Shown here piece by piece: positions 1 to 64,000 of a stretch of 64,000 nt of DNA. A program made the position numbers and the translations under genes. The stretch's first letter is position 1. Each line of letters starts with the position of its first letter. The notes below the pieces were generated by a model that made no database searches, had not been told where the DNA came from, and saw only the letters and a program-made list of their open reading frames with translations. The DNA comes from Albula goreensis (taxonomy: Eukaryota > Chordata > Actinopteri > Albuliformes > Albulidae), in NCBI GenBank assembly GCA_022829145.1, contig CM040751.1, forward strand, positions 930,001-994,000, read 5' to 3'.

Positions 1-594
1 CGGTTCCCATGTATTAAACTTCCTTTTTTATTTATCTTCTTTTTTTCTTACTGGAAGACCTTTTTTATTTTTTTTTACAGTTGTGCCGAAAAATACATCT
101 TGGCTTAGTTGCTTGGCTTATAATTTTTTTTTTTTTGTCCGTACCTGAAACAGGAAGTTTTTATCTTTTGTTATGCTTGTCTTGACACCAAAGCTTGTTG
201 AAAGATCTCCATCATCCGCTGTCAAGCTCTGCCAGGTTCTAAACACGTATTCACATGTTCAGAAGGGACGAACTACAGTCTGCCTGATTTCCACTGAATC
301 AGACTGCCCTCATTATATAAGCCGCTCACAGAGTAGGATCACCTTCCACAGGTGCGCTCCTGCAGGCACCTGCAGGCATGCAGCACACGGGGTCTAGTCT
401 TCTGTCCTTTTTCTCGCTCCACCCTAACATGCTTTGTTCGGAGACAAAGACTCCTTTTCCGTGAGCTCCTTTTTTAAGATGGTAACATCTCCGTTCTCAA
501 TGAGCAATGTCAGCTCCAGCAGATGTGACACATCAGAAGTGGCACCTTGGCACTATAAGGGAAGAGATGGCTACATGCTAGGCTACACAGCCTG

Positions 595-806
595 TAGTCT
601 AGTGGTTAAGGTAAATGACTGGGACCCCTGAGGTTTGTGGTTCAAGCCCCAGCCCAGCCACAGCAAGAACACCAATGCTGCTGGGTCCTTGAGCAAGGCC
701 CCCAACCCCACATTGCTCCCAGGGGGGATTGGCCCCTGGCTAGCATAATCAACTGTAAGTCACTCTGAATAAAATGTTGTTTTATAATAAAATGATAATG
801 TAATGC
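595..806 (+). repeat. tRNA-derived SINE
   Basis: Pol III promoter boxes are visible: an A box at 595-605 (TAGTCTAGTGG) and a B box at 639-649 (GGTTCAAGCCC). A body with 'cttgagcaaggcccccaacc' and a tail 'gtaagtcactctgaataaa' follow. The same element lies inverted at 36303-36525. It does not fold as a functional tRNA, and it ends in an A/T-rich tail. Confidence 0.75.
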
Positions 807-1914
807 TGAGACTCAAGGTTCCTAGTACACCACTGTGACAGGGGAGACCTGAGTCAGGTCATCACAGATGACTGCAAATTTTAAAAGAAATATCTAATTT
901 TACCAATATTCAGGGGAAAAAAAGGGTTTTGTGTGATTGTTCTTTTCAGTCACTTGTGTGGTAAGTGCCTGGCATTTATTGTGGTGTTTCTAAATTTTAC
1001 CGAGAAATTAAAATCTTTAACCCAGGCCTCAACATGAGCATGTTTTGGCTAGTAAACCGCAAGCAAACCATAGTTACAAAGCCGTAGCATTGCTAACTGC
1101 TTTATATCTCTGATCTATTTTCTGGTGGTTGGTGTTTAATTTCACAAGACCTGAAATGTTTTCTGTACAATCGTTTACAGAACCCGTCTCTCCTTCTGAA
1201 TGCTAACTTTTTAGTCATGCACTGGTTTTCTTTTGAATCTTACTACTTCCTTACATTCACATTTATGAACGTATTTAACAGTGGAAATCTTTAAGACGTG
1301 TGATGGAACAGATTTGTAGCTACATTCCGGTGGACACAAACCCCTCTTGCAGATGTGGGTCAGTTTGCTTCATTTCCTGATCACTCCGCCTTTGCAAAGA
1401 CAAAAAGAAGCATCCGGTATCTGGCCTCAGTAACAGAGCGCAGTGCCCAGACAACAAAATCGTTTTACACTAAACTTCCCCCTTAAGGTATATGTCCCTT
1501 CTCTCCCAGATTTGAACACTGAGTTGTAATGGACTCTCCTTCTTCGTTGTAGCATGGTGATTTGGGAGGATGTCAATAGGCACTGTTGTCTGCCAGCAGC
1601 TGTCTGATCTCAGCTCTCCACCAGCCTGAGCCAAAAGTAAACCTCCTTCAATGCTGGACTAGGCAGGCTGTAGGCATCCAATCAGACAGAGGGGTCAGTG
1701 GGGATGGCCAATGAAACGGCGGTCTGTCTTACAGTGAAAGTTGGACAACCAGTCAAACTTGAGGGACACAGTCAGTTATAATTGGGGAAAGCCTGCTACC
1801 CTCTTGTCATGTTGTCAGTGGATCTGCACTTCTGTTTGAATTTCACAAGTTTAAGGCCAGTTATATGTTTCAACTGGTATATGCATGGTGAATATGGAAT
1901 ACCAGACTATACAG

Positions 1915-2165
1915 AGTCAGTGTGTGTGTCACTGCACACAGAGCCAGTGTGTGTGTGTGTCAATGCACACAGCCAGTGTTTGTGTCATTGTGTACACAGA
2001 GCCAGTGTATGACTGCACACAACCAGAGTGTGTGTCATTGTGTACAGAACCAGTGTGTGTCACTGCACACAGAGCCAGTATATGTGTGTGTCACTGTACA
2101 CAGAGCCAGTGTATGTGTGTCACTGTGCACACAGAGCCAGTGTGTGTCAATGCTCACACAGGGCA
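1915..2165. repeat. GT-rich minisatellite
   Basis: About ten imperfect copies of a 24-30 base unit related to 'gtgtcactgcacacagagcc', with internal GT runs. Open frames here are products of the repeat and not genes. Confidence 0.8.
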
Positions 2166-3182
2166 GTAACAGCACCAGCTACTACCAGATAGCCCAGAGA
2201 AAATCAACACTTTTAAAACAATTAAGGATATAAAAAGCTTTATGTGGGTATTTTTAAAAATCCTGAAACAGAAATTATATCACAGAACATATTCCCCCAA
2301 AGAGTACAGTTTCCCCTCCATCTATCCATTACCTATACCTGCTTCATCCGATTTTGGGTCGAAATTTCTACTTTTTTCTACAGACTGAAGAAGGCAGATT
2401 TACATATTATGTAAACAAAGAAGATAATAAAACTCAGTTTGAAATTGAACGGTTTGCCTACGCATGTAAAATGTATGCTAATTTTAAACGGTCTTTTGTT
2501 TTCACACTTAATGAACTTATGTGTGAAATTCACTATTTATGTGTGAAGAAATGGGTTTAGGGTTGTTATTTAGGTGAACTTCAGCATAAAATAGTTTAAC
2601 TGCTTTTTTTTAAGTTTTTAAAGTTTTGAGATTTAAGGTACAGCGGCTTTGTGTATGATTGCAAGCGCTTAGTAAGGCGTACTAGTAAGATGTCTTTTTT
2701 CTGTTCTGCTCTGTTCCAATAATGTTTCAAATTACCGAGGTTTCCTGTAATCCAGACTTTTCTCAGCCAATTGTTTTGTTCCTGCATTTCGTGTTGAACA
2801 CGTCCAATGTATCATAGTACATCTTTGTGTTTCAGTCTGTTAAAAATAATCTCTGTGAAACATAAATACGTCATCCATTAACCTTTCTTTCTGATCTTTC
2901 AGGTGTGGTTTGGACTGATGAAACATCTTAAATTGGATTTTACGATGTGGCTGAACAACATCCCGAAAGTCGCCTTGCAAAATATGCTATGTGACTGGGT
3001 GTCTTAACACTTGCATGCGTCACATGGGTTAGGTGCGGTTTGGGAGGACTGCATATTCACAGCGGGGTGTGTTTCACCATCGAAGGATCATCCATTCTGT
3101 TGGTTCAGGAGGCGTGGATTTAAACGCATTTTACACCGAAACTCCTCCTTTGCTAGGCAGGGCTAATCGTACGGATTACAGT

Positions 3183-5363
3183 ATGGGTCAAACCCCCTCC
3201 GTATCGTCGTTCTCCACTGTCATTTCGACTAAAGCGAAAGGAAAATCAGCGGAGGCAGCAGCAAAGCGAATGAAGATCCGGAAAGTAATAAGCGATGAGC
3301 CAAGTGGTGACCGGTTTGACTGGAATCAAGAGAAAAGTAAAGAGCTGCCGAAACTGGAAGAGAAGCTGTTGGATATTTCCTCGGCGGAACTTGTGGAAAC
3401 CAGCAGCAGGGAGTCTGAGACACTCGAGCCTAAAGAGTCGTTTCACGGCCGGACAGAAATAGTCCAAATCTCCGTGTCTAAAAGCCCGTCTGGTGACCGG
3501 TGTGAACCTGCCCGGTTAGTTGTGAGCGGGTATGCGGACAAGAATAGCGTAGACTCCTCGTTAGATGCCGCGTTGGGCGATCTGCGAGCCAGCGGACTCG
3601 GCAGAATCGACTGCACGGACCTTCAGCTCGAAGGCTCAGACACGGCGGGGAACGAACATGACAGAGATGCCTGTGTCCGGGCCATGGAGAAGCAGACTTT
3701 TGGGAATACTTGTAACAAGCAGAGAATGGGCGATTCGGAGGCCAAATCGCCCAAGCATTTGGAGGTACCTGTAGGACCAGACCTGCTGTGTCCCTCAGAG
3801 GAGAAAATGAGACAAAATCTATTGCGTTTGCGTTTGAACGCTCCAGAAGACAGCGGCGTGTCCGATGACAGTTCGGCAGACTCGAGAGGTCGTAACTCCA
3901 TAGACAAAATTATAAGCAGTGCTAATACGGTCATTTCTAAACCACGGGTTCTGACTTCCCCTTGTCCGACCAAAACATTCAGACCGGGCGAGAGGACCCA
4001 CAGCTGTCCCGTAGAATCAGAAGCGAAATACGCGACATCCAACTCTCTGAAACAGCATGAAGGAGTTCAGCGCAGCGTACCAGCCAGTCAAAGTTTTCCT
4101 GGGACTATACCGCGGCTCATCGTGACTCGGGATCCGAGCCCCAGCCGGACCGAGGAGCCGTGCATTCAGGAGGGCGGTGGGCCCGGTGTCATCTCTGTGG
4201 ATATACCCATGGACGAGGAGTCGCCGTGTTCAGATAGCGGCTGCGGGGGCTCTCCGGTGCCGTCCCTGTTGCTGCGAAAGCTCTCCAGTTCCTCCTCCGC
4301 TGGGCTGTCGTCGGCCTCGTCCTTTGAGGAATCCGAGGACGATTTCAACGGCAGCGACATTGAACCCAACATCACTACAGCGACATTACACAGCATGCTG
4401 GGCAGTCCGGACGAAGTTTCAGCGGTGAGTTTATTATTTTGTCAGGCACACCGGCACAAGCTGTCTTTCTGATATTCTAACAAATGACTCTCAAACTCGC
4501 ACATTATTTTTTTTCTTTTTGCAAGCTTGGCAGCTAAGCGACTGCAGAAATGTTCATTTACTTTGCTGTAACAATACAGAGAAGATTCTGTTACAAACCT
4601 GCTTGCTCGAACATGCCAGAGCATAATATATACAAATTATATATCACAAAACACTGTTGATCAGGCAGCAGCTAATGTGTTGGGGGAATTACTGACTCAG
4701 ACAGACTGACACACTGACAGTCACACACTGCTGTCTCACACTCACACACCACCCCTCAGGGAGCACTAACGGCCAGCTGTTCTCACAGAAACACTGAAAC
4801 AGCTGTTCAGGTCACCCATGGCTGCAGATGTGTGCAGTCTTAATCACTTGTAGAGTTATGGAGTGTCACATAGCTACTCCGGCAGTGGAGGCATGCTTGC
4901 TCCATCTATCCTAATCTGACTATCACATACCCTCTCATCCTCTGTACAATAATAATATAATAATTAACAAGAATACGTTCTATTTGTCAGCATTATACGT
5001 GAAGTAAATTAACAGCTGTTGATGGGGGCGTCCCAGTTACAAGGACATTTATTCATAGTTGCTGTGTTTCTTCCGCTATGTAAACACATATTCATAAAAT
5101 GTACCAACCAGCCTCTTTCTTTTAAAGACAGCAGTTTGTGATCTGGTGCTTTACGTATTCAGGTAATTTACCTGGAACATTTGCGAGAGGGAGTTTCAGG
5201 GTTGTGTGTGTGTGTGTATATTGTAGCGTGCATGTGTTGTCGTGTGTATGCAAGTAAAAAATATTTGTAATTTTATGTGTTTTAGTGTGTATGTATGTTG
5301 TTATTGTGTGTATGATAGTGTGTGCATATGTGTGGTGTAGTGTACATTTGTGTGTTGTGGGAG

Positions 5364-5394
<31 letters not shown>

Positions 5395-5810
5395 GTGCGT
5401 GCGCTCATGAGTGTGCATGCACCAGCATGCGTGTACTTGTGCATAGTCCACCGGCTGAGGTGTTGCCGGTGACCCAGTTTCGCATTCTCCGAACTTGCAT
5501 CCCCATAGCACCTCTATCACGCTCTTCCTCCTCTCCTCCTCTACCTCCATGCTCACCCTGTGGCTCAGCGTCTTTGGCGCACGGTCGTTTGCTGCAGGAC
5601 CGGACTGAATTGGACAGGGGCCTGTGAAAGCCCTTCCATCAACACTGATACGCATGCACAGACAGGCTCAACCTGTCACACCATGCTAACAGCGTTATGC
5701 TTCCAATTGCAGATCACACACACATGCACACTCATGTTCCTTTTCTTTCTCTGTCTCTCTCTGTCTCCCTGTTTCACACACACATACACACGCACACACA
5801 CACACACACA

Positions 5811-5857
<47 letters not shown>

Positions 5858-7425
5858 GTTTTACCACAGCAATTTACAAATAATGCTTCTTTGCACACTT
5901 CCCCCTGTGCTATCCTCACGCCTGCTACGCACTAGAGACAGGGATCTGAGAGATTCAGTCACATCTTGGAGACTGAGAGAACTAAGTATAAGAACTGAGG
6001 ATGTTTAAAATCAATACAATTCATTCTTATTTTTCATGAGAGTCCATTAGAATTGCTTATTATTATTTGTGCAGTGAGGGGGAAACACACACAGACGAAA
6101 AGTGCTAAACAGGAGGCTAAGATGAAGGTAGCACAATAGAGTGTCAATGGAGGGTCACTGGTGATGTCATGTCCTGCGAGAGGTGACATCAGACATACAA
6201 AGACGAAGAGGATAATGCAGGGTGTCTTACAGCAAAGGTATGTAAGGAATGAGGGGGACTGGAAGAGCAGGATGTTGATCTTAGAAATGAACCAATCAGA
6301 TCTTGCTGTTACCGAAAAGGGTGTGAATTCCTGGAATCCATGTCAGAACTGGAATTTTGAGCACTGTCGGGTATCTCAGTGTCCCATACACACGTATACA
6401 CACAGACACACATAAACATGCATGCAAAGACCTCGGCCAAATTATTATTTCACATATTTTAACCTTTTAGACACCAGTAAAATCCCTGCAGCTTCTCAAC
6501 GACAATTTTAAAACAAATAATTGTTTTCACCAACATTCAGAGTTAAATTTCTTCTTTCATATGATTGCATATTTACTCAAATTTGTATTTTAATGCATTC
6601 CTCTGTTCTGTATTCTTTTCATATGCGGAAATTAATAGTCTCATATATAAACATGTACTCTTTTATTTAGCCTTCGAAATAGATCTAATATAATGGCGAA
6701 ACAGTAGAATCTCATAGAAAGAGAAACTCAGAGATACAAAACTACCTGTAGCATTCTGTTTTTGCCAGTTCCAGAATCAACAATTAGCCCACACATTTTC
6801 ACACTTCCCATTTTTAAAAGAAATCCAAAATACTATCATAACGATGGAACATCGATGCTATCAGAAGGTATAAGCTCACTGCAATGGAAATAGTTTTAAA
6901 CAGCAGTATTCTGGAAAAGTAACACGCTGCCCAGTCAACCTCACGCTGCTGGTTGAGGGTGCCAAGTGTATGTCACTCTTGGTTGTCTGACTAGTTTCTT
7001 TCTTTCTTTCCTTCCTTCTTTTTTTCCTCTTTTCCTTCTATAGATGGGGAGGGGGGGTTACATTTTGTGGTTTGAAAACTTTCTCAGGCAGCAAGTCTTG
7101 AGTAACTTATGTTAGGTGTTGCTCAAGCCTATATTTGGCGCTCAATTAAAGAACGCGGAGGGTCTTTCTTTATTTCTCCGCCCCTCTCTGTCTGCACTAC
7201 TTTTACACTAAGCTGAACACTCCATCCGTTAGACCACCTGCCTTGTGGAAGTCCGATCCGTTAATTTAGATCTGAATGCAGACACGCCATCAGTATTGCG
7301 GCCTTAAAAAGTTTGTCTTGCAGTGCATGTAGAAGGTGTTGGTTCTATTCTTGTATACTGTTGTGCTTCTGTAATGAGTGGGGCCTGACAAGGAACCAGG
7401 GCAACAATGTGAGCACACACACTCA

Positions 7426-7472
<47 letters not shown>

Positions 7473-9646
7473 GGAGGCTGATGCAAACACATTCGCAGTT
7501 GAGGGAGTGTAATGGAAAATTGGGCTGAAGGTGGTTCCGTTGCTAGGTGACGATGTTCCCTTATATGGCATTGTTTCAGTTTTTTCTCTCTCTCTCTCTC
7601 TCTCGCGTCCTCCTCTCAATCTCGTTCTCACCTGCGGTGAATTCGCTTCCCAAGCTAAACTCATGCAACACTGAGCATGCTCACAGATCCTTTCGTCCAA
7701 AACGAAGAGTAGAATGGAAGTGAGGGGACAGTTCATTTCTGAGAAACACTGGACCGCCTCCACCACTCAGCTCTGTGTGTGTCTTCACAGATCACAGAGG
7801 GCGTTTGTGTGTGTGTGTGCGTGTGTGTGTGTGTGTGTGTGGGTATGGGAAAGGACCTGAAGGCTGTGGCTGAGTCGTGCTACATAAGGAGAGGGGATGT
7901 GGTTTTATTGTAAACCGTTTGAGAGAGAGACAAAGAAACAGAGAAACCGGTGTTAAAAAAAATAAGACAGACTATTGCGTTGCTTGGTGTCTCATCCTGT
8001 TAAGGCACTGTTCCAGTGTGTGGATGGGATCCATGTTCTTCATCTTGTTAAGACACTGTTCCAGTGTGTGGATGGGATCCATGTTCTTCATCTTGTTAAG
8101 ACACTGTTCCAGTGTGTGGATGGGCCCCACAGTCTGTGTCCTGTTAAGGCACTGTTCCAGTGTGTGGATGGGCCCACAGTCTGTGTCCTGTTAAGGCACT
8201 GTTCCTGGGCCCACAGTGTCCTGTTAAGGCACTGTTCCAGTGTGTGGATGGGCCCCACAGTCTGTGTCCTGTTAAGGCACCGTTCCAGTGTGTGGATGGG
8301 CCCCGCAGCCTGTGTCCTGTTAAGGCACTGTTCCAGTGTGTGGATGGGCCCCACAGCCTGTGTCCTGTTAAGGCACTGTTCCAGTGTGTGGATGGGCCCC
8401 ACAGTCTGTGTCCTGTTAAGGCACCGTTCCAGTGTGTGGATGGGCCCCAGAGTCTGTGTCCTGTTAAGGCACCGTTCCAGTGTGTGGATGGGCCCCACAG
8501 TCTGTGTCCTGTTTGACATTGTTCTAAACTGTGGATGGACTCCAAGGTCTGCATCCTGTTAAGGCACCGTTCCAGTGTGTGGATGGGCCCAACAGTCTGG
8601 TACCAAATCCAGCCATACCGGTGCCAACTGTGGCCAGCAGTCCGGTGGTACGCTGAGTAACTGGTCCAAGTGTCACTCAGAGATGGAGAAAGTTCTTCCA
8701 TCAATGTGTCCATGTCTCATTTTTCTCCAGCAACCCCTGCTGACCTTCTGTCTCTGTAGGCCCATCCTGTAGCCTCATGTATGAAAATAAGCAGCTGCCG
8801 TTATCACATGTTTCAGAGGAGAGAGGGGCCTTGCCCGCATTCTCCAGCCCTGACAGCGGAGGGCGCCACAGAGTATTACAAACTGGCAGGAAAAAAAAGG
8901 GGGGGAAGGCTTAAAGCTAACACCGCAAGAATAATTCAAATGAAATATCCTTTTCTCAGGGGCGGGAATGCTTGTGTAACCGGCGTGTGTTTATGCTGCT
9001 TCAGCACGCTTGCATTCACCAGAGGAATTCCACTGGGGGACACAGGAAAGAGGGAGAGAGGAAAGGAGGTGAAAGGTGCGTGTGTTTATGTGCATGCATA
9101 CATTCCTGCCTCATGTATATACTCAGTTCATTCCTCTACGTACTGTAATTCCACAACTTCACGCGTTACCTGAACCTTGCCCTCGCTAGAATGTAGCTCA
9201 ACAGCAAACAAGTGAGGGAGAGCGTGTGAAATCCTGCGTGTGGGGCGGATATGATTGGTGTCCACGTACTGATGTCACGGTATCTGTGTGTGTGGATCCG
9301 TTTGAATGTAAATGTCTGTGGTTATTAACCATATAATTCAGGCTCTGTGTAGCTTAACTGGTTGAGGATGTTGTGACTAAGAACAAAAGATCACGGAGGG
9401 AGGATATAGCTTAAATCATGCGTTTTGTGTTCATTTTGTATCTGCCGCTTTGACAAAAACAAGTCACAAGAGACAAAGAATGTCCTGTAATCCATAGACT
9501 GATGACAGTAAAGAGATGGCAATATATGGAGTGAAGGAGAAGGGGGGGGTGGAGTGAGAGAGAGGAGGACAGTGATCAGTGATGATAGATAGAGGGAGGG
9601 TTGGAGTTAGAAAGAGGGTGACGGAGTGAGAGACGAGTGCAGGGAT

Positions 9647-9681
<35 letters not shown>

Positions 9682-11258
9682 AGAGAGAGATTAGCGTAAG
9701 AGACAGAGAGAGTCCACACTGTACTCAGTGAAAAAGGGAGGGAGCACATGTGAAGGAGTGAGACTCGGCGATTGTACACAAACACAGCTGACAGATGGAG
9801 GGCCCATCACGAGGTGAACTTCGGCGAGCCTGGCTGTGATGTGATGGGGCCGTAACTTGGGTCAGCGCGGACGCGGGGGATGTTGGCGGGAGTAGCAGGC
9901 GGTTCGGACGCTCCGGGGCGGAGTGCGTGGGCCTGGCTGCGCTCGCGCTGCCTGAGCGTGTCGGCGTGGGCGTGTGCCTGCGCGTGCGTGAGCGCCTGCC
10001 TGCTGCTGCATTACTGCGCCGTGTCGCAGGTAAGACATGCATGCATACATGAATGTGCTTGTATATTGTTTGCGTCTATGTTAGCTGGTCAGTTCTTTCC
10101 ACATCGGACTCCTTCCTTAATCTGGGTTTCAGAGGGCAGTTGTAATCTATTCCTTCCGTTGTCCTGCTCACCTGTGGTTCCAGCGTTTAACCTGCCAAGA
10201 ATTGCAATCTGTCAGCCATGGTAGGGTCAGTCTTAGAGTTGGCAGTGACTGCCGCACCCAGTCCAGTCATGGCAGCGTGGGTAAGAGTCACTCTTCTGCG
10301 GTCAGTGGGGGGGGGGTGGCCATGGCGACTGGAACAAACGGGGCGGCCGTGGCAGAACAGAGCGTTGCTGTTTGGCAGGGGGGCTTTGTGATGGTAATCG
10401 GGGGCGCTGTCATTCATCGCTCCTGGCCGCACTGGCGTGCGGGGGTGGAGCACGAGCATCGGCCCGTGTGGAGAGGGCTTTGTCATGGCGATGACGGCTG
10501 GGCATTCCCGTCATTCTTTCCTCCTGGCGCGGGCAGAGGGCCGGCGTAAGGGCGGGGGGTCAGGACCAGGCCCGGGGTGGCGCGCGGCTTTGTTTAAATT
10601 CAGAATTCCAGGCGAAGAGGAACCCTCGGCCGCTAGGCTGCCTTTTATGGACACAGCCACGAAGCATGTGAATAACAGACATTCGGGAAGGCTCTGCTCT
10701 GGAGGAGGCCATGGGCGTAAACAGACACCTGTGGGACGAAGGCCAGCAGAGACTCCAGTCTCTGCATCTCATGTGTGACAATGTGACAAGGTAGAGGGGG
10801 ATGAAAAGAAAAGCAGAAAAGCTCTCCCTGTCTTTCTCTCTCCATCGCTCTCTGCATAGTGGAGGAGAGAATGGAGGGAGGAGAAGAAAAAAGCCTTTGA
10901 AAGAGAAGAGAGGGCACTGACACCGGAGAGGGTGTTGACACGTCCCCGGGGTCAGTTAGCTCAGGTGTCACACCAAGGGCAGAGCAGACAGATAGACAGA
11001 GAGGGAAAGGGGGAAGAGGGACCGTGAAGAGTGCTGTGGGAGAGAGTGCTGTGTGTTGGTTTTGGGGTCCATCGCGAGGAGGAGGGTGAGAGAAGTGATG
11101 AAAGAACGGAGGTTACAGAATAGTGAAACATAAATGACACAGGTCATTTAACACCCATGCAGAACAGCTATGCCAAACTGCCTGAGCACTGGGCCATGTG
11201 TGAACCTCACTAAAACAGCTTTTGGTCTAGTGTTATTCAGCTACTCCTTTTCAGCAAA

Positions 11259-11293
<35 letters not shown>

Positions 11294-12190
11294 AGTATGG
11301 CACTAGTTTGTGTGTGTGTTTTGTGTGTTAGTGTGTGTTTTATGTGCTCTAGTGAGTGTGTGTGTGAGAGCGAGAGTGAGAGAGTAGTTGAAATGGGTCA
11401 CATTAAACCACAGCGGGATTTGTTTTACTGGATCACCTGTCACTTGTCACCTGGCAGTCCCGTTCCATACAGCTGATGCCCCCCCAAACAGGCTCAGGTC
11501 GCGACGCAGGACTAATGCCCTCCGCCTGCGTGGGGGTAATCTGGTTAAGGGATTGAGCAGCAAATGTCACAGAAATCTGCGCGTCACCACCAAGCGCAAC
11601 GTCCGCATAGTGTCCCTACAGCAACCTCTTTCATTGCAACATCCGAGCAGCGGCGTGAGAACGACGAGCAGGTCGCATTCCGCCATGCCCTGGCTCGAGC
11701 GAAACCATCGGCCGCAGCAGGAACACGTTGAGTTCGGATGATTAAGCAGATATTTACCCCCACCCCCTCATCACATGCCGTGGTAGTTTGTGGTTTGCGT
11801 GCGTCAGAGTGCCGTCTGGCCCCCTGCGGGGCTAATCCTATGGCATTATACATACCCCTGTGTCAGACTCGCTGTTGTCAGTTTCACTGCCCATGCTGAC
11901 CTTTGACCTTTATTGGGCTATCTGCAGAAGTGCTGATAAAGTGTTATCAACATATCATTTCTCACCCCCACACAAACGCATGCATACGCGCACACACTAA
12001 GACAAGTTTACAATCTATTTCTCTCGATCTTGTTTTTGCTTAAAAGTGTACATACTCACACATACTTTCACACGATCATAAGTTTATACTCTGCTTCTCC
12101 CTTGCTCATACATATTAACACACCCTCTCACACACACACACACACACACACACAGTTAATACTCTTTCCAAAACTAATTTTCTCTGAAAA

Positions 12191-12266
<76 letters not shown>

Positions 12267-15200
12267 GAAAACAAAAAAACCATGAAGTTCACTCAAAATT
12301 AGTCACATGTCTTTACTCAGTGATTTGTGCAATCTCATCACAACCAACTAGGTGATTGCCTGTACACTGTGTCAATCCTTAAAAACAAAACATTCTGAAC
12401 CGAGGGCTGATAACATTTCACAATGCCAGAGATAAGTGCTGTCTGTCTCTGTGTGTTTTCCCAAGTGCATGGCGTGTGAAGCCTGGGCGTGGGTGATTGC
12501 TAGTAAATGTTTCACATGTGTGGCTCGATGTACCTTAACCTGGGCCGTTGTGCAATGTGCGGGGTCCAGTCACAGCGTAATGGCCAGAAAGTCGCCCCTG
12601 CACGGTGATGTCACTGGGAATGCTGACACTGTGGTTGGTCCATAGGGTTAGTGGGCGTGGAGACACACTCGCAGACATGTTTGTGTAAGCGGAGAGTCTG
12701 GCAGTGAGAGTGTGAGCCACCATACTTGAGCGCTAAAGGTGTGCTGAAGGACTGTGATTCAACCTGTGTTTAAAATCGGGCCTGATGTGTGTGTGTCTCT
12801 CGCTCTCCCGTTCTCTCTCTGCAGAACAAGTCGTGGAGGAAGCTGAAGACCATGGTCCAATGCTCCCCTTTGGTGTCATCTTTCAAGAAGCGTTGGGTGC
12901 AGCTCGCTGGGCATGCAGGTGCGAGTCTGTTTGTCCACAGTCCGTCTGTCTGTCCGTCTGTCTGTGCACAACCTGCACGGCCTGTCTGTATGTCTGTCTG
13001 CTCGCAGCTTGCACAGTGTAAAGCCGTTTTCACACGTGGACTCCAGAGAATGTCAGGTCTGAACATTTTCCGGAGTTTCCCTTTCGCACGTGTAGCACAG
13101 AGCCGGAGATCGGCTGTGTCAGACGCGTTCGCACCTACTGGAAATAATACGTTTGGTTTAAGCAAGTGGGTGGCGCCTGGGTGGAACGTGCATAGGCAAG
13201 ACGTGGCGCAAAAAGTATGCTGCGGATATCGCAGCGTTTCGTTTGCAGCACATCTGAGATAGCGAACAGAGCTACCGACTCATCTGTAATGTTGACCGTT
13301 TTTGCGTTGATATCAGTACTGCATGCATTTGGACGTAATCACAATAGCAACGAAGACAGCAATATACAGACAAGCAGAACGAAGCAGCTACCCTCGGAGG
13401 CTCGTGTAAATCTCATGATAGAAACGTCATTAACACGCCCCACGTGAATTCTCCGGAAAATTACCTGTGGTATTTACACATGGGAACAACCAGTCATTAC
13501 CCGGACTTTGTACTTGGCAGCTAGCCAGATTAAGTCCGTATAATGTCCAGCGTGACTATTTCAGACATTTACGTTCACACGTACATCTCCTCCGGGTAGT
13601 TTCCGGAAAATTTCAGGGTTGCGGCGCATGTGTGAAAGGGGCTTAAGAAAAATCATTACTGTAATACTACTGATACCAACAAAACAGTTAGTGTAGTATT
13701 TGTTTCATATTGCTACTGACACTGAATTCAAAAGAATAACAATTTATTGTACACAGATACGAGAGAGAAACATACCGGTGAAAAATACACTGTTACGCAG
13801 ACTGCCTACTGCAACAGGAGCCAAGGAAATGAGTGCGTTGACCTTATAAGTTGGTCCCTTGCACAGTGCTCAGGACAGATGTTAGTAGAAGCTCCATTAT
13901 CTCTAAACATTTATGTTTTGCGTTGTCCCGGCCTGTCCAAGAACCAGTCGTCTTAAGAGTGACCATTTCAGGGCAAAACCCTTTTTACAAATTACCCATG
14001 AGGTATTGCTTTCATGATCTGTTGATAGTTCCTCCTGGATGCAGAAACAAATGACATCTAATCATTGTGAGGTGTTAGCTGACTCGAGGAGGCAAGGGGG
14101 TCGTCAAACAGGTTTGTGTATCGCAGGGACAGAAGTGAGAGTGCAGTGTGAGGGTGCACTGAACTGTCCCCAGCGAAATAGTTGTATTTGTTTCAGTCTT
14201 AACAGACAGTAGCCTGTCTGTCTATATTCCTGTCAGTCTGCCCGCCCGCCCTTCCGTCCGTCCGTACAGCCGTCCGTCTGTCCGCCCACGCGCCCTTCGC
14301 GGCTGTCTTATCCGCGCCTACTGTTTATTCGAAGCATACTGTCTCCATGGTAACTTGCTTTTTTGGCAGGGTCCTTCGAAATTGAGCGACTTCTGACAGG
14401 GACCTAATGTCTGAAGGAGTGGCATAGTGAAAAGAATGCCACTAGCTTGTCTGCAATAAAACACATTTTACACATTAACAGATGCTTGTATTGATTAACG
14501 GTGCTCCGAGAAGATTAAGTTGAGCTGTGCGGTCGGAGGCTTTGTAATGCAACAAACTCCACGGACCATCCCTTTTATGTCCTGGCAGCTTTACCCTTCC
14601 ACTTGACAATAACTTTCAGTGCCTCTGCAATGGAGACATATGAATTCCTTTGACATTACATTACATTATAGGCATTTTGCAGACGCTCTTATCCACAGAG
14701 ACTTACAACACAAAGTGCATGAAGCGGGACAGGAGCGCTGAAGTAACTAGAGTTGGGTAAAAGTCCCAAATGCTAGAATTGTAATTTCATAATAGCTTTT
14801 GTTTCATATTGGAGAGAGACCTATGAATGATTTTTGCAGTTACAAGTACACATCGTACATGCACACCAATTCCTGTATTCTGTAACTCCACGAGCTGCAG
14901 CTGTCTGAATAAGTGAGTTATCAGGTGAAAGTTATCGAGGGGAAGTGTGACTCAGCCCTTTTTACACCAGATGAAAAGTGAAAAAAAAACTGTTATTTCA
15001 TATGACACTACGTTTTGAATAGATTTGCTGAAATTTATCAGAGCTCTACAAAGAGTGTTTTCAAATTCTACCAACATGTAAAGAGTTTCGTGCACTTTTC
15101 AATCGCATTTCAAGCGATTCGAGTTTTTATTGGTAGGGAAAGAATACGCTTACATAGCCAAAGCATATGTTATCTCTGTATACGTTGTCATTCACTGTGC

Positions 15201-18200
15201 CACCTGTCTGCTTTGAGTTAGTCTCTCTGGTTGTAATTTTTAAAGTGGGTCAATGCTGTGCTGATATTTCTGGTCTGTATGTTAATTGTCCTATAAATGA
15301 TTACTTACTTGATGAGTCTTACTCTAAACTCATTTAACACCCCTGCAAGTCTTACTTGGTATAAATATTGATACCACTTTTCAATATTATTCCGCAGAAG
15401 CCCAAGCGTGTATTTTTAATGCAACGTTATTAAAAAGACTTAAACTGTCACAGAACAATGTTAATATTCTGTCCATTAGCGATTATTTTTGGTTGCCATA
15501 TGCACTCTGCAGGACTGTTTTACTGCAGCAGCTTTAATACTGATTCTCATTAATTTATTAGACATCCTGCTTGTCAGAATTTCAGCTACCAAACCCTGCA
15601 TGCTTTTATTTCACGGAATTTGGTGGTCAAACCTTTCTGCATACATTAGCATGTGCACTAACAGAATGTTTAGACATTCTGCCGGGCATTTGCATGTGTG
15701 GTCTCATTTGTATTTCCTCGTGCAAATATATTCTACACGCATCATTTCCAAGCTAGAATGTGCTACTGCATCCATATATTAGTATGAGCAGTTATACCCT
15801 CATTCTCTCAACATTTGCATTTGTTGTCTTGTTGTATCGGTGTACTTTCCACGTTCACAGATTTTACAGCTCATGTTTATTCTCTGAATCAGCATGTGTG
15901 GTAATGCCAGTTGTGCGTCCGCACAGGTAACTTCCAGGCCGGAGACGGCGGCAAGCTGCTGAAGAAGTACTGCGAGTGCGAGAGGCAGTGTCTGGAGAAG
16001 CTGATGGGCGACTCCCTGCGGCCGTTTGTACCGGGGTACTACGGCGTGGTGCGGCGCGACGAGCAGGACTACAACGTGATGGACGACCTGCTGGCCGACT
16101 TCGACTCGCCCTCCATCATGGACTGCAAGATGGGCAGCCGGTAAGAGCAGCTTGAGGGCGCCGCGGGCGCAGCGGCCTGGCGGTGTACTGCCCACGCCGG
16201 CCGTGAGGCTGGCATTAGTAACAGTATCGTGGCGCAGGGCAGGGTGCTGATAACGGGCGGTGCGGATTTGTAACGGCCGCATTTTTTAGCCAAACGTTAG
16301 CAGTACTGGATGGGTCTGTGTATTTTTGGAAAGTGTGAGATCTAGTTCTTGTCTTCCGTGCAGTTCTGTGTTCCCTACATGGGAGGCACGCAAAATGCAG
16401 TAGTGCTAAGAAGTGCTCTTCTCTTTTCCTCTTCATCCCTTCCTCTCCCTTTCCCCCTTCTCCCCTCTCTATTTTCCCTTCCTGCCACTCTTTTCTTTTC
16501 CGTTTCTTTCCCTTGCCTTCACCCACCTCTCTGTCTTCCGCTCTCCCCCTGTCTCCGCCCTCCAGGACGTATCTGGAGGAGGAGCTTGTGAAAGCTCGGG
16601 AGAGGCCCAGGCTCCGTAAGGACATGTATGAGAAGATGGTTGCCGTGGAGCCCGGGGCCCCGAGCGCGGAGGAGCGGGCGCAGCAGGCCGTACTGAAGCC
16701 CCGCTACATGCAGTGGAGGGAGACCCTGAGCTCCACCGCCACCTTGGGCTTCCGCATCGAGGGCATCAAGGTAGGGGGTCGTTACACCACACTGCTGCAC
16801 TCTACTACACTGGTCTGTGAGGGATACAGGTCTGCACCGCTAAGCCTGCCTGGGACATTGGACTAGGACTTGAATACTCTAGTCTGGTGATATAGGACTC
16901 TATTACACTGGTCTGGTGATATAGGACTCTATTACACTGGTCTGGTGATATAGGACTCTACTACACTGGTCTGGTGATATAGGACTCTACTACACTGGTC
17001 TGGTGATATAGAACAGGACTACAGTAGTTTGGTGATATAGGATTGTACTGCACTGGCCTGGTGATATAGGACTCTACTACACTAGTCTGGTGATATAGGA
17101 CTCTATTACACTGGTTTGGTGATATAGGACTGTATTACACTGGGTTGGTGATATAGAACTGTACTGCACTGGCCTGGTGATATAGGACAGGACTACAGTA
17201 GTCTGTTGATATAGGACTTGTGCTACACTGGTCTGGTGATATAGGACAGGACTACAGTAGTCTGGTGATATAGGACTGTGCTACACTGGTCTGATGATAT
17301 AGGACAGGACTACAGTGTCTACACTGGTCTGGTGATATAGGACAGGACTACAGTAGTCTGGTGATATAGGACTGTGCTACACTGGTCTGATGATATAGGA
17401 CAGGACTACAGTAGTCTGGTGATATAGGACTGTGCTACACTGGTCTGATGATATAGGACAGGACTACAGTAGTCTGGTGATTAGGACTGTGCTACACTGT
17501 CCATACAGTTGACAGATTCTGTAAAGCATCAATCACATCCCACCATATAGGTCTGCACAGCTTGGAATGATGTTTTAGGTCTGTACTGTAGAATCTGTTC
17601 AGTACATAGTAGTCTGTATGAATAAATCTCCACAGGTTGTGTTAGTGTGTACTGCAGAAGTACAGAAACAGGGGTTACGCTGGGACAGTTTTCGGTCTTT
17701 TCTGCTGAATCTTGTCAGGTTCTAAATATAGCACGCTGTTTAAGATACTTATGCTACAAAAGGGGAACAAACTGGGCTACAGGATTAGAGATGAACCTTT
17801 GTCTATAAAATTTAGTGGAAATTTAATAGTCAAGCCCTACTGGAAGATTATTTTCTAAAATTTTGTAAATGTATCCTTACTGAAAGATTAAATGTGGCTT
17901 TCAAATGAAAATAACAAATTGTTTGCAATCTCAAAATCCTGCAGAAAGCTGACGGTACATGCAATACCAATTTCAAGAAGACCAAGCACAGGGAGCAGGT
18001 GATGCAAGCGCTGAAGGACTTTGTGGGCGGCAACACTCAAATTTTGGTACGTTTCTCCTGGGAGACTGGGAGCAAAGTTGGACCCTGTCCATTCTGCATT
18101 GCCAAATGATACACCATATGGCAGAAAAAGCACAAAACAGGAGCTTAAGTGAGAATAACACAAGCATAACAAACTATGCCTTCAGACCAACTCAGAATGA

Positions 18201-19043
18201 AATAAATCCTAAAAGAACATATATAACTGGGAAGTCGAGACAGTTTCAGACTAGAAAGCTCGATTGAGGTTCGATATCAAAATCACTTAAAAACGTGACA
18301 TTATAAATCTAACTTTTTTCTGTGTTTGTCTCTCTCTGACAGAAGAACTACCTGCAGAGGCTGGAGGAGCTGAGGGCCGAACTGGAGAAGTCGGAGTTCT
18401 TCAGAACGCACGAGGTAAGCCTTGATCTCCTCCATCCCATTCTCATGCCATGTCGTACCACTGTACCCACAATGCCCTGGGACTGCTACAGTAGCTTTCG
18501 TAAGTATAATCGTAGATTTATTATACTTACATTATATCAGTTGATTCCTCGGCTAAAATTAGATTTATCTGTTTAACCAAGTATGTGGTTGTAGGGCATC
18601 TCTTAGTCCTGGTTGGTTTGACATCCCGTTATTTCACGCTGCGACTTGCTCTGATTTCTTTTCAAGTCAGTAGGTGAAGTGGTAAGGTAATTCTGGTTTG
18701 ATTCTGATGCCTATTAAATCACTGTAACATTCGCTCTAACTCTGTGTTTGACCTGTTGATTCGCTGTGCTATTTGCTCCAACTCTTGCTTGGGTTTGACC
18801 TAACCGTACCCTGACCCTAACTCTTCATGGCTGCAGGTGGTGGGCAGCTCCCTGCTGTTTGTCCATGACGGCTCCGAGAGGGCCCGCGTGTGGATGATCG
18901 ACTTCGGAAAGACCGTGCCCCTGCCCCCGCCCCTTACCCTAGACCACCGGACCCCCTGGGTCGAGGGCAACCGCGAGGACGGCTACCTGTGGGGGCTAGA
19001 CAACCTCATCGACATCCTGTCTGCCATGCTGCCTGCAGGCTGA
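3183..19043 (+). CDS. itpkc: Inositol-trisphosphate 3-kinase C, seven coding exons
   Basis: Phosphorylates Ins(1,4,5)P3 to Ins(1,3,4,5)P4, ending or reshaping calcium signals. Coding exons: 3183-4424, 12825-12918, 15927-16140, 16566-16770, 17945-18046, 18343-18414, 18837-19043. All have GT-AG borders and matching phases, giving about 711 residues (human ITPKC 683). The ATG at 3183 is chosen because an in-frame stop lies at 3030-3032 and it has A at -3 and G at +4. The N-terminal 414 residues are a low-complexity Ser/Glu-rich regulatory region ending in a PRLIVT segment and a Ser-rich acidic stretch as in ITPKC. Residues about 417-437 are the basic, Trp-bounded calmodulin-binding type segment. 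PxxxDxKxG lies at 507-515, SSLLFVHD at 647-654 and IDFGKT at 664-669. The exon 4-5 sequence ([28 protein letters not shown]) is ITPKC-like rather than ITPKA/B. The copy appears intact and is convergent with actmap. Confidence 0.95.
7985..8600. repeat. 48-bp minisatellite in itpkc intron 1
   Basis: About a dozen copies of a 48-base unit (core 'ttccagtgtgtggatgggcc' plus 'cctgttaaggcac'), with one shortened copy near 8200-8220. The unit length is a multiple of three, so both strands stay open by periodicity alone. It lies deep in an intron. Confidence 0.88.
9880..10029 (+). CDS. itpkc: Candidate alternative first exon of itpkc
   Basis: Inside itpkc intron 1, a GC- and CpG-rich stretch (about 9820-10030) holds an ATG at 9880 followed by 50 open codons. 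It ends exactly at a strong donor (CAG|GTAAGA, 10027-10035) in phase 0. Exon 2 at 12825 also begins in phase 0, so splicing would join 50 new residues to the complete calmodulin-binding and kinase region, giving about 347 residues. The new N-terminus is Ala/Cys-rich and hydrophobic near its end ([13 protein letters not shown]), which could be a membrane anchor or a palmitoylated tail. This is read from sequence only. No transcript evidence is available, and the short frame could be chance in GC-rich DNA. Confidence 0.4.
12125..12264. repeat. CA microsatellite (two blocks)
   Basis: (CA)n blocks at about 12129-12154 and 12192-12264, in itpkc intron 1. Other simple repeats in this window: CA at 5775-5855, 7427-7471, 45597-45625 and 62155-62192; GT at 5360-5387, 7805-7840 and 11262-11290; CT at 50951-50995; GA at 9653-9676; and a T run at 29799-29820. 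Confidence 0.95.
13022..13643. mobile_element. Non-autonomous inverted-repeat DNA transposon (Harbinger-like)
   Basis: The left end AGCCGTTTTCACACGTG pairs with the inverted right end AGCCCCTTTCACACATG, and a TAA triplet flanks both sides (13019-13021 and 13644-13646), fitting a 3-bp target duplication. CCGGA-containing subterminal repeats also mirror each other. No transposase is visible. The PIF/Harbinger assignment rests on the TWA-type duplication only. Confidence 0.6.
14651..14780. repeat. Dispersed repeat shared with the 39.1 kb copy
   Basis: 'cattacattacattata' followed by 'gacttacaacacaaagtgcatg' and 'aaaagtcccaaatgc' recurs in diverged form at about 39060-39190 ('gacttacaaggcaaagtgcatg', 'aaagtcccaagtgcc'). 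Probably a short interspersed element. Confidence 0.5.
16870..17500. repeat. 29-bp minisatellite in itpkc intron 4
   Basis: About 21 copies of a 29-base unit with core 'ctggtgatataggac' and a variable half (ctctattacactg or aggactacagtag). Higher-order alternation of the two variants appears after about 17200. Confidence 0.88.
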
Positions 19044-21550
19044 GGGGGGGAGGGAGACCACAGTGGGACCCGCATAGGGGTGGAGCGATTTATGACCCTG
19101 CCCCAGAAAGCGGGGCTCCTGGAGAACCCCAGACAAAACTGTTAATGGCTGCCGTGTTCCACATCTGAAAGAAAGGGACCGAAAAAGACAGAAAAGGGGG
19201 TGAAGTGAAAAAACAGGGAAATTAAAGAAAGACGATAAGAGATGCTGAGCCTGGATGAGATTTAGCACTGACTTGCCTTAAGAGACAGAGAAAGCACAAG
19301 CGTGACTCCGGAAAGTGACTCAGGTCCAGCAGATAACCACAGCCTTTCTCAGGCTGTGTTGACCCCTGCCGGTGTGAGAGGAGTTGAGGCATGGGTGTGT
19401 TTTTTTCTTTTTGATAAAAAAAATTGTGTATTTTATTTCAAGATGGACCATTTGCATTTTACAACACTAGATTCTCTGGAAAGACTGTGCACTTATATTT
19501 TTCTGGGTTTAACTTTGTTTTAATGTAAATACTGTTTTATTTATGCATTGCGGAGATACAGACTTTGTGAAAATGCTGGCTTTTTTGTATGCTTTGTCTT
19601 GGGTAGAGGGTTAGAGGGAGACCAACCATTGTTGGAATTTTGCAGGGTAGTCAACCAAAAATGACCAAGACTTCTAGCTTTTAAGATAAATCAGACGATG
19701 AGTTTTAAATGTGGGCGGTGTGAAAGACAGTCAGGGCAGAGTTTGGTCGCCTTAGAAAGGATACACAGCCCACTGGAACCTGAGGTGGTGTGAGCTAAAA
19801 TGGTTTAAGCTCTGGAAGTGCGAACAGGTGTTACAAGAACAGGTGCAGACCTGCTCTCATAAAATGTGATGGCTTTGCACCGGTTTGTAATCAATATCCG
19901 TCATGACCAATTGGTCTATATTGCACTATTATCCCTCTCAGAAGCTACCGAACAAAGATAGCGACCCTTTATTTCGTTAAATATTGACCCCTGTCAGTGG
20001 ATTTCCTGCTAAAGATCTGTGGAGTTCTGGCTCAGTTTTTTTGATTAATTTTAGCTTTCCAAACTTGCCTCTATATTCTGGGAGTGAATTCAGTTCTTTT
20101 ATTGAAGACTGGAATCATTCACATTGATAACAGCAAATTCCTTGTAATGATGTTGTGAGTGATAGATTAACTTGTGTGACCTGCATCGTCACCCAATGTG
20201 AATTTTGATTGGATCTGGTAGAAAGAGAGTTTGGTTTGGGGAGCTATGAGAAAAGACGTTTTTTCCTGTGTATGTTTTTCTCAATGTCAAGGTATTGACT
20301 TGCTTTTCCTGGAATGTCTACTCTGTACACAGCTGCTTATGTGTAACCTGAAGTGTATAAAACCATTTTTTCCTCAGAATTCTTAAGTCATGGCAGGAAA
20401 TGTGCACACTGTGTATTTGGCCACACTGTGGTTCCCTATTTTTTCCGTTTGTGGGTGGGGGGGGGACAGAGAGGTCCAGCCTCTAGCATAAAGAATATTG
20501 GAAATTCAGTATCAGCCCTGTTAAAAGACTGGTATATTGTTATAAGGTTTAAAAACATAGTTTTTTATCTGTGAGATGACAATGACAGTGAGTTTTTATG
20601 AATTATAACTGGGATTTAAAATATTTTGGCTAGTGCAGGGTTTGTTAAAATGCTGTTGAGAGCTTGCATTGGTTTTTGTGACTTGTCGACAGCATTTTTT
20701 CTAAGCCTGTATAACTATTTTGATTGTATACATGCTTGGTGTCGGTACAAGTACCACAAAGGCTTGTTTTGTAAAAGTGCACAGGGATTTCAAAATATAT
20801 ATATTTTAAACATTTTAAGAAGCCACATTTGATAAATTATTGATCTTTAAAAGCAATGTTTTTGCGTTTTTATTGTGGGCATGAATGTGTCCTCACTGGA
20901 CAGTCGAGAGCGTTGTTGCTACTGAGTGCCATCTGGCCAGGAAGTGGAAAGTTGTGTGTAAGTTACATTTATTCACCTGTTTCCAGTTAGACCCTCTACA
21001 TATGGTACACACTTACCTGAGATATGAAAGCCAGGAGAATACATATATTTTGCGTGCATCAGATAGTATTTTGCATGTTGGTTTCCTTTGGTATTATTCT
21101 ACAATTCCAAATCTTTACAGGTGAATGGCTACAGGAACTGATGTACATATTAACTCTGAGAGTGTCGGTCTGTCCGCCAACATACCGGCCCAAGTCTTCC
21201 TCCATATTCTCCTGTTGAGTATTAAGGAACCGCATGGCTCTTTGTGTGTCCTCACACATCTGTGAATGATTCCACCCATGAAACAAATAAAACACGTCAT
21301 TCTCGAAAGCCTGAATACTTCTTTCAGGAAGTGTAATGTATTATTTCTCATTAGGATGTCCATGGTCTTATCTTTGGTATAACATAGTTTTTTTTTCTGG
21401 ACTTTGCTGCTGAGCAGTGGAATGTTTTTGTGGCCTTGCTTTGCACAGTGAGTTGAAACAGACAGGGGTGTTCAGGGTAGGACATCCAAGCTAGAGCGCA
21501 CCACTGTTTGTGTACAGAATGCAAATGCAATAAACTTAAACTGTGAGTCG
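19044..21550 (+). other. Long 3'UTR of itpkc and convergent intergenic end
   Basis: There is no coding potential after the stop at 19041-19043. AATAAA polyadenylation hexamers on the + strand occur at 21286-21291 and 21529-21534, which would give a 3'UTR of about 2.3-2.5 kb. From here to 22318 the only structure is the 3' end of actmap on the other strand; a minus-strand AATAAA lies at 21965-21970. Confidence 0.55.
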
Positions 21551-22318
21551 TGTTGTTTTATTAGCACAATAGCTTTCCTGGCTTGGGTGTTCCTATTAAG
21601 AGCTTGCTGTCCCATCACAAATGACTTCATTCTTACCATAAATATGTTTAACGCCACACTTTCCACTTGTGGTTTATAATTATAAAGTACAACTGGAGAG
21701 AAGAACCATCTAGAACAGGAAGAGTGTGTCACTGCACATGGTTTCACATATGAAAAGCTGTGACACTACTGTCACACCCCACACAACGTGTACCATCGTG
21801 TCGCCATATGACACGCTGACCTAACTCTTCCTCGTCGCTCACAGCCTCTGTGCCCATCATCATCATCATCGCTGCCGTCAGTCCCTTTATATCCACTCAG
21901 CTGCACATGAGCTGGAATTATTCAGTTCATGATTCAAAACATTCCCACAAAACACTATGAACATTTTATTTAACAGTCATTTCCTGAGTGAAAATTAAAG
22001 CATCCCTGACAGTCAATTCCGGACAGAGGACCAATACAATCTGCCACAAAACAAACCGGTAAAACTAGAGGTAAAAATAAACTTTAACTGTTGTAAACCT
22101 TTAATGCTGGTCAAATAAAGCTAAAACTAGATGAGCAACAGGAAAAAATGGAAGCTTGCTAAATCAGAAACCAATCTACTGAAAATTGGAAGCTACCAAA
22201 ATGGTGCAAACTAGTAACAGAGCAAAAAATAACTTTCAAAATAAGAATCCTTACAAATAAAAAGGTATAAGGACTCAAAACAGCAGTAAAACAAAAGGCA
22301 GGACATTCCACTTCATCC

Positions 22319-24785
22319 CTAGGCATCTGTCTGTCTGTGAAGCAAGACCACCTGTCCAGACAGACCGGCCTCCAGGCCACCCTGGGGCACGACGTAAGCC
22401 GAGCCATCGGCTGCCCGCTGGGGGTCCATCTCCTGCAATTGGGCATTGCTCCGCTCTAGCGCCTCCAGTGGCCACAGCTGGTATCGCAGGCTCTTGCCCT
22501 GCTTGGCCAGGATATAGGCCTCCTCCACCCCCTCTCCTGGACAGCAGGGGCTATCCTTTGGCAGCAGCAGCCAGGACAAGGTGGGGTCTGCCTGGAAGAG
22601 CCCCACATTCAGACTGCCATGGGCCACACCCAGGACAGTTCCTAAGGGAATGTGAACAGACAAAAGGGGTTTATCTGGATCATACACCACAAGGCTGCTG
22701 GTGCATACTGGACATGTTTGCATGTACAAATACTAATTTGACAAATACTATTTGACAAGTTATGTGCTGCATAGTTTGTTTTTGCCCAGTGCACAGATGC
22801 ATGCTAGGTTGACAGGTAGGCTGAGCGTTACAGGTGTGTGCTTGGGTGGATACCTGAGACTGTGCCCAGGCAGTGGTGTAACAGGTGTCTGCTTTGTGGA
22901 CAGGTGTCACCAATCACTGTCTCTCACCTGAAGCCACGGCCCAATGTGCTCTGTGGCCTTTACGCATGCATGGCTCATGGTTGAAGTCTTCATCATAGCT
23001 GTGCAGGTACAGTTAAAGAGCCCAACAGAGGGGTGGTCTTTCTGCTCTGCTGTGCAGGTACAGTTAAACGGCCAATCAGATCCGTGCTCTTCCAGCTCTA
23101 CTGCAGCTGCACATTAGCTGCGACTGAACTGGACCCACAACATGTCGGCCTAATAAAGATAGTGAAAGTGTTTGCTCTGGGCTAAGTCAAGTAATGTGCA
23201 TAAATTAATCCGGCATGAAATACCGAGGTGCAAAAGCACTGTAACCAGCGTTTACTGTTATCTAGAAGGCCTTTTTTTGCACAACAGTAATAGGTGGCGT
23301 TTTTGTTGGGGAGTCAAGGATACGGAATGAGGGCAGGCAGTCCAACGGAAAGGTGTCTCAGGATGTGGATAGAGTTAGCTCCTCCCATTCCCCCCGATAG
23401 CCACTCGGCTCGGCACCCGCAGACCTCTTCCGCCAATGACGCCATGTCCTGAGCTGAGACACCCACACACGAACACAGAGCAAACGCATTTGTGGTTGAA
23501 ACGCATCATCGAAATACTAGTATGTCATTAAGCTTAGCTTCTCATATCTTCACTTTTCTCTGAGCCTTCGGTTTACAAAATACAAGCATTAGGCTTTCAC
23601 ATAATCTGATTATTATTCTGCCATGACCAACACCTTACAAGTCGTATACGAAGGGTTTTTCTTTTTATATTTTTGACTGAGTTAGGGCTTCTGCTCCACT
23701 TATGTGCTCAACTACTATTGTAGGCTTCACCTGAGAAGACCTCCCCCTGGGCGGTGTAGCCCCTCTGCATCGCTGTCTGCACCACCGTCTCCATGGACAC
23801 GCCTGCTGGGGGCTGCAGGAGGTGTGCCGCCATCCACAACGCCACCAGTCCACACCTGAGGAACCAGACAGAGCCCAAACTCCCAACAGGCACAACCCCG
23901 GCGCCAACAAACACATCACCTCCTGACACAAAACGACTTACTGAATTCTGCGTATCTGCATGTCGAATGAGACACAGATGCAGAGCTAATTAACAACAGC
24001 ATTTACTCACTGTGGTCCATCCTGAATGAGGGAAGGCACATATTTGTTGAAGAGAGCCCACCGCAGGTCTTTCCGGAAACTGCAAAGAACGGACGGCAGA
24101 GATGGTCCAGGGTGAGACAGGGAAACGATTTGAGTAACTGACCCAACCTTGTGTGAATTAGCATTTCATTTTACACAGCCATGTTGATCTTGAGGCTACT
24201 TAGAGTAGTTGTGTATACCAGTTTTCCCTTTTACAAGAGTGTAGCATTATGGGATAGACACACAGAAAGGGGTCTTCTTCAATGCACAGATCGAAAACGA
24301 AAAGCTGATGGTTGAGATTTGCTCACCTGACTCATGTGTCCATTTTAAATGGACACATGTTCAATACAAGCTATGATTAGGCCAAATATACATGGATTCT
24401 GTCACCTGCCTGATATCCCTGCAGTTATTCTGGATATTTTATTGTACTTTATGTTAAGTTCTCTTTTACAATGTCCACTGGAGAAGTCTGGGAGAAGGGT
24501 GTGAGGGACTGTCAGCCAGATATGTTCATATTGATGATAAATGTGGAAATGGTTTGACGGCCACCTGATGCTACCTCACCTGCCCTCTCTCTGCTGAAGC
24601 AGAATCCGTGCCTCCTCATGATCCCCCTGCACCGGGGACTTTCCATCGGCTATGGCCTGGTAAAGTTTCTTCTTGCTGGAGCTAGGGAGAACAGCTGGGG
24701 GCGTCGGAGCTAACGGAGGCGGCGGCGGAGGTGGAAGAAGAGGAGGCGGCGGCGGAGGAGGAAACTTTGGGTATTCATGCGACAT
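22319..24785 (-). CDS. actmap: Actin maturation protease (C19orf54 homologue), six exons
   Basis: Cysteine protease that removes the acetylated N-terminal residue of newly made actin. Exons from 5' to 3' on the minus strand: 24580-24785, 24011-24079, 23731-23855, 23324-23453, 22928-22998, 22319-22641. Phases chain correctly and give about 307 residues (human 351). The start ATG at 24785 opens an N-terminal polyproline tract, which in the human protein recruits profilin-actin. The catalytic Cys is C93 in QCGLVALWMA, and the probable catalytic His is H195 in KGHRAHWAV, preceded by YDEDFNHEPC. The C-terminal part contains LAKQGKSLRYQLWP and AYVVPQGG blocks typical of the family. The gene converges on itpkc and is head-to-head with snrpa, as in human. 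No lesions were seen. The shorter length comes mainly from a compact proline-rich N-terminus. Confidence 0.93.
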
Positions 24786-26881
24786 ACCGACCGTATTCTT
24801 GCTCGGCTCACTCTGTAGGCGGTAACCGTGGCAACATGAGGATAGAAAGTATTAAAATGACCAAATTTCAGCATACAGCTCTGTGTATAAATGATACAAG
24901 TCTATGGAAAAATCTGTCAAATATTTTCTTTCATCCTACACAGTGAAATTCATAATGACGCAGTTAACAGGACAGAAGCAGTGTGTAGTCTGCTACAGTT
25001 ACCCAGGTAACGCAACAAAAAAAAGAGAAAAAAAAGGTTTATCAAGCGATTTCACAAAAAAATATATCCCAAGGTCTCCCAGTGTTACAATATAAACAAT
25101 GTCATTCATCTAGAAGGTGCTCTGGACTGGGTGGAAGTTCAGCCGTGGGCAGAAAAACGTGGATCTCAATGTGTTACCGTGTCCCATGTGCTAGCAGGGA
25201 TAAAAAGTAGGAAACGTATACTACGCCATTCGCCCTTAGTACCGTAGTTAGCTGCTTATTTTCATGTAGCTCAACAGGCTATCAAATCTTCAGTATCGAT
25301 CTGCCTGAATTACATCTATCCATATCAATTCATACAGATATTAGTAAATGTTGCAACTGTTCTCACACCGACCAAGTAAGGCTACAAGTTGGGTATCCAG
25401 AACAGCAACATAGTGACGGAAGCCGGCTAGATATATCAACTATCCTGGAAACTACCGAACATTTGCTGGAAAATAGTAACATGTAGTTCACAATAATGTG
25501 TTTCAGGATAAGAATGAAATGTCGTGCGGACTAAAAAAAAAAGTCTATGGTATCTTAAAATGAAACTCCTGCTGCACATACCCGGAATGTTATTTCGAGA
25601 GTCAATCAGACTTGCACAGGAGCAGTGCAATGTCTGGCGACTTTGCGCTAGTCCATATTAGGTAACTAGCTACATTATTGGCTTAATCTGGCAGTCTTCC
25701 AAAATGAATGCTTCTTTAAATCATATTGTAATATTTCCTTAATTATTTGTATTTCCTGTTTTGCATTGTTACTTAGCTAAATAACTTGCTAAACGGTTCC
25801 ACGTTTTGCAGGGAATGTACCACAAGTACGCTAACGTCACTGAGGCGGTTTATCGTCTGCATGTGGGGAAAAATCAAAATAAAAGTAAATGGTCTGTCTT
25901 TTTCATGTGTGTTGTCAAAATCGCGGCATTAAAGATGTATTAGGCAACCAGCCCCTAAGTTCGTATAATTTAAAGCCTCACACCCTCATTACATGCCGAA
26001 AATCACTGGGATAAGTGAAGCTGTAAACATACAGGACTTATAGTGTGACACAGATGCCATAAAAGGATGGTATTTACAATCAATGTGATCCCCATTTTGG
26101 CTCTCTGAACTGGCTTTTGGAAGAGAGAAGTTCAGAGTTTGAGCCGTAATGGGAGCTAACAGCTCCACGACTGCAATCCAATCACATTAAAACATTAATT
26201 CGCCGCCTTTAAAATGATCAAATCAGAAAAGAGCTTGTTTTCAGAAGGAAGTCCCTTGGAACTTCATGCTGACCTATAGAATCCCACAACTGTATGGTAA
26301 GGCAGGGCTTATTTCATGATTGTCAGATAGAACAGCCAACGGCATAGTGAGAAAGCTGCACGCTTCCGGATAAGATCCATTGTAACGTGCATTAGCAGGC
26401 CGCGGCGTTGGAGGACACAATTAAACCGTAAGTAATTTGTCATATTTTACAATGTAAAACAGTCTAAAACAACAATATTGTTGACTTATACATGTTATCC
26501 AAGTATTAACGAAGCGTTAATATGTGTTATATCGTTTAACAACATGTACTCGTTGTAAATGAGTTACTTGTCCTCTCGAATCACTCGTCTTGCTAGCAGT
26601 AGCGTCAGTGCGAGTTTCTATGAATGGTAATTCTGTATTAAATCTTCCCAAAACAATGGCGTTTATAAACTATTTTAATTGTAATCATTCGTGTAAACGA
26701 TAGTATGTGGTACTTCAGCCCTAGAAACCTTTTGACTGTCCGGCTGTGCAGCCTTTGCTCTTTCATGCACCGGTTCTGCTACTGTTGAATCAAGCTTACC
26801 ACTACATTTCACAACGAAAAATCTGCAATTCCTGCCGAGTAAGTTTTTAAATTATTTTGCTTTTGTATCGCCACTTAGAAA
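24786..26881. promoter_or_regulatory. Head-to-head promoter region between actmap and snrpa
   Basis: About 2.1 kb separates the two divergent start codons. A noncoding first exon of snrpa probably ends at about 26427 (CC|GTAAGT donor). The 5'UTR intron then runs to an acceptor (CACTTAG) at 26871-26878, leaving two bases before the ATG at 26882. The CpG-containing stretch at about 26380-26425 is the likely start region. Exact transcription starts cannot be fixed from sequence, and no TATA box is obvious. Confidence 0.5.
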
Positions 26882-30035
<3,154 letters not shown>

Positions 30036-30830
30036 CGGCCACACACACAGCTATCTTCAGACAGGCATTCCAACATCACATGCTCCTGTGTCAGAAAATC
30101 ACACCCAAAGATTGATAGAAGATCTTCCCATCCCAAAAAATTGCGTCCGGAATCGTTTCCCGATGTAGGGCCTTATTTCTAAAGTTTACGTCGTCATTGG
30201 AGCGCAGACAGAAATATGCTGTCTTTTTGAGTATTTGAGCTGTTGCTTATAAAGGTAAGGGAGTCGTTGCCATGTTTTACAGTACTGTATGCTTAAATGT
30301 CCTCCAAATCCCATTGAATTGGCTCGTTTTATCCCTTTGTTTTTAAAATGCATTTTTTTCCCCAACCCTTCTAAAGCAGTGGTCTTGTAGCCCTGTGGAT
30401 CTTTAAGTTACTTTAAGCTGCAGTCAGATCAGATCCAAACCACCAGCTGAAGTGGATTTTATCGGTTGTATCGTTTTAATTGACCAGTTAAATGCTCAGT
30501 AAGAAGAACCTGCACGCTGTTCTCGAGGACAAGGATTGGGGGCGGCAATGTTCTAAAGGGTTGTGTTCATATGGAGCTGGTGTTTGGGGGTTCTTCATTT
30601 GGGTAACCGCTAGAGAAGCTCAGCACTCGTTGGAGAAACAGGTAATTTTTTTGGTTTTAATTTTGTGCCCCTGTTAAGCCTTGGAGATCCTGGATGTCTC
30701 GTGTGAGCGTGTTTTTTGTATTGTACAGATACGTTGTTATGAAAAGCATTGCACCCAGAGTCTGGGACTCCAGACATTGTACCTGGAGCTTTTCTGTTGA
30801 ATAGTAAACCTGTTTTTCTTAACTATGGGT
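30036..30830 (+). other. snrpa: snrpa 3'UTR
   Basis: About 770 bases run from the stop codon to an AGTAAA polyadenylation hexamer at 30803-30808, followed by a T-rich and then GT-rich stretch. No canonical AATAAA is visible in between. The end of this UTR carries the U1A-binding boxes listed separately. Confidence 0.7.
30720..30782 (+). promoter_or_regulatory. snrpa: U1A polyadenylation inhibition element, three boxes
   Basis: Three heptamers of the U1A-binding type lie just upstream of the AGTAAA hexamer: ATTGTAC at 30720-30726, ATTGCAC at 30748-30754 (the exact U1 loop core) and ATTGTAC at 30776-30782. Each start is exactly 28 bases from the next, and the last box ends 20 bases before the hexamer. 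In vertebrate U1A mRNA, two such boxes bind two U1A molecules that inhibit poly(A) polymerase, an established autoregulatory loop. Boxes two and three match that element. The first, evenly spaced box is an extra copy. Confidence 0.85.
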
Positions 30831-31376
30831 GTGCTGTTTTTTGTCTGTGTTCATTTTGTCTGGAAAAACTGGTCTTCAGGAGAAAAAAAAAATGCTCCTT
30901 TTGGTTGCATTTACTGTAAGATCTTAAGGTGTTTTGCCTTAACGAAATTCCGAATCACTTGTTTTTCTTGCCTGGTAATGTGGAAGCTCTCAAGATGACC
31001 TTTGACATCAATAGTGCTTGCTTACCAAATTCCAGAAAAATACAAGTTTTACTCCACTCCACTCCATTTGTTGTCATTTTGCTTTTGGTGATTTCCCTCC
31101 ATTACACCTTTGGGATGCTAGACTAAATGTAAGGTTTCAAAACCCTGCATGTTACATGTTAAAAACAAAACATGCTTTGCATTTCTGTAAAACTTTGAAT
31201 AGGAAAACCCTTCTGTTGGCAAACAGCTTAGCTGTGGTTTAAATGAAACTGAATTACAAAAGGTGAATTCATAAATACAATCACTATGCTAACAAACAAG
31301 TCTTCACAGCACCTGGGACGGGTTTTCCAAGAGTTAGAGGCCATTATGCACCCTGTATGTGTGTGTAATTTACATA

Positions 31377-32559
31377 CACTCACTGGCCACTTTATTTGGT
31401 ACACCTGTTCAACTGCCCGTTAACCCAAATATCTAATCAGCCAATCGCATAGCAGCAGCTCAATGCATTTAGGCATTTAGATATGGTCAAGATGACCTGC
31501 TGAAGTTCAAACCGAGCATCAGAATGGGGAAGAAACGTGATTTAAGTGACTTTGAACATGGCATGGTTGTTGGTGCCAGATGGGCTGGTTTGAGTACTTC
31601 AGCAACTGCTGATCTACTGGGATTTTCACACACAGCAATCTCTAGAGAATGGTCAGAAAAAGAAAATATCCAGTGAGCGGCAGTTTTCTGGGCAAAAATG
31701 CCTTGTTGAGGTCAGAGGAGAATGGCCAGACTGGTTCAAGATGATAGAAAGGCAACAGTAACTCAAATAACCACTCATCACAACCAAGGTATGCAGAAGA
31801 CCATCTCTGAATGCACAACATGTCGAACCTTGAAGCTGATGGGCTACAGCAGCAGAAGAGCACACCGGGTGCCACTCCGTTCAGGTAAGAACGGGAAACT
31901 GTGGCTCCAATTCTCATGGGCTCACCAAAACTGGACAATAGAAGACTGGAAAAATGTTGCCTGGTCTGATGAGTTTCAATTTCTGCTGTGACATTCGGAT
32001 GGTAGGGTCAGAACTGGCGTAAACAACATGAAAGCATGGATCCATCCTGCCTTGTATCAATGGTTCTGGCTGGTTCTGGTGGTTTAATGGTGTGGGGGAT
32101 ATTTTATTGGCACACTTTCAGCCCCTTAGTACCAATTGAGCATTGTTTAAATGCCACAGCCAACCTGAGTATTGTTGCTAACCATGTCCATCCCTTTATG
32201 ACCACAGTGTACCCATCTTCTGATGGCTACTGCCAGCAGGATAACGCACCAAGTCCCAAAGCTCAAATCATCTCAAATTGGTTTCTTTAACATGACGATG
32301 AGTTCACTGTACTCAAATGGCCTCCACAGTCACCAGATCTCAATCCAATAGAGCACCTTTGGGATGTGGTGGAACAGGAGATTCATATCATGGATGTGCA
32401 GCCGACAAATCTGCAGCAACTGCATGATGCTATCATGTCAATATGGAACAAAATCTCTGAGGAATTAAGGCAGAATTAAGAATTAAGGCAGTTCTGAAGG
32501 CAAAAAGGGGGTCCAACCCGGTACAAACAAGGTGTATCTGATAAAGTGTCCGGTGAGTG
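31377..32559 (+). mobile_element. Tc1-type transposon, inactive copy
   Basis: Terminal inverted repeats CACTCACTGGCCACTTTAT and (inverted) CACTCACCGGACACTTTAT are flanked by TA on both sides (31375-31376 and 32560-32561). The interior encodes a Tc1 transposase on the + strand: N-terminal helix-turn-helix part from about 31527, WTIEDWKNVAWSDE near 31930-31970, QQDNAP near 32230, and NPIEHLWDVVE near 32345. This is a DDE-type catalytic core. Confidence 0.9.
31527..32540 (+). pseudogene. Tc1 transposase pseudogene
   Basis: The cut-and-paste transposase reading frame is interrupted several times: a stop soon after the N-terminal DNA-binding part (about 31674), another where 'RHSDG' is expected (TGA near 31989), and a stop after QIISNWFL at 32288-32290. 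The catalytic blocks are still recognisable. The copy cannot make an active enzyme. Confidence 0.85.
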
Positions 32560-35500
32560 TATATATCTGCAAACATAACATTTATTTGTTACTATGATAC
32601 AAACTTTACATATATACAGCGTACAATAAACCAAACAACTGCACCTCACTTGTTGATCCTCTGGATCAAGGTTACAGTCTCATGTTCAGTTTCAAATATG
32701 ATGTAGTAAAAGGAATAGTCACCAGCTGGCAGTCTTGAGCTGGTGAGGCGTTGAGTGCAGGTTCGGAGTATATCCATGAGCTTTGCATACAGCTGTGTCG
32801 CATTTCAAACCACTTCTTCACCCCTAACTGAAGTATCCCTGTATAAAAGACATTGGGAAGGATTGTATCCCATGTCCTGGGACGCCTTCACAACGGCCAC
32901 TGTCCATTCCTCTTGCATCGTGAGGAGGGTTAATCACACTTGAAACTGTAAATCACAATAAACATTAAACACAAGCACCATAAAAATCTTCTGTTTCTGT
33001 TCTGCAAATGATAGCAAGCTGCCAGCTGCCTGTTGCGAAGGCCACAACATCTTAAGGCAGCATAGCAGAAAAGGCACCTCTCTATATATCTATCTGGCTA
33101 TTCTGTTCAGTGAGACCTTATCAGAAGTATTTCACTTAAACTTTACTTTTTTTTTACCTGCAGAAACACAACAGAGTGAACCACACCTCCAGTTGTCCTC
33201 CACAACCCCAACATTTTATCTTGTGTCAGAAGAGGAGGGGGTAGCCTTGCTCATGCATCATTAAGTTACAATTGGTGATAGCCAGACAAAATCCCGTTTT
33301 AATATTTTAATCTACGGAAATACAACACGTTTCAAGGTTATTATTTTGTGAATGTGTGTCATGTCCTCCAAACATGGCTACTTTGGTACAAGGTAAGATA
33401 CCCACATACACACATGAATATACACCTGATAATTTTTGTGATACCTGCCCTCCTATGTCTATTTCTCTGTGTTACCTTTCAAAGTAAGAATAAATAAAGT
33501 GATCTCTATGGCTGAAAGGAGATTAGTGATAATTCAATCCAACAATCCAAATTGTGGAGAATTCTGGGAAATGTGAGGGTTTCTTCTGTTGGAATGTAGG
33601 TATATTGTAGAGCGATTGTGGTCAGCATAGGCGTCATTTACAGTGGGGACATGTCCCCACCACGTTTTTCTGGGCCCATTTTGTCCCCACCTGAGTGAAG
33701 CATATATCAGGACTTAAATTGAAAAATATTTAAATATAAATATGATCAAAAAAAAAGAAATCATAATTCAAATAAGGAGGTCTTCGGGTTACGACGGTCT
33801 CGAGTTACCTCGTTTCGTGGTTACGACGCACTCCCATAAATTATTTAAAAAACCTAGTTTCGACCTAAGCGGTTTGGTTCGTAAGTACGACCACAGAAAT
33901 AAAGATAAGAAATTGTTCTCTCTCTTTTTTTTTTTTTTTTTACGAATGTTTCATTTAATTACTGTATTTTATATGTCATTCGTGTGTTGTGTGTACAGTG
34001 TGAGTGACTTTAGGTGTTAATTTAGGTATAATTTAGGTATAAATTCCGACTTATGTCGAAAATCGGCTTACGGCAAGTTGTAGGAACGGAACTCGTTTTT
34101 AAGTCGAGGACCCCCTGTATATAATAAATTAAGAAAAAATAAAAATGGGACAAATCAGGCACATTATATTAGTTTTTCTACCTGCTTTTTAGCATAACTT
34201 TCTCTCCTGCATCAGTTGTCAAACTTCCTCCGTCATGTAACTGATGCTTGATTGGTCAGCAACATCTTAACTGGGTGTGGTTTTGGGTGTGGGCTGTAGA
34301 AATGGACCCAGCCTGATATCAGGGCTCAACGTCTCTCTGCAGTTTGCTGCTCGGGCCACTAAACGGCAAATCCTGACGAAGCTATTTGCAACGGGGCAAC
34401 ACTGCAGAGCCAACGGCATCGCTTGAGTCCTTGATGCTCTGCTCGATTACCATAATCTCCATCGGTTTTGGGGAGGAAGTGAAGAGAAGATGTGATTATC
34501 AGATGTAAACGACAGTGGAAGGTTTTAATTAGCATGCAGAACAGCAACATACACTTTCTCTCGTATGCACTGTATATATTTCGTTTTGACCACCAGTTTG
34601 TCACTATTAAAGCTGCTTTCAAAACGTACTGTAGAGGACGTATGGTCTTCACACAAAACTCAGTTGTGACATAAAAGGATTCAGAAGGGCTTTGTATACA
34701 AGACTTTCTACATTCATCATAACCTAAATGCATGTTAATCAGACATATATGGTTTGGGCAGCTGACAGAAGGTTGTAAGAGTTGGCACATCTCTGTCTGG
34801 ATGCTGATAAATTCAGTATAAATCTCGATAAACTAGATTGGCTAGCCGTAAAAAACTGAACAAAATTTTTTTGAAGTTCATTTTTCATGACAACATGAGC
34901 AGTGTAAATAAACGATCTCTCTCAACTTTGATATGTAATAAAGCAGTACCTTAATCAGTAGGTGATTTGAGGGGGGATGCCATTCCCCTTGTTAGCAAAA
35001 TGACCAAAATGCATCTCTGCCATCCCCATTTTACACGAGTGTGTTGGTTGGTGGTGTGGGTGCAGGGGGTGCTCCCATTGGGCCATCCCCCCGTTAAAAA
35101 TGAACAAATCAAATACTGACCTTAATCAAGGACAGACAGTGCAGGAGGTTGCGAGGTGGCTTGTCAGGTTACCACAGTGGGGTGTTCTCTGTAGCCTGGT
35201 AGCTAATCCTAAAAGGTCCAGTGTTGACTTTTCATGGTAGCCCAGCAAAGAGTCAGAAAGCCATGGCTGTGTTTTCTGACATCCTGGGTCACTAATCGGA
35301 CCCCTTCCACATTTAGGTGTCTGTGTGACACTAATGGATTCAAGATGTCAGTCCTGGACAAATATGTCCCAGACACACTGATCCTGTTCACGCTGATACA
35401 TTCATAATAATAACCATGTACCTCATTGTGTATGATCCCTTACTTTGACCAGACAGAATAAAACTAGCTGTTTAAATTGTGCCACTTTGGCAACATGGTT

Positions 35501-36302
35501 CCCCAACCCTCTGTGAGCTAGCCTCCTGATCATCCCCAATTTCATTGGATTGTTTCCTCTTCTCAAACCAGCGGATGTGCGGTTAGCTTTCTAGACAAAA
35601 TAGGTTGTCATGCATCAACAACACCATATATTTTTCTGTACAGACTTATGGTTGACAGAGGACTTAGGGTGCCAGTGAGAAAAGCAGAAGTAGTAAAACC
35701 AAGGATTCAAAGCCAAATGGACTCCTGGCCCTGGTTTAGCGATAGCACGGCTAAGGCTCAAACTAAAGATTAGAGCCTTTTGCTTGCGCTGAGCAGTAAG
35801 ACAGCTTTAATTGTGTCAGGTTATGCCTGTGGGTTAAACACAGGTGAACCATCCTTGCCACCAGCAAAAACAGGAAGGGTATGAATTCATTTGACACCAG
35901 GATTATCTTTTACTCATTAGGACCATCTAATTTCCTCTGTACGTTAAATCTAAAGTCAGTTAAATCTAAAGTTCAAAGACACATTAACATGAAAACATTC
36001 CATTAAACCATGATTTAAAATGCTTTTATTCTCGTTTAGTACCATCCCACAGAATCACAAAATACTTCTGAAAAATGGAAAACTCCTCAATGGCAGTGAT
36101 TATTTCGTTACATATGAAGGGAACCAACACCATTGCTTCATTCAATCATGACTTTAATGCCTTGACAAGTAGACACAGAAATAAGCAGTTTGTCTAACAA
36201 ATTGAAAGTGGCATCCAAAATAACCCATATAGGCAGCAGAACCAGGTGTTTGAGGTGGATCTACTTTGTTCCTCCGATGCTACTGGGGTAATTCGATGCA
36301 AT
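32560..36302. other. Intergenic DNA between snrpa and the cytokine/rad50 relic
   Basis: Apart from the Tigger-like remnant (33772-34128), no gene was found. A fragment around 33640-33680 ('gggacatgtccccaccacg') has the look of a further degraded repeat. Open frames are short and unsupported. Confidence 0.45.
33772..34128. mobile_element. Tigger/pogo-like DNA transposon remnant
   Basis: One end reads 'tcttcgggttacgacggtct' and the other, inverted, 'ggtcctcgacttaaaaacga'. This is the style of terminal repeat (CTCGGGTTACGAC / CTCGACTTAA) seen in Tigger-type elements. The interior is AT-rich with no transposase. Confidence 0.5.
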
Positions 36303-36525
36303 AAAACATTACATTACATTACTGTCATTTAGCTGACGCTTTCATCCAAAGTGACTTACAGTTGATTAGACTAACCAAGGGCCAATTTCCCTGGGAGCAA
36401 TGTGGGGTTGAGGGCCTTGCTCAGGGGCCCAACAGCAATGGTGTTCTTACTGTGGCTGGACTGGAACTTGAACCGTCAACCTCAGGGGTCCCAGTCATGT
36501 ACCTTAGCCACTAGGCTATAGGCCT
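36303..36525 (-). repeat. tRNA-derived SINE, same family as the 0.6 kb copy
   Basis: On the minus strand the A box is at 36508-36518 and the B box (GGTTCAAGTTCC) at 36463-36474. The body 'gagcaaggccctcaacccc' and tail 'gtaagtcactttggatgaaag' follow, ending in ATTACATTACATT-type short repeats. It is better preserved than the copy at 0.6 kb. Confidence 0.78.
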
Positions 36526-36595
36526 ACCCCACAATGTTCAGCTCCAGCTGGTGTGTGCTCTCATAAGAGATGGGGCAGTTACCAGTAAGTGGGTG

Positions 36596-37263
36596 CTACT
36601 CCTGAAGACAACCACTGTTATCTGTACTACGGAGCAGCTTTGAGGCAGTCCTGCTTCCATTGAAAACTTTTGGTAAGTCTGAACATTGAGTTGAGACACT
36701 TGCGTGCTTGGTGTACACCTTAATTTCCCTGATGAGTTTCTTTCCTTCCACTATGAGTAATTCATTGTTTTCCTTCCAGCACCCCACTTCCAATTCCAAA
36801 ATCTTCTCGGCTTTGCAGAGGTCGTTCATCCGTATTGTAAAATAAGTTTGTTGTCAGAAACTCTTGCCCATTTTCACATCTTGAAATTGTATCAACCATA
36901 CTAACATTAGTTGAAGATAAGGTGTTCACAGAAATATTATTTACCTCACACTGGTGTCCATCAGTCACATCTGCTGTTAGTTTTTATTTGATATCCTGGG
37001 AGAGGAAAAACGAATGCAACATATCTATATATTGCAAAGGCATCCAACATTGATCAAGCTTATGTTTCAGCATAACTAAGAGGAGCCATAGACGCATGTT
37101 GAGAAATGCAAGTTGTAAGTTCAGAAAATTCATGCTTAAATCGACAAAGCGCTACCTCAGGGAGCTTTTCCATGCTGTTCTGGATTTTCACAATCTGCTT
37201 CGAGGGGGAAGGTGCAAAGCTGGCAAGAACCAGAGCCACAAAGAAGAAAACCAAAACGTTAAT
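36596..37263 (-). pseudogene. Decayed IL-4/13-like cytokine gene
   Basis: Read on the minus strand. Exon 1 (37156-37263) encodes a hydrophobic signal peptide (NVLVFFFVALVLASFA) and the start of a helix, ending in phase 0 at CTCCCTGAG|GTAGCG. Exon 2 (36945-36995) is 51 bases, phase 0/0, close to the 48-base exon 2 of mammalian IL4. The distal coding part (to the stop at 36596) contains DLCKAEKILE, resembling the CRAxxxL helix of IL-4/13, then KKLIREIKVY and Cys residues spaced as in the last helix. Lesions: the expected start is ATT (37261-37263), with no ATG between the TATA box and it. Codon 4 of exon 2 is TAA. A one-base shift is needed near 36830 to join NLFYNTDE to DLCKAEK. It lies on the same strand just beyond the 3' end of rad50, as IL13/IL4 do in mammals. 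Another short-chain cytokine is possible. Confidence 0.42.
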
Positions 37264-37343
37264 TCTTCAGATGGGCAAATATGGCCACGGTTGACGGCTG
37301 TTGGCAAGTGATATCTGCAAGGTGAATACCTGAGCAAAAATCA

Positions 37344-37350
37344 ATTTATA
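37344..37350 (-). promoter_or_regulatory. TATA box of the IL-4/13-like gene
   Basis: TATAAAT on the minus strand, about 85 bases upstream of the presumed former start codon. This is a typical arrangement for short-chain cytokine promoters. Confidence 0.45.
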
Positions 37351-37769
37351 TCTTGGCGAAGGCTCTCTGACTCCTTCTATATTCTTCACAAATATCTATA
37401 AGTATCTGTAAATATCCGCTGACACAGATGCACTAGGGTGCTTGCAAATACGGATTTCAAAGTATAGAGTTTACAGGTTCAAGCAACTTAAATATGATGA
37501 CTATCAAAAGCTGCTTTTGTTTTAGTCTGCAATAATTCAATTTTTGGGGAAATTTGAATGGGTTATCTAACCTGGGTGTTTGTACATGTATATGTGTTAC
37601 ACAGTTATTTGAGGAAATTTGTAAATACATTATTTACATTAAATTATTCATATAAATAAGAGCAACATGGAAGGGCTTTACGTTGTTTCTATGTAAATGT
37701 TAGGATAATTTGTTTTTAGCTGAAAAGTCAGTGACTCAGTGTTAGTGATTTGAAGTATTTCCAAGTTTC

Positions 37770-38520
37770 AGGGCTGTGTTTGTAGATGACCACTGCCCTT
37801 ACCTGCTGTGATAACCTTTTGAGAGTCTGTGTGGGTTAGTGGGAAGTAATCAAAATCAGACCTGACGAAGATCCCAAGAGATTGAAAAGTTGTCCGTTCC
37901 ACACAATTAAGTTGAGCGCTGGAGTTCATGACTTTCGTGGGCTTCATCGTTTCGTTTTCGTCATGCAACAGAAAGCCAGACCACCGAGGCTGAGGTAGAC
38001 GGGTGCTAGAACTGAGTACAGTCAAAGTTATAGAAGGGAGATTAATCAAGAAGGTTAGTGAGGTTTGGGGGGTGGCTGTCATTGACTGTGTTACAGTGAT
38101 CTAGCATTAGCAACACTAATGTTTGTGCTAGCGAATGTGGTGGAGCAGGATTGGTAGAATCTGAATTTGGAAATCAAATCAAATAAAAACTACAGTGGCA
38201 TTACTCACCCAGGGGAATTTAGTCATACTTGTTTGACTGACCTATTTTGACAATGAAAAGTTGTGATGGAAACATACGGCGGTAAGCATGTTGCCTTTGT
38301 ATTCGCCTGAGGCCATTACCATCAGACGAACTTGAAACTAAAAGACTGGGGAGCAAAGTCAGCTGTGGTTGCATCACTACAGATACCTGCAGCATCATTA
38401 CAGATGCCGGATACCTCAGAAAACTCGGCAACAACGTGGGCCCAGTCATTCCGCTATCTTCAGAAATCCCCAGAGCCTTCTGATACAGCCAGCCTCTGTA
38501 AGATGTGTTTTATTTACGTT
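37770..38520 (-). other. Unrecognised coding-like exons
   Basis: The minus strand shows exon-like open blocks with plausible splice signals. One block at about 38409-38506 (GWLYQKALGISEDSG) lies between CTTACAG and GAG|GTATCC. A second at about 38250-38360 ends ATAG|GTCAGT. A third at about 37800-38020 (WSGFLLHDENETMKP, LNCVERTTFQSLGIF) ends GCAG|GTAAGG. Phases join between the first two, but the third joins only by a frame change. I do not recognise the product. It lies between the IL-4/13-like relic and rad50, so it could be part of another decayed immune gene or chance. Confidence 0.2.
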
Positions 38521-39666
38521 ATCATTGCAAAATAGACTTCTTTACTTTACATTTCATCTCCATACACTTCAGACAGAGAAAGCATGTTTTGTCAACAGAT
38601 GTTTTTACAGACTGCCCGAGAACAAGTACAGCTTATTTGCGGTCTGTATTTCAGATAACATAACATGACAATCACCATCTTCTGATTGGTGTTTTACTCA
38701 AAACTATGACAACGCACTTTTCTGAATTAAATTACCACACCAGCAGAAGGGAAGAAACCAAAGGTTGTTAACACACCATCAAACTCTATTATTATAAACA
38801 TTATTATATCGTTATAACCTTAATTACATTTGCTGACGTACCGGTAATAACACACAACCTTTTGGAAAGTTCAGTAGCGAAAATAACCACGTTTTAGAGG
38901 TAACAATTCACATAAAAATAATTCATCTGGGCTTTTATTTTGACAGATTTCATGGGCTTATTGCTGCTAAATGCTGCTGGCAGAATAGAGCTGTCCTTAT
39001 CCATCTTTATCCAGGATGGTTCAGTTTGGCGGCACATGTTGTCATAGGTCAGCTGCCACAGGAAGTACATTAAATTACATTAAATTAAAGAGACTTACAA
39101 GGCAAAGTGCATGTGAAAGGTACAAAAAAGATAATCCTAGAGAGAGGTAAAGTCCCAAGTGCCAAAGTTGACAGAATAGACCTGGACGCACCCTATAGAC
39201 TAATCTAGTAAAGGAGAAAATTAAATGAACAACAACCTAGGCTAAAGACAAACTACAGTTAAATGAGTACAGATAAGTGCAATAGTAAACAAAATGCAGC
39301 TGTGTTATTTTTTTAACACGTTAAATATTTCAAATTACTTACCACGTGAATTATTAATTAGCACGTTAATTTTTACAGCACTAGTTAAAGAAAACATTAT
39401 ATCTTACTGAAACCAAGATGTCTGCATAATATCTGAATGATACTAAAGCGACCTGCTATGTCAAAGATTTTAGAACAACGGCCAGTCTTCCTTAGTCGAC
39501 ATGCTGTATCTTGCTTATGTTCCACTATCTTTACTTATGCATATGTTTCGCGCATTTAGATTTCTGAGTTAATACTCATGCACATGCGTGGTACTGTCCT
39601 GGGAGCGTTTTAGCATGTTGACTCTGCAGCACTATCCAATTGGAACATGTGGTGAGGCCTAGTTTG

Positions 39667-40653
39667 TCAGTGAAGGAAGGAAGGGGGCGATGACACGCTG
39701 CACTTGGTGATCTCAGAGCACTGGTCAACATTCTTCTTGATCCTGTAGAAATGCTCCACGTAGCTGGAGCGTCCCAGGAGCTCCACAAAGTCCTCGTCAT
39801 GGGTGATGACGAGCAGCTGGAAGTTACGCTGGAGGGAGCGACTCTTGACGATCCTGTGCGAGACACACGTTAAAGTCACAGGAAAGATTATTGGCGCTTC
39901 CCAACAAAAACTACACGTTTGCAGATGGTCCTCGTTAAATGGTAAATTCAAGACGATTTGTTCTGAAAATTCAACATTAAGACAGGAAAAGTTGTTTCCT
40001 TTTGTGCGGAGAGTTACTCTATTCACCCAGCAGACAAATGAAATCAAGCTTTTCCTACTACAGCCATTAGATTTGGTGCAAATCAACATTTCAGACATAT
40101 ATACTCCTCCTCTAAGCATCTCTGTACTTACTCCACAAGGGCATGGGCCAAGGACTCTATGTTTTCTTGGTCCAGGTTGGTGTTGGGTTCGTCCAGGGCT
40201 AGAATACCACAGGTCAGGCAGAAGGCCTCTGCTAAGGCCAGGCGAATGATGAGGGAGGCCAGGACCTGGGGAACACAGAAGCTGCATTCTCAATGGCTGC
40301 GTTGAGCGCGCATGGTCTGAAACTAAAATGGCTGGACACTGCGGTAATTTCGGCTCAGCTGTTCCACAGGTCAATGTACATTTCCATAAACAGTGACAGC
40401 ATGACACCTAACACACTCCCGATACATGAAAATAAGAGATTTCCATCGCATTGGTACGTACACTAACAGAACTATCGCAGACACAGCCTCATTCTGGGGA
40501 CAGACATTACCTTCTGTCCTGCACTACAGCGCCCCCTCATGTCCAACGCCATATTGCCGTTCACCATCACCACGCGGTAGTTGTACATCCTCGTCTTCGC
40601 ACCAGCCAAGGCACTCTCGTCCACGTCGGAGCGGATCTCCACGTATTCTATGT
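39667..40653 (-). pseudogene. rad50: rad50 C-terminal ATPase lobe exons, still open
   Basis: Three exons (40511-40653, 40132-40265, 39667-39853) with intact phases and splice sites encode the ABC signature region ([10 protein letters not shown]), Walker B and D-loop ([12 protein letters not shown]) and the His switch ([10 protein letters not shown]). The D-loop reads PNTNLD, where vertebrate RAD50 has PTTNLD. They are separated from any intact N-terminal lobe, so no working ATPase is expected unless a truncated transcript is made. Confidence 0.8.
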
Positions 40654-41799
40654 CTAAGAGGGTGGACAGTGTGAAGGGGACCGTCAATATATACGAGCAA
40701 CCAGAATTTTTGGCAAGAGACATTGACAATCGCAGACGTAGGGCTCAGCTCTTCAGACTGTCTTGTTTCAAACTGAGGTTGTGGTATTCTGCAGTTTTGG
40801 TTAGGTTAAAGGCCATATTATTTATGTATTGTTTGTTCTCATAATTTGTATATCAGCTCAGGTTAGCATTGTTAGCCTGCAGCAGTACTTCAGTGATCAT
40901 ACATGCTCACTAGCTGGTCAGGTAATTTTGTCTGCCAGTATTGCTCATATCAATCAGATGAAGGCAACAATACAAGTGGATACAAGTGTCTTTATGATGT
41001 AATGTAACAAAACTTTGGCTCTCAGCAACAGTACTTTGATGTAACAACCATGCTAAATACAGTGAATGTATCATAATGACTGCAGCCTGTCATGATAAAA
41101 TATCTGCATAAGCCATTTTGAGATTTGAGGATTTGAAACCTTGTCCTCTGTAGGTGCTGTGCCACAGGTCACGGATAATCTTATTGATCTCCTCCATTTT
41201 GTGCTGTGAAACTTCATTATGGTTCTATGGAGGAAATGGACAACAACTGAGAACAATCAAAAACAACACAACTGTACATATTCTACCCTAATATTACACA
41301 CTGGCAAGGTATTGCCATTTCGGCTATTGTTCTGAAGTGCAAATGATGTTGGATAATGAGATATTTTATATATACAGGGCAAGATGAGCAGGGTGGCACT
41401 GAATAAGGAACTGAGAGGAGAACACAGTAAATCTGCACTTCTGCTGACTGTGGGCTTTATTAATGGATTAGCCTCAGTTCTGGTTAGCATAGTTAGCATA
41501 GGTAACTTGAATTCATACAGTGATGTTTTTTTATTGGAATGCCGTTGGCCAGCTCTAGCGCTATTACCCATATGAATCAAGTTGAATACATTTAATGTTC
41601 GCCCACACAGACTGCAAACCGCTCTCGATAAGAGCATCTGCTAAGTGACTGTGATGTAATTTAATGCCTACTAGTAAAGTGCAGCAAAGACTCATTAAGT
41701 CATATTTTAAATCGCTGCTAAAAATGACATTCGGGCACATGCCCGAATCCGTGCAAGACACTGAGCATGTCGGAAACTATGCAAACAGATCTGCAAATG

Positions 41800-42900
41800 T
41801 GCAACTGTGAATAAAGAAGTGAGGAAGATGCTATGTAAAAGATAAAGTCATTGGCCTCCACCAATTAAAACCACACTTAAGTAACAGACTGTGTAAGTAA
41901 GTGATAAGAACTGACAGGTTTTTGCTGAGCAGAAAGGCATGATGGTTATCACCAAGATAAGAGCTTAGTCATAGCTTCCTGGCATTGTGAAAAACACATT
42001 AAATAATCTCCAGACTTGGACACTTATCCTTCAGATTTCACACAATTTACTGTAATAATAATACAAGTAACAGACTTTACACATTTTATTGGTAAAATGT
42101 TTTGTGTAGTAAATAAGTTAATAGATGCTTATGAGTGTATGGAAAATCTACTTTTGCCCTGAGTCTCTCTGATGAATAAGGTGACGTTCAGTAACAGATT
42201 TGTCATAATATTCTGTCAGTCTGTGTCATAACATTCACGGAACATGACAAATTTTCTGTGGGATGTCATACTTAGTCTGTAGAAAAATCTCAACAAGATT
42301 TTTCAAAATAAAGGAAAAGCTCAAAGAAATTCAACATTTATTTGAGCTCAACCAGATTTATCTCTGGTCCAAAAGTCCATCAGTGAATCGTTCATTTGAC
42401 CCAGAGTCATGTCACAACTGTGTCAGGTCAAAGTTCACTCTACAGGAGTCTGAACTGTAGCCGTTGTGGCCTTGGACTTGTATGAATCAACCGCGTGAAA
42501 ATACTTAATAACACACAAATGCATTTACGAACCATGGGTGAGCAACTATGTTATCTTTCCTACAGCTACTGTATGAAAATTTAAAAAAATGACAAACTAA
42601 AATCTTTAGTATAATTTCACAAATTATAGCACAACAAATTTTCAAATGAGAGAATACTTAAAAATAAATGAAACTAAAGCTTGGAAGAATACTGGAAATT
42701 TTAGACTGGGATTAACTCAAATGTTATCCTAATGGAAGTATTGAAATCAGTTTTACACTTTTCCATGAAGCTTGGCTATCGGTTGTGTATTAATTCATTA
42801 AAATAGACCACTTAATACAAATTTCAGCTTTTTTTTTTGGAAAAAAATGTAATTCTAACATCGGAAAAGACAAAGAGAGCCTTTGGGAACAATAGCTCTT
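41800..42900. other. rad50 intron interior, no gene seen
   Basis: AT-rich DNA without coding signal. A SINE-like tail ('gataagagcatctgctaagt') sits just before it at about 41620-41650. Confidence 0.5.
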
Positions 42901-43294
42901 CCGATGTTAGCGTCACCCACACGCTCTCACCCCCTGAAGGTTCACTGGTCGAGGGCCTGATGGTAGATGCCCAAATCCGTGTCGGCCAGTTCGGTGGTTC
43001 TCATGACAATCATCTTGAGGCGGTAGAGCTCTTCGGTCTTGCTGCACTGCTCCTCGAGCAGCTCTCCTCCTCAAAGCCTCTCTGCTGGCCCAATACATGC
43101 AAGTCCCAAGTCAAGACAGATATGTCCAAGACAAGTTGAAGTCCTTAACTTCACAATCATAAACAAGTCAATAAGTGGTCTTTACCAAATGTAATGCACT
43201 AGTATTATTTAGTATAATTAATTTTCACAAGTAATGGTAAATTGGTGTTCATCCCTGTTTAGACAAACTATAACTCAATGGAAATATCTGGGTA

Positions 43295-43430
43295 CAGGTT
43301 GAGCATCCCTAATCCGAAAGGAAATTTCCAAAACACTGACATATGACATATGCAACGTATGACCATCTGTACATACCACTAAAAAAAATGTCTGGTCCCC
43401 AGGCATTTTGGATAAAGGATACTTAACCTG
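43295..43430. mobile_element. Short inverted-repeat element (Tigger-type MITE)
   Basis: Ends 'caggttgagcatccctaatc' and, inverted, 'caggttaagtatcctttatc' form an imperfect terminal repeat about 136 bp apart, with TA at 43293-43294. There is no coding content. Confidence 0.55.
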
Positions 43431-44509
43431 TGGTAGCCTATTGTGTGGGAAGTAGGGGTGCAGGGAAAACAATGCAGTTCGGAATTATTTTTTTCATTGC
43501 ATTTCGTATGACTTACGTTTGTGATGTTTTTTTGGTTTTTTTGGTTGTGATTGTGTTGTGCTGCTGTGTCAAAACTAAAAACATTTAAATACATGTAATG
43601 TATGTAAATTCAGTTTATGTGTTTTGAAGAGATTTTGACTGAAATATGGTCTTGAGGTGAAAACATATACTAATGTTTCTAAATGTGAAAAGAAAACAGC
43701 ACCCCCTCCCATTCACAGTATTTAATAACAATACATTCCAGTATCAAAATGCAATATCCATAAAATTATTTCACTGTTGCCAAGGACCATGATAAATCCT
43801 CATCACAAGGTTCTTGGCAATTTCTACATGTACAAATAATTAAATGAATACAGAAAAGTAAGACAGAACTACACCTCTGGAGGAGGGGCGTTTATGGAGA
43901 CTTGAGAGGGGTGAGAAACAGCCAGTCAGCGGGCCAGTTGTTTGACACCAAAATTGACTGCCCAAATTCCAGAACTTCAGCGCAGGAATTTCAATGCGAG
44001 AATGTGAGAAGTGACAGTCATAGCACATTTGTTAGGCGTAAAGTAAGAAAATCCTGGTGTATTGATTACTTAAAATGTTTGGTTCCGTTCAGAAAGACTG
44101 CGTGGGCTCTTGCATGTACATGCACAATTCATTTCATGCGAAACAGTTCGATTGCAGCTAGATAAGCCCAGCCACAACTGAGAAGGTTGCTCATTTCTAG
44201 CTAATTAGTAGGCCGAGCGTTAGCTGTTCAAGCGCTGTTGTACAACGTTCAGGAATTATAGGCTTTTAGGGTATTAACATATAAGAGGACAGGGCTAAGC
44301 ATTATTTGAAATGTTTAATATAAAAATGATTAGATAATTAGATAAAATTAAATAATTTATGAGGTTAAGTCATTATGGACATGATTTTAAGAACACATAC
44401 AGCCTTCAAATGACTGATTCTTGCAGGTAATAGCATTTGTTTCGTATTTATGGTATATTTATAGTATTCCAAAGAGTTTTTAATGTAGACATTTTAACAG
44501 GTGTGACAT

Positions 44510-45132
44510 GGGGTCGGGTGTTGGCACGGGAGAGCCTCCCACGCTTCAGGGAATCGGTGGAGGAGCAGCTGGGATCAGCACCACAACCCCCTGGACAGCG
44601 TCAGGACCAGTGAGAGCCGCTCTCAACAAGGCAATCAGTTCCGGTGAGGAATCCAAGCTCCTCAGCTGCGGCTGCTCTCGATCACAGACAAAGTCCTACA
44701 GAGCCCTCTCAGCCTGACTGCCTACCAGCAGAGACACACTAACCGCTCTTGGTGTTTTCCCTCTTTTCATAGATTCCGGGTAGGAGCTGAATGCTTCCAG
44801 GAGATCATGGCTTGCCAGTACCCGATCCATCCTCCTGTTCGACCTGGTGGAAAGCATCCCAGCCTGTGTTGCCGTCTCACCTGCCTTACCTTTGGTTCTT
44901 CTGGCTAAATGGGTTTTTTTTGCATTATATTTTTCTTTTGTTTTCATTTTTATAAAAAGCACCGTGTACTGGTCCTTGGCTTAGCGGGATGGCTAACCCG
45001 CTATCATTTCCTTGTGTGTTGTGCTGGACTTTAATTTGTGTTAACAAAATTGCTACGGCCACAGTTTTCCTGGCAACTGTGTTCTCCGTTTGGTACTTCT
45101 GCCGCCCACCTACACCGACCATCCCCTCCTCT
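44510..45132. other. Unidentified segment between 12-bp direct repeats
   Basis: CAGGTGTGACAT occurs at 44498-44509 and again at 45133-45144, bracketing about 620 bp of more GC-rich DNA inside a rad50 intron. The insert opens with a small frame (44508-44717) that I do not recognise, and has no A tail and no obvious inverted termini. The direct repeats suggest an insertion with target duplication, but its class is unclear. Confidence 0.3.
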
Positions 45133-45594
45133 CAGGTGTGACATCATCTTGACATCATCAGCCCCAGGACAAAAACATTTTAATACTGCATGTAAATGAA
45201 AGGAAAACCTTCCTTTTCAGAGTGAACAAAGCGTGTCACAATCAGTATTTAACCACCACACAGCTGATGGCGCTTCAGATCCGCCATCTTTGTCTCCTTA
45301 TTCCTTTACAGTCTGCATGTCATGGATGACGACCTGCAGCTCAGCCTCCAAGGGGAAGGTGTGCCAGCACACGGAGCAGCAGGGCTCACCTCCTCCGTCA
45401 GCTGGCTGATGAACTGGGTGTACACCGCCGTGGGCCCCAGCCAGCCTCGCTACCCATGAAGGAGTGAATGAACACAGTCATACAAACTGAGCGTGGTCAG
45501 AGAGAGAACACAGTCTCCAAAAACCAAGCATTATTTGAAATAAAACAGTTACACAAACCAAGCATGGCCAGAGAGAGAATACAGTCTCTCACAA

Positions 45595-45629
<35 letters not shown>

Positions 45630-48272
45630 AAACACGATCACAGTGAGAACACACAGACTTTCAATCAACCAAAGCAACTTTCCAGTCTAATGGGCAAAAT
45701 ATGACTGTCAGAGATGACTGAAGAAAAATGACTGATTACAGATCTTCCAGCGGTGATGAGCAGGCATGAATGCTTGGTGACTGAAGCAAAGGTTTAAAAG
45801 CACGAGCATCACTGACGATATTACTGCCATTTAGGTCACACAATATATTCTTTTGTAAGACAGCGCCCTCCAATGTCTAAATGTGGAAGTGCAGTTGCTC
45901 CAGTTGTACATAATTTCACAACCCTCTGCTTGGAGCTCTTCTCCAGGTCCTCCTGCAGCTTGCCGAGAGCTGCCTGGAGGTCCTGGCTGCCGCAGACATT
46001 GAGGAGCTTCTCCAGCTGCTCCTCCTTCCGTTTGATCTCTGCACAGCAGCGGCTCTCATTCCGCTCACCTAAGGCCAGGTCCTCCCTGAAATCATACACA
46101 GAGAAAGCAGGTAAATACAGCAGACTGAAATTACGCAAAGAGACCAGATTTAGAACTGATGGAAAACTGATTCTTACAACAACCAAGAGGAAATAAAACA
46201 TAAAACCACAAGACTCTTACTACAGTCAGACTGCAAGCGAATTAATACACCTGATCTTTACTGCAAACAAAGGCAAAGTGAAGACAAATACACTTGATCT
46301 GACCTGAAATTATACACTTACAGCAAGCAAATGCACCGGATCATTACTGAAATTCAACACAAAGCAGTTAATTGCACAAGTCCTTACTGAAATGTTCCAC
46401 AAAAAGACAATCCTAGTCTCAAATATATTGACAGGCTAGAGGATATAATGGGACACTTCTAATTTGCATGAAATTGGGAGTTAAAATCGATTTTAGAAAA
46501 TTACTGCCCAACACAAACACAATTGTTACGTTAACATCCGTCCAAGAAGCAAGGGTTCCTTATTTAGGAGAACAATGAAAAATGCGCAGGTAATAATAAA
46601 CCATGAATAAACTGATATACTTCCATAGCTGTATGTGCATTTATATATGCGCTGCAGATGGCAAGATTTTGTACAATAATAGAAGAAAAACACATGCATG
46701 TCCTGTACGCAACTGGCCACCGGAGGGCCAAAACAAGCATAAATGCGAGTGAAATCTGATGTGAGTAGTAACATGGTCACCTGAGCTTGTACAGCTCGTC
46801 TCTGGTGGAGTTGACCTCCCGGTTCTTGCTGTAGATCCAGTCCTCCAGCTGTCGTTTGTTTGGGAAGTGGCCTATCAAAGACGTCAGCACCGCGTTGTGC
46901 CCGGACTTGATTTTCCGCACTTGTTCTTCCTTATCCATCTGGTCCATGGGGAATAAAAAACGGCTTACATGAACACGTGGAAAAGAAATATGCCTTCGCC
47001 TTTTTTCGCAAACTGTACCGGGAACAGTCCCGCGGTAGCTTTCAAACCAAAGAATAAGAGATACGATTAGTCTTTCAAGGAAAAGATGAAGGTTCTTTGC
47101 CAAAGAAACTAACTAAACTCTTGTTCAGGCTCAAGGGGGGGGGGAGGTAAGTGTCACATTTTCAAAGAAAGGCAGACATTTCTGTAGCTGTAGGTGCACC
47201 ATTGTTCCAAGGTAGGTTGCCATAGGCTTCAAGCTGTGGCCCTCAGTGCCACAAGAGAAACAATTTGATAAACTGGAATAAGGACCAGGATCCTGGGGGG
47301 GGGGAGAAGTACCTAATACACATTTGTAGTGGAGCTCCTACCTTGTCCTTCTTCAGCATGTCCATCTCCGTGCAAGATTTGGTGTGAGCATTCAGCACCT
47401 CCATCTCCTGGTCCAGCTTGTGATGAGCCCCGTCCAGCTCCGCCTTCTCCCGCTGGAGCTCCTGCAGCTCCGCCTTCAGCCCATCTACGGTGGAGTTCTG
47501 CACTGTCCAGCTCCCTCTCCTGCCGTGCGCACATACAGAGAGAGAGTTTTAACAGCCTTTCATTTTTTTCTTTAACTCCGCCAAGCAAACTGAGGACACC
47601 ACACACACAAATACAAAAAGTATAAAGTAAATAACTACACCCAGAGATCATGGATTGCAACATGGAACACCGCCATAAAAATGAAATAAACACTGATAAC
47701 AGTCAATACATCCAGTTCAGATCAGACAGAGAAAGAGAGAGAGGTGGGCACTGGGTCCATTGGGAAACCTGCAATAAGTACAGTTTAGAGGACTGCCCTC
47801 CTGGGGGCGCTAGCGAGCAGCTCACCGCTTTGGTCAGCTACTGCTCCAGCTCCTGGCCCGGATTTCATCTATGTTGTGCTGCGTCATCACTTCCTTTTCT
47901 TGCATGCCTCTCTGAGATTAAAATGGAGAGCAACACACTTAAATCATAGTGCAATCAACAAGGGTCTCCAGGCAGGGGAACTGGAGAACTTAAATGACAC
48001 TGACAAAAAAGGATGAGAAAACTGAAGGGAAGTTTTGCCCTTCATTATCCTCAGTGTTGTATCATTTATATCATTACTGAAAGTCACAGCAGACCAGAGT
48101 TCATCCATTCTCGAGAGAATCATCCCTCAAAAACCAATTAACACCACTGACTACACAATTAATTCACCTCACCTTGTTTTTAGGGCATAAAAAGTAAGGG
48201 ATTGGATTTTGAGGTAAAAGCAACAACCTGCATAATCTCCACGCAGGTCTCATTGACCATACAGTAGACCCT

Positions 48273-48877
48273 TTATTTTAGATAGGGGAAGAGGCCATAA
48301 TTGTCAGCTATACTCTCACATGCACTATCAAACCCTCTCTCGCGAACCCTCACTCTTATAGTGTGAAGACCCTCTGTCGTCTGACGTCGTCTAATCGGGT
48401 CAAGCCCTTGAAGACAGTGTCTGACACAGCAACACTGTATGCAAATGCTGGTTGCTCGTAGGCTTCCCAGAACATAGCGTTCTCCGGCATTTAGGGCATT
48501 CCCTAGTATCTCAGCTACCAGGTTGTTCAATGCCTCAAGATGTAAACTCACAGATGTGCGTCAGCTGATTCCGAAACATGAAGCAATCAACTGCAAATTA
48601 ATTCCGAGAGACTCACATTGAGCAATGTGATCGTATGATACATCGTATCGAGGTGGACCAACATATCCATTCCTAATTGTCGGAGGGATGGAGGAAACCA
48701 GGAGTTTGAAATAATCTTAAGGAAAAAAGAAATAGTCCTGGTGTGGTCTTCAATGTCCCAGTACTGTCTTTCCAAAGCCATGCAGTCTGATCCCAAGCTA
48801 TCTGACTGCCTATGAATATCTTGAAGACATTGTAAGGCATTGTGAAAAAATGTAAACACATCTTCATTTCCCTTCAC
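48273..48877 (-). pseudogene. Integrase-like transposon gene fragment
   Basis: Two adjacent minus-strand frames (48587-48877 and 48273-48551) read like the N-terminal part of the fish repeat proteins carrying an integrase core: a helical block with ALQCLQDIHRQSDSLG, then GERYVLGSLRATSICIQ, CVRHCLQGLDPIRRRQ. A stop separates the two, and the catalytic core that should follow is absent. The copy is broken and sits in a rad50 intron. Family assignment is from pattern memory only. Confidence 0.35.
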
Positions 48878-49061
48878 CTGAACTAGTCAACTAAGTTGCA
48901 AAACAAAAATAAATGTTTAAAGCATTCTTATTTCCACAAATAATCAAAATTGCCAATGCTATCTGTAGCAGATGTAGGTTAGGATATTCAAAAACTGAAC
49001 CGTGCTTGCATACTCTGTGAGTGAGCCAATGAGAAGTGTTCCAGCCACTCAAAAAATGCAA

Positions 49062-49480
49062 AGATCAAACTCTCTCTCACATACTATCAAACTCTCTCTC
49101 ATACACTATCAATCTGTGAGAGTGTTTGATAGCACGTGAGAGAGAATCTGATAGCTTGTGAGAGAGTTTGATAGCACGTGAGAGAGGGTTTGATAGCGCA
49201 TGTGAGTGAGTTTGATCGTGGGTGAGAGAGGGTTTGATAGCACATGTGAGTGAGTTTGATCGTGCGTGAGAGAGGGTTTGATAGCACATGTGAGTGAGTT
49301 TGATCGTGCGTGAGAGAGGGTTTGATAGCACATGTGAGTGAGTTTGATCATGCGTGAGAGAGGGTTTGATAGCACATGTGAGTGAGTTTGATCGTGCGTG
49401 AGAGAGGGTTTGATAGCGCATATGAGTGAGTTTGATCGTGTGTGTGAGAGAGGATTTGATAGTGCATGTCAGAGTACAGC
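49062..49480. repeat. 44-bp tandem array built of 22-bp half units
   Basis: About eight copies of 'tttgatagcacatgtgagtg' plus 'tttgatcgtgcgtgagagag' type half units run from 49113 to 49470. Two inverted copies sit at the left edge (49062-49112) and one more inverted copy lies 0.75 kb away at 48313-48345, so the integrase-like fragment is bracketed. Confidence 0.8.
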
Positions 49481-50945
49481 CTCTCATACAAGCAGCCTCC
49501 CATGAAAGTCATGACTCACCATCATGGCCTTAAAGTCCTCATATAGCTCCATATCCTAGACTGCAGCTTGCAATAGCTGAGCTTTGGGGCCCAGCTGGTA
49601 TGCTGTTCCCTGCTTTCCAACACTGTCCCTCACCAAGTTCAAAACTGTCTCTTTTTTCTGCTTGTGAGTATTTACAGAAAGAAGCAATTGTTCGGCCTGT
49701 TGCCTGAATAACACAGAAGTGTCAGCTCAGTCACACCTGTTGACCTTATCTAACAGTTGCAGAGTTTTCTGTGGTCGTATGATGGGCCTGGCCATACCTG
49801 CTCCATTTTCTCCTCCAGATCTCTGTTGTCCTCCTCAATCTGCTTCTTCCTGCTCTCTAGGGTGTTGATATCATTATCCATCTGCACCACTTTCTCCAGA
49901 CTGCCATCGATTTCCATTACACAGTCCTGAAATGAGTGGCAGCACAGCCTCATGGCTATGTGTCAAAGCAAGCATTTTCATGACAATAATATGTACATCT
50001 TATCAAAGTCAAATCGATATTGACATTTAAGTTTTTATGTTCAATACAGGTGGATTACTTTTGTCAATTAAGAGATAATGTGATACACAGTGATGGAAAG
50101 ATGCTATTTGCCAAAAAATGAATTAGTGATTCATTAGAATTAAAACAGGGTCATCAGAAACCTAACTTTGGATCTCCCATCTTCAAAATCAAGCATTTTC
50201 CATTGCAACGGCAATAAAGTCACCATGATAACTATTTGGGGTCACCACAGAAACGGGTGGCATTGACACACAGGAGCTACTCGTCATTGAAAGTGCCATG
50301 CAAGGCATGCAGCATAGTCGCAGTGGTCCACAGTAGCCATCCACTGTCCCCACAGTGTACAGTACCTGGTCACTATGGTAACTGTGTCTAATCCCTGATC
50401 ACCGTGGGGACCCGCCTCCATGATCACCATGCAGACTTTGGAAGTGTGAATTCAAGAAATGTAATACATTTTTCATATTTTATCATATATCATATTATTT
50501 CATTATATATTTTTATACTTTTAAATAAACTTTAAACCATTGCTTAGTGAAAAGGGCACTGCTGTGTGGGCAAGTTCCTCTTACATTTCCAAGAATTGAC
50601 CTAAGAGAAACTCTCGCCAACCAGGTTGGCCACAGTGACCCATGTATTGGTTACAGTGGGCTGACCGTTAGAAACCTAAAGAGATGAAACTGTAAACAAG
50701 TGTTTTACTGGAAAGGGTGCCATTTACTAGAAATGTGACAAGTCATTTACATGTTATAAGAACAAATAAAATGTAATTGGGTAATTTTTGCCATATAGGG
50801 AGTTGGCTTGGGATGCCACCGTAGATATGCCATTTCATGATAGGCTAACTAAATGCTGCAGGGCTGAGTTTGTTTGCTGTAATCTTGTGTCACCAATTGT
50901 CCGGGGAACCCCCAAACACACACAAGAGCAGCCTTTCCCACGCTT

Positions 50946-50998
<53 letters not shown>

Positions 50999-51929
50999 AG
51001 CCCGATGGTACGCACAGTGCGTACAGCCTTAAACCTGCAAGCGCCAATGAGTGGACCAACTCACTGAAAATGTGTTATTTTACATGTTCTTCCAAGAAAA
51101 TGAGCCAAGCCCAATGAGTCTCGGGTTGAAAAAATAACTCATTGCATCATTTTTCTTTTAGTAAAAACAAATTGGGCCCAGAACACCACACAAGGGTTAA
51201 GGTGACGCGCCAGTATTTTCCGCAAATACCGTCAATGTTTTACCTGTCGTGCATGTTGGGTGCACCTGACTGGGATTGCCTGACCTACCGTTTTGCCTGC
51301 ACCGTTCTACCAGTACAGTCAATGGAGTAAAGAACGTGATGGCTTGTTTGTCCTTTGCCTCTACTCCAAAGCTTCTCACTTCATGCTTACTCATGTTCTC
51401 AATTTTTGACATCTTGATCTTCTAAACATGAGTCGTTAATAAAACGTCACGTCAATTCCCAACTTGAGCAAGTGTGTAAAACAATTACAGCAATAGCAAC
51501 AACTACTGTAATAGACAGTATGTAATTTGCCTTTGCTGAGTGGCTACTTAGCGTGCATAGCCAGCGTGCAAATGACAAACGAGTTAAATAAATTACTTAC
51601 TGTTTTGCTCGCTAGCAATATGGTGAGCAGAGTATTTGTTAATCATACAACCTCATGCAACACTCTGTAATGTGGGTTTTCATTTTGCTTTGGTGTTGCT
51701 AATACTAATACAGCTACCGAGCTTGATTCCCATGCTGGTTAACAGAGCAGAAGGTAGCTAGGCACCGATAGCTTACAAGAAAGGCAACGTTACCGTATCT
51801 TTCTTAACTACTCTGATTTTATGGAGAAGCCAATCGAAGACCTCAAAAACTGACAGGTTTGATATGTCTTATGCTGTTTAGTTTATATTTGAGCATTATA
51901 ACAAAGTAAGACTTTACCCGCAGGTATTT

Positions 51930-52320
51930 GTTTCGAAAGTTGCTGAGTTCACCTGTTCTTCCCCTCTAACTCGTAACTACAGCTCTTATAGCTGTGACGT
52001 AACGTTGCATACAGTTGCGCAAACTTTTATTTTGTTGACATTTCAAGTAAACTTGACATTTCTGTTTGTTTTCAGCCCGCATGAAAGCACAGGAACATTG
52101 CATAGTAATAATAATGTTTCTGCATCACATGACAGCCACCCAGTCTCGACACCAGTTTTGTCAATCTTTGATACTGAGTAGGGGTAACAGTTAGTCTAAT
52201 TGTTGTATGACGCATTTCAGCGGCGATATCGAAGCAACAGACTGGTGGTGGATTTGGTTTCCATTTATTTCAGTTTCAAGTACCCACTAAAATAGTGGTT
52301 TAGTGATTAATTTAGGAGTA
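51930..52320. promoter_or_regulatory. Upstream region of rad50 pseudogene, possibly bidirectional
   Basis: Contains a CRE-like GTGACGTAAC at about 51995-52005 and pyrimidine-rich tracts. It lies between the rad50 start (51412, minus) and a small + strand frame at 52321. No TATA box is evident. Confidence 0.25.
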
Positions 52321-52391
52321 ATGTCTCACCAGAGTGGAAATATCTCATACCCAGGTATGAGCCTGGCAAGAGATGACAAATCTTCACGTTG
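52321..52391 (+). other. Possible first exon, unrecognised
   Basis: ATG at 52321 with 23 open codons (MSHQSGNISYPGM...) ending at a good donor, TTG|GTGAGT. The best downstream acceptor (TTTCTAG at 52654) is followed by a hydrophobic frame (PCMLISASLAVTVFSALENS), but direct joining creates TGA, so either the partner exon is elsewhere or the pair is broken. Product unknown. Confidence 0.2.
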
Positions 52392-54097
52392 GTGAGTTTT
52401 TAGTTGAAATGTCTGAGCATACATAGCGGAGAAACTGCTTTTGGTTTTGGTAATGCATCACCATACAAACATGAGTAAATTTAATCTTTAATTGATTCGT
52501 GATTTCATGTTAAATAATCTGAAATGAACGTATAATTTAATATTTCACAGGTTCTATTTTACTGAGAAATGCATACCAGCGTTAGACTAATACTGTAGTT
52601 AGAGAATATTTTTATTTTATTCATTTTATTTGTGTCCATTTTTATGGTTTCTAGATGGCCCTGTATGCTTATTTCTGCCTCTCTTGCTGTCACTGTATTC
52701 AGTGCTTTGGAGAATAGCCTTCTCCTTTACAAATATCCTGGAGTCAGCTAGCATGTAGGCAGATTCACTTGAAAGTGGATGCTCTTCAATTCCATCTTCA
52801 CCACGTTTTGCTCACTGAAAAATACGGTAATACACCTATAGACCTTGTCATCTGATGTTATATCAGATGAACACAGCCAACGAGAGTTTGCTCAGAGAGA
52901 AAAGTGTAGGAATTTGAACAGCCATTTGAACAGCCGTCTAACAATGCAAACCAATTGTACAGTATCAGAAAATGTACAGAAAGTGACAGAATCCTCATCT
53001 TTGGAGCTTGAGAGTTGCAGTTGTGTTTGGCTAGATGTGCATTCGACTTACCATCAGTGTTGAACCTGGCACAAAGCATTATGGGTAAGTCCCATAGATT
53101 GTCACCGTTTGAAACCATTTTTTAGAATTTCCAAAATAAACAACTCCGAGATACAAAAGCCATATAAATTTCAAGCACAGATGAAAGAAGGCAGCCCTTT
53201 CTGAGGAATGCAATAAATAGTTTTCAGATTGAATATAGACTTTTACTACCCATCACTAATACTTTCACTGACATGTCCATTTTTAAACCTACATCATTGT
53301 GCAACACCATTTGTAACTTACAAATGCAATACATGGCTTGACAACATCAAGATGGGTCCAAACTAATACGTTTCTTGGTAAATAACTTTCATTTTTTTCT
53401 TACACTACCACAAACACATTATTTCCTTTTCCCATTTCTACAGTGTAGAGCATTTTCTTTTCTGAAATGAGAGTGAAAAATGTATTTCTTTCAGTATCAC
53501 AAACTTCTCCTGTTTCTGCAGTATTCATAGTTCTGAGGTTCTACAGTATTTCATTCAGCTTAATGTCCATGATATACTATGAGAATATAGCATCACACAA
53601 AGTTAAATTAAGATAATGGTAAATGGGAAGGACAAAGAAAGTAACTGTTACCCTGCGCTGAATATAATTCTAATTACTTTTCACTTTATTTCAGGGCACA
53701 GAATAAGTAGAAAGTCACTGGGGGAGTTTTTAAATAGTTTTTGCAGGTTATGGTTATTTCATCTTTCAAAGATAAGCCTACTGTACTTAATATTCCATAT
53801 GTATTGATCTTCCCTTCAAATGATGACTTAAGTATTCAAGACCTTCATGGAAATCACAGTTATGATCTGTTAATAAAGATATGATTTACATTTATTAATC
53901 TAATTTGCACAAGGTGTGCATTATCAATGTATGATCTGATAATCTTGTGAATTGTCATATAGAAGTACTTTTTTAAGTTCCCTAGGTTACAGCTACCTCA
54001 TTGGCAAGTTTAACTCATACCCAACCTACAGACTTCCGGAATGTTCCTTGGCTACAGTCATAGCTACTACAAAGCATCTCTCACAGATTACAGAAGA

Positions 54098-56428
54098 ATG
54101 AAATATGTTGCGCTCATCCTTGTTCCATTTCGGCAGTGCAAGTGATTTCTTGATGAGATAATAGTAGACCTCCGTAACCTGTCAACGTATCAGAAGGATC
54201 TCAGCTTCAAATGTAGCACCATTGTTGCATTTCTAATCTGTCAAACGGTAAGGAGAGGAAGCAACACTCAGAGGTTTGACTCCGTGCTCATGTGCCATAT
54301 GTTTTCTCATTCCTTTCATCCATACAAATGTACAATAGAACACAAAAAATGCAGTAAAATACTAGTGCAATTTATATGATTTAAATATCAGATTAAAGTT
54401 TCCGGGAAAACATATTCTGTTGTGTAATAAAATATCAAAAGAAAGCATTATTAATACTTTCAATAATACTATTGTGTAAGGCCTATTTGTCAGTTGAATA
54501 GGGTTGTGGTTTTCATAATTGGTTCTGGTGCCCCACTATGTGTGCTGGTTTTTCCTGATGAGATTAAGGTACTTTCAGTGGCTAAGCTTGTTCAGTGCTG
54601 AGGCACATGTAAATTGCTAGCAATAACATTCCCCATACTGGGATTAAAAAGAAATAATTTGCGCTCACTGTGTTTTTCTTCCTTTGCGTGACTCCTATGG
54701 TACATACAAATGCTGAAGAATGTCCACTCAGCAGTAATGCACAAGTGTAAAAGTACATATTGAGGTTCCATTGAGGTGTGGTTGACAAAGTAAACATAAA
54801 CACCAATTGTACAATTGTACTGGCTTTAATACAATGCAGTGCTATTTTCTTCAAGGAAACAGATAATTGAATAAGGTCTTCAAAGAGTCTTTTTAGCAAG
54901 TGAGTCTTTTTTCAGCTGAACTTTTCCTGTACATCCTTCCACAGGCAGTGGAAACCTTTTACATGAAAAATCATGTAAGTTGTGCTCTGTCGTGTTAGAT
55001 ATTTTTCCCCTTTGTCTGGTGCTACTGTACATCTCTGTATACAACGGATTATTGCAGTATGAGCACTGGTGATTGAATTGTGTTTACCTTTAACAATTTT
55101 CATAAATCCCCCATTTGATGTTATTGGTTGTCTTACAAGGTAATATGCCAAGATTGTTGAATGAAATTTGAATGTCAGTTTTTCTGGAAATAGCAGAACT
55201 CTGTGATATCACTGTACAGAAAAAAATATTAAATCGTCTGTACCGCCTGCAGCTGTGTGCTAACTGAAGGGGGAATATTATCGTTGTTTTCCGGTATCAG
55301 TGGTTTGCTTAAATGTCAAGAGAAATTTGTTGTTATGGTTGGTTAAACAGATAGAAGGCTGAAAGTAAGGCACAATAATGCATGATGGATGACTGAACAA
55401 GAGAGCGTGCACAGAACAATGTATTCTGCAAAATAATCTTATTTATTGATAGAATTTAATAGTAGCGAGGGAACAACGCACAAACGCCTTCTTCACGCAA
55501 TTATGTACAATCACGGTACTCGTGATAATCATGATATTTGCTTCATCGTAATTTGAAATTGACTTGCTACATCAGTTATTTGACCGACTTCTACACGATG
55601 CTGCATCAGCAGGTAGCTAAGGTACAGTTGGTGAAAAGGAACAATTATAGTCTGTCATCAGACCTCTTCAGCCATTCCAGTACATATGTACACTACCTTG
55701 GAGCGAACATCTGAATAAAGAAAATAGCTGTGTGATCTAATGGGGTTTATTAGTTTTGGTGAAAATACCATGTATGAGATCTTTATTGATGACTATGAGT
55801 GAGGATCTCAGTTTAACATCTCACCCTAAAGATCGGACAGACAATACGAATACAAGAACAGGTTTTTTTACTATTGTTTTTTTGCATGAGCTCAGTTTAT
55901 CTCTAAATCATAGACTGCCAGTCATATTAATTGTATTGGTAAAGTTATATAAATGCTTAATGAATATGCCTTGTCAATATACTCAGAGCATTCATACAAC
56001 TTAAAGACTCATTATGTTTTAAAAGATAATAAAAACAACTATTGAGGGGATATTCCCCCTGAAAGCCTGTGTGCTACATTTCTTTAATTGTTTCTGTACC
56101 TTTCTTTGACAGTAATTGCTTGTATTGAACATAATTATGATTGTACATTGCAGAATTTCTTCTTTTTTTTACTTGTAACAAATTGGTAGATATCAAAAAA
56201 ATTCCATTCCTAAAATCATCTTCAAATATGACCATTCCAAAAAAAGTCACAGAAAAGCATTTTTTAAACATTTCATGTGAGCTAAATAAATGTTTTTTTT
56301 TCTCTCTTGTGTACAGGAAGAGGTTGAATGCCTTGAAAAAAAAGTTAAAAGAAAAGAACTGCAATAGAACAAAATCATCCAAGAAAGTCATTGCATACAC
56401 TCGATATTTCCAGAACAGTGTCCCATAA
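54098..56428 (+). pseudogene. Possible short-chain helical cytokine (IL-5-position), probably broken
   Basis: Exon 1 (54098-54247) starts ATGAAATATGTT, has a short hydrophobic leader, then FLDEIIVDLRNLSTYQKDL like a cytokine A helix, and ends in phase 0 at ACG|GTAAGG. Codon 16 is TGA. A 30-base phase 0/0 exon (54945-54974, AVETFYMKNH) follows between CCACAG and GTAAGT, similar to the short second exons of IL5. A helical block at 55220 (KKILNRLYRLQLCAN) ends in a stop. The last block (about 56318-56428) reads RLNALKKKLKEKNC and ends YFQNSVP. Position is head-to-head with the rad50 5' end, as IL5 is in mammals. Family and exon chain are inferred, and exon 3 is not secure. Confidence 0.3.
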
Positions 56429-56429
56429 T

Positions 56430-59400
56430 GTATGATTTTAAAATGATGTTTCATATTTATTGAAATATTTCTTTGTTACAATGTCATTGTGTTGACTTTT
56501 AAATGGTTAAATTGTAAAATATAAAACACTGGAAATGTATTTATACGTCTTTAGATGGCTGTTTGAATGTGATTGAAACCCTGGACCTTGAAAATGGTTT
56601 TTTAAGGGATTGACGGATTTTATTTTCCAGACAATTTAAGTTCCCACATTGACTCTTCTGTATGTTTTTAGCTATACACTCTTAGAAAAACAGGTTCAAT
56701 GAGGATTCCTTTTTTGTTCCGCTGGAGGAACACTTAAAGGTTCTTCTTCTATTTGGATATTGCCCAAGTGTTCTCTGTAGAACCTGTTTCTGAGGGTTAT
56801 ATATAAAAAAACGCCCCTCAAAGAAACCAGTATCTAAGAAGAATAGGGTTTTAGGGTTCCTCCAGCAGAACAAATGAAGAACCCTTATGGTGCTAGAAAG
56901 AACTTTTTTCTAAGAATGTACGTTATATCCTGTAGTTTGAAAAGGGTGTTGCGTGATTGATTCATGTCTGAAAGTTTAATTTCTGTGGAAATATTAGCAA
57001 TTGCACTGTAAATGTAAATATTCTGATTTCCTCTAACATGGTTCTCCACATGCCGTGACGTGCAGACAGTGCATACATGTTCTGACACACCTGCTTTTTA
57101 ATGAATTTTTCTCTATGTTAGATATGTTATCTGCCTTACAGATGCAAGAAGGCATCGAAGCAATGAAATAATACATATCAAATATTGCGAGGACAAAGGG
57201 AAGTGGTTAACAAGTCAAAATTATCTTAAATTTTAAATTTTGAATAGCAATTTCACTAATATTGTATTGCTGTTGATTTTATTATTTCATTATTTTGTCG
57301 CCGTGTGTGTGTGGAGGGGGAAGGGGAGCAAGGAAGCACATGGGAGAGCAGTAACTATAATGGAACAGCGTTACGGCAGGCCTGAGACTCTGGTCTAGCC
57401 TGTCAGCTGAGAGTCATGTCCGTCATCTATAATTCTTCCAGTCCTCTGTACCCTTCAGAGCCCTCTTCTCCTGCCACGTTTTATCTCCGCCACCATCTAG
57501 AGACCAGGCGCCAGCTGCTACGAGCCACCAGCCACCACCCGAATTCGATTTACTGGTAGCCCTAAATTTATATTGCCAACTTATGAAATTCATCAGGTTT
57601 GGGGGATATTTGCTTAGTATTGATTATGCGGGTGATTGATGGGACTGTCTCGCTGAGTCAGCCGTGGCACAGACGGCCCACAAGCGGGGGGCCTCGCTAC
57701 CCTCCGATGGACATCTCTCCGCAGCCGGTCCAGCGCCAGTCCGTGTGTTGTCCTTGCATCTTATGATTGTCCTTGTATGTCATCATGGGTTTGAAGTGGC
57801 AGCCAGCTTGCAGGGGATGGCGGTGGAGTGGCAGCTGTTTTTTTTTTCCCACTGGCTGTTTGACAACCCAAACCCCCCATCCCTACCTCAGCCATGAAGC
57901 GTTCCAGTGCCAAGCCACAAGAAGAAGCAGCTGCATAAGTGGGCAAGGAAAGAAGGCTCGTTTATACTTGGCATCCTGTTTTAGTGTGTTTGTGTGTTTG
58001 TATTCTACTGCTCTTTCCACAGGCAGCTCCTCTCCTTTCATCCAAACTCTCTCTTTCTCAGTTCCTCTTCTCCACACCCCTTACTGGCCTCCTCGGTGAA
58101 TATCCTGGCAGATATTCATGTGTTGTCTTGGCCTATCCTGAATGAGAGGGTACTCTTCTTCTTTGAAGTGTAATAAAGGAAGTACCTCATTAAGACGTTC
58201 AAAGGTCTACTGATTTGATTGCTTGGGAAAACCACAATCATTTGGTCCCCATGTCACATATTTCCTGGTCGCTTAGTGTGTGCCGCATGAAACTGAACGA
58301 TGCGCCTTTTCTGTTATTTGCATTCTACAAGCGGTCTGATATTTCTGTGTAAAATCTACACATGCAGATTCTCAACTTCTGCAGGACTTGCTTCCTGGGA
58401 TTCTTCTTCATAGCAAAATACTCCAAATTTTTTCCAAAAGTGGGTTGGTGGTATTAATCTCAATAGAGAGCATCTTGTATCTTAAATCCAAGGAACAGAG
58501 GTAAAGATGGAGAATTTTGTTCCTGGATATTTTATTGGATTCTTAATGCTATGTTCATGTTTGCACTTAATAATGTAATTATACACCAATTACTTATATG
58601 CCATTTAAAATGAAGATCAGACTACTATAAAATAATTAATTTAAGGACAAATTGCAATAAAAACAGTCTTCAACTGTGATTCATGGGCTTAGTAAATCAA
58701 TGTGAATGAGTGTCAGATCATGTAAATAATTGATCTGATTAAACCTTTATCATAGAGGTTATCCTGGGTCAATTAGCTCAAACGGATTAGAAAAGACTTT
58801 TTTTCATAGCCTATAAAAGGCCTAAACACGGCCTTGCGTTTAAGTTGGCCCTGTTCGCATATTCAAGCTACTAAACGGGCTAATCCAGTTATAGAGTGCA
58901 GAGCTAAAATATCTTAAACCACAGAGTTTCAGTTGTTTGCTGTTTGGATTCGAAGTGTTACTAGTACTGATTACCATGGTTAAAACCAACTATTATTTTG
59001 CCGTTCTCTGGGTACAGCTCTGTGTTTCACATTCGGGATTTACCTCTTCACTCTCCAAGATACACCCGAGCCTATTTTATCTTAAAAATGTAAGATACTG
59101 TTGTGAGAGCGTTTGCATCCCCTGACAACATAAGTAAAAGTAATTTTGAGGTAAACAAAATTTCAGATATAAAGACGAATGTTGTGTCGTTTCCCTTCCT
59201 TCCTGGCTCGAGAAAAATTGGACTCATTCATTTTGGTGCTTGGAAAGCCATTGCGCGCGTCCGTGAGTATATGCATTAGTGTCTCAAGCTCTTGGCAAAA
59301 CGCCTGGTGAGTCTCCGTCCAACACAGTGGCCTTTCAACTAAGGAATAAAGGCAACTATCAGCCTACCGATGCGTGGGCCACCTCCACTGTGTCCCCGTT

Positions 59401-62034
59401 ATTAAGATTAAAACATCAAGAGCATTCCAGAGGACGCAACCAAAGACACATCCTGTCCTCGCAAATAACAGAATATATTAATCTTGATCATAACTGGAAA
59501 ATTACGAAACAGTGTTGCGAGGTAATTTGTGACCGTACCAAAATGCAGTATGTGCCACTGCCTGTAGAAGGATACAGCATCGAAAGCATTTCAAATGAGG
59601 TTGCAACTATTTATTCAAATCCCTGTCTACATATAAATGTTGCAAATACTAGCGGTTCACACGGCTCTGCTGTGGCAAGGTTGCTGGTTGGATTATTTTC
59701 AAAGCTAACGTGACATGATTCGCTTTATCTGAGTATCTCTTTTATTTCTTTGGGGGAAAATAACATTTTCTCCTTTTTATGAAGGAAGAACAATGCTTGT
59801 ATAGTTTAAGTTGCTCCTCAGATCACTGTTCTCTTGTTTTTTCTTCACTTTATTGCATTTAAATAAGCTGGGGGCTACGTGTCTGCACTACACACGTTAT
59901 TTTATTTTTTTTTTTTTTGCCAAACTAAGTACATTACATATTAACAATAATACTAATTTCATGCTATAGTGATTCTCACTTTTTTGAGTGCTCTATATTT
60001 TACATGTCGCGTAATAAAGTATTGCTTTGCAAATTCGGTGACCGTATTGCTGGCGGCCCGTTGAAGGTTCAAGATTCAAGATGTGTAGTTTCTTGTGAAT
60101 AGGATTTGAGAGCAGCTCTTCACAACAGCGCCATGTCAGCACCATGTCAGCATCGAGAAGAGGTACCAATCCATTCAGAATCGGATGTTTTACTGCAGGG
60201 GTGAAATGAGGACAAAGTCCTTTGTATAATTATATCTGTTAAATCGATGTAGGCCTATTGCTTTGTCTGTCCCGAGGAAAACCAGGGCAATTTAATTTTC
60301 ACCATCATTTTTCGAGTTAAAATGAATTAAGACATGCTATTATTTCCATTTTGTAACTCCTTGGATTAAAATAGCTACTTTGTCCTTAAATAAGACTAAA
60401 ACGTATGCATTCCTTCCCGTGTGTTGCATCGATTTAAAAGACTGCTTGTCTCTAAAACAAGATGTGCCATGCACACCTCCACCATCAGATGGCGCCCTTC
60501 ACCCAAACACCCCGACATTGGGCGTTTTATCAATTGTAAAATGAGCAATGAAATGACGGATTGGATAGAACACTCTTCGATTACACATGTGGACTCCTGG
60601 AGGGGGAAAACCTAACGGACTCGTAAAACCATTAGTCCAAGATAAGATTAGATTGAAATTCAGTGCATGCCCTCATTCAGTGGCACTATATGCTAATCAG
60701 CACTGTACTCTTGAAGAGCGCTCTGTTCTAACCAAGGGTCAACGCACTGCTAAGACAGCAGGGAAACGATCCGTTGCCAGGGACGTCAGCGTCAGCAACA
60801 AGTCCATCCCAGAGTCAGAGAGAGAGAGAGCGAGCGGGTTCAAATAAAACTGGTTCATTATATTCCAAGCATAAAGCAGACACATTGTGCGGCATTCCGC
60901 TCTGGACGAACGGGTACAGGCAGGAACTAGCTAAATGCGGAAAGTATTTAGAAAAATGAGAGCCAAAAACTAAATCGGCATGGCGTTTATGCTATGAAGA
61001 GCGGAGGCTTCCTTTTCATGTCGCAGTTAGTTTTTTTTTTTCCACCCCTTTCTCGTGCTATTCATCAGCAACCAAGGAAAAGAATGTTCGGTTGTCTCGA
61101 CAGGTTTGATTGTACAAAGGCATACATGCACACGCACAGCCGTTTGATACTCAGCTGGCACAAAACGTAATTTATTTGAAATCACGCCGTCTCCTGCGTG
61201 TCCATACATAATCAAAAGATTTCGAAATTAAGTGGCTCAATTGATGATGCCAGTGTTATGAATATGCTGACAGTGAGCACACCTATTCACGTGCTTGACC
61301 ATCTGTGGTTGTGCAGTCTTTATTAAAACTAACTTTCTCCGTCGTCTACATGTGTGTTTTGCTGTTTTGCCCCCCTTCGTTGACCTACATATTAAAGCAT
61401 GTGAACGTATCCCCTTCCTGTTTCAATAAACCACCAATTAGCGAACTATTTCATGAGCGAGGCCTCTCTTTGAAGATTCTGTAACGAGCTGCATTCACTG
61501 CTATTGTCAAATATATGACAGAAACATACATAATTAGTAAGGCGGCGTTTTGATTGTGACACAAGGTCGGACCATTAGGCCGTGAGAATACAGATGAGCC
61601 ATGTGATGTAGCTTATATCGACTTTGGGAAGCCCAACATAAAACCAACACAGTGCATAGTGTACATCTGTAAGAACAGAGTCACTGATACCAAAATCCAA
61701 TCAGCAGTGTGTGATTTTAAGAACCAGTCAAATGAGACATTGGCACGATAGCCCACTAACCCACGTTCAAAAGTGATATAAACGAATATTTTGTGTTGCG
61801 AAAGAATCCTTTTATTCAGTTAGGTCAAACGCCAAAGAATACATTAGTCTAAATCTAAAAACAAAACCTCCTAATCCTTTACAATAGTGATTTTATACTG
61901 TTGAATAGAGAATTTAACATAGTATACTAGTCACTCTCGCTAGTGTGCTCTCCAGAGCACGTACAACAGAATTTATTAAATCATTAACTTATATAAAATA
62001 CACATTTTTCAAGTAAAATAAGCTCATCAGGTAT
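56430..62034. other. Gene-poor region
   Basis: No convincing exon. It holds one inverted-repeat element (56677-56918), scattered AT-rich DNA with homeodomain-like TAATTA/ATTGATC motifs near 58680-58790, and a 144-codon open frame at 59279-59713 that I do not recognise and do not accept as a gene. It may contain distal regulatory DNA of the gene starting at 62 kb. Confidence 0.45.
56677..56918. mobile_element. Palindromic MITE
   Basis: Ends 'cactcttagaaaaacaggtt' and, inverted, 'cattcttagaaaaaagttct' are flanked by TA on both sides. The interior also folds back: 'ggttcctccagcag' pairs with 'ccgctggaggaac'. No coding content. This is a common fish short DNA transposon type. Confidence 0.65.
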
Positions 62035-62151
62035 TTGTCTGAGATGCGCGAGGGACAGAGAGCGTCTCAACGCGCACGAGAAAGGTTTGACGGATATCCC
62101 TGGCGCGAGGACACACCCTCCTATCTCGCTACCACATTTTCACTCAGCGCT

Positions 62152-62195
<44 letters not shown>

Positions 62196-62810
62196 TACAC
62201 ACACACACTGCTTCCCCCTCAGAGTGTACCTACTGCCAGGCGACTCACCACCTCTCGGGGATTCTTTGGGCAGCGCCGTGCACGGCGTAACCTACAGAGT
62301 GCAAGGAGTAACGCAGAAGGGTAAGCGAGAGAAAGAAAGTCTGTGGCAGGGAGAGAGAGCGAGAGAGGGGGAGAGAGAGAGAGTAATTGGGATGAGAGCT
62401 CAAGTCAGTGAGCCAGCAGGTCGGACAATCAAAGCTTCTTAACGGCTGCTGGAGGGAAAGAAGGGGGGTCGTGTTTTTGCCCAACACGTTCACCCACCCT
62501 GGACAGCCCAACAAGAGAGGGAGAATCGGGGGACGGGGGAGAGGGTGGGGAGGTGGGGGCACCTGACAGACCATATTTACCCACATATGCGCTCTGTCAC
62601 TCAAAGCCCGTCGGGATGAACAAGTCTTCAGAAAGCTGAGGACGGCGGAGCAGGAGTGGGGTAAAAGGGAGTAAAACACGCGAGTGACCCCGCAGCGCAA
62701 GCACTTGAAGTCAAATGTCCCGAGAGGGAGAGACGGAGAAAGACGAGGAGGAGGGGCAAGCCTGGAGGGGCACCAGGAGGAGAGATACCGGGAGCACGGC
62801 GAGGACAGCG
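62030..62810 (+). promoter_or_regulatory. GC-rich promoter and 5'UTR region
   Basis: A CpG-containing stretch, purine-rich (GA/GAGAGG tracts) and holding a CA microsatellite at 62155-62192, leads directly into the signal-peptide exon at 62811. An in-frame upstream ATG occurs at 62715 but in poor context (C at -3). Confidence 0.45.
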
Positions 62811-62879
62811 ATGACGGACCGGGGAAAGGGACAGCAGTGGCCCATGGTTTTCCTAGTCGCGTTCGCCCTGCAGGTTCAG
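62811..62879 (+). CDS. First coding exon of a secreted or membrane protein (partial gene)
   Basis: ATG at 62811 (G at -3) opens 23 codons: a basic start (MTDRGKGQQWP) and then a hydrophobic core (MVFLVAFALQVQ), the form of a signal peptide. The exon ends in phase 0 at GTTCAG|GTAAGC. The long GC-rich, CpG-containing leader and the lack of further exons to 64000 suggest a large first intron. Which gene this is cannot be decided from 23 residues. If translation begins at the in-frame ATG at 62715, 32 charged residues would precede it, which fits a signal peptide less well. Confidence 0.5.
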
Positions 62880-64000
62880 GTAAGCCGCCGATTAAGCGCT
62901 ATTTTCAGAGCGCTGTTTAACCCCACCGTGGCTTGGTTTTTATAGTTGATGTGTTCCTGCCTCGTTACAAAAATACAGACTCCAAAATTTCTCTCTATTG
63001 TGTGAAGATATGTCCTGACTGCATGTATATCTCCGCCACCTGTTGTCTCATTGCTGTTGTATGGCAATTGTGCGCTGGACACTTGTTGCTCTCTGCGGTC
63101 GATTTCCTTTTGTTTTGCACAAAACCGATGGTGCAAAGTATTGTCAAGTATTTGGAAAAAGATAGAAGGAAAGGCTGCGAGTACATAAAATCTCAACATA
63201 GTTTAAATTGCTCTGTTTTTCCCAGGCGGTGGAGCTGGGACTGCGGTCAAGTCATTGTTTAAACTGTAATGGGAGGAATAGAAAATAAACATGGGAAAGA
63301 GCAAAGCACGGTCGCACTGTCTGTGATATTGTGTGCAGTAGAGAGGGCTTTTGTTTATTAGTTAGCAGAACTGATAACAAACCTATTGTAGGGATAGGGG
63401 AAGACAAACACGTCAATGTCGTGTGAAGGGAGAGAGTGCCGAGCGAAGGAGAGAACTGGGTTTTATTCTTTTTGTTTGCACAGAGCGGACCAGTTTCAGA
63501 TAGTTAAGTTGTGTGTGTGAGAACATTGTATCTACTTGTGATTGTGTGTGCGTGTGGGAGTGTGTGTGCGTTGCACACTCTGTCACTGTTGCACTGGTTT
63601 TTTGACTCTAACACACTGATCCGTTATACGGAATCAATCTTAATAATGCCCGTCATGACTGCGCCCTCGCCTCCTCTCCCCGGGCGCGTTAGTGAACCAG
63701 CCAAATTATCTGGCCAGGGGCCAGACTTCTAGTTTATGTAAGTGCATTATTCTCCATGCAGCTGTGCAAATTCACATTGCATCCATGTCAGGTAAGAAGA
63801 CACAGTCACAATAACACATTATTATACAATTTATATAAGATATGCATTCATGCATATAAGATAACTGTCTATGTTTGTATGAAATTCCCTTCCTGACATT
63901 TTCATTTCTGTATTCTTTTGGAGACACGATGTTTAGTTGCTGGTTAAAAACAGTAACCTCACAGTGATATTTTCAAATTGAGAATTTGTCTTCACTTCTT
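62880..64000. other. Intron of the 62.8 kb gene, nothing further seen
   Basis: Open frames here are short and lack splice signals. GT-rich stretch near 63510-63570. No exon, RNA gene or repeat could be supported. Confidence 0.4.

Follow-up and report, generated by a model that had tools for sequence, protein, structure and literature searches.

The window (the whole stretch of DNA analysed, 64,000 nucleotides on contig C11) carries three damaged genes, an IL-5-like gene, rad50 and an IL-4/13 gene, inside a block that matches a stretch of contig C2 (Table 1). The IL-5-like pseudogene lies on the plus strand, head-to-head with the 5' end of rad50, and the IL-4/13 pseudogene lies past the rad50 3' end on the same (minus) strand. 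The original prediction had likened this order to that of the TH2 cytokine locus, and both the rad50 exons and the comparison with C2 bore this out. Beside the block, snrpa aligned to its human counterpart along 282 residues, free of stops and frameshifts, and itpkc and actmap were confirmed by domain matches only; of the predicted integrity of all three genes over about 3.9 kb, the snrpa part was thus verified directly, and that of itpkc and actmap to the level of domain matches. On the other side of the block, the nearest gene identified encodes a Notch ligand and lies at a distance of about 12 kb.

Table 1. Features of the duplicated block and its neighbour (window positions)
Feature	Position	Strand	Remarks
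snrpa	26882..30032	+	Intact neighbour at insertion site, outside block
Whole duplicated block	31101..57003	-	Inverted, colinear with C2:17936702-17978567 (blastn chain)
Window-only stretch with Tc1-type transposon remnant	31377..32559	+	1,183 nt missing from C2; HTH_Tnp_Tc3_2
IL-4/13 pseudogene exon 4	36261..36573	-	Acceptor and exon start deleted; SINE-like insertion ~36295-36536
IL-4/13 pseudogene exon 3	36704..36829	-	Acceptor AG>GG, donor GT>GC
IL-4/13 pseudogene exon 2	36945..36995	-	51 nt; CAA>TAA
IL-4/13 pseudogene exon 1	37156..37263	-	Start ATG>ATT, 18-nt deletion; aligned with C2:17971471-17971596
rad50 pseudogene exon 25	39670..39852	-	aa 1252-1312
rad50 pseudogene exon 24	40131..40265	-	Walker B region; DEPNTNLDQ vs DEPTTNLDR in C2 and human
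rad50 pseudogene exon 23	40511..40654	-	aa 1159-1206
rad50 pseudogene exon 22	41141..41223	-	aa 1131-1158; 1-nt deletion (frameshift)
rad50 pseudogene exon 21	42945..43099	-	aa 1073-1130 (end of exon only); 19-nt deletion
rad50 pseudogene exon 13	45310..45450	-	Only the first part of the zinc-hook exon; 1-nt insertion, 1-nt deletion
rad50 pseudogene exon 12	45923..46087	-	aa 598-656; 12-nt deletion
rad50 pseudogene exon 11	46783..46938	-	aa 546-597
rad50 pseudogene exon 10	47342..47523	-	aa 485-545; 4-nt insertion, 5-nt deletion
rad50 pseudogene exon 9	47855..47911	-	Exon start only (aa 416-433); middle deleted
rad50 pseudogene exon 6	49798..49926	-	aa 253-295
rad50 pseudogene exon 1	51289..51412	-	aa 1-43; frameshift, 5-nt deletion in Walker A
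IL-5-like pseudogene exon 1	54098..54208	+	Lacks the donor GT; deletions of 5 nt and 1 nt
IL-5-like pseudogene exon 2	54945..54974	+	10-nt and 2-nt deletions
Deletion site of IL-5-like exon 3	55757..55761	+	5 nt here vs 907 nt in C2
IL-5-like pseudogene exon 4 remnant	56317..56414	+	10-nt insertion

Human RAD50 as query found minus-strand exons in order between 51412 (Met1) and 39670, in a series that lacks large parts and contains frameshifts; the best exon scored E 5e-23, which excludes chance. Set against the intact copy on C2, 12 of the 25 exons have a counterpart in the window, in three cases a partial one, and 13 are absent. A misread intact rad50 was ruled out by these absences and by the frameshifts in other exons. 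No premature stop in the C2 frame was found among the 542 aligned codons, and several surviving exons are still open. The nearby open reading frame at 48587-48886 had no match in a PDB search. Pfam PF13558 gave no hit in this fish genome (0/1), although it was positive in 12 of 14 control genomes, and so did not help to count rad50 copies. The anticipated relaxation of selection was seen in rad50: between the two copies dN was 0.077 and dS 0.225 (542 codons), and of 65 polarised amino-acid changes 61 belong to the window copy and 4 to C2, with 22 more not assignable. Scaled to the noncoding yardstick, amino-acid change amounted to 0.63-0.84 in the window copy vs 0.06-0.27 in C2. Since the amino-acid rate of the window copy is slightly under the noncoding rate, it may have worked for a while after duplication. 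It is very unlikely that the broken block is still used, as a TH2-type enhancer, a non-coding transcript or a short RAD50 C-terminal piece; the preservation of exons 22-25 at 87-95% nucleotide identity to C2 would fit such a use, but the substitutions in the Walker B region, the exon 22 frameshift and the near-neutral amino-acid change argue against it.

The IL-4/13 gene had been placed on the minus strand, correctly, as the same DNA on C2 forms a clean four-exon gene; a plus-strand reading of the region, with a helix-A-like stretch, was dropped on the same evidence. The insertion in exon 4 overlaps one member of the repeat pair I1 (590-724 and 36389-36523). The interval predicted as a short-chain cytokine, 56141-56428, covers the last exon of the IL-5-like pseudogene, but the gene begins well outside that interval and its exon 3 is deleted; exon 3 was sought in the window and reached a score of 26, vs a maximum of 28 among 50 shuffles. 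Spotted gar IL-5famA gave a best E of 0.21 against the window, on the opposite strand, and Pfam searches of nine translated frames (six of 35001-39600, three of 51401-60400) returned no family. The cytokine calls are without statistical support inside the window alone and are therefore carried by the C2 comparison, by which all three members are disabled, as had been claimed, through frameshifts, deletions, lost splice sites, a stop and the loss of a start.

RAD50 matches at E<=0.001 were confined to C2 (23) and C11 (8) among the 35 of 51 candidates scored. The C2 copy, the intact rad50 whose presence elsewhere in the genome was to be checked, is open throughout residues 1-1312, free of stops and frameshifts, and sits between intact IL-5-like and IL-4/13 genes, the former 5' on the opposite strand and the latter 3' on the same strand, in canonical TH2 order with the IL-5 identity putative. 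A gene with POU-domain and homeodomain adjoins this locus, as in published teleost locus A, and C2 was therefore taken as the donor. Both C2 cytokine genes have four exons with GT-AG introns, all in phase 0. Such architecture alone is weak evidence, because chance alone produced a four-exon phase-0 chain in 1 of 20 control segments (<=7 kb). Four coding exons with phase-0 introns characterise the IL-4/13 genes of both C2 and contig C6, and these proteins gave shuffle z values of 4.1-5.1 against human IL-4; the C2 IL-4/13 protein by itself found no IL-4 in PDB or Pfam. The C2 IL-5-like gene has the head-to-head position with RAD50, the four phase-0 exons and the helix-A Glu. Whole-protein shuffles favour IL-5 (z 4.2 against human IL-5), and exon-wise shuffles are ambiguous (IL-4 z 3.2, IL-5 z 2.7). 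The gar IL-5-family protein scored z 2.6 against C2 IL-5-like and 0.7-0.9 against human IL-5 (whole proteins). The IL-5-like proteins found no IL-5 in Pfam or PDB, and the PDB and Pfam cytokine searches gave nothing significant, the top matches in one of them being chemokines and a protein of no relation, at E>=0.33; as a control, published gar IL-5famA was likewise without a cytokine family in Pfam.

The blastn chain between the block and C2 comprises 19,206 aligned columns over spans of 25,903 (window) and 41,866 (C2), and colinear homology runs through introns and intergenic DNA in pieces 69-92% identical, which excludes a chance origin. An intact donor with colinear noncoding homology, lesions in all three genes and relaxed constraint (measured on rad50 only) agree with the claim of a duplicate TH2-cytokine/RAD50 locus in decay. 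At aligned noncoding sites the two copies are 13% different, and they are further separated by multi-kb deletions and copy-specific transposons; the window-only Tc1 and a C2-only piggyBac were, most simply, inserted after duplication. These differences, together with the clean adjacent snrpa, leave a negligible probability that faulty assembly or a mis-joined haplotype produced the lesions, even though some are 1-nt indels.

The divergence also bears on the predicted origin in the teleost genome duplication (3R). Noncoding K2P was 0.149 (15,290 noncoding bases), fourfold-site divergence 0.169 and the raw noncoding transversion fraction 960/15,290 (0.063), the last a similar, not identical, measure to the published 4dTv of duplicate pairs, given in the available part of PMC9730501 as 0.317 for tarpon and 0.386 and 0.402 for eels. 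The window copy is thus not of 3R age by those values, and this origin was not upheld. A reading of the window as the 3R partner of C2, retained over some 300 million years and now decaying, fits the gene order and a genome in which Hox runs on eight contigs indicate that many 3R duplicates were kept. However, the noncoding DNA still aligns, and a better partner is present on C6; the reading is near refuted, as it needs 3R-age divergence masked by wholesale gene conversion.

The edges were compared over C2:17925001-17991000 (66 kb, 467 bases unread) and C11:910201-1013800 (103.6 kb). Within this DNA, the flank comparison that had been called for showed homology stopping at both ends, at 31101 and 57003, with just six short matches (56-175 bp) beyond the block, and flanking genes are unshared: the adjoining 19q13-like block was found as neighbours at the landing site, but has no counterpart at the donor in the compared DNA. 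No young second copy of itpkc exon 1 was found, the other match being only 171 bp at 75%; a search for young duplicate DNA of snrpa (40 of 1,132 candidates scored) returned an intron repeat as its other matches and is hence uninformative. Because homology stops at both edges and itpkc exon 1 lacks a young copy, the duplication looks segmental, within the 66 kb and 103.6 kb compared; related genes farther out would imply a larger one. For the same reasons, an origin in a young genome-wide duplication, or in late rediploidisation, with locally rearranged flanks is improbable. Such events are known in fish, and late rediploidisation of some regions is proposed for eels in the portion of PMC9730501 consulted, which also gives no extra genome duplication as detected there. 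Against it stands, in addition, the count of six Hox13-like loci and eight Hox-bearing contigs, a plain 3R complement; eight Hox clusters are reported for eels and arowana in the available text of PMC4835728.

The block is therefore read with high confidence as a dead copy of the TH2 locus, in which about 42 kb of C2 was duplicated into C11 and all three genes were then lost, with C2 staying constrained. On the sequence evidence, with K2P at 0.149 and 61 of 65 changes on the window copy, the block was duplicated recently into a 19q13-like neighbourhood, lost constraint early and does not date from the teleost genome duplication. The donor, the colinearity, the lesions and the lopsided distribution of changes are direct results, while the mechanism of copying, the dating and the absence of any present use are inferred. 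The C2 stretch with IL-5-like, RAD50 and IL-4/13 would have been copied, most likely by interchromosomal segmental duplication, and would have landed just past snrpa; several independent point changes, along with deletions and an insertion, would then have removed the three genes, so that the copy could give no normal product and the constrained C2 donor would do the work.

C6 carries an older pair of IL-4/13 and IL-5-like genes and no RAD50 match, and this pair is likely the 3R partner of the C2 locus. Exons 1-3 of its IL-5-like gene were seen, together with a candidate exon 4. The 15 best PDB rows for the C6 IL-4/13 protein were all IL-4, mostly human variants, at a best E of 0.013, which is suggestive only. 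Whole-protein z was 5.7-6.2 between the C2 and C6 IL-5-like proteins, 1.9-2.1 for C6 against human IL-5 (0.9 for exons 1-3) and 0.9-1.0 for the gar IL-5-family protein against C6 IL-5-like; C2 IL-5-like against C6 IL-4/13 gave an exon-wise z of 2.9. As no kinesin or KIF3A was found in C6:15435001-15449700, the label 'locus B' for C6 is based on which genes it contains and on their mirror-image order. In this early-branching teleost there are probably still two working TH2-type loci of 3R origin, C2 with RAD50 and C6 without, each with an IL-4/13 and an IL-5-family gene, and the window is a third, dead copy.

If so, the IL-5 family survived past the teleost base and cyprinids are not the sole teleosts to have it. 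The accessible portion of a 2015 review (PMC4690019) gives no IL-3/IL-5/GM-CSF family gene in teleosts outside cyprinids, in which the IL-5-family gene is linked to KIF3A; an IL-5-family gene in the canonical TH2 locus of a teleost, probably non-cyprinid, would contradict that survey as far as its text was available. The intact C2 IL-5-like gene, with its C6 partner, would also supply a candidate ligand for the common beta receptor chain of teleosts, and the timing of IL-5 family loss would become testable in eels, tarpons and bonytongues. The dead block is a clean, datable case of a whole immune locus duplicated then lost, useful for gauging how fast cytokine genes become unrecognisable; of larger value is the comparison with the intact C2 locus to which it led.

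According to the parts available of the sources cited here, the canonical TH2 locus of spotted gar links both IL-4/13 and an IL-5-family gene to RAD50 (PMC4690019, PMC4905449). As in gar, both cytokine families are RAD50-linked, apparently in the same order, in C2 and, broken, in the window. The differences from gar are that the window holds a dead copy among 19q13-like genes, that C2 and C6 belong to a teleost, and that the part of the C6 flank read showed no KIF3A, a gene linked to the locus in gar. For teleosts, locus A is described as POU4F3, IL-4/13A and RAD50, and locus B as KIF3A and IL-4/13B (PMC5440397, PMC4905449); C2 resembles the former in RAD50, IL-4/13 and the POU-domain gene, and C6 the latter in IL-4/13 without a RAD50 match, but both additionally carry an IL-5-like gene. 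In salmonids, a decayed IL-4/13A exon followed their own genome duplication (PMC4905449). It is likewise an IL-4/13A pseudogene left by duplication of the locus, but there a single exon remains after a genome duplication, whereas here three genes decayed after what was apparently a segmental duplication.

RAD50 matches at E ≤ 0.001 in the host genome (931,924,363 bases, 208 contigs; 35 of 51 candidates scored) fell on two contigs, C2 (n = 23, a complete gene) and C11, which carries the window (n = 8). The intact rad50 envisaged elsewhere in the genome by the original prediction was thereby located, in flanking DNA that differs from that of C11. By DNA comparison the two loci share a single colinear block, inverted relative to C2, in which introns and intergenic DNA are still similar; beyond its edges six short matches of 56–175 bp were obtained (C2:17925001-17991000 versus C11:910201-1013800). 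Beyond IL-4/13, C2 holds a gene encoding both a POU domain and a homeodomain, which we take to be POU4F3, and C2 was therefore read as the old home of the block and C11 as its landing site. A piggyBac-like ORF (DDE_Tnp_1_7, L035) was observed within a 2,296-nt C2-only stretch, the window counterpart of which is 2 nt.

Features of the duplicated block, its source and the C6 cytokine pair
Feature	Contig	Position	Strand	Description
Duplicated block	C11	window 31101-57003		colinear with C2
Source of block	C2	17936702-17978567
rad50 pseudogene	C11	window 51412 to 39670	minus	exons in correct order
C2 IL-5-like gene (L036)	C2	17937869-17941037		intact
C2 IL-4/13 gene	C2	17971471-17972313		four exons
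piggyBac-like ORF	C2	17974359-17975882
Counterpart of C2-only stretch	C11	window ~34608		2 nt
C6 pair (L049, L050)	C6	15449772-15484162		intact IL-4/13 gene; IL-5-like gene
C6 IL-4/13 gene	C6	15450991-15449772	minus	complete, four exons, GT-AG ends
C6 IL-5-like gene	C6	15483423-15484162	plus	three exons, GT-AG ends, and candidate fourth exon
Minisatellite, 48-bp spacing	C11	window 7947-8599		within itpkc span
Minisatellite, 29-bp spacing	C11	window 16806-17511		within itpkc span
Minisatellite, 22-bp spacing	C11	window 49113-49508		rad50 pseudogene intron
Inverted repeat pair	C11	window 36389-36523 and 590-724		88% alike over 135 nt
snrpa intron repeat	C11	window 29057-29801

The rad50 exons of the window were located with a human RAD50 query sequence. 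Compared with the intact 25-exon C2 copy, 12 exons are represented, of which 9, 13 and 21 are partial, and the other 13 are absent, the losses falling mostly within four large gaps where 7,536, 2,366, 2,704 and 3,139 bases on C2 correspond to 761, 2, 8 and 357 in the window. The Walker A motif carries a 5-nt deletion, exon 12 a 12-nt deletion, and exons 10, 13, 21 and 22 frame-changing indels; no premature stop was found among 542 codons aligned gap-free with C2. One intron of the pseudogene contains a minisatellite array.

The C2 IL-4/13 gene has exons of 126, 51, 126 and 114 coding bases and phase-0 introns with GT-AG ends; four coding exons and phase-0 introns are the published fish IL-4/13 structure in the available text of PMC4905449 and PMC5440397. 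Its remnant in the window, on the same strand as rad50 and beyond the rad50 3' end, has no Pfam support and relative to C2 has lost its start codon, suffered an 18-nt deletion, gained a stop codon, and lost both exon-3 splice sites and the acceptor and start of exon 4. Exon 4 of this pseudogene is interrupted by an insertion of ~242 nt that is tRNA-type SINE-like by eye and includes one copy (36389-36523) of an inverted repeat pair. The C2 IL-5-like gene lies head-to-head with the RAD50 5' end and has four exons (117, 42, 150 and 126 coding bases); by eye, its start resembles a signal peptide and a TATA-like box is present. The window copy lacks exon 3 and the splice donor of exon 1, and each of its three remaining exons (1, 2 and 4) contains indels. 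Comparison with C2 thus bore out the three remnants originally named (rad50, IL-4/13-like, short-chain cytokine-like), their strands and the disablement of all three.

Outside the block, itpkc and actmap were recognized by domain matches, and snrpa, earlier described as intact, proved to be without stop or frameshift against human. To the right of the window lies a gene with a Notch-ligand N-terminal domain (L001), perhaps DLL3, a 19q13 gene in human, and to the left an Ig-domain gene (L004). Two minisatellite arrays occur within the itpkc span.

In order to distinguish segmental from genome-wide duplication, second copies of the neighbors were sought. For itpkc exon 1 (1,437 bases) the second genomic match covered only 171 bases at 75%; the snrpa DNA search matched an intron repeat with dozens of matches genome-wide and was uninformative on snrpa duplicates. 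With 150 of 267 candidates scored, a Hox13 search gave six loci at 78–93% identity, and runs of at least four homeobox matches fell on eight contigs, two further contigs having one or two weaker matches each. The runs lie on C3, C5, C6, C12, C14, C19, C20 and C22, six of which have a Hox13-like gene. Judged from these matches, the Hox content is the plain teleost complement, as for a teleost retaining all eight Hox clusters. Since the flanks are unmatched, itpkc exon 1 lacks a young copy and the Hox complement is plain, a segmental origin of the C11 block is favored, though on a comparison that covered only a small part of the genome. Zebrafish has seven Hox clusters, and in view of Hox runs on eight contigs the host was taken to be probably a teleost other than a cyprinid. 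European eel and Asian arowana are both reported to have eight clusters in the available text of PMC4835728.

Noncoding divergence between C2 and the window was K2P 0.149 (15,290 bases; 1,095 transitions, 960 transversions); between the rad50 copies it was 0.169 at fourfold sites (24 of 159), with Nei-Gojobori dS 0.225 and dN 0.077 (542 codons). If 1–4 substitutions accumulate at each site per billion years, as assumed here, the noncoding value corresponds to an age of 74 to 19 million years. Transversions make up a raw fraction of 0.063 of the noncoding sites, as compared with duplicate-pair 4dTv of 0.317 for tarpon and 0.386 and 0.402 for eels (PMC9730501, available text). The idea of a decaying duplicate immune locus stands, while its suggested origin in the teleost genome duplication (3R) gives way to a young copy of C2. 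With human as outgroup, 61 rad50 amino-acid changes were assigned to C11, 4 to C2 and 22 to neither; relative to the noncoding yardstick the rates are 0.63–0.84 for C11 and 0.27–0.06 for C2, depending on the unassignable changes. From these counts we infer that constraint on the C11 rad50 was lost early.

The C2 cytokine proteins gave weak matches on C6 (E 1.1 and 9.4), 34 kb apart and in mirror-image order. The IL-4/13 proteins of C2 and C6 align at z 12 to 14, above 1,000 of 1,000 shuffles, and IL-4 fills the 15 best PDB rows for the C6 protein (best E 0.013), most of these being variants of a single protein. The IL-5-like proteins align at z 5.7 to 6.2, again above 1,000 of 1,000 shuffles. 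Against human IL-5 the whole proteins give z 4.2 (C2) and 1.9 to 2.1 (C6), and against the IL-4 group 1.6 to 2.4 and -0.5 to 0.6, respectively. Two sets of scores count against an IL-5 identity. Exon by exon, C6 exons 1–3 reach only 0.9 against human IL-5, and the C2 IL-5-like protein reaches 2.9 against C6 IL-4/13. Gar IL-5famA, the published member, scores z 2.6 against the C2 protein, but only 0.9 to 1.0 against that of C6 and 0.7 to 0.9 against human IL-5. At E ≤ 0.001, none of the RAD50 matches among the 35 of 51 candidates scored genome-wide fell on C6, and KIF3A was not found in C6:15435001-15449700. We read the C6 pair as the probable 3R counterpart of the C2 locus, with RAD50 lost.

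Of more interest than the dead block are the intact loci by which it is explained. A 2015 review describing the gar TH2 locus (PMC4690019) states, in its available text, that IL-3/IL-5/GM-CSF candidates were not found in non-cyprinid teleosts and that the cyprinid candidates are linked to KIF3A. No later report of this family in non-cyprinid teleosts was found in the literature covered, including the available text of PMC9465101 and PMC7416321, which is not proof, as most subscription journals lie outside that coverage. In contrast to that survey, which as far as its available text goes places none outside cyprinids, the C2 IL-5-like gene stands beside RAD50 in a probably non-cyprinid teleost.
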